Shown piece after piece: positions 1 to 45,489 of a stretch of 45,489 nucleotides of DNA. The notes beneath the pieces were generated by a model, which saw only the letters and a program-made list of their open reading frames with translations, was not told where the DNA came from and did no database searches. Source of the DNA: Candidatus Termititenax aidoneus (GTDB lineage Bacteria; Margulisbacteria; Termititenacia; Termititenacales; Termititenacaceae). The stretch covers positions 1-45,489 of the forward strand of contig BGZN01000008.1 in the NCBI GenBank assembly GCA_003864455.1, read 5' to 3'. Numbering within the stretch: the first letter of the stretch is position 1; each line of letters starts with the position of its first letter. A program made the position numbers and the translations under genes.

Positions 1-102
<102 letters not shown>

Positions 103-188
103 TAAGGAGAAACAAGATTGGCTTCGGCCGGTCTTGTTATGTCGATGTAGTATTGGTATCCGTTATTCAGCTTTCAACGATTGGTTTT

Positions 189-215
189 GAGCCAGCTAAC
201 GCTGGCTCTTTTTTT
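189..215 (+). terminator. Intrinsic terminator downstream of 16S
   Basis: gagccagc-taac-gctggctc perfect 8-bp stem followed by a run of 7 T. Confidence 0.85.
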
Positions 216-438
216 GTAGGAAACTGAGTCTCCCCTTACGGGAAGCACAGCTAGATTTCAAGCATAAAGAGTTTTTTGGTAGAAAGCTGAGGCTTCGCGC
301 AGCTTTCAGGGATTAGAAATTGTCTTTTTCCAGTGAATTTGAAGCTGCTTGAAGAAGCTAAATCTAGGTATCAAAGTAGAGTAGAATAATTTATCTGGTC
401 AACTTGACCAACTTGACCAAGTATGCTACATTAACGGC

Positions 439-681
439 ATGAAAACATTTCCGGTGGCCGAAGCCAAGACGCATTTTTCCGCTCTGCTCAAAGATGTGGA
501 GAAAGGCGAGGAGATTGCCATATCTTACGGGCGGAAGAAAGAAATGGTAGCGCTGCTAGTGCCTTTTACCGCGCGCCAGAAAAAAAAGACACGCGGGCTT
601 GGTTCTTTACAAGGCAAGGCTACTGTGAAATTTGCCAAAGACTGGTATATGACCACTGAAGAATTGATAAATATGAAATAA
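439..681 (+). CDS. Type II antitoxin, Phd/YefM-like
   Basis: MKTFPVAEAKTHFSALLKDVEKGEEIAISYGRKK is typical of Phd/YefM N-termini; immediately adjacent to a PIN toxin. Confidence 0.85.
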   Translation: MKTFPVAEAKTHFSALLKDVEKGEEIAISYGRKKEMVALLVPFTARQKKKTRGLGSLQGKATVKFAKDWYMTTEELINMK

Positions 682-1077
682 ATGAATTACTTGGTCGATA
701 CACATATCCTGATTTGGGCTTTTTCTGCGCTGAAAAAAATATCTCCAACAGTCTTAGATATTTTAGCTGATGAAAATAATTTAGTGTATTATAGTCCGGT
801 TAGTTTATGGGAAATTTCTATTAAATACAGCGTAAAGAAATTGACACTAGAAGGTTATACTCCCGAAGAATTTTTTGCGGAGTTAGAAACGCGCAGCTAT
901 GTTTGTCTGCCCTTAAATAATCTGGACTTGATAACCAATTATCAACTGCCCCTGCGCCACAAAGACCCTTTCGACCGCCTGCTGATCTGGACGGCGCTGC
1001 GCCATGATTTGACCTTTTTGACCGTTGACCGGACGACGGCGCGGTATGTGAAAGACGGACTGAAGTGCGTTTGGTGA
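682..1077 (+). CDS. PIN-domain toxin (VapC-like)
   Basis: MNYLVDTHILIWAF..., KDPFDRLLIWTALRHDLTFLTVD: PIN motifs; directly abuts the antitoxin ORF. Confidence 0.88.
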   Translation: MNYLVDTHILIWAFSALKKISPTVLDILADENNLVYYSPVSLWEISIKYSVKKLTLEGYTPEEFFAELETRSYVCLPLNNLDLITNYQLPLRHKDPFDRLLIWTALRHDLTFLTVDRTTARYVKDGLKCVW

Positions 1078-1139
1078 ATGGCGTCAAGCTGTCTGCGGGT
1101 ACGCAGCTTTCAGGGATTTAGAAACTGTCTCAAAAAAAC

Positions 1140-1300
1140 TTGCAACAAATTAGAACTGCTTACGATTATCTTATTACGTAAGTAAATTACGCAAATAAAA
1201 ATTAAGGAGGTATTTTATAAATTTGCAACAAATTAGAATTGCTTACGATTAGCTTGCTGCGTAAGTAAATTACGTAAGTAAATTGAGGAGGTAGTTTATG
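1140..1300 (+). repeat. Tandem duplication (period about 83 bp) of an AT-rich leader with Shine-Dalgarno
   Basis: ttgcaacaaattagaa(c/t)tgcttacgatta...gtaagtaaattacg...gaggaggta occurs from 1140 and again from 1223. Confidence 0.8.
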
Positions 1301-1672
1301 TTTTCTGTAAGTAATGATAATAACAGGCCATGGTTTAATTCTATTTTGGCGGGAGGTAGCCGTGATTCGGTGCGGGCGTCTGAGTTGTCTTTTGCGGAGG
1401 CCAAAGAATATATCCTTAATCTTATGCTGAGCCAAAATATAAATCCAGATGAATTTTCCATCAAGAATAATAAAGGTGAAGTAGTTATTGTTCCTCATGC
1501 GGATGCTCAGCGTATTAGTGTTTTGAAATATTTACTGGAGAAAGCGATTTTAGAAAAGCTGCCGACACAGGCAGACCAGCGGCGCTTTTTGGATTTGCTG
1601 GGATCTTTTAACGGCAACGAGCCTTTTGTGATTAGATTGTCTGATTTGGCAAAAGCCAAGGCAGTCAAATAA
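1298..1672 (+). CDS. Hypothetical protein
   Basis: 124-aa ORF with GAGGAGG Shine-Dalgarno upstream of the ATG; no family recognised. Confidence 0.6.
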   Translation: MFSVSNDNNRPWFNSILAGGSRDSVRASELSFAEAKEYILNLMLSQNINPDEFSIKNNKGEVVIVPHADAQRISVLKYLLEKAILEKLPTQADQRRFLDLLGSFNGNEPFVIRLSDLAKAKAVK

Positions 1673-1682
1673 CCTGAAATTT

Positions 1683-1885
1683 AGAGGGTGTAAATTAAAC
1701 TGTGCAAACAGTACGTTTCACCCTCCTGACAGTGCGGCGTATCCAATTGCGGCAACGATTTTTCCAATCCAGACAGGCCAAATTTAACTGCACCGCAATT
1801 GGATACTAAAAGAATAAAGCGTGTTAAACAAGGCAGTGGTTCGGCAGACTCACCAACTATTACGCAGGTTAATTTACACTCTCCA
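1683..1885. mobile_element. Putative MITE-like / IS-remnant noncoding element with terminal inverted repeats
   Basis: Ends gagggtgtaaattaa / ttaatttacactctc (14/15 inverted match), plus an internal perfect 14-bp inverted repeat gtatccaattgcgg (1739-1752) / ccgcaattggatac (1793-1806). No plausible ORF. Confidence 0.5.
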
Positions 1886-1948
1886 AAAATGAGACATAAA
1901 TTTTCCGCTAACGATATATTGTTGTTATAATATAACTAAGGAACAAAT

Positions 1949-3049
1949 ATGTTTGTAAAAGTTATTGCCCAAACTGCCCAGGAGACGCTTACTAAAGCAG
2001 GTATCCAGCGCAATAATACGCAAAATTTCACAGCGTGGAAAAATTTTATAGCGCAAAACGGCTATAGACCTAGATCCCAAATTACAGGAGCAGAACAGGC
2101 TTCGTTGTCTGCTGAATCTTATAAGCTTGAAATAAAACTGGGAAAATGGGCAACTCATGTTTCACAACAGCTCAAAGGTCATGTGCCCTATGGCATAGAT
2201 TGGCAGTATCCAGAACAACAACCGGCTGAGTTTACGGAGTGGTGGGATAAAACACCGACCTGGCAGCAGAAAAATAACACGGACAATTTAGCGGCCTGCC
2301 GGGAATTTAGCGCGCGTCATGGCCGCCGGCCAAGGCAGGAAATATCTGCCGGAGAAGCTGAGCTGCTGAGTCCTGAAGACCTCCGGCACGAGCTTGAGCT
2401 GGGCAACTGGATGGCACATGCTGCCCAGACGCTGAATGATGAGAAAAACCGCTCAAGAGATTGGCAGTATCCAGAAAAGCAGCAGGCTGAGTTTGCGGAA
2501 TGGCATGCCCAAACCCCAACTTGTTATCAAAAACAAAATGCGGATAATTTAACAGCCTGGAAACTTTTTATTGCACGGCATGGTTATAGGCCAAGACAGA
2601 TGATATCTGTGGAAATTCGCCGGCAAATGACAGAACTTGAATATGAGCAGGAAGTTCAATTAGGAAAATGGGCGAATTCTATTTCGCAGCCCTTGCCGCA
2701 GAAATGGAATGCGAGAGTTTGGCAATATGAGGAACAGTATGCTGAGTTTGAAAAATTGTGGAATGAGATCCCGACATTTAATCAAAAACTAAACGCCGAT
2801 AGATTAATTTTGTTACAAGAGTTTTGTCAAAACAACGGCTACCGGCCGAGCCATGACACCAGCAAAGATCATCCGGATATTGTTTCGGCGGGGGAAATTT
2901 CGCCGGAGGAAGACAGGCTGGCCATTTTTGTCGATACCGTGCGTGCTGGCAATAGCGCTTTTCAATATCTGGAGCAATACCAGCAGTTTGAGGAATGTTT
3001 GCAATATATCACCCATCTGGTTTTTCTGAGAAAAAGAATTTCGCATTGA
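1949..3049 (+). CDS. Repeat protein with about four ~88-aa units (possibly helicase-associated-domain-like)
   Basis: Repeated pattern N-ADNL-AW-F-A-(H/N)GYRPR-...-LGKWA-...-W-QY-EQ-AEF--W---TP-. Family assignment tentative. Confidence 0.7.
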   Translation: MFVKVIAQTAQETLTKAGIQRNNTQNFTAWKNFIAQNGYRPRSQITGAEQASLSAESYKLEIKLGKWATHVSQQLKGHVPYGIDWQYPEQQPAEFTEWWDKTPTWQQKNNTDNLAACREFSARHGRRPRQEISAGEAELLSPEDLRHELELGNWMAHAAQTLNDEKNRSRDWQYPEKQQAEFAEWHAQTPTCYQKQNADNLTAWKLFIARHGYRPRQMISVEIRRQMTELEYEQEVQLGKWANSISQPLPQKWNARVWQYEEQYAEFEKLWNEIPTFNQKLNADRLILLQEFCQNNGYRPSHDTSKDHPDIVSAGEISPEEDRLAIFVDTVRAGNSAFQYLEQYQQFEECLQYITHLVFLRKRISH

Positions 3050-3169
3050 TTGAAGTTTTGACGATTGACAATTTTCAGCCTGCTACCTTATAATAGCCGC
3101 CCTTTTGCCGTTGAACTACGGAAAAGGGTTTTTGTGTGTTTGATTAAGGATTTTGAGGAGAACTTTGAA

Positions 3170-3553
3170 ATGGCGACGATAAATCAGTTGATTAAAAAAG
3201 GCCGGCGGAAAAAAGTCAGCAAGACTAAATCTCCGGCGATGGCGTCCTGCGCGCAAAAGCGCGGCGTCTGCATGAAAGTTTACACAACTACTCCCAAAAA
3301 ACCAAATTCCGCTTTGCGCAAAGTCGCGCGCGTGGTGCTGTCCAATAAAGAAGAAGTTACCGCCTATATCCCTGGCGAGGGGCACAATCTGCAGGAGCAC
3401 TCGATTGTGATGATCCGAGGCGGCCGCGTCAAAGATTTGCCCGGTGTGCGTTATCATATTTTGCGCGGCGCGCTGGACACGCTCGGCGTGGACAAACGCC
3501 GGCAGGGGCGTTCCAAATACGGCGCGAAACGGCCGAAGCCCGAGAAGAAATAA
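3170..3553 (+). CDS. rpsL: 30S ribosomal protein S12
   Basis: [15 protein letters not shown]...[26 protein letters not shown]; start at 3170 preferred over the longer track ORF (3065), with GAGGAG upstream. Confidence 0.98.
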
Positions 3554-3566
3554 GGAGAGCGGATAG

Positions 3567-4037
3567 ATGTCAAGAAGAAGCCGAGCAGTCAAAAGAATTA
3601 AAACTCCCGATCCTATTTACAGTAGTTATTTGGTGTCCGAGACAATCAGCAAAATTATGCTGAAAGGCCTGCGCTCCAAAGCGGAGAGCATCGTGTACGG
3701 CATGATCGATTTGCTGGGCGAAAAAACCAAAAAATCCGGCATCGAGGTTTTTACCGAAGCGGTCAATAACATCAAGCCGGTCATGGAAGTGAAATCCCGC
3801 CGCGTCGGTGGCGCTAACTATCAAGTGCCGGTGGAAGTCCGTCCCGAACGGGCGCAGTCGCTGGCGATACGCTGGTTTATCACGGCCGCCCGCGCGCGCA
3901 AAGGCAAAAATATGATCGAACGCGCGGCCGCGGAAATGCTAGACGCTTTCAACAATACGGGCGCGGCGATTAAGAAAAAAGACGACACGCACAAAATGGC
4001 TGAAGCCAACAAAGCTTTCGCGCATTTTAGATATTAA
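3567..4037 (+). CDS. rpsG: 30S ribosomal protein S7
   Basis: S7-like sequence (GANYQVPVEVRPERAQSLAIRW); synteny with rpsL and fusA. Confidence 0.97.
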   Translation: MSRRSRAVKRIKTPDPIYSSYLVSETISKIMLKGLRSKAESIVYGMIDLLGEKTKKSGIEVFTEAVNNIKPVMEVKSRRVGGANYQVPVEVRPERAQSLAIRWFITAARARKGKNMIERAAAEMLDAFNNTGAAIKKKDDTHKMAEANKAFAHFRY

Positions 4038-4071
4038 ATTGCGGCGGTCTTTGAAATAAAGGAGCAGGAAA

Positions 4072-6168
4072 TTGGGCGCTAGACAGGTAGAGTTAAAAGA
4101 CACTAGAAATATCGGTATTGCCGCGCATATCGACGCCGGCAAGACGACGCTGTCCGAGCGCATTTTGTTTTACACCGGTGTTTCGCACAAGATCGGCGAA
4201 GTGCATGACGGCGCGGCGATCATGGATTGGATGGTACAGGAGCAAGAGCGCGGCATCACGATCACTTCGGCGGCGACGACCTGTTTCTGGAATAAAGATA
4301 ATATCAAACACCGCATCAATCTGATTGACACGCCCGGACACGTGGATTTCACTGTGGAAGTTGAGCGTTCTTTGCGCGTGCTGGACGGCGTGGTCGCGGT
4401 TTTCTGCGCGGTGGGCGCGGTGCAGCCGCAGTCGGAGACAGTCTGGCGCCAGGCCACCAGATACAAAGTGCCGCGTATCGTTTTCGTCAATAAAATGGAC
4501 CGCGTCGGCGCGAATTTTTACCGTGTGGAAGAACAAATCATCGAAAAACTAAACGGCCGGCCGATACCGATACAATTGCCGATCGGCGCGGAAGATAATC
4601 TCAAAGGTGTGTTTGATCTGGTCAATATGCGGGCGATTTACAACAAAGGCGAAAAAGGCACGGAGCTGGAATACTCGGACGAAGTGCCGGAAGAACTGAA
4701 AGATAAAATTCCGGCCTACCGCGAAAAATTAATCGAAGCCGCCGCCGAGCAGGACGAGGCTTTGCTGGAAAAATACATGGCTGATCCGTCCAGCTTGACT
4801 TCCGCCGAGATCAAAAAAGGCCTGCGCGCCGGCGTGATCAAGACGGATTTTGTGCTGATGACCTGCGGCTCGGCTTTCAAAAACACTTCGATTCAGCCGC
4901 TGCTCGATGCGGTCTGCGATTATCTGCCGACTCCGCTGGAGAAGCCGGTTTTTGGCACGAATGCGGACACGGGCGAAGAGATCACGGTCAAAGTCGGCGA
5001 CACGGAAAAATTTGTCGGTCTGGCTTTCAAAGTGGCGACCGATCCTTTTGTCGGACGGCTGACTTATGTGCGGATTTATTCCGGCACTTTGCAGTCCGGC
5101 TCTTATGTGGTGAATACGACCAAAGACTCCAAAGAGCGCGTCGGCCGTATAGTGCTGATGCATTCCAACAAGCGTGAGGAAATCGACGAAGTCCACGCCG
5201 GAGATATTTGCGGCGTGATTGGTTTGAAAGACACCACGACCGGCAATACGATTGCCGCGGAAGGCAACAATATTGTGCTGGAAGCGATGACTTTCCCCGA
5301 GACGGTTATTGACGTGGCGATTGAGCCAAAAACCAAAGCGGATCAGGAAAAAATGGGCGAGGCGCTCAAGAAACTGGCCGAGGAAGACCCGACTTTCAAA
5401 GTGCGCACCGATGAGCAGACCCAGCAGACTATTATTTCCGGCATGGGCGAGTTGCATCTGGAGATTATCGTTGACCGCTTGGTGCGTGAATTTAAGGTCG
5501 AGGCCAATGTCGGCAAGCCGCAGGTGGCTTACCGCGAAACTATTCGTAAATCTGTCGAGCAGGAAGGCAAGCATATCAAGCAGTCCGGCGGCCATGGCCA
5601 GTACGGTCATGTCTGGCTGCGCATTGAGCCCAATGAAAAAGGCAAAGGCTACGAATTTGTCAATGAAATTGTCGGTGGTGTTGTGCCGCGCGAGTTCATC
5701 ACTCCGGTGGACAAGGGTGCGAAAAACGCTCTGGCTTCCGGCGTGCTGGCCGGTTTTCCGCTGGTCGACGTGAAAGTTTCGCTGTTCGACGGGTCTTATC
5801 ACGATGTGGACTCTTCGGATATTGCTTTCCAGTTGGCGGCTAATCTGGCGATCAAAGAAGGTGTGCCGAAATGCAATCCGGTTTTGCTGGAGCCGGTCAT
5901 GAAAGTCGAAGTCGAAGTTCCGGAAATTAATTCCGGCGACGTGATTGGCGATTTGAGCAGCCGCCGCGGACGCATCGAAGGCATGGAATCTATTCGCGGC
6001 TCACAAATCATCAAGGCCAAAGTTCCGCTGGCGGAGATGTTCGGCTACTCCACAGACCTGCGCAGCAAAACGCAGGGACGCGGCACTTATACGATGGAGT
6101 TTTCCGATTACGAGGAAGCGCCGAAAAACGTTACCGAGGCGATTATCAGCAAATACAAAGGAAATTAA
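4072..6168 (+). CDS. fusA: Elongation factor G (TTG start)
   Basis: [52 protein letters not shown]; 698 aa. Confidence 0.99.
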
Positions 6169-6186
6169 TTTTAGAGAGGATATACT

Positions 6187-6522
6187 GTGGCAGCCAAAGC
6201 AAAAACTAAAACGACTTCCAATCACACGGTGCGGATCAAGCTGCGGTCTTTTGACCACGCTTTGCTGGATCAGTCTGCCGGCAAGATCGTGCATACCGCG
6301 CAGCGTTCCGGCGCCAAAGTGCTGGGACCGATACCGCTGCCGACTGGCATCAAACGCTGGACAGTTTTGAAATCACCGCACGTGAATAAAAATTCCGGCG
6401 AGCATTTTGATTTGCGCGTGCACAAACGGCTGATCGACATTATCGATCCGCCAGCTACTACTATTGATGCGCTGACTAAGCTGGATTTGCCGGCCGGCGT
6501 GGATATCGAGATCAAGAGTTAA
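6187..6522 (+). CDS. rpsJ: 30S ribosomal protein S10 (GTG start)
   Basis: [39 protein letters not shown]. Confidence 0.97.
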
Positions 6523-6534
6523 GAGAGGACTGAC

Positions 6535-7188
6535 ATGAAAAGTTTACTGGGCAGAAAGATCGGCATGACGCAAATTTTCACCGAAGACGGTCGTGCACAG
6601 GCGGTTACCGCGGTGGAATGCGGTCCCTGCGTAGTCTTGCAGGCCAAGAAAAAAACCGAAAAAGACGGCTACACCGCCCTGAAACTTGGTTTTCTCGACC
6701 GGAAAAAATCCAACAAAGCCGGTTTGGGCGCTGCCAAAAAAGCCGGCTTGGAAAAGGCCAAAAAATATGTTCGAGAAGTGCGCGTGCCGGACACGCTGAA
6801 TATTCCGGCGGGCAGCGTTTTGAATTGCTCTATTTTTGCGGCCGGCGAAAAAATTTCAGTAACCGGCACGAGCATCGGCAAAGGTTTTCAGGGCGCGATT
6901 AAGCGGCACGGCTTCACGATTGGTCCGCGCAGCCACGGCTCTAAAAACAACCGCATCACCGGCTCGCAGCGTTTCATGGACCGCGGCGGACGCATTCCCT
7001 GCGGAGCTAAAATGCCTGGACAGATGGGCAACGCGCGTGTTACAATCCGCGGCCTTAAGGTTGTGGAAGTCTTAAGCGACAAAAACGTTATTCTTGTCAG
7101 CGGCGCTATACCGGGCCCGAAAAACGGGCTGGTTGTTGTAAGCAACCATCATGCCGAATACGACGCTGGGAAAATAGCTGCAAAATAA
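6535..7188 (+). CDS. rplC: 50S ribosomal protein L3
   Basis: MKSLLGRKIGMTQIF...GKGFQGAIKRHGF...MPGQMGNARVTI. Confidence 0.97.
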   Translation: MKSLLGRKIGMTQIFTEDGRAQAVTAVECGPCVVLQAKKKTEKDGYTALKLGFLDRKKSNKAGLGAAKKAGLEKAKKYVREVRVPDTLNIPAGSVLNCSIFAAGEKISVTGTSIGKGFQGAIKRHGFTIGPRSHGSKNNRITGSQRFMDRGGRIPCGAKMPGQMGNARVTIRGLKVVEVLSDKNVILVSGAIPGPKNGLVVVSNHHAEYDAGKIAAK

Positions 7189-7203
7189 TAAGAGGTTTAG
7201 GCG

Positions 7204-7824
7204 ATGACGTCAGAGGTAAAAGTTTTTGATCTGGCTGGCAAGGCTGTCGGGTCATTGACGTTAAATGAAAAAGTTTTCGGCGTGAAAGTGAACAAGGGTT
7301 TGCTGCATCAGGCCGTATTGAGTTATTTGGCGGCGGCGCGCTCCGGCACGCACAGCACTTTGACCAAATCCGAAGTGCGCGGCGGCGGCAAAAAGCCGTT
7401 TTCCCAAAAAGGCACAGGCAACGCCAGACGCGGCTCTAGCCGCTCTCCATTGATCCCGGGCGGCGGCGTGTCCATGGGTCCCAAGCCGCGCGATTATGCT
7501 TTCTTTTTGAACAAGAGCATGAAAAAAGCGGCGCTGCGTTCGGCGCTGACGGACAAGAAAGAAAACATGATTGTTTTGAAAAATCTGGATATTGCGCAGC
7601 CCAAGACCAAAGAAATGCGGGCGGTTTTGCAGAATTTTAAAACGGAAACCAGGGCTTTGTTTGTTGACGAAGTGATTACGGAAAATACGGCCAAAGCCAG
7701 CCGGAATATTCCGACGCTTAAAACCGAGAGCGTTAAAAATATTTCGGTTTATGCTTTGCTGAAGTACGACAAATTTTTTGTAACCGAAGCAGCGGTGCGC
7801 AAACTGGAGGAAACCTTAGGATGA
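7204..7824 (+). CDS. rplD: 50S ribosomal protein L4
   Basis: SEVRGGGKKPFSQKGTGNARRGSSRSPLIPGGGVSMGPKPRDY. Confidence 0.97.
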   Translation: MTSEVKVFDLAGKAVGSLTLNEKVFGVKVNKGLLHQAVLSYLAAARSGTHSTLTKSEVRGGGKKPFSQKGTGNARRGSSRSPLIPGGGVSMGPKPRDYAFFLNKSMKKAALRSALTDKKENMIVLKNLDIAQPKTKEMRAVLQNFKTETRALFVDEVITENTAKASRNIPTLKTESVKNISVYALLKYDKFFVTEAAVRKLEETLG

Positions 7825-8102
7825 GCGTTTATGAAGTACTGGTCCAGCCGGTGGTAACGGAGAAAAGTAACGCGGCGCTGGGCAAAAATGTTTATACATT
7901 TATTGTCGACCGCCGGGCGACCAAAGTTGACGTGCGCAATGCGGTGGAAAAAATTTACAGTGTCAAAGTGGCCAAAGTCAACACACAAAATGTTTCCGGC
8001 AAAAAACGGCATTACGGCCGCATCACCGGACAGGAGTCCGATCAGAAAAAAGCGGTGGTTTATCTCCAGGCCGGCCAGAAAATTGACGCGTTGTTAGGGT
8101 AA
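7821..8102 (+). CDS. rplW: 50S ribosomal protein L23
   Basis: L23-like [15 protein letters not shown]...[22 protein letters not shown]; synteny. Confidence 0.95.
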
Positions 8103-8113
8103 CGGGAGTAAAG

Positions 8114-8944
8114 ATGGGCGTAAGAAGAATAAAACCGATTTGCAATGCCAGCAGAAATACTATTCTGTATGATTTTGCGGAGATCACGACGGACAAGCCG
8201 GAAAAAAGCCTGCTGACCGTTGCTCGCAAAACTTCCGGCCGCAACAATCAGGGCAAAATCACCTGCCGGCACAAAGGCGGCGGTCATAAAAACTTTTTCC
8301 GCAAAATTGATTTCAAGCGCGAAAAAGACCAGATTCCGGCCAAAGTTGTTTCTATAGAATATGATCCCAACCGTACCGCGCGTATCGCGCTTTTGAGTTA
8401 TGCCGACGGCGAAAAAAGATATATCCTGGCGCCGCGCGGCTTAAAAGTAAATGACACTGTGCAGTCCGGCGCGGACGCCGATATTCACCCTGGCAACGCT
8501 TTGCCGCTGGGTGCGATACCGGTAGGCACTGTCGTCCACAATGTGGAGTTGACCGCCGGCAAAGGCGCGCAGTTGGCGCGTTCGGCTGGAGTTTCAATCC
8601 AGCTGATGGCCAAAGAAGGCGATTACGCCGTGCTGCGTCTGCCGTCTTCCGAGCTGCGTTTGGTGCGCCAGGAATGCCGCGCGACTATCGGTGTGGTGTC
8701 CAATGAAGATCATTTCAATATCAAACTGGGCAAGGCCGGCCGTGCGCGCTGGAAAGGCCTGCGTCCGGAAGTCCGCGGTTCGGTGATGAATCCGGTGGAT
8801 CATCCGCACGGCGGCGGTGAAGGCCGCGCTCCGGTCGGCCACCCGGGACCGATGACCCCGTGGGGCAAACCGGCTCTGGGTAAAAAGACCCGCAAGCTGA
8901 AAAAACTTTCGACGAAATTGATTATTCGCCGGAAAAATAAATAA
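8114..8944 (+). CDS. rplB: 50S ribosomal protein L2
   Basis: [18 protein letters not shown]...[22 protein letters not shown]. Confidence 0.98.
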
Positions 8945-8953
8945 GGAGAAGAA

Positions 8954-9244
8954 ATGTCTAGATCGTCAAAAAAAGGCCCGTTTTGCGACGAACCTCTGCT
9001 GAAAAAAGTGCAGAAAATGAACGAAGCCGGCGAGAAAAAATTAATCAAAACTTGGTCGCGCCGCTCGGCGATTTTTCCGGATTTTGTCGGGCATACAATT
9101 GCGGTGCACAACGGCAACAAGCATATCCCGATTTATATTACAGAAAATATGGTCGGGCACAAGCTGGGCGAGTTTGCGCACACGCGCACTTTTAGAGCGC
9201 ACGGCGGCACGCAAAAGAAAGAAGAGGGAGCGCGTAATGGCTGA
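8954..9244 (+). CDS. rpsS: 30S ribosomal protein S19
   Basis: [19 protein letters not shown]...[30 protein letters not shown]. Confidence 0.97.
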
Positions 9245-9584
9245 GAAGTTGGTCAAAGCTGAAGCCAAAATGGTGCGCATTTCGCCGCGCAAAGCAGACC
9301 GGATTTTGAAATTGATCCGCGGCAAAAATGCTGCAGCCGGTTTGACGATGCTGCAGTTTTTGCCGCACTCGGCTGCGCGCTATATTGAAAAAGTTTTGAA
9401 ATCGGCGATTGCCAACGCGGAGCATAATAACAAACTGGCCAAAGACAATTTGGTGATCGCGCAGGCGGTGGCCAATAGCGGCACGCTGCTCAAACGCTGG
9501 CGCGCCGGCGGCAAAGGCCGTGCGCAGCGCATAAAAAAATATACGTCGCATATCAGGATAGCCGTGCAGGAAGGGAGCAGATAA
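9237..9584 (+). CDS. rplV: 50S ribosomal protein L22
   Basis: L22 core [20 protein letters not shown]; start at 9237 preferred over the track ORF start at 9084, which lies inside rpsS in another frame. Confidence 0.95.
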
Positions 9585-10285
9585 TGGGACACAAATCTGA
9601 TCCGCGGTCGTTGAGGCTGGGCATCAATAAAGAATGGGATCGTGTTTGGTACGCGTCCAAAAAAGATTTTTCCAGATGTTTTTTGGAAGACCAAAAAATC
9701 GAGGATTTTGTCCTGGCCAAATTGAGCAAGGCCAGCGTTTCGCGCGTGCTGATCAAGCGCAAAGTCAATCAAATCACGGTGGACATTTTTGCGGCGCGTC
9801 CGGGCATGATCATCGGCAAGGGCGGCGCGGATGCGGAGATTTTCAAGCAGCGTCTGCAAAAACTGACCGGCAAAAATGTGCAGCTCAATATCAACGAGTC
9901 GCCCAATGTGAACACTTGCGCGATTTTGCTGGCCGAAAATGTGGCGTCGCAGTTGGAGCGCCGCATTGCTTTTCGCCGCGCGATGAAGCAAATCATCACC
10001 AAAGCGCTGAAATCCGGCGCGCAAGGCATCAAAGTGATGGTGTCCGGACGCTTGGGCGGCGCGGAAATCGCGCGCACGGAGTGGTACAGAGAAGGCCGCG
10101 TGCCGCTGCACACTTTCCGCGCGGACGTGGACTATGCCGTGACTGAAGCGCAGACCACTTACGGCAAGATCGGCGTAAAAGTCTGGGTGTACAAAGGCGA
10201 TATTTTGGATAAAAAAGACGTAAAACTGGATTTGAAACCCTCGGCTGTGGAGATAGAGGAGGAAAAAGAAAATGTTAATGCCTAA
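9584..10285 (+). CDS. rpsC: 30S ribosomal protein S3
   Basis: [24 protein letters not shown]...GMIIGKGGADAE...SGRLGGAEIARTEW. Confidence 0.97.
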   Translation: MGHKSDPRSLRLGINKEWDRVWYASKKDFSRCFLEDQKIEDFVLAKLSKASVSRVLIKRKVNQITVDIFAARPGMIIGKGGADAEIFKQRLQKLTGKNVQLNINESPNVNTCAILLAENVASQLERRIAFRRAMKQIITKALKSGAQGIKVMVSGRLGGAEIARTEWYREGRVPLHTFRADVDYAVTEAQTTYGKIGVKVWVYKGDILDKKDVKLDLKPSAVEIEEEKENVNA

Positions 10286-10679
10286 ACGCACGAAGTACCG
10301 CAAACAGCAGCGCGGTAAAAATCGCGGCGTGGCTTCGCGCGGCACAAAAGTGTCGTTTGGCGAATACGGCTTAATGGCTTTGGATAATTGTGCTTTGACC
10401 AGCCGGCAAATCGAAGCGGCGCGCAAAGCAATCACGCATCATGTGCTCAAAGGCGGCAAGATTTGGATTCGTGTGTTTCCCGATCATGTGGTTACACAGC
10501 GTCCGGCCGATTCGCGCATGGGCAAAGGCAAAGGCGCGCCGGTACTTTGGGTGGCCAAAGTGCGCGCCGGCAAAGTGTTGTTTGAATTAAGCGGTTTGGC
10601 TGGCGCGGCGGCGCAAAAAGCGCTCCTGTCCGCCGGACACAAACTGCCCTGCCACGTAAAATTTGTGGCGGCCGAGTAA
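10272..10679 (+). CDS. rplP: 50S ribosomal protein L16
   Basis: MLMPKRTKYRKQQRGKNRG...IRVFPDHVVTQRPADSRMGKGKGAPVLWVAKV. Confidence 0.97.
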   Translation: MLMPKRTKYRKQQRGKNRGVASRGTKVSFGEYGLMALDNCALTSRQIEAARKAITHHVLKGGKIWIRVFPDHVVTQRPADSRMGKGKGAPVLWVAKVRAGKVLFELSGLAGAAAQKALLSAGHKLPCHVKFVAAE

Positions 10680-10693
10680 TTGAGGAGAAATAA

Positions 10694-11041
10694 ATGCTGA
10701 CCTGGGAAGAAATAAAAAAAATGGACAGAGCCGCGATTGAAAAAAAAGTCGGGGAGCTGAAAAAAGAGTATTTTGAGAAAAAGCAAAAATTGCTGCGCGG
10801 CGAGCAAAAAGACATTTCGGAATTTAAAAAGCTGAAAAAAACCGTGGCACGCCTGCTGACTTTTGCCGCGGCGCTGCCGCCGATGGAAATAAAAAAAATA
10901 GAGGCGACTGTCACGCAGACAGAGGAAAAAGGCAAAAAGTCAAAACCGGCGAAAGAGCCGAAACCGGAAACAAAAAAGACCGAGAAAAAAGCGGTGAAGA
11001 AAACCGAAAAGAAAATAGTGAAAAAGGAGAAACGTAAATAA
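10694..11041 (+). CDS. rpmC: 50S ribosomal protein L29 with Lys-rich C-terminal extension
   Basis: L29-like N-terminal about 65 aa followed by a Lys/Glu/Thr-rich tail of about 45 aa; synteny L16-L29-S17. Confidence 0.9.
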   Translation: MLTWEEIKKMDRAAIEKKVGELKKEYFEKKQKLLRGEQKDISEFKKLKKTVARLLTFAAALPPMEIKKIEATVTQTEEKGKKSKPAKEPKPETKKTEKKAVKKTEKKIVKKEKRK

Positions 11042-11343
11042 TGCGCGGAGTAAAGAAAACCCGTCAAGGGATTGTGGTTAGCAGTAAGATGAATAAAACC
11101 ATTGTCGTGCAGGTGGACGTGCAAAAAGCGCATCCGCAGTTCGGCAAAATTATCACAGTGAGCAATAAATTTCATGCTCACGACGAAAAAAATGCCGCCC
11201 AGCCGGGCGATGAGGTGCTGATCATGGAAACCCGCCGTTTGAGCAAAACCAAAACTTGGCGGCTGATGGAAATTGTGAAAAAGAGCGCTAAAGCGCTGGA
11301 AACCAAAGTGGAAAACAGTTTAGAAAATATTGACAAGATTTAA
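11041..11343 (+). CDS. rpsQ: 30S ribosomal protein S17
   Basis: GVKKTRQGIVVSSKMNKTIVVQVD...HAHDEKNAAQPGDEVLIMETRRLSKTKTWRL. Confidence 0.96.
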   Translation: MRGVKKTRQGIVVSSKMNKTIVVQVDVQKAHPQFGKIITVSNKFHAHDEKNAAQPGDEVLIMETRRLSKTKTWRLMEIVKKSAKALETKVENSLENIDKI

Positions 11344-11363
11344 ATTAAGGAGCAGGAAATATA

Positions 11364-11735
11364 ATGTTGCAGCGTGAATCAAGAATGGTGGTAGCGGACA
11401 ACAGCGGCGCGCGTGAAGCGCTGATCATGCACATACCCGGCAATTCTTATCAAAAAGAAGTGTCGGTCGGCGCGGTCGTAACCGTGGTTGTCAAAAAAGC
11501 CTCGGTCGGTATGAGTGTTAAAAAAGCCGAAGTACAAAAAGCGGTGATTGTGCGCACCAAAAGGCCGCTGCGCCGTCCTGACGGCACGTATTTACGTTTT
11601 GACGACAACGCCTGCGTGATCATCGATCCAAAAACCAAAGAGCCGAAAGGCACGCGTATTTTTGGGCCGGTGGCGCGCGAGCTTAAAGACAAAGGCTACG
11701 CGAAAATTATTTCGCGCGCCTCGGAAGTGCTGTAG
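11364..11735 (+). CDS. rplN: 50S ribosomal protein L14
   Basis: [22 protein letters not shown]...[11 protein letters not shown]...[13 protein letters not shown]. Confidence 0.97.
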
Positions 11736-11744
11736 GAGAAAATA

Positions 11745-12059
11745 ATGGCAAGCAAGATAAAAAAAGGCGATTTGGTCAAAGTGCTGTCCGGCAAGGACAA
11801 AGGCAAGCAGGATAAAGTGCTGGAAGTTTTTCCGGACAAGGACAAATTGCTAGTGGACAATGTAAACAAAGTAAAAAGACACACCAAGCCGACGCAGGGT
11901 CATGCTGGCGGCATAATTGAAAAATTGCTGCCGCTGCCGGCGGCGCGCGTGCGAATTGTTTGTCCGGCCTGCAAAGCCGCAGTGCGCGTGGGTTTTAAAA
12001 CCGTCAAAGATAAAAAAGTCCGTTACTGCAAAAAATGCGCCGCGGTTATTGATAAATAA
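11745..12059 (+). CDS. rplX: 50S ribosomal protein L24
   Basis: IKKGDLVKVLSGKDKGKQDKVLEVFP...; synteny. Confidence 0.96.
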   Translation: MASKIKKGDLVKVLSGKDKGKQDKVLEVFPDKDKLLVDNVNKVKRHTKPTQGHAGGIIEKLLPLPAARVRIVCPACKAAVRVGFKTVKDKKVRYCKKCAAVIDK

Positions 12060-12070
12060 CAGGAGTAAAA

Positions 12071-12613
12071 ATGTTAGACCTGAAAGAATTATATAAAAAA
12101 GAAGTTGTGCCGGCGATGCTGAAGGAATTCAATTACGCTAATCCGATGATGGTGCCGAAAATCACCAAAGTCGTGGTCAACCGCGGCCTGGGCAAAATTG
12201 CCACTGAAAACGTAAAAAACGTCGATATTTTTGTGGACGAGTTGCAGCAAATCACCGGCCAAAAAGCTGTGGTCAATAAATCCAAAAAAGCAATTTCCAA
12301 TTTTAAACTGAAAGAAAATTTGGCGATTGGCTGCAAAGTGACGCTGCGCAAAAATAAAATGTACGACTTTTTGTCTAAACTCTTAAATCTGGCGCTGCCC
12401 AAAGTGCGCGATTTCCGCGGCGTGCCCAAAAATTCTTTTGACGGCCGCGGCAATTATTCGCTGGGCATTCAAGAACAGATTGTTTTTCCGGAAATCAAGT
12501 TTGAGCAGGTGCAAAAATTGACTGGCATGGACATCACGATTTGCACGACTGCCAAGACCAATAAAGAAGCGTATTTCCTTTTGGAAAAATTGGGAATGCC
12601 GTTTAGAAAATAA
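12071..12613 (+). CDS. rplE: 50S ribosomal protein L5
   Basis: NPMMVPKITKVVVNRGLG...FRGVPKNSFDGRGNYSLGIQEQIVFPEI. Confidence 0.97.
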   Translation: MLDLKELYKKEVVPAMLKEFNYANPMMVPKITKVVVNRGLGKIATENVKNVDIFVDELQQITGQKAVVNKSKKAISNFKLKENLAIGCKVTLRKNKMYDFLSKLLNLALPKVRDFRGVPKNSFDGRGNYSLGIQEQIVFPEIKFEQVQKLTGMDITICTTAKTNKEAYFLLEKLGMPFRK

Positions 12614-12689
12614 CACCTCGACTACGCTCGGTGTCCAGACGGTCATCGAACGGTCACTGAGCGGAGTCGAAGTGAGCCGAGATGACCGA
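12614..12689. repeat. Dispersed palindromic intergenic repeat (copy 1)
   Basis: cacctcgactacgctcggtgtcc plus cggtcatcga...gatgaccg inverted arms; related to 16731-16793. Confidence 0.7.
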
Positions 12690-12709
12690 TATAGAGAAAA
12701 AGGAGAATT

Positions 12710-12895
12710 ATGGCTAAAACGTCAATGAAGGAAAAAGCGAAAAGGAAGCCGAAATTTGCGGTGCGGCAGCACAACCGCTGCCAGATTTGCGGCCGGCCGC
12801 GCGGTTTCTTGCGTTTTTTTAATATTTGCCGCGTTTGTTTTCGCGAGTATGCGGCGCAGGGCAAAATCCCCGGCGTGCGTAAAACAAGCTGGTAA
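12710..12895 (+). CDS. rpsN: 30S ribosomal protein S14, zinc-binding type
   Basis: [38 protein letters not shown]. Confidence 0.97.
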
Positions 12896-12904
12896 GGAGA
12901 AAGT

Positions 12905-13309
12905 ATGAGCACAACAGATTCTTTGGGCGACATGATTACAATAATCCGCAACGGCTCGTCCGTCGGATTTAAGCAGGTCGAACTGCCGTTTTCCAAACTG
13001 CGGCAGGCCGTGTTAAACGTGATGAAGCGCGAGGGCTTTATCAACGAGGTGGAGTCTTACCAAAAAGAAGACACGGCGCATTATTATTTGAAAGTAACTT
13101 TAAAATACGGTCCGGCCGGCGAAAAAGTTTTAAATCACATCGAGCGGATCAGCAAACCCGGCCGCCGCGTGTATTTGCCCAAAGATAAAATCCCGCGCGT
13201 GCGCAACGGTTACGGCGCGATAATTTTAACGACGCCGAAAGGTGTTTTGTCCGGCAAAGAAGCCCGTCTAAAAAAGACCGGCGGCGAAGCGATTTGCCGG
13301 ATGTGGTAG
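12905..13309 (+). CDS. rpsH: 30S ribosomal protein S8
   Basis: TDSLGDMITIIRNG...GYGAIILTTPKGVLSGKEARLKKTGGEAICRMW. Confidence 0.96.
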   Translation: MSTTDSLGDMITIIRNGSSVGFKQVELPFSKLRQAVLNVMKREGFINEVESYQKEDTAHYYLKVTLKYGPAGEKVLNHIERISKPGRRVYLPKDKIPRVRNGYGAIILTTPKGVLSGKEARLKKTGGEAICRMW

Positions 13310-13319
13310 GAGGAGAGTC

Positions 13320-13865
13320 ATGGGTCGCGTAGGCAAAATGCCAGTAATTATTCCGCAGGGCGTGGACGTCAATATTCAGGACGCCGGCCTGTTGTACAAA
13401 GTTTCCGTCAAAGGCCCGAAAGGGACATTGAACGGTGATTTTCGCAAGAGCGTCAAGATCGAGAAAAAAGAAAACACGCTGGCTTTGATTATGACCAATG
13501 AGGAGAAGCAAACTTCCGCGCTGCACGGCACTTACCGCGTGCTGCTCAATAATATGGTGTTGGGCGTAACCAAAGGCTTTGCTAAAACTTTGACCTGGGA
13601 AGGCGTCGGTTACCGCATGCAGGCCAAAGGTAAAGGCTTGAATATTCAAATGGGCTATTCGCACGACGTGGAATTTCCAGAGACGCCGGGCATTGCTTTT
13701 AAAGTGGACAACAATGTTTTGACTATCGAGGGCGCGGACAAACAATTGGTCGGGCAGGTAGCCGCCAATATTCGCGCGATACGCGGACCGGAGCCGTACA
13801 AAGGCAAGGGCATACGTTATATAGACGAAGTGATTCAGCGCAAGGCCGGCAAAGCCGCGAAATAA
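13320..13865 (+). CDS. rplF: 50S ribosomal protein L6
   Basis: MGRVGKMPVIIPQGVDVNIQ...GPEPYKGKGIRYIDEVIQRKAGKAAK. Confidence 0.97.
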   Translation: MGRVGKMPVIIPQGVDVNIQDAGLLYKVSVKGPKGTLNGDFRKSVKIEKKENTLALIMTNEEKQTSALHGTYRVLLNNMVLGVTKGFAKTLTWEGVGYRMQAKGKGLNIQMGYSHDVEFPETPGIAFKVDNNVLTIEGADKQLVGQVAANIRAIRGPEPYKGKGIRYIDEVIQRKAGKAAK

Positions 13866-13925
13866 CGTCGCGCTTCGTGCTGGTTTAAGTTCGGGTAACG
13901 GAGAATTGAGAAAGGTGTATTATAT

Positions 13926-14249
13926 ATGGCAAGGTTAAACAAAATATCGGACAGAGCGAGAAAAGTCAAAGGTACGTCCGAACGGCCGCGTCTGGCGGTG
14001 CATAAATCGATACGCCACATCACGGCGCAAATCGTTGATGATGAAAAAGCCGTAACGCTGGCTTACGCTGTGTCCGGTAAAGAGGACAAAAATAATGTTG
14101 AAACTGCCAAGAAAATCGGCGCGGAGATTGCCCAAAAAGCGCAGGCTGCCGGGATTAAAAAAGTAAATTTTGACCGTCGGCGTTATTTGTATCACGGCAA
14201 AATCAAGGCTTTGGCTGACGCTGCGCGCGCCGGCGGATTGGAATTTTAG
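13926..14249 (+). CDS. rplR: 50S ribosomal protein L18
   Basis: L18-like GTSERPRLAVHKSIRHITAQIVDD...FDRRRYLYHGKIKALADAARAGGLEF. Confidence 0.95.
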   Translation: MARLNKISDRARKVKGTSERPRLAVHKSIRHITAQIVDDEKAVTLAYAVSGKEDKNNVETAKKIGAEIAQKAQAAGIKKVNFDRRRYLYHGKIKALADAARAGGLEF

Positions 14250-14383
14250 TCGAGATTAACAAGGCCACGTGTGGCCGACGTTAAGCGAGACCCACAAGCA
14301 GACGGAGTCTGCGCCGTGCGAGGTAGTGAAAATAGAATGTATAATTGTGAAACTAGGTTAATAATTTAAAAGGGAGTTAGTTA

Positions 14384-14986
14384 ATGTCAGAACGAGATTT
14401 TAACGCGAAAGCGACGGATCAGCAGGAAAGAGTTATTTCCATTGACCGCGTGACCAAAGTGGTCAAAGGCGGCAAAAATATGCGTTTCCGCGCCGCAGTG
14501 GTGGTCGGCGATCTAAAAGGCAGTGTCGGTTTTGGCGTGAGCAAATCGATCGAAGTGCCCAAAGCGATACGCAAAGCTATCGAAGCCGCGAAAAAATCAC
14601 AGATCACAGTCAAGTTTTTTGGCACGACTATACCGCATGAGATCGAGGGCAAATACGAAGCCTCGCGTGTCATTCTCAAGCCAGCGCGCAAAGGTACGGG
14701 CGTGATCGCCGGCGGCGCGGTGCGTTCGGTGCTGGAATTAGCCGGCATCAAGGACGTGGTGGCCAAATCCAAAGGCTCTTCTTCGCCGGTCAATGCGGCG
14801 CGCGCGACGATTTACGCTTTGAGCGGACTAATGGATCAAAAAGCTATCGAGGATCTGCGCGGCGTGAAATTGTCGACCTACAATACCAGCGAGCGTATGA
14901 TTTTCAGCGGCGATAAAACTTACAGCATCAATATTGCCGCTGCTGAGGCGGACGCGCCCAAGGGAGAAACAAATGTTGAAGCTTAA
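14384..14986 (+). CDS. rpsE: 30S ribosomal protein S5
   Basis: [40 protein letters not shown]. Confidence 0.97.
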
Positions 14987-15434
14987 TCAATTGAGTCCGG
15001 ATAGAGGCGCGAGGAGAAAGACCAAACGTCTGGGACGCGGTCATGCTTCGGGCGTCGGCCAGCAGGCCGGCCGCGGCCACAAAGGACAGGGTTCGCGCGC
15101 GGGCGGCGGCGTTTACACCGGACACGAAGGCGGACAGAAGCCTCTGTACAAACGCACACCCAAATTGCGCGGTTTTCGTCCGCACAATAAATTAGCCTAC
15201 GGCATCGTCAATGTTGCGAGTTTGGCTTTTGGCGAAAAAGACGGCGTGGTCAATCTGGCCGCTTTGATCGAGGCCGGCGTGGTGAAAAAGAATTTTACTT
15301 TGCTGAAAGTTTTGGGCAATGGCGAATTGAAAAACGCCTTGACTGTGCAGGCGCACGCTTTTTCCGCTTCGGCCAAAGAGAAAATCTTGAACGCCGGCGG
15401 CAAGGCGGAAGTGCTGGCTGTTGCAGCGAAGTAA
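14973..15434 (+). CDS. rplO: 50S ribosomal protein L15
   Basis: [49 protein letters not shown] at 14973 preferred over the track start at 14934. Confidence 0.96.
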
Positions 15435-15435
15435 A

Positions 15436-16725
15436 ATGCTCGCCAACCTCAAATATATTTTTAAACTTCCCGATTTGCGAAAAAGACTATTTTTCACTCT
15501 GGCAATGATTGCCGTGTCGCGTATCGGCGCGTTTATCGCGCTGCCCGGCATTGACACTTCCGCGTTAAAAGCCCTGTCCGCCGCTGGTGCGACCGGCAAT
15601 TCTTCACTTTTGGGTTTCGTCGATTTGTTTTCCGGCGGCGCGCTGACCAATTTCTCGATTTTTTCGATGGGCATTATTCCGTACATCAATGCCTCGATCA
15701 TCATTCAACTGCTGACTATTATCATGCCGTCGCTCAAAGAGCTGGCGCAGGAAGGCGAGGGCGGCCGCAAACAAATTTCGCAGTACACGCGTTATCTGGC
15801 GCTGGGCTTGGGTTTTTTTCAGGGGCTGACTGTGGCGATCAGTTTTTTGAACACCAATCTGATTTCTATTAACACCGGTTATCTGTCCTATTGGTGGTTT
15901 GTGCTCACTTCGGCGCTGACCATGATGGGCGGCACGGCGTTCCTGATGTGGATTTCCGAGCTGGTTACCACCAACGGCATCGGCAATGGCGCGTCGCTGC
16001 TAATTTTCACCGGTATTATTTCGCGTATGCCTTCTTATATTTCGCGCACTATGAAAGTTTTGCTCGAGCCGTCGGATTATGTTGGACTGTTTTTTCTGCT
16101 GGCGGTGCTGGTGCTGGTTGTGATCGGAATTGTGATCGTGCAGGACGCGCAGCGCAAGATACCTGTGCAGTACGCCAAAAAAATTGTCGGCAACAAAATG
16201 TATGGCGGTCAGGCGACGTATATTCCGCTAAAGATCAATCAAGGCGGCGTGCTGCCGGTAATTTTTGCTTCATCGATGCTGATGTTTCCGGCGATGCTGG
16301 CGCAGCTGCTGCCGTTCTTGGCAGGACTGGCTGCCGCGCTGCGTCCGGACGGAGTGTGGTACATGCTGCTTTTTGCCGTGCTGATTTTCTTTTTCACTTA
16401 TTTTTACACGGCGGTTACTTTCAATCCGCGCGAGCTGGCGGACAATATTCAAAAATACGGCGGATTTATTCTGGGGGGCGTGCGCCCGGGACAGCCGACA
16501 GTGCAGTATCTGGACAGCATTATTTCGCGATTGACTTTTGTCGGCGCGACGTTTTTGGCGCTGATTACAATTCTGCCGATAGTGGCCGCCAATATCACCA
16601 CGATTGACACGTTCATTGGTTTGGGCGGCACGGCTTTGCTCATCATGGTCGGCGTGACTCTAGACCTCATGCGTCAGATCGATATGACGGTCGTCAATAG
16701 CAAATATGAGGGGTTGATCAGATAA
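15436..16725 (+). CDS. secY: Protein translocase subunit SecY
   Basis: LRKRLFFTLAMIAVSRIGAFIALPGID...FSGGALTNFSIFSMGIIPYINASIIIQLL; start 15436 preferred over the TTG at 15421. Confidence 0.97.
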   Translation: MLANLKYIFKLPDLRKRLFFTLAMIAVSRIGAFIALPGIDTSALKALSAAGATGNSSLLGFVDLFSGGALTNFSIFSMGIIPYINASIIIQLLTIIMPSLKELAQEGEGGRKQISQYTRYLALGLGFFQGLTVAISFLNTNLISINTGYLSYWWFVLTSALTMMGGTAFLMWISELVTTNGIGNGASLLIFTGIISRMPSYISRTMKVLLEPSDYVGLFFLLAVLVLVVIGIVIVQDAQRKIPVQYAKKIVGNKMYGGQATYIPLKINQGGVLPVIFASSMLMFPAMLAQLLPFLAGLAAALRPDGVWYMLLFAVLIFFFTYFYTAVTFNPRELADNIQKYGGFILGGVRPGQPTVQYLDSIISRLTFVGATFLALITILPIVAANITTIDTFIGLGGTALLIMVGVTLDLMRQIDMTVVNSKYEGLIR

Positions 16726-16730
16726 AATAG

Positions 16731-16793
16731 CGGTCATCGAGCATAGTCGAGATAGATGACCGTCATGGACACTTCGACTTCGCTCAGTGTCCG
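16731..16793. repeat. Dispersed palindromic intergenic repeat (copy 2)
   Basis: cggtcatcga...gatgaccg and ggacact-tcgacttcgctc-agtgtcc (perfect 7-bp stem); related to 12614-12689. Confidence 0.7.
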
Positions 16794-16806
16794 TAAGGAG
16801 TATTTT

Positions 16807-17457
16807 ATGACCAAAGATTTAATAATACTTGGCGCGCCGGGCGCCGGCAAAGGCACGCTGGCTGTGGACTTGTGCCCACGTCTGGGCATTAAGCATATTT
16901 CCACCGGTGATTTGCTGCGGGAAGTTATCGTTTCCGGTTCGCCGCTCGGCCAGGAAATCAACGGCTATGTAAAATCCGGCGCGCTGGTGCCGGACGACTT
17001 GATCGGTCAGATGATCAAAGATACTTTAAACTCTGCTGATTGTAAAAATGGTGTTTTGCTGGACGGATTTCCGCGGACTATACCGCAGGCCGAGATGCTG
17101 GAAAAAATCATGACCGATTTAGGCAGACCAATTTCCGCGGTGTTTTACTTGAGCGTGGAACTAGACCGAGTGATACGCCGTTTAGTCAATCGCGTGTCCT
17201 GCCAGAAATGCGGCAAGCCCTATCATTTAATCAATCTGCCGCCAAAACAGTCCGGAGTTTGCGATGCTTGCGGCGGCGCGCTGATCCAGCGCGAGGACGA
17301 CAAAGAAGAAACTATCCGCAAACGTTTTGCGACTTTTATCGAGAAAACCCAGCCGCTGATTGATTTTTACCAAAAACAAAATTTACTAGTGGAAATCAAA
17401 GCTGACGACGATCCGCAGAAGACTTTGGCTGTCGTTTTGAAATATTTAGCCGAGTAG
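16807..17457 (+). CDS. adk: Adenylate kinase (zinc-lid type)
   Basis: LIILGAPGAGKGTLAVDLCPRLGIKHISTGDLLRE...DGFPRTIPQAE; lid CQKCGKPYH...CDACGGALIQREDD. Confidence 0.96.
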   Translation: MTKDLIILGAPGAGKGTLAVDLCPRLGIKHISTGDLLREVIVSGSPLGQEINGYVKSGALVPDDLIGQMIKDTLNSADCKNGVLLDGFPRTIPQAEMLEKIMTDLGRPISAVFYLSVELDRVIRRLVNRVSCQKCGKPYHLINLPPKQSGVCDACGGALIQREDDKEETIRKRFATFIEKTQPLIDFYQKQNLLVEIKADDDPQKTLAVVLKYLAE

Positions 17458-17491
17458 TACTCTGCTTGGTATTTCTTTTCGCGCAATTACG

Positions 17492-17555
17492 CTTTACATT
17501 TAGCCGCACTTCAACTTTACATTTAGCCCCATCTCCACTTTACATTTAGCCGCAC
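17492..17555. repeat. Three copies of ctttacatttagccgcac at exact 23-bp period
   Basis: ctttacatttagcc(g/c)ca/c copies start at 17492, 17515 and 17538. Confidence 0.9.
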
Positions 17556-17573
17556 TGCTGATATGCTCTTAAT

Positions 17574-18788
17574 GTGGTTAAAAGCAGGTGGCAAGAGGCC
17601 TCTATAATGGAGTCATTGAAAACCATGCGGGTAACTCTGCTGGCGGGCTCCAGGCAGTGCGGCAAAACCACTTTGGCCAAATATCTGGCTAAAAAAGGTT
17701 TTGCTTACCGGACTTTGGACGATGAGTTTTTCTTAAAATCTGCCCTGGCGGACGCGCCGGAATTTATAAAACACGACCAGCGCACCATGATTATTGACGA
17801 GGTGCAGAGAGCGCCGGACTTACTGCTGGCTATTAAGCTGGCGGTGGATAAGAACAGACGTTACGGCCAGTATCTCCTGACCGGCTCGGCCAATATACAA
17901 ACTTTGCCGACAGTCAGAGAATCTCTAGCCGGCCGGGTGGAGAAAATAAGATTGCGGCCTTTTTCCTACGGAGAAATTTTAGGCAACAAGCCTTTGCTGT
18001 TCAAAAGACTGGCGCGCCGGGATTTTGTAGAAAATAAATCCTTTAACAAAAAGAAAATATTGGAGATCGCGCTGGCCGGCGGATTTCCAGAGCCTTTGAC
18101 CAAAAATTTAGCCGCGCGCCGAAGATGGCATCGCAATTATGTTAATGTCTTGATCGAAAAGGATCTGCGTTATGTGGCCAATATCAAAAGACAGGATGTT
18201 TTGAAAAAACTGTTCGCGGCGCTTTGCGAATTTTCAGCCAAATATATGGACAAAGCGAGCATAGGCTCAGGATTCGCGGTTGCTCGTCAGACACTGGATG
18301 AATATATCAATGTTCTGGAAAACGTTTATTTGCTGGATCGGGTTTCGCCCTGGCTTAACACCGGCTATGACCGCGTGGGCAAGCAGGACAAGATATTTAT
18401 AACTGATACAGGTTTGATGAGCGCGGTGTTAAACTGGAAGCTGGCGGATGTGGAATCTTCCGGCGACCGCTCCGGAAAACTCATGGAAACTTTTGTTTAC
18501 AACCAATTGGCGGCTCAGGTCGATCTGGCCGAGGACGCCAGCCTGTATCATTATCGGGACAACCGCAAACACGAGGTGGACTTTATAATTGAAACTAAAA
18601 AAGAAATTTTTGGTTTGGAAGTTAAGTCCGGTTCCGGCTTATGCGCCGAGGATTTTAAGCAGCTTAAATGGTTCAGAGATAACCTGGCCAAAAAGCCATT
18701 TTACGGCCTGGTGCTGTACGCCGGCGAGCATGTTTTGCCTTTTGGCCAAAACTTGCGCGCCGTGCCGCTGAATAATTTGTGGGAATAA
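17574..18788 (+). CDS. AAA_14 / DUF4143-type P-loop ATPase
   Basis: VTLLAGSRQCGKTTLAKYL Walker A; MIIDEVQRAPDLLLAIK; LTGSANIQTL...ESLAGRVEKIRLRPFS; C-terminal EVDFIIETKKEIFGLEVKSG. Confidence 0.9.
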   Translation: MVKSRWQEASIMESLKTMRVTLLAGSRQCGKTTLAKYLAKKGFAYRTLDDEFFLKSALADAPEFIKHDQRTMIIDEVQRAPDLLLAIKLAVDKNRRYGQYLLTGSANIQTLPTVRESLAGRVEKIRLRPFSYGEILGNKPLLFKRLARRDFVENKSFNKKKILEIALAGGFPEPLTKNLAARRRWHRNYVNVLIEKDLRYVANIKRQDVLKKLFAALCEFSAKYMDKASIGSGFAVARQTLDEYINVLENVYLLDRVSPWLNTGYDRVGKQDKIFITDTGLMSAVLNWKLADVESSGDRSGKLMETFVYNQLAAQVDLAEDASLYHYRDNRKHEVDFIIETKKEIFGLEVKSGSGLCAEDFKQLKWFRDNLAKKPFYGLVLYAGEHVLPFGQNLRAVPLNNLWE

Positions 18789-18928
18789 CCTTTATCTGAT
18801 ATAATTACATTATGGTTATAAACTGTGTTAATATCTCCAAGGGCGAGTTTGGCCTGCGCTATTTAGTCCTAAAATAATATGAAGCAATATTCTGCATATC
18901 TGTCGGCGAAAATTAGCGTCAAAAAATA

Positions 18929-19738
18929 ATGGATAATATATTATCTATTAAGGAATCCCTGGTGGAGCGCGTCAAACAACGCCGCAAGGAACGGAATTTG
19001 TCCCAGCAGACATTGGCGGATCGTTCACTAGTAAGTTTCGGTTCGGTTAAGCGTTTTGAAAGAAGCGGGGAAATTTCTCTAAGCGCGCTTTTGCGCATCG
19101 CCCTGTTGCTGGGTTGTGAAAATGATTTTACCGGTTTGTTCCAGGAAAATTTTGCGTTAAGCGATGCTCCACAATCATCTCCTCCGCCCGCTGCCGATTT
19201 GGTATTCAAGCGGTTTTCCGTTTTTCAAGATGAAAAAGTCCGTAAAATTTGGCACGATAATGAATGGTGGTTTTGCCTTTCGGATATTGTAGAAACGCTG
19301 ATCAACTCCAAACGACAAAAACATTATTTGCTGGACATACGCCGCCGCGATCACAGTCTGGCGCGGCTTTGGCCGGACTTGACCAAATTGCTGCCGCTGG
19401 ACACGCCGCGCGGCAAGCATGAATTGCTCTGCATCAACACGCTGGGTTTTTTCCGTCTAGTGCAGTCGATGCCCAATAAGCAGGTGGAGTCCTGGCGGCT
19501 CTGGCTGGCGGAGACGGCCTATGAGCGGCTGTGTTTTATCGAAGACCCGCTGCGGGCGGTGCAATTGGCCAAAGACCTTTACAAGGCCAAAGGTTACTCC
19601 GACAGATGGATCGCGCAGAAGCTCAGCGGCGCTATGCTGCGCGAAGAATTAACCGCTTCGGAAAAAGAAAAAGCGGATAAAGACTATCTGCTTTTCATGG
19701 CCGAGTTGAGCAAAAATATTCAACCGATCTGGCAGTAA
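18929..19738 (+). CDS. XRE-type HTH fused to BRO-N-like domain
   Basis: HTH VKQRRKERNLSQQTLADRSLVSFGSVKRFERSGEISLSALLRIA; BRO-like KIWHDNEWWFCLSDIVETL... Confidence 0.75.
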   Translation: MDNILSIKESLVERVKQRRKERNLSQQTLADRSLVSFGSVKRFERSGEISLSALLRIALLLGCENDFTGLFQENFALSDAPQSSPPPAADLVFKRFSVFQDEKVRKIWHDNEWWFCLSDIVETLINSKRQKHYLLDIRRRDHSLARLWPDLTKLLPLDTPRGKHELLCINTLGFFRLVQSMPNKQVESWRLWLAETAYERLCFIEDPLRAVQLAKDLYKAKGYSDRWIAQKLSGAMLREELTASEKEKADKDYLLFMAELSKNIQPIWQ

Positions 19739-19791
19739 AAATTAAAAAAAATTGAGCAAAAAAGCAATAGAAAAAATCGATAAATTGCGGG

Positions 19792-19822
19792 TTGACAACG
19801 CACTACAATTCTCAACTAGACT
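19792..19822 (+). promoter_or_regulatory. Possible sigma70-like promoter upstream of the gene train
   Basis: TTGACA at 19792 and TAGACT at 19817 (19-bp spacer, suboptimal). Confidence 0.3.
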
Positions 19823-19868
19823 AATAGAAATTTTTTAATCTGGCAGTTGAAAAAAGGGGGAAATATTT

Positions 19869-20531
19869 ATGGCTGAATATACAGGCATAGGAAGAGGACA
19901 AAGTCTTAAAGCTAGCCATATGGAAGCCGCGTTGGATTCTAAGGTCAGCAAAGAGGACGATGAAACTATCTTCGGGCTAAAGACTTTTACCACTTCGCCA
20001 ATAGTGACAACTGGAAACCCGACAGCGACCGCTAATACAGCGATCGCCACGGAAGCGTATCTTTATAACGCATTTAAGGATAAGATTAATAAATACAATG
20101 TGCTTTATAAGACTGGCAACCAGGATAATATTAGCGGAAAGAAAACTTTCGAAAAAGAAGTCTTACTGGGAACGCCGGGTAAAAATACAGCAGTCGGTAA
20201 CAACGAGGCTAATAAAAATGCCGTAGCCACAGAAGCGCAAGTATTTAAAGAAGTATCTGAAAAAACGACTCCAATAATGGTTGAAATTGAGGAGAGCATG
20301 GAGGAGCTTAATCGTGCTCTTAACTTCAAGGCCGATGCCGACGATGTAGTTTATCGGATTGGCAACTTGGAATATCCGAATGGTATTCCCCAAGGTATTA
20401 ACGGAGTCAAGACTTTTGCCATCACGCCGAAAATCTCGGAATCTAAAACAATGCCAAGCGATAATACCGGAGACAAAATAGCGGCTACCGAAGCGCAAGC
20501 TTACAAAGCGGCTCTCTGGCAGCCAACATAA
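19869..20531 (+). CDS. Tail-fibre-like repeat protein A
   Basis: Three degenerate G-KTF...(A/V)(A)TEAxxY repeats; paralog of the next ORF; ends YKAALWQPT. Confidence 0.75.
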   Translation: MAEYTGIGRGQSLKASHMEAALDSKVSKEDDETIFGLKTFTTSPIVTTGNPTATANTAIATEAYLYNAFKDKINKYNVLYKTGNQDNISGKKTFEKEVLLGTPGKNTAVGNNEANKNAVATEAQVFKEVSEKTTPIMVEIEESMEELNRALNFKADADDVVYRIGNLEYPNGIPQGINGVKTFAITPKISESKTMPSDNTGDKIAATEAQAYKAALWQPT

Positions 20532-20550
20532 TTTTAAGGGAGGGGTAAAT

Positions 20551-21186
20551 ATGGCGGAAAAATACAGTGGAATAGTAAAAAATAATAATATTAACGCGCA
20601 GGACGTAATAGACGCACTGGATAGCAAAGTTGACGTAACTGGAAACGTAACTATAAATGGGGTAAAAACTTTCGCTATAGCGCCGGTAGTGCCGTCCAAA
20701 AATACACCGCTAACCAGCGCTGGCAGCACTACGGCGATCGCCACCGAAGGGCAGGTTAATGCAACGGCCGCGCTTCAGGCTGATGCTAGTACTGTGGTTA
20801 CTCTGGACGGCGAGGAACCAATATCTGGACAAAAAACTTTTCTCACCCCGCCAGTAGTGCCGTCCAAAGATAATGTGATTGGTTTTGCTACTGGCACGAC
20901 TGTCATAGCCACGGAAGCTCAGGTGTATAACACGGTTGCTGACGCGGTTGAGGATATGGAGACTAAGCTTTCTGGAAAGGTTTCTTTATTGAGTGAAGGG
21001 ATTTCTGGTAAAGCTGATTCTAGTAATGTGGTCGATCGGTCCACCGCTCAAATAATCAACGGGGTAAAAACTTTTGCAAGTTCTCCAGAGATACCGGCTA
21101 ACGCCGCCATGCCAGTTGCTACGGGCGCTACGGCTAATAATATAGCTACAGAGGCGCAAGTTTATAAGGCCAGCCTCTGGCAGTAG
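20551..21186 (+). CDS. Tail-fibre-like repeat protein B
   Basis: Repeats INGVKTFAIAPVVPSK...AIATEGQV / ISGQKTFLTPPVVPSK...VIATEAQV / INGVKTFASSPEIPAN...NIATEAQV; ends YKASLWQ. Confidence 0.75.
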   Translation: MAEKYSGIVKNNNINAQDVIDALDSKVDVTGNVTINGVKTFAIAPVVPSKNTPLTSAGSTTAIATEGQVNATAALQADASTVVTLDGEEPISGQKTFLTPPVVPSKDNVIGFATGTTVIATEAQVYNTVADAVEDMETKLSGKVSLLSEGISGKADSSNVVDRSTAQIINGVKTFASSPEIPANAAMPVATGATANNIATEAQVYKASLWQ

Positions 21187-21197
21187 GGGAAAATACT

Positions 21198-22337
21198 ATG
21201 ACGGATCGTGGTCGCGTAAAAGAAAGATTGCTGCCTGCGGCATATCGGCTGAATACTTATGAGGTTTTTATGACTTGGGATTGTAATTTGCGCTGCGTTT
21301 ATTGTTATGAATGTGTGGCGGGCAAAGACACAGCCGAGCGGCGTGAAGAAAAAAAAGGCGCGATGACTTCAGAAAAGATCACTGAGGTGGTTAATTTTAT
21401 TGCAGAGACTCACGATAAAAATGCCAAGGAACTGCGAATTATTTTCTGGGGTGGGGAACCCTTTTTGGCGTTTGAACAGATCAAGGAAATGATCGCCAAG
21501 ATCGAGCAGGCGCAGGCCGACGGCCGGATCGAAAAAGAGGTCTCTTATACCACCACCTCAAATTTAACAGTGCTTACTTTAGAACAAATGCAATATTTGC
21601 AGACCAAACGTTTTTCTATATTGGTTTCGTTTGATGGGTTGGAAAAGACCACGGATCAAAATCGCGGCAAGGGCACCTTTGCCAAGGTGATCAAAAATAT
21701 GGCCTTGCTGCATGGTTTGAGGATTCCATTCTCAATAAGGATGACAGTTTCTCTGGAGCAAATCGACAGTCTTGGTAGGAATTTAGAATTTGTTAATGAT
21801 CTGGGGCATAAATTTTGGTGGAGTCTAGACAGCACCAAGAAAACTCTCGCGCAAGATGATATAGAAAAGATTTTAAATATTCTTTTATGGTTTCATCAAA
21901 GCTATCCAAATAACTTTGCGGAAACATTAAGCCGTCATCTGCGCAAAAGAGACAAGAATTTTTGCATAGATCCTTACAGGCAAATAACTATTGATCCTGC
22001 CGGCGATCTGCGGGTTTGTTCCAGGGTGGACTATGTTATTGGCAATATACGTGAAGGTGTGACCAAATATTCAGAAATCAGAGACTGGCCGTTTTATTCT
22101 GGCAAGCCGCTTAAAATATGCGCCGATTGTTTGGTTTATGATAAATGCAAAGGTGGTTGTCTTGGAGAGCATTTTGAAAAAAACAAGAATTTGAGCGCGG
22201 ATTATAAATTGAACACTGCGCAATGCCAAGAAATATTGATGATGCATTTGCTGAATGAAAATTTAATTTTAAAACAGCAATACGCTTCATTAAAAAAAGA
22301 GGAGGAAAAAGAACTATGCCATATTCCAACCATTTAG
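21198..22337 (+). CDS. Radical SAM/SPASM protein (enzyme 1)
   Basis: CNLRCVYC (CX3CX2C), FWGGEP; C-terminal Cys cluster CSRVDY...CADCLVYDKCKGGC...C. Confidence 0.92.
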   Translation: MTDRGRVKERLLPAAYRLNTYEVFMTWDCNLRCVYCYECVAGKDTAERREEKKGAMTSEKITEVVNFIAETHDKNAKELRIIFWGGEPFLAFEQIKEMIAKIEQAQADGRIEKEVSYTTTSNLTVLTLEQMQYLQTKRFSILVSFDGLEKTTDQNRGKGTFAKVIKNMALLHGLRIPFSIRMTVSLEQIDSLGRNLEFVNDLGHKFWWSLDSTKKTLAQDDIEKILNILLWFHQSYPNNFAETLSRHLRKRDKNFCIDPYRQITIDPAGDLRVCSRVDYVIGNIREGVTKYSEIRDWPFYSGKPLKICADCLVYDKCKGGCLGEHFEKNKNLSADYKLNTAQCQEILMMHLLNENLILKQQYASLKKEEEKELCHIPTI

Positions 22338-23104
22338 ATCATAATTCCTGTGAAAATTGTACGAATACATGCGACAATAATGATCGATGTGATAATGTAG
22401 ATTATTGCAAGGTTTGTGAAGAAGCCAGTCATCACGATTACTATTGTTATGGCGACTCTTGTTTTCAGTGCAGTCATTATTATTCATGCAATCAAACTGA
22501 GGAGTATACAGATACATATAGCTATGCTGATAACTATAGTTACAACAATCACGCGAACTATTCTATTGCTTATCCGCCCAGTTTCGAATTGGAGGGTATA
22601 TCAAAGACTTCCACGAATGCTTGGACAAATTTATCTTCGGCCATCCCGGATATAAAAAAGCTGCGCGACGAGATCAAGCGTATTACTACTAAATATGGCA
22701 CACAAAAAGGTATTGCCGCTAATGGGAGCTTGACCAGCGGCAAAGGACCGATACAATGGGAAACGGCTACTACTGAAAATGCCGAAACAGAATTCGGATA
22801 CGGCAAAATGGCCAGGGCGGCGCAAATAAATGAAACAATCAATAATGTGGAGACACTATGGCAGGCTATAAAAGGCGGAAGCAGCGGATTACCGTCCTTA
22901 AAAAATAAAGGTGATCCAAGGAGCAAAGCGGATTACAAGACTATTATTGAAAAAGCTAGCGAGTTGGCGAAAATAGACCAAACGCCAGCCACTGGGTATC
23001 TAAACCATCTGAATGAAAATAAATATCCTAATTATCATAGCAGCACAAAAAACAATATACCGGCGAGCGATACTAAACCCAATAGACCAACCTGGAAGAA
23101 ATAA
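22316..23104 (+). CDS. Cys/Tyr-rich putative modification substrate
   Basis: 10 Cys in residues 12-58, then a Tyr-rich segment YTDTYSYADNYSYNNHANYSIAY; Shine-Dalgarno gaggagg; overlaps the end of enzyme 1. Confidence 0.7.
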   Translation: MPYSNHLDHNSCENCTNTCDNNDRCDNVDYCKVCEEASHHDYYCYGDSCFQCSHYYSCNQTEEYTDTYSYADNYSYNNHANYSIAYPPSFELEGISKTSTNAWTNLSSAIPDIKKLRDEIKRITTKYGTQKGIAANGSLTSGKGPIQWETATTENAETEFGYGKMARAAQINETINNVETLWQAIKGGSSGLPSLKNKGDPRSKADYKTIIEKASELAKIDQTPATGYLNHLNENKYPNYHSSTKNNIPASDTKPNRPTWKK

Positions 23105-23127
23105 ATCATCTTATAAGGAGTTTTACT

Positions 23128-23385
23128 GTGTCTACGCCGTGGAATGATTTGCAGTCCTGCACTCTATGTGGCAAGCCATTAAGAGATATTTTGGTGTTGA
23201 CTAAAGTGTCTATGGATCTACATAGCCGCTATTACCGAGAGGATGGTGTTTTTGAAAACATGAATGGTTTAAAGAAAGCAACTTCTGAATATTTGTGCGA
23301 AGAATGTTTCAAGGTTTTTGTGGATAAGCTGGAAGCCTTTTCAACAGAACGGACTGTTTTGAAAAATAAAAACGGTGACATTTGA
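23128..23385 (+). CDS. Small protein with two CxxC motifs (zinc-ribbon-like)
   Basis: SCTLCGKPL ... LCEECFKVF; 85 aa. Confidence 0.65.
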   Translation: MSTPWNDLQSCTLCGKPLRDILVLTKVSMDLHSRYYREDGVFENMNGLKKATSEYLCEECFKVFVDKLEAFSTERTVLKNKNGDI

Positions 23386-23388
23386 GTT

Positions 23389-24696
23389 ATGTTTGAAAAT
23401 GTGCAGGAGATAATTCTTAAAGTAACCCGTGATTGTAATTTGCGTTGTTCTTACTGTTACGTGCGGGATAAGGATCGTTTTAGAGGAGAACGCATGACGT
23501 TTGCCGTTTTCCAGAAGATAATTGAGCGTTATTTACAGGATCAAGCGCGGAATATCGGAGCAGCGGTCAAACAGCTTTTATTAGTGTTCCACGGCGGTGA
23601 ACCAACTTTACTGGGCGCTAAAGAACTGCGGCGTTTTATGAATTATGCCAGAAGTAAAATTCCTTATATCCGGTTTGGCATACAGACTAATCTTACGAAT
23701 ATTTCGCCGGAATTGGCGGCGCTCTTTAAAAAATACAGTATTGTGCCGGGCATCAGTGTGGATGGCTGGCATTCACGTTCCAATAGCTTGCGGATGAACG
23801 GTAAGAAAAGTCCGGTTTTAGAAAATGTAAGAAAACTAAAAAAATATCATATTGACTGCGGGCCATTATTGGTAGTCAATAAAGCCAATATTAAGAAAAC
23901 TTGGACTAATATTATTAAACTGATCAGAAATTTTGCCATACCAGGGATCAAAGCCAACTATGTGGAAAATATTTATTCTCCGGATTTTGTATATCCGGAA
24001 TGCAGGGCTGAAGAGTTATTCAAAGAATTATTCCTTCCGACAATAAAGCATTTGCAAAAAAAACAACAATTGGTGGAAAGAAATGCAGAAGGAGTTCTTT
24101 CTAATTTTTTTAATGCGCTTATTTTTCAAAACGAAAACTCTCCAGAGCGGGACTGCCATAAAGATAATTGTCAAATAAAATTTTGTACTGGAGGCAATAA
24201 GCTGGCCGAAGTTGACGCTGAGGGAGTGGTTCTTTCCTGCGGCCGTTGGGATGATGTGCATGAACTTTGCCGGATCGGTTCTGTCGAGGCTCTGGACTTC
24301 TGGGGAATTAGCTCTTACAGCAAAGTGCTGGCCTTGCAATGCCGAAAGGCTGCGGCTGTGCGGCAGAAACATTGTGATAGCTGTCCGGCCGGTGAAATTT
24401 GCAGTTACGGCTGCCTGGCTTTTAGTTACGCAAAATATGGCGATATTCGTATCCGAGCGGACTCGGTCTGCGCTTATTACAAGCAAGTTTGGCAATATTT
24501 GCTGGCTAATGCCTCAGTTGTTTTAAAAAGTTATGCCGCAGTCCGGAATTGGGAAATTGCTGAGCGGCGGAGCAGAAATTTTCAAGTGTTTTTTCCAAAA
24601 AATGCGCCAAGATTAAATGAGGAGAGTATTAACAAAGTCTCGGGGTGGTCTATCGGTCAAGCAGGCGCCAAAACTTGCTTGCAAGTGCGGTATTGA
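23389..24696 (+). CDS. Radical SAM/SPASM protein (enzyme 2)
   Basis: TRDCNLRCSYCYVRD; FHGGEPTL; SPASM-like CTGGNKLAEVDAEGVVLSCGRWDD...CDSCPAGEICSYGCLAF. Confidence 0.92.
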   Translation: MFENVQEIILKVTRDCNLRCSYCYVRDKDRFRGERMTFAVFQKIIERYLQDQARNIGAAVKQLLLVFHGGEPTLLGAKELRRFMNYARSKIPYIRFGIQTNLTNISPELAALFKKYSIVPGISVDGWHSRSNSLRMNGKKSPVLENVRKLKKYHIDCGPLLVVNKANIKKTWTNIIKLIRNFAIPGIKANYVENIYSPDFVYPECRAEELFKELFLPTIKHLQKKQQLVERNAEGVLSNFFNALIFQNENSPERDCHKDNCQIKFCTGGNKLAEVDAEGVVLSCGRWDDVHELCRIGSVEALDFWGISSYSKVLALQCRKAAAVRQKHCDSCPAGEICSYGCLAFSYAKYGDIRIRADSVCAYYKQVWQYLLANASVVLKSYAAVRNWEIAERRSRNFQVFFPKNAPRLNEESINKVSGWSIGQAGAKTCLQVRY

Positions 24697-24697
24697 T

Positions 24698-26077
24698 ATG
24701 CTGGAAAATCTGCAGCACCTTATCTTAACTGTTACCCGCGATTGTAATTTAAATTGTCAATATTGTTTTGAGCAGGACAAACAGTTGTATGCGCAAGAGA
24801 AAATGTCTTTAGCCGTGTTTAAGCGGTTTATGGAAAAACTACTGATCGACCGCAAAAAATATCGACAGACAAATCCTGTGGAAATTTGTTTTCATGGCGG
24901 AGAGCCGACCTTGGGCGGAATTCCGCTTTTGCAAACATTTATCGATGAAGCTCAGCAGCAGTTGGGCGCGGATAAAGTTATTTGGGCAATGCAAACCAAC
25001 GGCACGCTTTTGAATGAAGAATGGCAGCATTTTGCGAAAAAAAATAAGGTTAAAATCAGTGTTAGTTTAGACGGATATAATTACGGCCAAAATCGGCTGC
25101 GTTTTAAGAAAAATGCGTTTAAAAATTATTTTCGGCGCATGCTGGCGGTTAAACCTGTGGGTGCGCTGGCTTTATTGACTAAAAATAATTTGTCAAATAT
25201 GGTGTTTCATATTTGGTTTATGTATTTTAAGTTTAAGATCGGCGTGCGCGTTAATCCGGCGGAATTTGTTGATGGTCCGGCAGTTAATCCTCAAGAAATT
25301 AGCGGCCAGCAATTGGCCCGGAAATTTTATTTGCCTTTGTTGCGTTGGAGCGCTTTATTCCCTTGTCTGGCTGAGCACCTGCTGCGGGGTTTTTTACAAA
25401 GTTTTTTCTTGGAAACTATATATACAAAAATGACGCAGAATAATGAGACCGACTTGGCCTGCCGCTTGTGCAGCGCAAAATTTTGTTCGGCGGGGAATGG
25501 TATTATTAACTTATTGCCAAATGGCGCTTTGTGGGCTTGTCAGCGTTCTCAAGGCTTGGAAGATTATCGAATGGGATCTGTTTTTGAAAGTGCCATTGAT
25601 CCTTTTGGCCTAAAACATTTTAATAAATTATATGCTTTAGCGCTGCCTCAAGCGCGGACCATACGCGAGCTTAGATGTGATGTTTGTTTTGCTGCGGATA
25701 TCTGTAATTATGGCTGCAAGGCCTTTGGTTTATTAAAAACGCAGGGGCGGGCTACTATTCGGAAGGAGTTGGTCTGTGAAGCGGCACAAATTGTTCGTGA
25801 ATATTTTAGCAGAAATATTTATGATATGCTGTTTGTTTACGCGCGGCTTTCTGATTTCTCGATCAGAGCAGCTAGATCCCGGGTCAAAATATATTTGCCG
25901 CAGAAACTCAACTATGATGCGGTCCGTTATGAATTAAAAAATATAAATGACCATAATATTTCCATAGCTCAAGACAAGGAAGACAATGTTTATATTGCTT
26001 TCTCCAGGAAAAATTTAAGCTTAGGGAATAGATTGATCTTGAGCGCGCAAAATTTTATCCAGAAAGGAAAAAAATGA
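24698..26077 (+). CDS. Radical SAM/SPASM protein (enzyme 3), paralog of enzyme 2
   Basis: TRDCNLNCQYCFEQD; FHGGEPTL; CRLCSAKFCSAGNGI...CDVCFAADICNYGCKAFG. ATG at 24698, just after the enzyme 2 stop. Confidence 0.92.
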   Translation: MLENLQHLILTVTRDCNLNCQYCFEQDKQLYAQEKMSLAVFKRFMEKLLIDRKKYRQTNPVEICFHGGEPTLGGIPLLQTFIDEAQQQLGADKVIWAMQTNGTLLNEEWQHFAKKNKVKISVSLDGYNYGQNRLRFKKNAFKNYFRRMLAVKPVGALALLTKNNLSNMVFHIWFMYFKFKIGVRVNPAEFVDGPAVNPQEISGQQLARKFYLPLLRWSALFPCLAEHLLRGFLQSFFLETIYTKMTQNNETDLACRLCSAKFCSAGNGIINLLPNGALWACQRSQGLEDYRMGSVFESAIDPFGLKHFNKLYALALPQARTIRELRCDVCFAADICNYGCKAFGLLKTQGRATIRKELVCEAAQIVREYFSRNIYDMLFVYARLSDFSIRAARSRVKIYLPQKLNYDAVRYELKNINDHNISIAQDKEDNVYIAFSRKNLSLGNRLILSAQNFIQKGKK

Positions 26078-27081
26078 ACATAATTTTGACAACCAGATGC
26101 AATAAAAATTGTTCTTTTTGTTTTGCCAATAAAGTCATGCGGGAAAAGCCCGCGGAAGATATGACGCTGGCTAATTTTAGCGGGCTAGTAGAGTTGGCTT
26201 GTCGAGACAATCCTAGGCCGCAGGGTTTGAAGCTGCTGGGCGGCGAGCCGACCATGCATCCACAGTTTGTAGAAATATTAGACTTTTTAACGGCTAGGCA
26301 GATTCAGGTGTCGCTGATTTCTAATTTGCTGTACGAGGATGAAAAAGTGCGCATGCGGATTTATCAGGCAGCGCGAGACGGCGTGATTGTGGGCGGGTTG
26401 GCTAATGCGGCTGAATTGGGTTCGAGTAATAAAATGCAGATATTTAAAGATAATTTTAATGCCTTGCGGGAGGCTTTGGGTCGGCGTGATTTTCAGCGAG
26501 ATCTGGCGGCGGGGATAACGCTTTCCAGGCATAAATCAAGCGCAGAAGAGGTTGCTTATGTGGAATATTTAAGCCAAAACTTGGAAATATCTGCTTTGCG
26601 CATATCGCTGGATTTTTTAGGGGACAATGTTAGAGACACGTTTTTTATTAATAATAAAGAATATGGGCAAAAATTTTTGGCTGTTATTCATAAATGTTTG
26701 GATTTGCGCATACCAGCTTCCGGCGATTGCAAAATGTATCCCTGTATGTTTGAGCCAAAGAATTTTCGGAAAGATATTCAGGGATTTATTCAGAGGATTC
26801 GCACAGCTTGCCTTGCCGGTGCGGCGCCTTTTGATGTTCTCCCGGACATGTCTTATATTCATTGTTATCCGGCGCGCAAGTTATCCGGTCAGAATATTCT
26901 AAAGTTTTCGCATTTGTCTGAGGCGCTGGGTGAAATAACTTTCCTAAAAAAGTCCTTACAAAGTCTTGGCAGAGAAGATTTGCCGCCAGAGTGTCGAGTT
27001 TGCGATTATTATAAAACAAATAGATGCGATTCTTTGTGCTTGGGTTGTCGAGAGCTGGCGGTAGGATTTTTGGATAACTAA
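26074..27081 (+). CDS. Radical SAM protein (enzyme 4)
   Basis: MNIILTTRCNKNCSFCFANK; LLGGEPTMHPQF; C-terminal CRVCDYYKTNRCDSLCLGC. Confidence 0.9.
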   Translation: MNIILTTRCNKNCSFCFANKVMREKPAEDMTLANFSGLVELACRDNPRPQGLKLLGGEPTMHPQFVEILDFLTARQIQVSLISNLLYEDEKVRMRIYQAARDGVIVGGLANAAELGSSNKMQIFKDNFNALREALGRRDFQRDLAAGITLSRHKSSAEEVAYVEYLSQNLEISALRISLDFLGDNVRDTFFINNKEYGQKFLAVIHKCLDLRIPASGDCKMYPCMFEPKNFRKDIQGFIQRIRTACLAGAAPFDVLPDMSYIHCYPARKLSGQNILKFSHLSEALGEITFLKKSLQSLGREDLPPECRVCDYYKTNRCDSLCLGCRELAVGFLDN

Positions 27082-27083
27082 AT

Positions 27084-29294
27084 ATGGCAAAAAAGATAAA
27101 ACTGCAATTTAGCATCGCCGGCGGATTAAGTATTCATAAATCTACGCTAGCTTTTATCTTGGCCAGGGAACAACATTCAGAATGGTTTTACCCCGAAATG
27201 GAGGTAGCGTCTGTGTATGATTGTTTTCCGGGATTTATTTGGAATGGCGGCAGGATATATTCTCAATCTGTAATGTCAGCCGAGCAAATGATCCAAAGGG
27301 TCAACTTTTTTAATAATCGGAATATCGGAGTTAATTTTACTTTTACTAATTGCGCCTTAACTGCCAAGCATTTGTGCGACCCTTTAGGCAATTGGGCTTT
27401 GGAGAAGTTTGTTAAACCGATAAACGCGATCGTGATCAATAGTCCAATCCTGGAAGAATATATTCGTCAAAATTATCCCCAGTGTAAAATGATTTCGTCC
27501 GTTACAAAGGTGATCAGGGATATAGATCGCTTATTGGCAGACACGCTCAAATATGACGCAGTGGTTGTGGCTCCGGAGTTTAATCATGATTGGCAGGCCT
27601 TGAGTAAATTGCCAGTGGATAAGATAGTTATATTAGTTAATGAAGGCTGCGCGCCTTACTGTTCGGACAAACTCAAACATTATAAAATGTATTCGGAAGC
27701 TATTTTGGGGCTAGCGACAAAAGAATCCATCAAGTATTTTTGTCCAGATGGACGCAAGGGAAACAAAACCATCTTATCCAGAAAACAACTTTTAGTCTTG
27801 GCTGAAAAATTAAAGATTAAACATTTTAAACTAAATGGCCGCGATGCTACTACTCTGGAAACGCTGCTCGGATATTATAAAGAATATTTTGTGCTACCGG
27901 AATTTCAAGCCAAATTTGAACGGTTTATGCGTGAAAACAACAATTTGAAATTCTGGAATAAGCAAATAAGCGCAATTCAATGGGATAAAAACATCGTGGA
28001 TAGGCTGGCCAAGGTTTATCAAGAAGTGTTGTTCGATACGGTGAAAAAGATTTGTCAGAAAAATATTACACCGCTGGCGGTATATATTCACAGCCCATTT
28101 TGTCCCTCGCAGTGCAAGTATTGTGCCTATCGAGGCCGAGTGCCGTTAAAGGGCGAGCTGGAAAAATATTATAATGAATATCTTCCAGCGCAAATCAATA
28201 ATTATAGAGAGATTTTGCAAGCCGCGGAGGTCAGCTCTTGGTTTTTTGGCGGCGGGACACCATCTTTGATGACGCCGGAAATGCTACGCCATATTTTAAG
28301 CCTGTTGCCCGGCCTTAAAGAGCGCGGCGAAAAGATTTTTGAGATCCACCCGGCCAATTTTAATATAGAACTTTTAGATATTCTGCAGGAATATAATTTT
28401 CATAATGTGATTGTTGGTGTCCAGTCCTTTGCTGAGGAGACGTTAAGGAAAGCGAAGCGTATTCCTGCCGGCAGGGAACAGATAAAGAGCATAATTCAAG
28501 AAATTCAAAAACGGGGCATGGCGGCCTGGGTGGATTTAGTAGGCTATGTCAACGATGATCCTGGAGAAATAGCCGTCCTGGGACAGGATATTTACACTGC
28601 GCTGGAGCTGGAGCCGGACGAGATCAGCATTTGTATTAATTATTTTCTGAGGGAAAAATATTTGCAAACGACTTTAGAGTTGCTTACTGTTGTATTGCAG
28701 ACGGTTGGATTTGGCTGGCAATGGGAAGACTTTATCGCCAAACCGGCGGACATCCGAAAACATTTAGAGAATTTTAAGGTATTGAGATTATATAACAAAA
28801 GTAAGCCGCTGGTTTTAAAGCAGCGGAATTTTCTTAATGCACTGGCGACACACACGGAGCATTTTGTCAAACAATCCTTTTTAGGCATAGGCAGCTATCA
28901 AAATCAAACACATGGCACGATTTCTTGCCTGGTGACGGAGGATTATAAATATTTTTTTACAGAAGCAAATAAGGATTGGCAGCCGCGTTATTTTATTACA
29001 CACACCGCGGATTTTTTGGCGGAGGCTCAACGGCTGCTTTCAGATATGAGAGATACCGCCGCAAGTATGAAAAGAACGCTCCAGATCAAGCAGGTTTGCT
29101 TAGAACGACGATACTACAATCCGACCGGCACGCTTGGTCTGGGCGAGGATATTTCTTTTTTGTCGGCAACTTTAGAGAGAGACTTTTCCAGCAGCCTTGC
29201 GGAAAGAATAAAATGTGAGTCTCTTTTGCAGAAATACCAGCTGCCGCCGGACAAGCCGTTTATCGATTTATCAAAAATTGGGGTACCGAAATGA
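27084..29294 (+). CDS. Fusion: peptidase-U32-like N-domain + HemN-like radical SAM (enzyme 5)
   Basis: N-domain PEFNHDWQAL...VILVNEGCAPYCSDKLKHY (U32-like Cys motif); C-half VYIHSPFCPSQCKYCAYRG, FFGGGTPSLM. Confidence 0.82.
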   Translation: MAKKIKLQFSIAGGLSIHKSTLAFILAREQHSEWFYPEMEVASVYDCFPGFIWNGGRIYSQSVMSAEQMIQRVNFFNNRNIGVNFTFTNCALTAKHLCDPLGNWALEKFVKPINAIVINSPILEEYIRQNYPQCKMISSVTKVIRDIDRLLADTLKYDAVVVAPEFNHDWQALSKLPVDKIVILVNEGCAPYCSDKLKHYKMYSEAILGLATKESIKYFCPDGRKGNKTILSRKQLLVLAEKLKIKHFKLNGRDATTLETLLGYYKEYFVLPEFQAKFERFMRENNNLKFWNKQISAIQWDKNIVDRLAKVYQEVLFDTVKKICQKNITPLAVYIHSPFCPSQCKYCAYRGRVPLKGELEKYYNEYLPAQINNYREILQAAEVSSWFFGGGTPSLMTPEMLRHILSLLPGLKERGEKIFEIHPANFNIELLDILQEYNFHNVIVGVQSFAEETLRKAKRIPAGREQIKSIIQEIQKRGMAAWVDLVGYVNDDPGEIAVLGQDIYTALELEPDEISICINYFLREKYLQTTLELLTVVLQTVGFGWQWEDFIAKPADIRKHLENFKVLRLYNKSKPLVLKQRNFLNALATHTEHFVKQSFLGIGSYQNQTHGTISCLVTEDYKYFFTEANKDWQPRYFITHTADFLAEAQRLLSDMRDTAASMKRTLQIKQVCLERRYYNPTGTLGLGEDISFLSATLERDFSSSLAERIKCESLLQKYQLPPDKPFIDLSKIGVPK

Positions 29295-30409
29295 GAAAGG
29301 TAATACCCTTGTTTAAAGTTTTTATGAGTAAAGATGTGCTTAAGCCGCTTGAGCGGGTTTTGTTTAGCGGTTTTATAGGCCAGGGCAAAAAAGTTGAACA
29401 ATTTGAAAAAGTATTGAAATACAAATTAAACTCCCCGTATATTTTGACAATGAATTCCGGAACATCCTGTCTACATATTGCCTATCAAATGTTAACTGTT
29501 AAGGAAGAGACTAACGAGGCGATAGTGTCGCCGCTAACCTGCGCCGCGACCTTAACTCCTTTGTTGGCCAATAATATTCAGCCAGTCTGGGCAGATGTTG
29601 ATGGACGGACTGGCAATATTAATGTTCTGGATGTTGAAAGAAAGATCACGCCGCGAACTAAAATGATTGTTGCTGTGCATTGGGGCGGCAATCCTTGCGA
29701 GTTGTCAAAATTGGCGCAGCTCAGCAGAAAGTATCATATTCCGCTTATTCAAGATGCCGCGCATGCTCTGGGCGCTGAGTATCACGGCAAGTCTATTGCT
29801 GCTTATAGTGATTTTACGATGTTTTCCTTACAGGCTATAAAACAGGTTACTACGGGCGATGGCGGAATATTGGTTTGTAGAAGCGCTCAGTACTATAAAA
29901 GAGCCAAATTATTAAGATGGTACGGAATAGATAGAGAAAAGAATTGTAGAAACAGTGATCTGCGCTGTGCCATTGATATTAAAGAAGCCGGACATAAATT
30001 TCATATGAATGATATTAATGCCATGCTTGGTTTGGAAAACATCAAATTTTTGGATTGGCTGTTAGCGCGGCATAGAGATAATGCGGAGTATTATGATCGT
30101 AGATTTAAGGGAAAAATAGACCATGTGGTTGCAGCCAAAAATACTAAACCGACCTACTGGCTTTACACAATTTTCGTGAAGAATGCCGAAGCTCTGCGCC
30201 GCAAATTGCTGCAAAGAGGCATTCAAGTTTCTAAAGTCCATGCGCGGAACGATCAACACACGGTATTTAAGAAATATAATCGTTGTCCTTTGCCCGGGGT
30301 TGATTGGTTTGATCTGCATCATCTTTGTATCCCTTGTCATTATGCTCTGACTGAACAAGAGCGGGAGTATGTGTCGGACAGTGTTTTGGAGCTGGCAAAA
30401 TGGGGATGA
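29291..30409 (+). CDS. DegT/DnrJ/EryC1/StrS-type PLP-dependent aminotransferase
   Basis: MNSGTSCLHIAYQ; IQDAAHALGAEYHGK; FSLQAIKQVTTGDGGILV. Confidence 0.92.
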   Translation: MRKVIPLFKVFMSKDVLKPLERVLFSGFIGQGKKVEQFEKVLKYKLNSPYILTMNSGTSCLHIAYQMLTVKEETNEAIVSPLTCAATLTPLLANNIQPVWADVDGRTGNINVLDVERKITPRTKMIVAVHWGGNPCELSKLAQLSRKYHIPLIQDAAHALGAEYHGKSIAAYSDFTMFSLQAIKQVTTGDGGILVCRSAQYYKRAKLLRWYGIDREKNCRNSDLRCAIDIKEAGHKFHMNDINAMLGLENIKFLDWLLARHRDNAEYYDRRFKGKIDHVVAAKNTKPTYWLYTIFVKNAEALRRKLLQRGIQVSKVHARNDQHTVFKKYNRCPLPGVDWFDLHHLCIPCHYALTEQEREYVSDSVLELAKWG

Positions 30410-32457
30410 ATAATTTATTAAATATTAAATTAGACAAAAATCAGAGTTTTCTGGAATTAGAATTTCCAGAAAGCATGTTTTGTGAGGAAATAGTATTACA
30501 AGCTAAGAAATTGATAGAGAAGAAGTATGCTGGAGCGATTATTAGTTATGAAGTCGATCAAAATAACTATGACCGCGCGGCGATAAAAATAACAAAATCG
30601 GACAATAAGCTTGATATTAAAGCGGTTGCGATAGATTTATTTAGCACGATAAATAACTATCCGAATTATTATCCCTATAAAGATAAATCCGCGCCGGCTA
30701 ATGTAGACGCCAAGCAGCCGCTGCTTACTTGTATTATTGTTGTGGCATTTAATGAATTATTTGTTTTAAATCAAACCATTCCATCAATTTTAGCAAATAC
30801 TAAAGATATTCCTTTTGAAATAATAATTGTCGGTAATGACAGCGTCAGTAAGGCGGATTTGTTTAAGCATTTGCCGGTAAAGTATATTGACGCATCCAGC
30901 GCCCCTTTTCATGTAAGCAGAGCTTATAATTTAGGCATTAAATCAGCTCAGGGACAGTATATTGCTATATTGCATGATGACGCGGTTATTGATGATGTGC
31001 TTTGGGCAGAAAAATGCATTAAGGTTATTGATTCAGAACAATTTATTCTTTTGTCTGCAACTATTCAACAGAGAGACGTGTTAGGCAGTGTTACTGTCGG
31101 GGGCACTCCGCTCCTAATGTTTAGGGCTGCTCTTACGCAGAAGTATGGATTGTTTGATGAAAATATATATATTGGTTTTGAAGAAAATGAATACAGCGCG
31201 AGAATGTTGGCTAATAATATTTCTGTAAGGTATACGCCTTGTCGGGTTTTCCACATGAAAAGTTCAAGTACTGCTATTTTATTTAATCATGATTCTGAAT
31301 TATTTAAAATATTATTTAGCCTAAATATTATGCCAAAGAAATGGATTGGGTTATTCTGGCAATTTTTTCGTAAAAAAAACTTCTCCGAGTTGTTGGATGT
31401 TGCAGATGATCTTTATCTGGCTTATTGTGTGAGAAAATATCAGCCAAAACGTTTTCATGATTTTATGCAAATGCAAAAATATAAATCGGTTTTTTTAAAT
31501 AGAAGTCGAGAATACTTTTTGTTTGATGAATGGCCGCTTCCAAATAATTTTATTAATTCTAAGCATGAATTATTGATAATAAAAACCCTGGAACATTTAA
31601 AAAGCAGCTCCATGCAATCCATTATAGATTTTATTTTTGCGCCGCCGCGCAGATTAGAATTTGATTTTGAATTGTCCAGCAAGTGTACGGCTAGATGCGG
31701 TTTTTGCCCGCGAATTCATCTACAGAGAGATAATGACTTTATGCCAACGCAATGTGTGTGCAAGGTATTAAGTCAAATACCGGACATTATTAATGACTAT
31801 GATATTATCTCTATAGGCTTTGCCGGGTTGGGCGAGCCTCTATTAAACAAGCAAGGTTTTTTTGCGATCTTGGATTATGTAAGAACTATGCCTTATCGGG
31901 CTAAATTGAAAACAACAATAGTTACTAACAACACTTTGATTGATGCTGATTTTATTAGTAATCCATTGTTGCGCTATCTGAATTCTATGGTGATTAGCGC
32001 TGCTGGTTATAGTTATGCTGACTATGTCAGACAATATAATCAGCCTTGGCCCAGAACATTAGCCAACATTCTGGAGTTACGCAAGCGTTGGCCGCGTATG
32101 AGTATCAAGGTTGCCGCGGTAAATTATTTGGATCAAGCCGCGCCTCCATTAAAAGAAAATGAAATATTTCTTTCCTGCCAGGAGAACCAAATTTGGTATG
32201 AAAATCCTCCATTGCATGGCCGCGGCGGATATTTGTATAAGGCCAATATCGCTGAACGGCGGACTTGCCAGATTTATAGTAGATTTGTTTTTATTTCTAG
32301 TGATGGCAACTATCTTTCTTGCTGTAATGATCTAACCCAGGAAAACATTTTAGGTAAAGTAGCGGTTGCGCCTTTGTCTGGTGTTTTAGCTAAGAAAAAA
32401 TGTTTTGACTATAAAAATCCTTTCCCGCTTTGTAAAACCTGCGATATTAGTAATTAG
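30400..32457 (+). CDS. Fusion: GT2-like glycosyltransferase + radical SAM/SPASM (enzyme 6)
   Basis: LTCIIVVAFNELFVLNQTIPSILA..., ILHDDAVI; C-half FELSSKCTARCGFCPRIHL, GLGEPLL, CSxx...CCNDL...CKTC. Confidence 0.88.
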   Translation: MGMNNLLNIKLDKNQSFLELEFPESMFCEEIVLQAKKLIEKKYAGAIISYEVDQNNYDRAAIKITKSDNKLDIKAVAIDLFSTINNYPNYYPYKDKSAPANVDAKQPLLTCIIVVAFNELFVLNQTIPSILANTKDIPFEIIIVGNDSVSKADLFKHLPVKYIDASSAPFHVSRAYNLGIKSAQGQYIAILHDDAVIDDVLWAEKCIKVIDSEQFILLSATIQQRDVLGSVTVGGTPLLMFRAALTQKYGLFDENIYIGFEENEYSARMLANNISVRYTPCRVFHMKSSSTAILFNHDSELFKILFSLNIMPKKWIGLFWQFFRKKNFSELLDVADDLYLAYCVRKYQPKRFHDFMQMQKYKSVFLNRSREYFLFDEWPLPNNFINSKHELLIIKTLEHLKSSSMQSIIDFIFAPPRRLEFDFELSSKCTARCGFCPRIHLQRDNDFMPTQCVCKVLSQIPDIINDYDIISIGFAGLGEPLLNKQGFFAILDYVRTMPYRAKLKTTIVTNNTLIDADFISNPLLRYLNSMVISAAGYSYADYVRQYNQPWPRTLANILELRKRWPRMSIKVAAVNYLDQAAPPLKENEIFLSCQENQIWYENPPLHGRGGYLYKANIAERRTCQIYSRFVFISSDGNYLSCCNDLTQENILGKVAVAPLSGVLAKKKCFDYKNPFPLCKTCDISN

Positions 32458-32470
32458 ATTGGTGGTATAT

Positions 32471-34138
32471 ATGACGACTGAGCAGAAACTGAAATTTAGT
32501 TTGGGCGGCGGCTTGACTGATAACTATGTTATCCAGTTGTTTATTTTAGGGAGAGAAGAACATCCGGAATGGTTTTATCCGGGAATAGAAATCGAGTCAA
32601 TATTTGATAGTTTCCCGGGGTTAGTCTGGAATGGCGGCCGTTTGGTGGAAGGCTCATTGACTATGGATGATGCTATGGCCAGAGTGGAGTTTTTTAATAG
32701 CCGCAATATTGGAGTGAACTTCACTTTTACAAATTGTTTGTTGACAGAAGAACATATTGACGACCCATTATGCAATGCCGTGCTTCAGAATTTTGCCAAT
32801 CCTTTAAATGGCGTGGTCGTCTATGATCCGCGTTTGGAAGCGCATATCCGGACGGCTTGTCCGCAATACAAGATAATTTCTTCTGTCTCAAAATGTATCT
32901 ATGACCGGAGAGAAAGACTGATTGCAGACACGGAAAAATATGATTTGGTTGTAATTCCACCGGAATTTAATCGCGATTTAGCATTTTTGCGCCTATTCCC
33001 GCCGGAAAAAGTGGAGTTATTGGTAAATGAAGGCTGCCCGCCTTATTGTAAGGAAAGGATGCAGCACTATATTGTTACTTCTCAGATGGTCTTAGGATTA
33101 AGAGCTATAGAGGATAATCCTTATAACCCCTGTAAAAAAGTTATGCGCAAGCCGCCGGCGGGAAAGATGGTTTTAACAATTACTGAATTATTCGAAATAT
33201 TAGCGGCGACAGGCATCAGTCATATGAAGTTTAATAATCGCGGCAATCCTTCTGTCGAGCGCTCCCTTCAAGAAATAATCAAATATTTTGTGCTGCCGCG
33301 GCATAGCCTGGCCTTCAATTCTTTTATGCAGGATAAAATCCGGCAATTAAGGGGAGATAAAATTAATGCCGCAGATTATGCTGTTTTTAAAATATCAGTC
33401 ATAGTGCCGGTTTATAATACAGAAAAATATTTAGCGGCTTGTTTGGATAGTGTTCTAGCACAGACCCATCAGAATTTGGAAATTATTATTGTAGATGATA
33501 ATAGTCCAGACAATGCCCAAGAGATTTATAACAAATACGCGAGATACGATAAGAGAATAAAAATAATAAAGCATCTGCACAATAAAAAACTCTCTGCCTC
33601 CCGTAACAGCGGATTGCGACAGGCCAGCGGGGATTATGTGCATTTTTTAGACAGCGATGATTATATTATGGATGCGGATTACTACAAGATAATGCTGAAA
33701 TACGCTGTTGATTATAATGCTGAGCTTGTGCGCAGTGGTTTTTATAATGAGCGGACAACGCACCGCTTGGATGGTGTTTGGCTGCTTGGTTCTCTGCGGG
33801 ATTTATCCCGTAAATTGACTTTGGTGGAAGAAGCCCCGTATTGTTGGTGTTTTTTGTTTAAGAGAGAATTTTTGCAAAAATACAATCTTGAGTTTGATAT
33901 CTCTTTGCTGTGCGGAGGTGAAGATTTAATTTTCTCTTTTGAGGCAGCGTATTATGCTAATCAAATTGTTTTGGTACCGAATGTGAAGGTTTTTTATCGA
34001 AAAGATGGCGCTTTCCGCAAATCAAATAATGAACAAAGAATATATAGTGAAAACCTGGCTCATAGAAAAATAAGTGAATTTGCTGAGCGGCATAAATTTC
34101 AGGATTTATTCCGGCGAATATTTGAAACAAACCGGTGA
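32471..34138 (+). CDS. Fusion: peptidase-U32-like domain + GT2 glycosyltransferase
   Basis: N-domain closely resembles that of 27084-29294 (VNEGCPPYCKERMQHY); C-half ISVIVPVYNTEKYLAACLDSVLAQTHQNLEIIIVDDNSPD...FLDSDDYI. ATG at 32471 preferred over 32405. Confidence 0.85.
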   Translation: MTTEQKLKFSLGGGLTDNYVIQLFILGREEHPEWFYPGIEIESIFDSFPGLVWNGGRLVEGSLTMDDAMARVEFFNSRNIGVNFTFTNCLLTEEHIDDPLCNAVLQNFANPLNGVVVYDPRLEAHIRTACPQYKIISSVSKCIYDRRERLIADTEKYDLVVIPPEFNRDLAFLRLFPPEKVELLVNEGCPPYCKERMQHYIVTSQMVLGLRAIEDNPYNPCKKVMRKPPAGKMVLTITELFEILAATGISHMKFNNRGNPSVERSLQEIIKYFVLPRHSLAFNSFMQDKIRQLRGDKINAADYAVFKISVIVPVYNTEKYLAACLDSVLAQTHQNLEIIIVDDNSPDNAQEIYNKYARYDKRIKIIKHLHNKKLSASRNSGLRQASGDYVHFLDSDDYIMDADYYKIMLKYAVDYNAELVRSGFYNERTTHRLDGVWLLGSLRDLSRKLTLVEEAPYCWCFLFKREFLQKYNLEFDISLLCGGEDLIFSFEAAYYANQIVLVPNVKVFYRKDGAFRKSNNEQRIYSENLAHRKISEFAERHKFQDLFRRIFETNR

Positions 34139-34148
34139 AAGGAATTTT

Positions 34149-35231
34149 ATGTTCAGTAAGACGGTCGGGGTTTTTTTTAATAATAAAAAAGTGGGCAGAA
34201 TAACGGAACTTCAATCAGGACATTATGGTTTTACTTATGATCCAGAATGGCTGCTCAATGGTTTTGCGATAGATCCGCGGCATTTACCGTTGCAAAATGT
34301 TCTATTTACCGTGAGACAGATTGCTCCCAGCATGTATAGCAACTGTTCATTCAATATCTTTTTGGCTAGTTTTTTAGGCGGGTGGCAGTATGTGCTTATA
34401 GATTCTTTATTGTTAAAATATGTAGACTCTCCGCAGGAAATATCATTATTGGATAGACTGGTCGTTTTGGCTGAACATGGCTGCGGTTCTTTAACATATA
34501 AATTAGAAGAAGCATTTGATTATAAGATGGATATGCGCTGCTTAATCTTCTGGCATGAACAAATGGTGTGTAAACATAGATCGGAAGATTTGAATAAACT
34601 GTTAGCATGCTGGAGTTTACTGGATGAAAACTCTGGCGTAACGCTTAAAATGGTTTTGGTTGCACTAGGTAAGACGCAATGGCTGCTTAAGTTTAAACGC
34701 AAAGGCGATGAGATTGAGTGGTTGAATAGTCAAGCTGCTTTAAAGGCGGGGTTATGCTTGCCAGAGATCCGGCGGCTGGAAGATAGATATTTTTTGAGCA
34801 AGCGTTTTGATTGTCGAGAAGACGGCCGGAAAATATTTTTCTGCCGGGCGGATGTTTTATTGGAAGAACGCGGCTGTGATTATGCGGATATTTTAAATTT
34901 AACTAAAGATTTAACCGAGTCGAGTGAAGAAGTATTAAAAATGTTTCAACGCGCATGTTTTAATATTCTTTCCGGCTGCGATGATCATATTCATAATTTG
35001 GGTTATTTATATGATGGCGTCAATTGGACGGTATGTCCGAATTATGATTTGGCACAAGGTCCCAAACCAGGGCACGACGCGTTGTTAACTGTCAACCATT
35101 CACACAAACCAAATACAGAGGATATCTTGATTGTGGCTGAGAAAGCGGGAATTCCGGCTCGGATTGCCAAAGATGTTTTGGCGGAAGTAAGAGCAGCAGT
35201 AGATGAATGCCTTCTCTCCGGTCTGGCCTAA
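34149..35231 (+). CDS. HipA-like Ser/Thr kinase
   Basis: VGRITELQSGHYGFTYDPEWL..., FNILSGCDDHIHNLGYLYDGVNWTVCPNYDLA. Confidence 0.8.
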   Translation: MFSKTVGVFFNNKKVGRITELQSGHYGFTYDPEWLLNGFAIDPRHLPLQNVLFTVRQIAPSMYSNCSFNIFLASFLGGWQYVLIDSLLLKYVDSPQEISLLDRLVVLAEHGCGSLTYKLEEAFDYKMDMRCLIFWHEQMVCKHRSEDLNKLLACWSLLDENSGVTLKMVLVALGKTQWLLKFKRKGDEIEWLNSQAALKAGLCLPEIRRLEDRYFLSKRFDCREDGRKIFFCRADVLLEERGCDYADILNLTKDLTESSEEVLKMFQRACFNILSGCDDHIHNLGYLYDGVNWTVCPNYDLAQGPKPGHDALLTVNHSHKPNTEDILIVAEKAGIPARIAKDVLAEVRAAVDECLLSGLA

Positions 35232-35303
35232 TATTTCATGGTGATTATGCGTCCCCTTAGTCAAAAATATTTAACATTTGCTTTTAAAGGAATGATATAA
35301 TTT

Positions 35304-36674
35304 TTGTCTATGTTATTGTCTGAATCGGAGACTGCCGAGCTAAAAACATCCACCTCTGAATTGAAAGAAGCTATCGTTTCTATTTGCGCTATTCTCAATA
35401 AGCATCAAGGCGGGATATTATATTTTGGCCTTAGAAATAACGGCAGAGTTATTGGACAGACTGTTTCTGAAAAGACCCTGCGGGACATTTCTAAAGCGAT
35501 TGCCGAGCATATCGAGCCTAAAATATATCCTATTGTTGAAAAAGTAATTCTGGATAATAAACAATGCGTTCGAGTAGAATTTAACGGCCAAACCATTCCT
35601 TATTTTGCGCAGGGGCGTGCTTATATCCGTGTCGGAGACGAAGACAGAAAATTATCCGCAAAAGAGTTAGAAAATATAATTTTAGAGAGGCACCGCAAAA
35701 ATATTTCGTGGGACACAGAGATTTGTAAAAAGGCCGTGCTTCAGGACATTAGCATTGAAAAGCTAAGAAAATTTGTCAAAATGGCCAAAGCAACTTATGC
35801 GTCTCAAAAAAATTCTTTGGAAAAATTAAATTTACTTGCTGGTAAAAGTTTGTTAAACACCGCATTGCTGTTTTTTGGTAAAAATCCGGCAAGATTTTTC
35901 CCCGGCGCTAAATTAAGATGCGCGGTTTTTGGCGCCCAAAATACCGCGTCCATTATTGATCGCCAGGAATATTGCGGAGATGTGCTTTATTTGATTGAAC
36001 GAGCCCAAGAGTATATTTTAAAGAATATACATGTCGGCATGAAAATAGAAAGTTTGTCTAGGGAAGACGTCCCTGAAATAAACAAAGAGGCTTTGCGGGA
36101 AGCTGTTATTAACGCTTTTTGTCATAGAGATTACCGCGAGCATGATGCAGTGAATATTGCCGTATTTAAAGATCGTGTGGAAATTAGGAGTCCGGGCGGA
36201 TTGTATGGCGGACTGACTCTTGCCCAGATAAAGGAAGAGTCTGTGTCCAAAAGACGCAATGAGTTGATTGCGGATTTATTCCATCGAATAAATTATGTAG
36301 AAAAATGGGGGCGCGGTATACCATTGATTTTAGCCAAAGAACCAACTGTTCGATTCAAGGAAGTGGCGGGCATTTTTATCGCGGTATTTCAAAGAAAATA
36401 TTATTTGGAACAAGCGGAAGCCGGCTTGGAAAAAGCAAGAAAGCGCGGTAAAAAAACTACCCTGAAAACTACCCTGAAAACTACCCTGAAAACTACCCTG
36501 AAAATTATTAGGTTAATTAAGCAAAATCCGCAAATTACCACCACGCAATTGGCTGAAATGCTGGGGTTGAGCCTTGATGGAACAAAGTGGAATCTAAAAA
36601 AATTAAAGGAGCAGGGCAAGATTCGGCGTGTTGGACCGGATAGAGGCGGTCACTGGGAAGTGTCAAATATTTAA
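35304..36674 (+). CDS. AlbA_2/Schlafen-like ATP-binding regulator with C-terminal HTH
   Basis: ESETAELKTSTSELKEAIVSICAILNKHQGGILYFGLRNNGRVIGQ; EALREAVINAFCHRDYREHDAVNIAVFKDRVEIRSPGGL; C-terminal winged HTH. Confidence 0.88.
   Translation: MSMLLSESETAELKTSTSELKEAIVSICAILNKHQGGILYFGLRNNGRVIGQTVSEKTLRDISKAIAEHIEPKIYPIVEKVILDNKQCVRVEFNGQTIPYFAQGRAYIRVGDEDRKLSAKELENIILERHRKNISWDTEICKKAVLQDISIEKLRKFVKMAKATYASQKNSLEKLNLLAGKSLLNTALLFFGKNPARFFPGAKLRCAVFGAQNTASIIDRQEYCGDVLYLIERAQEYILKNIHVGMKIESLSREDVPEINKEALREAVINAFCHRDYREHDAVNIAVFKDRVEIRSPGGLYGGLTLAQIKEESVSKRRNELIADLFHRINYVEKWGRGIPLILAKEPTVRFKEVAGIFIAVFQRKYYLEQAEAGLEKARKRGKKTTLKTTLKTTLKTTLKIIRLIKQNPQITTTQLAEMLGLSLDGTKWNLKKLKEQGKIRRVGPDRGGHWEVSNI
36455..36502 (+). 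repeat. In-frame 12-bp tandem repeat (aaaactaccctg x4, encoding KTTL)
   Basis: aaaactaccctg repeated four times between the ATPase-like and HTH parts. Confidence 0.9.
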
Positions 36675-36849
36675 CTATCCCTCTCCTCCGTCCGTACCCT
36701 CGCCGCAAACTCCGCTGACGGCAAAATCTGTATACCTCGATCTTAAAGCGTGTTGATTATGCGCAGATTGGTATAGCATTTCCAACTGAACACGGTTTGG
36801 ACTGCTGCCGCGGCTTGTCCGGTTTTGTTAAACCATGCTATCATCTCCC

Positions 36850-36990
36850 TGCCATATGGAGGAAAGTCGCTCCTGCGTAAGTAGGCGCGTTAACCGGTGC
36901 GAATCCGGCGCTGTCCCGCAACTGTGAACAAGTCCGCGAAATAAACAAAAATTATTTTGCCTAAACTTGCTAAGTCAGAATACTCAATTT
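36850..36990 (+). promoter_or_regulatory. Cobalamin riboswitch
   Basis: ccggtgcgaatccggcgctgtcccgcaactgtga core and 3' element aagtcagaatactc, upstream of a TonB-dependent receptor. Confidence 0.88.
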
Positions 36991-37020
36991 GGCTAATATA
37001 TTATCCCGCGGAGGAAAACC

Positions 37021-39018
37021 ATGAAAAAATTTTTGGTATTGTGCTGTTTTGTTTGCGGTTATGCATTTTCCCAAATTTATGAAACGGAAGGAATTACAGT
37101 AGTCGGCAAGCGGCTCTATGACGGCTCGCTGCAGACCGGCTATTACGGCGCCGCGCAGATCATCACTTCGGCGGACATTACCGCCGTCGGCGCGCTGACC
37201 GTACCGGATGTTTTGCAAAAATACGGCGTGGCCAAATACAGCAATGCCACGGGCAGTCCGCTGGACTGGACGCTCAATTGGAACGGCTTCAGCAAAGGCG
37301 AAGAAATAGTCGTGATTGTGGACGGCGTCAAAGTCAATGAGGCCGATGACAATGTGGTGTACTGGACTAATATTCCGGTGGCGGACATTGAGCGCATCGA
37401 GATACTGCCCGGCGCAGGGTCAGCGCAGTACGGCTCTGGAGCTTTTGCTGGCGTGTTAAATATTGTCACCAACAAATCCGCGCAAAAATCTGTCGTGGCC
37501 GAAATAGGCACGGACGGCTATGGCCGTCAGGGTTTTACTCTGGGTGATACTTTCGCGGAAAATTTTTATTATCGTTTAAATTTTGACAATCTGGCGGCAA
37601 CCGGCCAGCGTAAACATTCCGCTTACCGCGACCAGCGGCTCTCCGGAAAACTGGGCTGGTTTAACGATAGTTCGGAATTAAATCTGTATTACAAACTGGC
37701 GGATGCGCAGGCCAATTACCCTGACCAATTGACCGCCAAGGAAATTCTCGACAACCGCCGTCAGGCTATTGCGCCGGACAGCAGAGACATAGACACCGAT
37801 CAGACCAATCTAGAATATCTTGGTCGTCTGGGTGCGGACTGGACTTATGTGCTGAATTTGGGCTTGAAAAACAGGACAGTTAAATATGATACTGTAGGGC
37901 GCGGTGGAGATGAGACGATTATCCGTGCTAATGAAAATAGTCATAGTTATTTGGGGCAATTGACATATAAAAACAAATTGACTTTTGGTTACGATTATCG
38001 TTTGGCAAATATTCGCTCCAAAGATTACGGGACAGATAGTTACGATGCTTTCTACGTTCCTATAATAGTGGATATCAACGAGAAAACGGCGGATATTTCT
38101 GCGACCAAAGGCGAATATGCGCCTTATATTCAATATTTTGACCGCTGGGGCGCTGTATACTGGCGGTATGGCGCGCGCGAGGACAGTGTGGATTATGTGC
38201 AGACGGATAATTTTAATAAATCTGCTGAACGTAAAACTAAAAAATTTTCCAAACGCGCGCACAATGGTGAAGTTGGCGTAAACTTTTTGAACGACTGGCA
38301 AACTTATTTTAGTTACGGCGAGGCGTTCAAAGCCCCAGGCTTTTCTTATTTGTTTGGCTCATGGGGCGCTAATGAAAACCTTTCCGCGGAGCTGGCCAAA
38401 ACCCAGACTGCAGGCCTGCGTTGGCAGAATACTTATACCAATTTTAACTGGAATGTTTTTAACACGCTGGTCGATGATGAAATAATTTGGGTGTGTACTG
38501 ATCCTGGTATGGGAGATGGTATAAATCAAAATGCCCAGAAAACCAGACGCGACGGTTTCAATCTGAATATTGAGCAAAAACTAAATGCGGAATGGCAGAT
38601 TTTTACCAACTATAACTATACTAAAGCCAGATTTATAGATGCTACAGTCACAGATTGGAATACTTATCCGTATGAGACTCTCGATTTGTCAGGCTACGCT
38701 CTGCCCTTGGTTCCGGAGCAGGTTTATAGTTTTGGCCTGAATTATGTTGTGTCCAATTGGTCACTGTCTGTTATACAAAATTTTGTAGACAAACAATATG
38801 CCGACGGAGATTATACTAATGAGTATGATTTTCTTTCGGCCTATTCTTTTGCGGACGCTCGCATTGCTTATAGTCCGTTTGTTGAACTAAATTTGTATCT
38901 GAATATTCATAATGTTCTGAATAATATTTATAATACCAAAACTCTGGCTGGCGAGCCTATTTACTATACACCTGCCGACTTGCGTACGGCGGCGATAGGA
39001 GCGCAATGGTCGTTTTAG
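37021..39018 (+). CDS. btuB: TonB-dependent outer-membrane receptor, BtuB-like
   Basis: Signal peptide; plug domain EEIVVIVDGVKVNEAD...IERIEILPGAGSAQYGSGAFAGVLNIVT; cobalamin riboswitch upstream; C-terminal aromatic (WSF). Confidence 0.9.
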   Translation: MKKFLVLCCFVCGYAFSQIYETEGITVVGKRLYDGSLQTGYYGAAQIITSADITAVGALTVPDVLQKYGVAKYSNATGSPLDWTLNWNGFSKGEEIVVIVDGVKVNEADDNVVYWTNIPVADIERIEILPGAGSAQYGSGAFAGVLNIVTNKSAQKSVVAEIGTDGYGRQGFTLGDTFAENFYYRLNFDNLAATGQRKHSAYRDQRLSGKLGWFNDSSELNLYYKLADAQANYPDQLTAKEILDNRRQAIAPDSRDIDTDQTNLEYLGRLGADWTYVLNLGLKNRTVKYDTVGRGGDETIIRANENSHSYLGQLTYKNKLTFGYDYRLANIRSKDYGTDSYDAFYVPIIVDINEKTADISATKGEYAPYIQYFDRWGAVYWRYGAREDSVDYVQTDNFNKSAERKTKKFSKRAHNGEVGVNFLNDWQTYFSYGEAFKAPGFSYLFGSWGANENLSAELAKTQTAGLRWQNTYTNFNWNVFNTLVDDEIIWVCTDPGMGDGINQNAQKTRRDGFNLNIEQKLNAEWQIFTNYNYTKARFIDATVTDWNTYPYETLDLSGYALPLVPEQVYSFGLNYVVSNWSLSVIQNFVDKQYADGDYTNEYDFLSAYSFADARIAYSPFVELNLYLNIHNVLNNIYNTKTLAGEPIYYTPADLRTAAIGAQWSF

Positions 39019-39350
39019 TTTTACTGGGTTTGTGCTCGGTGGTCTCTCTGGCGGTCATTTTAGAGCGGCTGGTTTTTTTCTGGACGCATAAAAAATACAC
39101 GTCAAAAGCAGCGGAGCGGTATTTATATTTGTTGTCCACAATGATTTCTATCGCTCCGCTTTTGGGCATACTCGGCACGGTCTGGGGCATCATGCAGGCT
39201 TTTGGCGGCTATTCTCTGCAAGGCGACATGCAGTCCATTGCCGGCGGCATAGCGGTGGCTTTGCAGACGACAGCGGCCGGTCTGCTCATCGCCCTGACCG
39301 ATTTGGTTTTTTATAATTATTTTGCGCACAAGGCTGACAATGCACAGTAA
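39006..39350 (+). CDS. exbB: Compact ExbB/MotA/TolQ-type proton channel
   Basis: ISIAPLLGILGTVWGIMQAF...IAGGIAVALQTTAAGLLIAL. Confidence 0.88.
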   Translation: MVVLVLLGLCSVVSLAVILERLVFFWTHKKYTSKAAERYLYLLSTMISIAPLLGILGTVWGIMQAFGGYSLQGDMQSIAGGIAVALQTTAAGLLIALTDLVFYNYFAHKADNAQ

Positions 39351-39699
39351 GCAACGTCGAATTGTGCACAGTGAGCAGCGTCGAACCGTGCACAAAAATA
39401 ACTCTCCGCATATCGATTTGGTGCCGCTGCTGGACACGATTTTTTTGCTGCTGTTTTTTTTCTTGTGCGCGGCGCTGCTGCAGTCCAGCAATCTGGCGGC
39501 CGGCTTGTCCGCTCCTGGCGAGCAAATAAAAAAATATCACACTATCACTATAACCAAAGATAATGTCAGCGGTCTGGAAGACGGCGGCGCTTTGCCGGTG
39601 CTGATCAAAGCTGACGCAGATGTGGATTTCGGACGAGTGAGCGCCGTCCTGCGCCGTTTGCAGGAGCGCAAAGTACAGAAAATAAATTTTGCATTATGA
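39340..39699 (+). CDS. exbD: ExbD/TolR-type biopolymer transporter
   Basis: PHIDLVPLLDTIFLLLFFFL...; synteny. Start at 39340 inferred. Confidence 0.85.
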   Translation: MHSKQRRIVHSEQRRTVHKNNSPHIDLVPLLDTIFLLLFFFLCAALLQSSNLAAGLSAPGEQIKKYHTITITKDNVSGLEDGGALPVLIKADADVDFGRVSAVLRRLQERKVQKINFAL

Positions 39700-40154
39700 C
39701 TAAATATTTTTTTATTTCTTTGTTGATCCATTTGTTGGTTCTGGTTTTTTATTTGAACGGCAGGGTCAGCGCAGACTTAAATAACTTTTATTTTGGCCGG
39801 CAGTCCGGAGAAAAACCCAGCATAACTATCGGTTTTGGCGCGGCAGCGGCGGAAGCAGCGGACAGCGCAGGTTATGAACTTATCGGCGCGGCGGAGTTGT
39901 CCAGTTATGCCAGTCCGCAAAACCGTCCGCCCAAATATCCAGCGCTGGCTTTACACAATCGCTGGCAGGGTGAGGCCGTCCTGCTTTTGAGCATAAATAA
40001 AAATGGCGCTTTGGATAGAGTTGATTTAGTGAAGTCTTCCGGTCACCAAATTTTGGACCAAGCCGCTTTGCTGGCGGCACAGGACTGGCGGTTTCAGAGT
40101 CTGCGGCGCGGTATTCAAGTTAATTTTCCGGTTAAATATGTTTTACAAAATTGA
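39696..40154 (+). CDS. tonB: TonB-like energy transducer
   Basis: Single N-terminal TM; C-terminal domain PPKYPALALHNRWQGEAVLLLSINKNGALDRVDLVKSSGHQILDQAALLAAQDWRF. Confidence 0.88.
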   Translation: MTKYFFISLLIHLLVLVFYLNGRVSADLNNFYFGRQSGEKPSITIGFGAAAAEAADSAGYELIGAAELSSYASPQNRPPKYPALALHNRWQGEAVLLLSINKNGALDRVDLVKSSGHQILDQAALLAAQDWRFQSLRRGIQVNFPVKYVLQN

Positions 40155-40234
40155 CCATTTCTTGATTGAACAATAGCAGTCAAGTGGTTGACATTCTATA
40201 TCGATAGTGTTATAGTAAGACAAGAGGTGCATCG

Positions 40235-40441
40235 ATGAGTACAGTGACGCTTTCCAGTAAATATCAAGTAGTTATTCCTAAAGAAGTGCGGAAAGATGCT
40301 GGTTTACAGGCCGGAGCGATTTTAGAAGTGTTGGTTTATGGCCAGCGCATAGAGCTTGTGCCGCTGCAGCCTTTGTCAAATTTAAAAGGTATTTTTAAAG
40401 GCCTGAATACAGAAATTTTGCGAGAAAAAGAAAGACTATGA
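40235..40441 (+). CDS. AbrB/SpoVT-type antitoxin
   Basis: MSTVTLSSKYQVVIPKEVRKDAGLQAGAILEV. Confidence 0.9.
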   Translation: MSTVTLSSKYQVVIPKEVRKDAGLQAGAILEVLVYGQRIELVPLQPLSNLKGIFKGLNTEILREKERL

Positions 40442-40869
40442 ATAATATAGTGGATTCTTCTTGCTGGCTGGAGTATTTAGCCGGAACAAAGGCCGGCGAA
40501 CAAGTAGCGGATATTCTGGCGGAAACGAATACCTTGTTTGTGCCTGCGATTACTATCTATGAAGTTTTTAAAAAATTGCTGCTGGAAACCGATGAAGACA
40601 AAGCTTTGTTTGCGGCGGCGCACATGAAACAAGGCCGGGTGATAGACCTAGATACGGAACTGGCTTTACTGGCTGCCAAACTCGGCCGGGAGCATCAACT
40701 GCCGCTGGCGGACAGCATTATTTACGCTTCTGCGCGCAAGTACAATTGTGTTTTGTGGACGCAGGATAAACATTTTAAGGGTTTAGAATCGGTGCATTAT
40801 GTGACTGGCGGGACAAAATCACCGCTTTTTAAACGCAGCGTACAAAATTCAACATTCCGCCGGGCATAG
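40438..40869 (+). CDS. PIN-domain toxin (VapC-like)
   Basis: VDSSCWLEYLAGTKAGEQVADILAE...LPLADSIIYASARKYNCVLWTQDKHFKGL. Confidence 0.9.
   Translation: MNNIVDSSCWLEYLAGTKAGEQVADILAETNTLFVPAITIYEVFKKLLLETDEDKALFAAAHMKQGRVIDLDTELALLAAKLGREHQLPLADSIIYASARKYNCVLWTQDKHFKGLESVHYVTGGTKSPLFKRSVQNSTFRRA
40841..40863. repeat. Direct repeat copy 1 (23 bp)
   Basis: tacaaaattcaacattccgccgg, identical at 41501-41523. Confidence 0.95.
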
Positions 40870-40875
40870 GAAAGT

Positions 40876-41184
40876 TCAATTGTTGCTGGGAATTTGTAAA
40901 TACAAAGAATTATCTCGTTTGGCGTGCAGAATACGGTAAATTCGAATAGTTTTAGCGGCAGAGAAAACTTTATAAAACACCAGATAGTCTTCCACGGTTA
41001 TTTTCCGGTATTGTTTGTTGTGCTCCGGATACATATAAGGAGTTTGCGCGATATTGGTCAGAATATTGTCCAGAGAATCAAGGAGTTTTTTAATTTTATT
41101 CGTTCCGGCATAGTAAACGCAAATATCGTCCAGGTCTTTTGCAGCGCGCCAAAGAATTTTTATAGCATAAACTGATTTAGGCAT
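40876..41184 (-). CDS. RelE/ParE-family toxin
   Basis: IKILWRAAKDLDDICVYYAG...YMYPEHNKQYRKITVEDYLVFYKVFSAAKTIRIYRILHAKRD. Confidence 0.88.
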   Translation of the reverse strand: MPKSVYAIKILWRAAKDLDDICVYYAGTNKIKKLLDSLDNILTNIAQTPYMYPEHNKQYRKITVEDYLVFYKVFSAAKTIRIYRILHAKRDNSLYLQIPSNN

Positions 41185-41458
41185 TGTATTTTTTGCGTAA
41201 TTTGCGGATTACAGTTTTGTAATCCAACCATTTGGCTGTTGGTTTAGCTGCCTCTGCTTCCGCTTCACGCAGTTTTTCTGCCACGTATTTATAATGAGTA
41301 TACTCGGCAATCTCGGTATAATCCTCAAAATTTATTAACACTGCCGCTCCGCGCCCGTGCTTGGTGAGAATGACCTGGCCGTGATTGTCCAACAAGGATT
41401 CCACTTGAGGATAATTGTTGCGCAAATCCCTTACCGGACGAACATGAACATCCCGCAT
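41177..41458 (-). CDS. Phd/YefM-family antitoxin
   Basis: VRPVRDLRNNYPQVESLLDNHGQVILTKHGRGAAVLINFEDY. Confidence 0.88.
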   Translation of the reverse strand: MRDVHVRPVRDLRNNYPQVESLLDNHGQVILTKHGRGAAVLINFEDYTEIAEYTHYKYVAEKLREAEAEAAKPTAKWLDYKTVIRKLRKKYNA

Positions 41459-41488
41459 AGAAAACCCCTTTCTGGAATCAGTATTGTA

Positions 41489-43405
41489 TCATAATTTTGA
41501 TACAAAATTCAACATTCCGCCGGCGCGGATAATTGCGCTATCTCTGTCTGACAGATCGTAGGTTAATTCTATGCGAATATTGAGCGGCTTGATATCCGCG
41601 AAAATGTTTTTTTTGTTTTGCAAAGCGGAGCTGATGTCAGCGATCTTTAACTCCGCGCCCTGCGTGAGTTTTGCATAATCCGCAGGTTCGGCAAAAGTCA
41701 GCGGCAAAATGCCGAAATTGATGAGATTGGCTTTGTGAATGCGCGCAAAAGATTTGGCGATGACTGCCTTGACGCCCAGATACATCGGCGCTAACGCGGC
41801 GTGTTCGCGCGAAGAACCCTGCCCGTAATTTTCGCCGCCGACAATGAAGCCGCCTTTTTGCTCCAAAGCGCGTTTGGCAAAATCCGGGTCGAGACCGGCA
41901 AAAACAAAATTGGCGATAGCCGGCACATTGCTGCGCAGCGGCAGAACTTTGCTGCCCGCGGGCATGATGTCGTCAGTCGTGATATTGTCGCCGGTTTTGA
42001 GCAGGACTGTGCCGGTCAGGTCTTTGGCCAGCGGCTCGCGTTTGGGACAGGGCTTGATGTTGGGGCCGCGGATAATTTCCGTGGCGGGATTTGGTTCTAG
42101 CGTCATGCTGTCGTCAATGCTGAACTGTTCCGGCGGCGTAAATTTGGGCGGTTGCAAACCTAAAGCGCGCGGGTCGGTCAGTCTGCCGGTCAGCGCGGTC
42201 GCGGCGGCAGTTTCCGGCGACACCAGATAAATACCGGCGTCTTTAGTGCCGGAGCGTCCCTGAAAATTGCGGTTATTCGTGCGCACCGACACGCCGCCGC
42301 TGTTCGGCGCTTGTCCCATGCCGATGCAAAAACCGCAGGCGGCTTCCAGTATGCGCGCGCCGGCGGCGACGATGTCAGCCAAAGCGCCGTTTTGCGCGAG
42401 CATTGTCAATACTTGTTTAGAGCCGGGCGCCACGCCCAGAGAAATATCCGCGGCGATTTTCCGGCCCTGGAGCATATGGGCGACAGTCATCAGATCTTTG
42501 TACGATGAATTGGTGCAAGAGCCGATCAGTACTTGATCGACTTTGAGGTCTTTTAGCTCCGAAACTTTTTGGACAATATCCGGCATGTGCGGACAGGCGG
42601 CCAGCGGCTCCAGCGCGGACAGATCGATATTTATTTCCGTGTCATACACAGCGTCTGCGTCGGCCAGTATTTCCTGCCAGTCCGCCGCGCGATTTTGCGC
42701 CTGCAAAAATTGTTTGGTCGCCGCGTCGGACGGAAAGACGCTGGTTGTCGCACCCAGCTCCGCGCCCATATTGGTGATCGTGGCGCGTTCCGGCACGGAA
42801 AGCGTTTGCAGGCCGCCGCCGCTGTATTCGATGATCTTGCCCACGCCGCCTTTGACAGTGAGCAGTTGCAGGACTTTTAAGATAATGTCTTTGGCGGAAA
42901 CAAAGGGCGGCAATTGGCCGGTCAAATTGATTTTCACGATTTGGGGCATAGTCAAATAAAAAGGCTGTCCGGCCATAGCGCAGGCTACGTCCAGTCCACC
43001 CGCGCCGATAGCGATCTGGCCGATGCCGCCGCCTGTCGGCGTATGCGAATCCGAGCCGAGCAGCGTAGCGCCGGGTTTGCCGAAACGCTCCAGATGCACT
43101 TGATGACAGATGCCGTTGCCCGGCCGCGAAAATTTGACGCCGTATTTAGCCGCGACGGTCTGCAAATAACGATGATCGTCCATATTCATAAAATCATTTT
43201 GCAAAGTGTTGTGATCGACATAGCTGACAGACAGGTCGGTTTTGACCCGCGGTATGTCCATCGCCTCGAATTGCAAATAAGCCATCGTGCCGGTCGCGTC
43301 CTGTGTGAGCGTTTGGTCGATGCGTATAGCGATAGGCGCGCCGCGCTCCAGCCGGCCCTCAACGAGATGTTTGGCGATTATTTTTTCTGTTACTGTGCAG
43401 CCCAT
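41489..43405 (-). CDS. Aconitate hydratase
   Basis: TLLGSDSHTPTGGGIGQIAIGAGGLDVACAMAG; IGSCTNSSYKDLM; CGFCIGMGQAPNSGGVSVRTNNRNFQGRSGT; GENYGQGSSREHAALAP. Confidence 0.95.
   Translation of the reverse strand: MGCTVTEKIIAKHLVEGRLERGAPIAIRIDQTLTQDATGTMAYLQFEAMDIPRVKTDLSVSYVDHNTLQNDFMNMDDHRYLQTVAAKYGVKFSRPGNGICHQVHLERFGKPGATLLGSDSHTPTGGGIGQIAIGAGGLDVACAMAGQPFYLTMPQIVKINLTGQLPPFVSAKDIILKVLQLLTVKGGVGKIIEYSGGGLQTLSVPERATITNMGAELGATTSVFPSDAATKQFLQAQNRAADWQEILADADAVYDTEINIDLSALEPLAACPHMPDIVQKVSELKDLKVDQVLIGSCTNSSYKDLMTVAHMLQGRKIAADISLGVAPGSKQVLTMLAQNGALADIVAAGARILEAACGFCIGMGQAPNSGGVSVRTNNRNFQGRSGTKDAGIYLVSPETAAATALTGRLTDPRALGLQPPKFTPPEQFSIDDSMTLEPNPATEIIRGPNIKPCPKREPLAKDLTGTVLLKTGDNITTDDIMPAGSKVLPLRSNVPAIANFVFAGLDPDFAKRALEQKGGFIVGGENYGQGSSREHAALAPMYLGVKAVIAKSFARIHKANLINFGILPLTFAEPADYAKLTQGAELKIADISSALQNKKNIFADIKPLNIRIELTYDLSDRDSAIIRAGGMLNFVSKL
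41501..41523. repeat. Direct repeat copy 2 (23 bp), within the 3' end of the aconitase gene
   Basis: tacaaaattcaacattccgccgg. Confidence 0.95.
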
Positions 43406-43442
43406 GCGGGTAATTATAGGATAATTTTGCTATAATATGTAT

Positions 43443-44522
43443 ATGCGCAATTTGGCTAACGTTATCCAAAAACTAATCGACAAAAATACTTTTCCGCAAA
43501 AAGACGCGGCGGAAATCATGGAGCATATTCTTTCCGGCAAATGCTCCGATGCTGAACTGGGCGCGTTTTTGATCGCCATGCGTTTGAAAGGCGAGGACCT
43601 GACCGAACTGCTGGGTTTCGCGCAGGCTGCGCGCCGGCACGCCGTCAAGATCAAAGCGCCGGCCGCCGGGTTGATCGACACCTGCGGCACGGGCGGCGAT
43701 TTGCAGGACACTTTTAATATTTCCACGCTGGCGGCTTTTGTGGCGGCGGCGGCCGGCGCGCGGGTGGCCAAACAAGTTTACGCCGACCCGGACTGCGGCT
43801 GCAGTTCGCGGCAGGTGCTGGCTAAGCTCGGCGTCAATATCGAGCTGGCGCCGGAAAAAATTCTCAAACTGCTGGCCAAAACCGGACTGACTTTTTTGTA
43901 TTTGCCGCTTTTTCAGCCGTGCCTAGCGCAGTTGACGCGCGTCAGCAAACAGATCGGCGTGCTCAATCTGCTGAATACGCTTTTTCCGCTGATCAATCCT
44001 CTGCGTTTGTCCGGCCAAAGTCTCGGTGTTTTCAATGAGCCAATGACCACGCTGCTGGCCGGCGTGCTGCGGGCGCAGGGTATCAAGCGCGCTTTTGTTT
44101 TTCACGGCGTGGAAGGCCTCGACGAGATTTCCATCACCGCCAGCACGCGCATTTCGGAATTGCGCAATGGTCTTATCAGCACCTATATTTTTACGCCGGA
44201 GCGTTTTGGCCTGCAGTCAGCTTCGGTTTCCACGCTGCATTGCGACAGCGCGGCGGACAGCGCGCAGATCTGCAGAGTAATTTTGACCGGCCGCGAGGAT
44301 TCGCCGCGCGCTGACGTTGTCGCTTTGAACGCCGCCGCCGCGCTGGTTTGCGCCGGTCTGACCAAAGACCTTGAATCCGGTTTTCAAAAAGCCAAAGAAG
44401 TCCTGCATAAAGGCCTGGCTTATAAAAAACTGGAAGAAGTTGCCGCAACTGCTCAATCTTTAACAAAAAAACAGAAAAAAGTGGCGCGTCTGCTCAAAAA
44501 TAAACGCAAATCCCGCCGCTAA
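43443..44522 (+). CDS. trpD: Anthranilate phosphoribosyltransferase-like
   Basis: LIDTCGTGGDLQDTFNISTLAAFVAAAAGARVAKQ...; GVEGLDEIS. Confidence 0.88.
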   Translation: MRNLANVIQKLIDKNTFPQKDAAEIMEHILSGKCSDAELGAFLIAMRLKGEDLTELLGFAQAARRHAVKIKAPAAGLIDTCGTGGDLQDTFNISTLAAFVAAAAGARVAKQVYADPDCGCSSRQVLAKLGVNIELAPEKILKLLAKTGLTFLYLPLFQPCLAQLTRVSKQIGVLNLLNTLFPLINPLRLSGQSLGVFNEPMTTLLAGVLRAQGIKRAFVFHGVEGLDEISITASTRISELRNGLISTYIFTPERFGLQSASVSTLHCDSAADSAQICRVILTGREDSPRADVVALNAAAALVCAGLTKDLESGFQKAKEVLHKGLAYKKLEEVAATAQSLTKKQKKVARLLKNKRKSRR

Positions 44523-44584
44523 AGGCCAAAAACTTGGCATAAAACCTGTAATTATCCTCTGGAATTAGCAATGGGGGGATTTTC

Positions 44585-44746
44585 ATGAACAAAGCGGAAG
44601 CGCAAATGCGTATCAAGCTGAATATCAATCGTTTGTTCGACGGCGGCAAATTGCTGGTGTCGCGCGATGATTACACGGACAATGCGAATTACGAATATAT
44701 GGAAAACAATGAAAAGTTTTACAAACTGGCCGGACTGATCCGCTAG
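44585..44746 (+). CDS. Small ORF, 53 aa, unknown
   Basis: MNKAEAQMRIKLNINRLFDGGKLLVSRDDYTDNANYEYMENNEKFYKLAGLIR*; purine-rich ggggggat upstream; below the ORF-track length cut-off. Confidence 0.45.
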   Translation: MNKAEAQMRIKLNINRLFDGGKLLVSRDDYTDNANYEYMENNEKFYKLAGLIR

Positions 44747-44774
44747 GTAATAGGCTAAAAAGGGGTTGAGGGTT

Positions 44775-44894
44775 ATGCGGAAAATCAACGACAAGGCTAA
44801 TTACAAAAAGGCCAAAGTGAAAGAACTGCCGCGCACTGTGCAGGACGACAATGGTTTTGTGCGCATCGATCCGCGCTATCTGGCCAACGCCTGA
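44775..44894 (+). CDS. Small ORF, 39 aa, unknown
   Basis: MRKINDKANYKKAKVKELPRTVQDDNGFVRIDPRYLANA*; aaggggttgaggg upstream. Confidence 0.4.
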   Translation: MRKINDKANYKKAKVKELPRTVQDDNGFVRIDPRYLANA

Positions 44895-44914
44895 ATTGTC
44901 TGAATTTAGCGACT

Positions 44915-45280
44915 TTAGTGACTTAAAATGTTATCGCCCTGACCATAGCCGAGCTGCAAAGCGTGCGGCGCGGAAATTGCTTCCTCTTGCGCTGACCAGC
45001 GGTGCTGATATTTCAAAAAATCTCCAGCGCGGGTCTTGCCGCCGATAGTTGTGGTGTAAAGCGTTTTGCCGGCTTTAGCGCCGTATTCCCGGCCGTTAAC
45101 GACAATGCCGCGCTTGGGAGCGTAAGCGCGCACTTCCAGCCCGGCCGCGCCGTCCACCTGCGTGAGCAGTGAGTCTATGCCGAAAATCAACTGATCGTTT
45201 TCCGTGCCGATATAGATTTTGGTATTGGCGTTCAGTATGGCCAAAACGAGGATAATTAATAGTAAAATTCTTTTTTTCAT
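44915..45280 (-). CDS. Hypothetical exported protein
   Basis: N-terminal signal-like MKKRILLLIILVLAILNANT; no family recognised. Confidence 0.55.
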   Translation of the reverse strand: MKKRILLLIILVLAILNANTKIYIGTENDQLIFGIDSLLTQVDGAAGLEVRAYAPKRGIVVNGREYGAKAGKTLYTTTIGGKTRAGDFLKYQHRWSAQEEAISAPHALQLGYGQGDNILSH

Positions 45281-45343
45281 AACCGCGCTTCCTAACTTTA
45301 GCTGTTTTCTCTATAAATATATCGTAAGTTAGCGCCGCTTGTT

Positions 45344-45489
45344 TCATTTTTGGCAATATTTTTGTGCTAGGCATGAGAGATGGTAACCCCCTGGGGCAAC
45401 AGATAAATACCCAGAAAGGTCAGGATTATGCATGGCGGAAAAAGCCCGAATAACCTTGAGATTGTGGTCTTCCATCAACACTACAGGAA
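45344..45489 (-). CDS. C-terminal fragment of an unidentified CDS running off the window
   Basis: Open minus-strand frame ...PVVLMEDHNLKVIRAFSAMHNPDLSGYLSVAPGGYHLSCLAQKYCQK* to the edge. Confidence 0.3.
   Translation of the reverse strand, partial: PVVLMEDHNLKVIRAFSAMHNPDLSGYLSVAPGGYHLSCLAQKYCQK

Follow-up and report, generated by a model that had tools for sequence, protein, structure and literature searches.

A conserved radical SAM/SPASM gene core in Candidatus Termititenax aidoneus as a candidate system for cross-linking tail-fibre-like structural proteins

What would a bacterium do with six radical SAM domains encoded in a single run of co-oriented genes? The question is raised by a 45,489-nucleotide stretch of Candidatus Termititenax aidoneus (Margulisbacteria; contig BGZN01000008.1), the whole of which is called the window here. 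The original prediction described positions 19869–35231 as a candidate undescribed modification system of thirteen genes. The ORF listing of the window gives 13 ORFs there, all on the + strand, and a profile search matched six of them (21198, 23389, 24617, 26074, 27084 and 30400) to Pfam Radical_SAM, which bears out the predicted count with one match below cut-off. The match in the 27084 ORF is its HemN-like half; that in the 30400 ORF is its C-terminal half, falls under the Pfam cut-off and carries CX3CX2C at residue 429, with a SPASM match slightly under its own cut-off. The GT2, DegT and HipA assignments were confirmed by Pfam (the last through HipA_C). For three ORFs the listed start probably lies too far upstream, and moving it as in Table 1 turns the junctions into gaps of 1, 13 and 10 bp; the same-strand train stands, but the overlaps predicted at these junctions probably do not. 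The region is AT-rich as claimed, with a cluster GC of 0.41 versus 0.51 for window positions 3001–17000 and 0.47–0.51 in further stretches of this genome. Scanning the train for promoters and terminators gave no clear signal, counts being modestly above shuffles and dispersed within genes. A putative regulator lies upstream; relatives adjoin sister loci L021 and L024, and tblastn gave 74% identity beside the locus on contig C24 of the same genome.

Table 1. Features of the gene train and its upstream regulator, in window coordinates.
Feature	Position	Strand	Evidence
XRE-HTH + Bro-N (antirepressor-type) putative regulator, upstream of train	18929..19738	+	Pfam HTH_3, Bro-N
Core gene 1: tail-fibre-like repeat protein	19869..20531	+	BppL_N sub-threshold, phrog_38418, family alignments
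Core gene 2: tail-fibre-like repeat protein	20551..21186	+	BppL_N above Pfam cut-off
Core gene 3: radical SAM/SPASM enzyme A	21198..22337	+	Radical_SAM; CX3CX2C at residue 29; SPASM Cys pattern
Core gene 4: putative precursor, 262 aa	22316..23104	+	Orthologue L041:6988-7776, 42%; triad statistics
Core gene 5: small double-CxxC (Zn-knuckle-like) protein	23128..23385	+	L041 orthologue, 65% identity
Core gene 6: radical SAM/SPASM enzyme B	23389..24696	+	Radical_SAM; CX3CX2C at 16; SPASM Cys
Core gene 7: radical SAM/SPASM enzyme C, corrected start	24698..26077	+	Radical_SAM
Core gene 8: radical SAM enzyme D	26074..27081	+	Radical_SAM
U32-like domain (~residues 1-310) fused to HemN-like radical SAM	27084..29294	+	Alignment; Radical_SAM 334-488
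DegT-family sugar aminotransferase (PseC-like)	29291..30409	+	Pfam DegT 1.8e-77
GT2 + radical SAM/SPASM fusion	30400..32457	+	Pfam
U32-like domain + GT2 fusion, corrected start	32471..34138	+	Predicted structure; Pfam GT2
HipA-like kinase, last gene, corrected start	34149..35231	+	Pfam HipA_C, Couple_hipA

The extent of the system is set by conservation. The first eight genes (19869–27081) recur with unchanged gene order in a second genus of this Margulisbacteria family (locus L041), where the core enzymes are 49–65% identical to their counterparts: 60% for enzyme A (L041:5891-6991), 55% for B, 49% for C and 65% for D. This synteny means that the core is not confined to one genome, and it supports the prediction of a genuine, conserved cluster for protein modification that is apparently undescribed. 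Conservation covers eight of the thirteen predicted genes; the part with the U32/HemN, DegT, GT2 and HipA genes is variable. The core was detected in only two of the eight family genomes, four of which are <90% complete, and a strong orthologue of enzyme D occurs only in G006 among 383 genomes.

Enzymes A, B and C resemble maturases at a distance. They share the SPASM Cys pattern, and their best NCBIfam relatives are peptide or protein maturases (PapB, CcpM, DynA, YhhB and sulfatase maturase); the closest solved relatives of enzyme C are 5wgg and the anaerobic sulfatase maturase 4k37. No window enzyme reaches any NCBIfam maturase cut-off. PapB, a ranthipeptide maturase, is the top match of all three at 137, 109 and 118 bits, against the NF047865 cut-off of 340. 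The YhhB, FxsB, XyeB and GrrM models also place the window enzymes far under cut-off (at most ~85 bits on YhhB and FxsB versus 370–445). The double-CxxC protein has no family match in Pfam or NCBIfam. Two other readings were rejected: antiviral viperin, for which the PADLOC pVip matches to the radical SAMs are weak and generic, and phage origin of the enzymes, for which the listed phage matches are <26% identical.

The likely target is the Cys/Tyr-rich protein whose gene overlaps that of enzyme A, an arrangement of SPASM maturase and precursor as in triceptide systems. Both of its ends (residues 1–92 and the C-tail) are enriched in [Tyr/His/Cys]-x-[Asn/Asp] triads, whereas its conserved middle of ~130 aa is not, the two orthologues having 0 and 1 triads there. 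N-tail triads number 12 versus 6.8 expected in the window (p 0.008) and 14 versus 5.5 in L041 (p 1.5e-4); C-tail triads number 3 versus 1.1 (p 0.055) and 5 versus 1.4 (p 0.001). Among the L041 triads, the [YH]-x-N kind predominates. The pattern was picked post hoc from the sequence and the p values are uncorrected, those of the window being moderate only. The patterning suggests a specific chemistry for the putative substrate of the prediction. Triceptide enzymes (XncB, OscB, YxdB, HaaB, YhhB) are likewise SPASM radical SAMs that join an aromatic residue i to an acceptor at i+2, including Tyr-Asp (YxdB) and His/Tyr-Arg (YhhB), with Tyr and His donors and Asn and Asp acceptors documented, and ranthipeptide enzymes connect Cys with Asp or Asn (PMC11002830). 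The aromatic-x-acceptor spacing of the precursor, itself a post hoc motif, fits the former, and PapB-type thioether chemistry would suit its C-x-[ND] triads, although these are not kept in the L041 N-tail. The window system differs from triceptides in its 262-aa precursor with triads at both ends, its tail-fibre-like partners and its U32 and glycosyltransferase modules.

The same residues could instead mark a metal-binding or storage protein rich in Cys, His and Tyr, in which the radical SAMs build an in-chain redox cofactor as in quinohemoproteins. A quinohemoprotein amine dehydrogenase maturase model is indeed among the top relatives of enzyme A, but only 3 of the 107 residues of the L041 N-tail are Cys, so Cys metal ligation is not conserved, and the train lacks an oxidoreductase partner; this explanation appears very improbable. 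Resemblance of the SPASM enzymes to RiPP maturases, together with the patterned Cys/Tyr/His segment, also invites the idea of a conventional secreted RiPP, a sacti-, ranthi- or triceptide antimicrobial with an oversized precursor cut and exported by distant, unlinked functions. Against it, the PqqD/RRE domain (PF05402) was absent from all eight family genomes, although divergent RREs could escape the search, as was the C39-type leader peptidase/exporter (PF03412); control genomes gave matches in both searches. On these grounds classical RiPP export and recognition were rejected, and the earlier doubt about a secreted RiPP, based on the lack of a visible exporter or leader peptidase, was justified. 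The train also has no exporter, immunity or protease gene, the precursor keeps its large middle domain, and precursors of sister loci run to 440–740 aa. A secreted antimicrobial is therefore unlikely.

The two repeat proteins noted by the original prediction are present and can be further identified as phage-tail-fibre-like by BppL_N and PHROG matches. Gene 1 carries KTF..P / ATEAQ repeats and a Trp close to its C-terminus; gene 2 has paralogues on contigs C24 and C13 of the same genome and relatives in L041 and L042. Related repeats occur in seven IMG/VR viral contigs. The motif is that of phage tail-fibre/lower baseplate repeats (BppL_N, PF18338), from which the window proteins differ in being linked to radical SAM genes. 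A contractile injection system or tailocin was rejected: the gp25-type baseplate gene (PF04965) is absent from all eight family genomes. A PDB sequence search found no match, and Foldseek with a low-confidence model (pLDDT 53) returned nothing significant. The repeat proteins might themselves be the main substrates, for instance at a conserved C-terminal Trp, with the Tyr/Cys-rich protein as structural partner or metal-binding carrier. Trp lies at or near the C-terminus in 10 of 10 aligned repeat proteins, which precede the enzymes in the window and in L021, L022, L041 and L042. However, the triad-rich tails belong to a separate protein, and loci of the CXXX type keep the maturase and Cys-rich protein with no separate repeat protein seen adjoining the enzymes, and we doubt that the repeat proteins are the principal targets.

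The variable module would add a different chemistry. U32-like domains were predicted in two genes; neither Pfam nor NCBIfam matches them, but when the 32471 domain was modelled (mean pLDDT 82), the structure in the PDB that matched it best was the U32 protein Mk0906 (5d88; E 5.6e-7, TM 0.67 by target), and this predicted fold upholds the assignment for that domain. Four Cys binding a 4Fe-4S cluster would be expected of a U32 protein. The window domains share conserved Cys with the family (UbiU/UbiV, Mk0906) and differ in having three that are invariant in the five lineage members (two in a wider alignment) and in their fusion to a HemN-like radical SAM or GT2. Other U32-like genes sit in radical-SAM/Cys-rich loci on contig C24 and in two further family genomes (G001, G003). 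The best NCBIfam model for the aminotransferase is PseC, under cut-off. Fusions of glycosyltransferase with radical SAM domains come in three distinct architectures, with GT8-GT2-rSAM and rSAM-GT2 analogues in L041 and L075. Membership of the HipA-like kinase, which has no counterpart in the L041 cluster, is doubtful. With DegT and GT2 genes present, and a remote U32-like relative beside rfbA/rfbC-like genes on a Desulfobacteraceae contig (L029), the locus might make an unusual surface sugar using radical SAM, U32, DegT and GT2 enzymes, the repeat proteins being unrelated phage remnants. This is rather improbable: the conserved core comprises repeat proteins, precursor and SPASM enzymes without sugar genes, and no glycosyltransferase was noticed in the stretch read of the CxC-type loci L022 and L042, which have a precursor and radical SAMs.

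This family has several sister systems, the window cluster among them, and related versions occur by the half-dozen across its genomes, most with an HTH gene divergently upstream. Three are of a CxC type, combining a Cys-rich protein, radical SAM and tail-fibre-like partner; many are of a CXXX type, in which proteins with 55–137 Cys and a conserved N-terminal module adjoin a radical SAM. With Cys every fourth residue, TIGR04115-like radical SAMs and TIGR04116-like small proteins, the CXXX loci appear distantly related to the catalogued CXXX-repeat maturase system. They differ from it in scores that all fall under the curated cut-offs (enzymes at 262–275 bits versus 350 for TIGR04115) and in having proteins of 440–742 aa whose N-terminal module is separate. 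The window cluster is more remote (enzyme B, 65 bits against the same cut-off). A search of the open literature found nothing on CXXX-repeat maturases or tail-fibre-like radical SAM substrates, and the scatter of sister versions suggests a way of hardening proteins that has yet to be described. The predicted modification cluster is retained, with a smaller unit, tail-fibre-like scaffolds and sister systems as the changes.

Our preferred reading, at a probability of about 0.5, is a RiPP-like system in which tail-fibre-like structural proteins are cross-linked by the core and also glycosylated. Enzymes A, B and C, partnered by D and the CxxC protein, would install many short i,i+2 cross-links in the precursor tails: C-C cyclophanes that join Tyr or His to the beta carbon of Asn or Asp, and Cys thioethers. 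Its conserved middle may serve as recognition element and as the joint through which the precursor assembles with the two repeat scaffolds, and the variable module (U32-like, HemN-like, DegT, GT2) could contribute an amino sugar and oxidation that needs no oxygen. What results would be a fibre or surface protein that is stiffened and possibly glycosylated, rather than a small antibiotic for secretion. Core synteny and enzyme identity in the other genus, triad enrichment alongside known i,i+2 and Cys-Asp/Asn chemistry, maturase relatives, the repeated sister-locus pattern, GT-rSAM fusions and U32-like genes in sister loci outside the window all argue for this cross-linking model; the scores under the maturase cut-offs, the post hoc motif with its moderate window p values, the low-confidence model of the repeat protein and the narrow occurrence of the core argue against it.

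Known cases of radical SAM/SPASM cross-linking mainly concern short peptides or a handful of enzyme subunits. In this cluster the substrates are probably long proteins of patterned sequence that have tail-fibre-like partners, and the enzymes carry, or have as neighbours, glycosyltransferase and U32 domains. A broader and more tentative idea is that the family makes a whole class of large (~260–740 aa) structural proteins, cross-linked by radical SAM enzymes and in part glycosylated, several of which have tail-fibre-like partners or modules. The variant loci, many to a genome and each equipped with a maturase and often an HTH regulator of its own, would then amount to a repertoire of surface or intercellular fibres that can be switched; if true, radical SAM chemistry would here be put to a categorically new use. 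Confirmation of the cross-linking model would extend radical cross-linking to the hardening of structural proteins and provide, through U32, a genetic handle on O2-independent protein side-chain chemistry. The uncultured Margulisbacteria would, in turn, gain a testable surface or attachment system.

The gene train is organised around a conserved unit of eight genes. The same eight genes occur in identical order in L041, a locus on contig C33 of G006, a genome of a different genus in the same Margulisbacteria family. In both, two repeat proteins precede enzyme A, the precursor, the double-CxxC protein and enzymes B, C and D. The two clusters part ways 3′ of enzyme D, where the window carries the U32-HemN, DegT, GT2-radical SAM, U32-GT2 and HipA-like genes and L041 carries GT2 genes and a 999-aa GT8-GT2-SPASM/radical SAM fusion. 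Strong matches to enzyme D were confined to the window's own genome and G006 among 383 genomes (the sole further match at E <= 1e-15 was 26% identical), as were those to enzyme C among 95 genomes. Because of this synteny and restricted distribution, the core is real, conserved and rare.

All thirteen plus-strand ORFs of the original prediction are present; its six radical SAM domains lie in six ORFs, and its GT2, DegT and HipA assignments hold. The earlier starts of enzyme C, the U32-GT2 fusion and the HipA-like gene, the train's weakest member, are probably too far upstream. The preferred ATGs (24698, 32471, 34149) agree with domain starts, and for enzyme C also with the orthologue, and turn three gene overlaps into short gaps. 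The train is AT-rich as predicted (GC 0.41, versus 0.51 at window positions 3001-17000 and 0.47-0.51 in other stretches of the same genome), which is consistent with acquisition without proving it. The genome itself is 2.26 Mb and 93% complete; to judge by such MAG series, the habitat is presumably a gut.

Coordinates of the features discussed (train genes, + strand, 19869-35231, by start unless a range is given)
Locus	Position	Feature	Identity to L041 orthologue, or remark
Window	17574-18788	AAA_14/DUF4143 ATPase upstream of train	Strong hit (429 bits) to PDC-S01, a candidate defence family of PADLOC
Window	19869	Repeat protein, core gene 1	
Window	20551	Repeat protein, core gene 2	
Window	21198	Enzyme A	60%
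Window	22316-23104	Precursor	42% (orthologue 262 aa)
Window	23128	Double-CxxC protein	65%
Window	23389	Enzyme B	55%
Window	24698	Enzyme C	49%
Window	26074	Enzyme D	65%
Window	27084	U32-HemN	
Window	29291	DegT	
Window	30400	GT2-radical SAM	
Window	32471	U32-GT2	
Window	34149	HipA-like	
Window	36453-36512	12-bp tandem repeat x4 (TLKT)	C-terminal part of SLFN_AlbA_2/HATPase_c_4 protein downstream of train
L041	832-1839	Divergent U32-like gene	~3 kb upstream of core, among ordinary genes
L022	10125-10493	Divergently oriented HTH/XRE-type gene, just upstream	CxC-type locus
L042 (G003)	10762-11172	Divergently oriented HTH/XRE-type gene, just upstream	CxC-type locus
L042 (G003)	3596-4660	Tail-fibre-like N-terminal module	Collar-like C-terminus without match
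L043 (G002)	1663-4133	Tail-fibre-like N-terminal module and FGE-sulfatase-like domain (Pfam)	No adjoining radical SAM noticed for G002 proteins with this module
L076	1429-3657	CXXX-repeat protein	One example of the large proteins of this type at L070-L086
L075	3-1826	One ORF with CXXX-type radical SAM and GT2 domains	N-terminus lost at contig edge
L028	7624-11809	Two adjacent genes with repeated U32-like domains (Phycisphaerae contig)	Adjoin two large related proteins, alkaline-phosphatase-like by eye

The two precursor orthologues share a conserved middle of ~130 residues flanked by diverged, low-complexity tails. The tails of both contain [YHC]-x-[ND] triads (for example YSN, CTN, CDN, HAN; YTN, HYN, YIN), and the middle has almost none. 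Against composition-preserving shuffles this motif, chosen post hoc from the N-tails and tested in the C-tails afterwards, was enriched in L041 (N-tail, 14 observed versus 5.5 expected, p 1.5e-4; C-tail, 5 versus 1.4, p 0.001) and, with values that are moderate when taken alone, in the window (12 versus 6.8, p 0.008; 3 versus 1.1, p 0.055). The spacing is specific in L041, where i+3 pairs are depleted (1 versus 5.7 expected). Triceptide enzymes link residue i (Trp, Phe, Tyr or His) to the beta carbon of i+2, with acceptors that include Asn and Asp, and the links made by ranthipeptide enzymes run from Cys to Asp or Asn (PMC11002830). The triads agree with these linkages in residue types and i,i+2 spacing, an analogy that may serve as a pointer to the chemistry and is no test of it.

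Enzymes A, B and C carry the CX3CX2C and SPASM cysteine patterns. Their nearest NCBIfam models are peptide or protein maturases, with PapB at the top, and none of the three reaches the cut-offs. The solved structures nearest to enzyme C are 5wgg and the anaerobic sulfatase maturase 4k37; enzyme D is without a close named relative.

The products of core genes 1 and 2 are members of a repeat family with matches to BppL_N, a model of the phage lower baseplate, and to PHROGs; further relatives occur in viral contigs and in one phage record. All ten aligned members end in, or nearly in, Trp. The gp25 protein is absent from all eight genomes of the host family, and there is therefore no sign of a contractile particle.

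Downstream, the train encodes two copies of the U32-like domain, for which three Cys are invariant in five aligned lineage members. The domain's predicted structure (pLDDT 82) has the U32 protein Mk0906 as its best PDB match (E 5.6e-7), which supports the U32-like call at the level of a modelled fold. Among 95 genomes, the U32 part was matched in the window genome's C24 sister locus and in loci of G001, G003 and G005; those on C24 and in G001 and G003 are radical SAM loci, and the G005 locus ends at a contig edge. At least one U32-like gene, the divergent one near the L041 core, lies outside such loci. The GT2 domain of the U32-GT2 fusion is 40-43% identical to those of a radical SAM-GT2 fusion on the window genome's C40 and of a gene adjoining the L041 core. 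Glycosyltransferase and radical SAM domains are combined in three architectures, and sugar transfer therefore appears tied to the pathway.

Sister systems of two types occur in the family. On contigs C24 and C13 of the window's genome and C158 of G003, genes for repeat proteins precede those for radical SAMs and for a Cys-rich protein in which CxC[ND] patterns occur. CXXX-type loci are far commoner. One such locus, L024, encodes a TIGR04115-like radical SAM whose relatives occupy seven places in the window's genome, some cut by contig ends, and further places in G001 (5), G003 (5), G006 (4), G005 (2), G002 (1) and G004 (1); of the 95 genomes searched, the remaining 88 have none. The TIGR04115 model scores the sister enzymes at 262-275 bits against a cut-off of 350, and its matches at E <= 1e-60 among 383 genomes are confined to the host family. 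In the loci read, 18 Cys-rich proteins adjoin these enzymes (429-742 aa, 55-137 Cys; contig ends truncate two of them). An N-terminal module is common to these proteins, and 1584 of their successive Cys pairs (~88%) are exactly four residues apart. An HTH gene lies divergently upstream of 14 of the 18 by BLAST; of the others, two are truncated at a contig edge, L086 lacks such a gene, and in L074 an HTH-like ORF was recognised by eye. Such HTH/XRE-type genes, found at L070, L072, L073 and L076-L085 and at two CxC loci, suggest locus-by-locus switching.

Within the open-access literature, no paper on such a cluster was found. The class of chemistry is already known. Nothing found matches the cluster in the type and size of its substrate, in its scaffold or in its combination of enzymes. 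A classical secreted RiPP is a less likely product because the eight genomes of the host family contain neither PqqD nor C39 peptidase members, although divergent recognition domains or other exporters could escape detection. We favour instead a reading for which computation establishes the genes present, their synteny, the enriched motif and the fold; the identity of the substrate, the chemistry, the assembly and the location of the product are inferred. Enzymes A-D would cross-link the tails of the precursor, with its middle domain as the recognition element, and the precursor would be joined to tail-fibre-like scaffolds. The variable module may supply optional oxidation and glycosylation.

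Follow-up and report, generated by a model that had tools for sequence, protein, structure and literature searches.

In this study we describe a gene (22316-23104) in a window of 45,489 nucleotides, the whole stretch of DNA that was analysed (contig BGZN01000008.1 of Candidatus Termititenax aidoneus). On balance we favour the view that its product is a substrate of radical SAM (rSAM) enzymes whose cores are crosslinked at many residue triplets, yielding a rigid component of a fibre or adhesin, and not a classical RiPP. We observed a [Y/H/C]-x-[N/D] lattice in the protein, a set of genes conserved together with it, synteny of this set with a phage module and, in other phages, a parallel arrangement of genes for HxD/HxN fibre-like proteins and rSAM enzymes. 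From these observations we infer the bonds themselves, the assignment of enzymes to bonds, the role of the middle domain, and the location and function of the product. The features are listed in Table 1.

Table 1. Positions of features in the window and, in the last rows, of related proteins on other contigs
Feature	Position	Strand	Basis
HTH and Bro-N regulator-like gene, tentatively a cassette regulator	18929..19738	+	Pfam HTH_3, Bro-N
Fibre-like protein f1, KTFxxSPxVP repeats, C-terminal LWQPT	19869..20531	+	BppL_N below cut-off; aligned with f1/f2 pairs
Fibre-like protein f2, BppL_N-type repeats, C-terminal LWQ	20551..21186	+	Pfam BppL_N 31.9 bits, cut-off 25.8
rSAM-A, radical SAM/SPASM enzyme, nearest model PapB	21198..22337	+	PF04055 3.8e-13; NF047865 137.4 bits, cut-off 340
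Proposed rSAM substrate, 262 aa	22316..23104	+	translation and homologue alignments
N-terminal core, residues 2-86, [Y/H/C]-x-[N/D] lattice, invariant YxNHxN at end	22319..22573	+	
Helical middle domain, residues 87-222, candidate for recognition or assembly	22574..22981	+	conservation and low-confidence model
C-terminal core, residues 223-262, invariant YxNHxN...YxN	22982..23101	+	three-homologue alignment
Small Cys4 protein (CxxC...CxxC), possible zinc-ribbon partner	23128..23385	+	four Cys shared by the window, G006 and phage proteins
rSAM-B, SPASM-type	23389..24696	+	phage orthologue 35% identical
rSAM-C, SPASM-type paralogue of B	24698..26077	+	grouped with B in tree
rSAM-D, short radical SAM enzyme	26074..27081	+	phage orthologue 33% identical; 100/100 clade
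N-terminal domain without a name plus HemN-like radical SAM	27084..29294	+	outside conserved phage/bacterial core module
Accessory sugar genes: DegT aminotransferase, glycosyltransferase-rSAM fusion, FSIAGGL...NEGCxPYC-domain/glycosyltransferase	29291..34138	+	Pfam
Class-2 substrate, G000:C24 (same genome)	L100:12838-13641	-	
Class-2 substrate, G000:C13 (same genome)	L101:12631-13410	-	
Class-2 substrate, G003:C158	L102:8861-9652	-	
Class-2 substrate, G001:C71	L112:692-2017	+	
HxD/HxN (also YxN, FxN, WxD) triplet proteins beside rSAM	L140:2273-3469, 8351-9637; L160:5955-6986; L169-L207		

The proposed substrate gene and its triplet lattice

Judging from sequence comparison, 22316-23104 is a real gene, because a homologue in the MAG Kf353_bin111 (G006) shows 46% identity across the full alignment, starts likewise (MPYSNH, MTYSNH in the window) and has the same rSAM gene coupled to it. 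The start codon, ATG at 22316, falls within the rSAM-A gene (21198-22337), with AGGAGG upstream. Translation bears out what a preliminary description had read from the letters: a start overlapping the preceding rSAM gene, by 22 nt, and ten cysteines (12, 15, 19, 25, 31, 34, 44, 49, 52 and 58) with three CxxC pairs (12/15, 31/34, 49/52), followed by a Tyr-rich stretch (YTDTYSYADNYSYNNHANYSIAY, residues 64-86). The protein had no match in Pfam, NCBIfam or PHROG. Its AlphaFold model (pLDDT 32) is usable for helix hints only, and in this low-confidence model helices are predicted at residues 100-127, 164-186 and 204-219.

The class-1 substrates found comprise three full-length proteins (window, G006 and a phage) and a partial one from the MAG Pcl387_bin129 (G007), whose contig stops within the core; the two MAGs are the nearest named relatives, Candidatus Margulisiibacteriota. 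In a substrate search of 55 relatives G006 was the one true homologue; matches in G028 and G013 look like chance and have no adjacent rSAM gene. A DNA pattern of three uninterrupted [YH]x[ND] units, run over 74 genomes of the phylum, returned only a Pro-Asn-His repeat and no relative.

The description of the protein as a probable rSAM substrate has gained support: rSAM-A adjoins both full-length homologues as well as the truncated one, and the core is variable next to a better conserved middle. An N-terminal core had been foreseen, and alignment to G006 gave the expected hypervariability, with 28% identity at residues 11-78 (many gaps) against 56% at residues 87-222. However, the conserved part is the middle of the protein and not its tail, with cores at both ends; what had been taken for a C-terminal extension holds a second conserved core at residues 223-262 (YLNHLN...YPNY). 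Nor do Cys and CxxC define the protein as had been supposed, given that the N-core of G006 has 3 Cys and no CxxC, against 10 Cys in the window core, and Tyr, His and Asn instead (YTNYTNYS...). What is conserved is the unit [Y/H/C]-x-[N/D], and Cys, Tyr and His interchange on this one lattice across the Margulisbacteria and phage homologues.

In composition-preserving shuffles of the N-cores of window and G006, lag +2 [YHC]-x-[ND] pairs numbered 26 against 13.2 expected (p<=2.5e-4). Among lags 1 to 7 this was the only one enriched. No enrichment was seen at lag +4 from Cys, Tyr or His to N/D, so that a PapB-type CX3D repeat was not found; i+3 was depleted, and [YHC]-[YHC] spacing favoured multiples of three. 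The lattice rule was derived from the window and G006 sequences, and therefore the tests that count are those on the G007 and phage homologues. The first 22 residues of the G007 homologue (MGAHLNNSACSDTVGYKNHLNY) hold 4 pairs, taking in 4 of 4 scorable Y/H/C residues (p=0.003). In the phage homologue Y/H pairs at lag +2 numbered 18 against 7.3 (p=2.5e-4); Cys was not enriched and is mostly followed there by Ser-Thr, not Asn/Asp. A repeat of 11 residues makes up the phage N-core, and with it lag +5 is raised too. In the window core x-[N/D] follows 12 of the 29 Y/H/C residues, with Cys 31-58 not fitting, and hence not every Y/H/C would be bridged. In all three diverged homologues YxNHxN is invariant twice, closing the N-core and recurring in the C-core (there as YxNHxN...YxN). 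In the three-substrate alignment 14 of 17 invariant core residues fall in triplets, compared with 30 of 125 core positions, a figure inflated by the low-complexity alignment of the N-core; the alignment of the C-core is safer because it is anchored beside a conserved ELA.

The cassette and its phage counterpart

The gene cluster spans 19.9-34.1 kb and has a GC content of mostly 0.36-0.44, compared with mostly 0.47-0.53 in the ribosomal-protein/secY/adk block that flanks it on one side; TonB-receptor/exbB-type genes flank it on the other. In G006 the same genes occupy another chromosomal place, and the cassette is therefore probably mobile. Two tandem fibre genes lie upstream of the rSAM gene in G006 as well. 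Eight Streptomyces phage proteins, of which one is annotated as a tailspike, match the window's f2; the AlphaFold model of f2 (pLDDT 47) offers nothing usable beyond helix hints. The fibre pairs (19869-21186 and homologues) have a C-terminal Trp, f1 mostly ending in or near CW and f2 in LWQ, VWQ or VWS. A Bro-N-like gene also precedes the fibre pair at C24 of the same genome (L100:15105-15644).

In rSAM-A the CxxxCxxC motif and C256, C274, C308, C311, C317 and C321 are invariant in 4 homologues including that of the phage. The Pfam SPASM match is slightly below cut-off, and a PDB relative is 5wgg, a radical SAM domain protein which we take to be CteB. PapB is the nearest model of rSAM-A, B and C, each time below cut-off; the YhhB, AmcB, GrrM, FxsB and XyeB models, where they match at all, stay far below theirs, so that the enzymes pass none of the known 3-CyFE family models. 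Relatives of rSAM-A outside the family (genome-wide, ~25% identical) have ordinary RiPP or other contexts where inspected, with no triplet substrate. The start of rSAM-C in the list of open reading frames, 24617, is probably too early; the G006 orthologue begins at residue 28.

The N-terminal domain of the 27084-29294 protein recurs in 32405-34138 and at C24. This FSIAGGL...NEGCxPYC domain is reminiscent of U32 and is fused to a HemN-like rSAM in the first case and to a glycosyltransferase in the second; in the third it stands alone (L100:7856-8731), a copy for which no significant family match was found. Glycosyltransferases follow in G006 too, but not as orthologues in order. Fusions of glycosyltransferase and radical SAM/SPASM domains occur as GT2-rSAM at 30400-32457 and as GT8-GT2-rSAM in G006 (L009:15956-18955).

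A search with the substrate alignment gave one viral relative, on a 179-kb IMG/VR contig (L145). There the module consists of rSAM-A, substrate, a 68-aa CxxC...CxxC protein, rSAM-B and rSAM-D, which are 29%, 24%, 34%, 35% and 33% identical to their window counterparts, and the whole set is co-conserved in the window, G006 and the phage. In the tree, rSAM-B/C of the window group with phage B and C (99/99) and rSAM-D forms a clade with that of the phage (100/100); for phage rSAM-A the tree gives no supported position, its best match being window rSAM-A, 29% identical. The nearest model of phage rSAM-B is DynA, below cut-off. Genes for gp25-like and gp6-like baseplate wedge proteins flank the module on one side and long-tail-fibre genes on the other. 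Virion genes thus adjoin the phage homologue, whereas the window neighbourhood has only fibre-like genes. Viral scans with the rSAM-B and rSAM-D alignments returned the same contig and one weak partial rSAM-D match (L168), and a viral scan with the three-sequence substrate alignment found nothing. The T4-like phage (L145:2670-3578; G074:C1:1.7-20 kb) carries many further rSAM and sugar-biosynthesis-like genes among its baseplate and fibre genes.

The idea of a tailocin or eCIS was dropped, as no sheath gene was found in the six same-genus genomes searched, its own included. The only Baseplate_J match lies in a separate prophage segment of the same genome (G000:C32, L165:1770-9164). This tail segment also has a fibre-like gene and, near an integrase-like gene, a reverse transcriptase like those of diversity-generating retroelements.

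We propose that the 22316-23104 protein would be modified in both terminal cores by the neighbouring rSAM enzymes, while the central domain (87-222) would probably be recognised by these enzymes or by partner proteins. The PapB-like rSAM-A and rSAM-B/C, which are related to PapB and cyclophane formers, would most likely link Y/H/C to the beta carbon of Asn/Asp at i+2. For Tyr and His these might be aryl- or imidazole-to-carbon bonds (triceptide chemistry) and for Cys sulfur-to-carbon bonds (ranthipeptide-like). Triceptide enzymes bond Trp, Phe, Tyr or His at position i to the Cbeta of residue i+2, Tyr-Asp included, and PapB/QhpD-type enzymes bond the Cys sulfur to the Cbeta of Asp, or of Asn in another ranthipeptide (PMC11002830). 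The interchange of Tyr, His and Cys on a single lattice, together with rSAM enzymes of both flavours encoded in one operon, is what a protein with mixed C-C and thioether i,i+2 crosslinks would look like. Many such short bridges may render the otherwise disordered ends rigid and protease-resistant. The product would most likely be a crosslinked fibre or adhesin component, not a secreted small peptide, because the cassette opens with two tail-fibre-like proteins and the phage set lies between wedge and long-tail-fibre genes.

Class-2 cassettes and HxD/HxN proteins of phages

The same genome holds two more cassettes (C24 and C13), and the same-genus genomes G003 and G001 have one each. These class-2 cassettes encode a different Cys-rich substrate together with two rSAM enzymes, and in C24, C13 and G003 a fibre pair comes before the substrate. 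The class-2 substrates contain 29-54 Cys, with C-terminal CxC[ND]xR repeats and CxxNxxC near the N-terminus, and Cys to N/D is favoured at +1 and +3 (CxC[ND]). As far as sequence profiles can tell, they are an analogue and not a member of class 1, because profile comparison gives no significant homology between the two. One helical motif common to class 1, class 2 and the fibre N-termini was considered and found unsupported by hhalign (E 0.035-0.75); profile comparison gave no homology between substrate and fibre proteins, and a viral scan with the class-2 substrates found nothing.

A viral scan with rSAM-A also returned contig L140, which carries an S74 tail fibre, two HxN/HxD-repeat proteins and two rSAM enzymes matching those of the Thermus phages phiLo, phiMa and Cumys. 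The last two phages, phiMa and Cumys, encode the triplet protein between the tail-collar-fibre region and the rSAM gene, and x-[D/N] follows 54 of 54 His in the Cumys protein, Cumys_13, and 43 of 43 in L140. A triplet ORF was found near the rSAM gene in 29 of 39 viral contigs of this subfamily against 0 of 77 bacterial/archaeal rSAM loci; the control loci are mostly bacterial, and other viral rSAM loci are also mostly without the motif. Several of the negative contigs begin at or just upstream of the rSAM gene at the contig end, and L183 has FxN repeats instead. Within the triplet proteins x-[N/D] comes after 92% of the His residues; for the remaining long ORFs at these loci the figure is 21%, a contrast that is somewhat inflated because the ORFs were chosen by the motif. 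Over all triplets, the first position is taken by H (796), Y (144), F (69) and W (54). For the Cumys rSAM enzyme the nearest model is AmcB, below cut-off. The rSAM enzymes of L140 and of the Thermus phages (L140:3506-6956, L160:6995-8245, L163:7995-9443) end in HGDHTD-type repeats, as if modifying or mimicking their own substrate. The HxD/HxN proteins likely represent a separate system of rSAM-modified tail fibres that includes cultured Thermus phages. The sections of the Cumys paper available noted the rSAM module and proposed DNA modification of undefined kind, and the HxD repeats are unmentioned there (PMC11437467). In the Campylobacter phages CP220 and CPt10, 11-12 rSAM proteins have been described (PMC2853527).

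Alternative explanations and known systems

With its variable cores, better conserved middle and PapB-like maturase, the cassette resembles a RiPP cluster, and several rSAM enzymes plus sugar genes could decorate a natural product. Hence the protein might be a classical RiPP in unusual order, its crosslinked cores being cleaved off the central domain and set free as small peptides that are bioactive or serve as signals. We regard this as improbable: the cluster genes scanned (Pfam/NCBIfam) gave no match to a transporter or protease family, the proteins measure 262-307 aa, two fibre-like genes belong to the cassette, the phage homologue sits among baseplate and tail-fibre genes, and the classical architecture of a short precursor with N-terminal leader and C-terminal core is not seen. 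We give just as little credence to a protein that is an rSAM substrate by other chemistry (sactionine formation, epimerisation, hydroxylation, glycosylation seeded by the sugar genes, or a Cys/Tyr-derived cofactor), with the lattice as a structural repeat. The lag specificity equals that of known i,i+2 crosslinkers, the interchange of Y, H and C suits different donors reacting with the same acceptor, and the nearest models are crosslinking enzymes. Such chemistry would, however, agree with the presence of glycosyltransferases and S/T/N-rich cores, and sequence does not reveal what an rSAM enzyme does; those described here score below all curated cut-offs.

The least probable explanation, and one to which we attach very little weight, is an unmodified Zn or Fe-S binding protein, with the rSAM enzymes acting elsewhere, for example on surface sugars. 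Three CxxC pairs in the window protein and the sugar-modifying genes nearby speak for it, but the number and spacing of Cys are not conserved (the G006 N-core lacks the pairs and the phage has mostly C-S-T), and on this ground we rejected simple metal binding. Moreover, a Tyr/Asn lattice is not the signature of a metal site. The preliminary description had counted homologues without rSAM genes as evidence against a substrate; rSAM genes lie beside every homologue found.

The crosslinked fibre or adhesin component that we prefer shares features with several known systems. In the triceptides (XncB, OscB, YxdB, HaaB, YhhB) an rSAM-SPASM enzyme is likewise encoded beside a substrate with repeated aromatic-x-X units linked i,i+2, Asn/Asp are among the acceptors, and Tyr and His are known donors (PMC11002830). 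The window, too, has an rSAM enzyme with SPASM-type Cys beside the precursor, and repeated pairs of an aromatic residue at i and an acceptor at i+2. Unlike triceptides, the protein described here is 262-307 aa long, has a core on either side of a central domain and carries Cys on the lattice; there are several rSAM genes per operon in a context of fibre genes, and the scores are below every 3-CyFE cut-off. Among the ranthipeptide systems, PapB (freyrasin) is the model to which rSAM-A, B and C come closest, and the chemistry known from this group is the formation of thioethers between Cys and the side chain of Asp/Asn; QhpD acts on a protein (quinohemoprotein amine dehydrogenase) and not on a small peptide. 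The substrate repeat of PapB is CX3D, whereas here Cys-to-acceptor spacing is +2 (+1/+3 in class 2), Tyr and His dominate in the homologues, and rSAM-A scores 137 against 340. The His-Xaa-Ser system (HxsA/B/C) also combines a triplet-repeat substrate with more than one rSAM enzyme, but its repeat is HxS and not [YHC]x[ND], and the HxsB/HxsC models match weakly, far below cut-off. BppL-type phage baseplate/fibre proteins (PF18338) have the repeat seen in both upstream genes, of which f2 passes the Pfam cut-off; the fibre genes of the window differ in forming a standalone chromosomal cassette without surrounding virion genes. In the rSAM module of the Thermus phages Cumys and phiMa an rSAM gene likewise lies by tail/baseplate genes and a fibre-like aromatic-x-D/N protein (PMC11437467), but the rSAM subfamily is another one (nearest AmcB), the lattice is dominated by His and the partner is a DUF483 protein.

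Crosslinking by rSAM enzymes is known mainly from small peptides. In the literature searched, which covers few subscription journals, we found no report of rSAM-crosslinked fibres. We see about an even chance that such crosslinking is a general maturation of tail fibres and fibre-like adhesins, a modification of virion proteins that involves dozens of triplets of the type aromatic (or Cys)-x-Asn/Asp. It would have arisen with at least two rSAM subfamilies, one in the set of the window and the T4-like phage and the other in the HxD/HxN phages, cultured Thermus phages among them, the cassette of the window being a chromosomal relative of the phage one. If this were true, rSAM crosslinking would be a protein-maturation step for rigid, stable fibres in phages and in one bacterial lineage. 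It would also give a reason for the rSAM genes found in host-recognition regions of phages, as in the Thermus rSAM module, the pelagimyophage cassettes and possibly CP220/CPt10.
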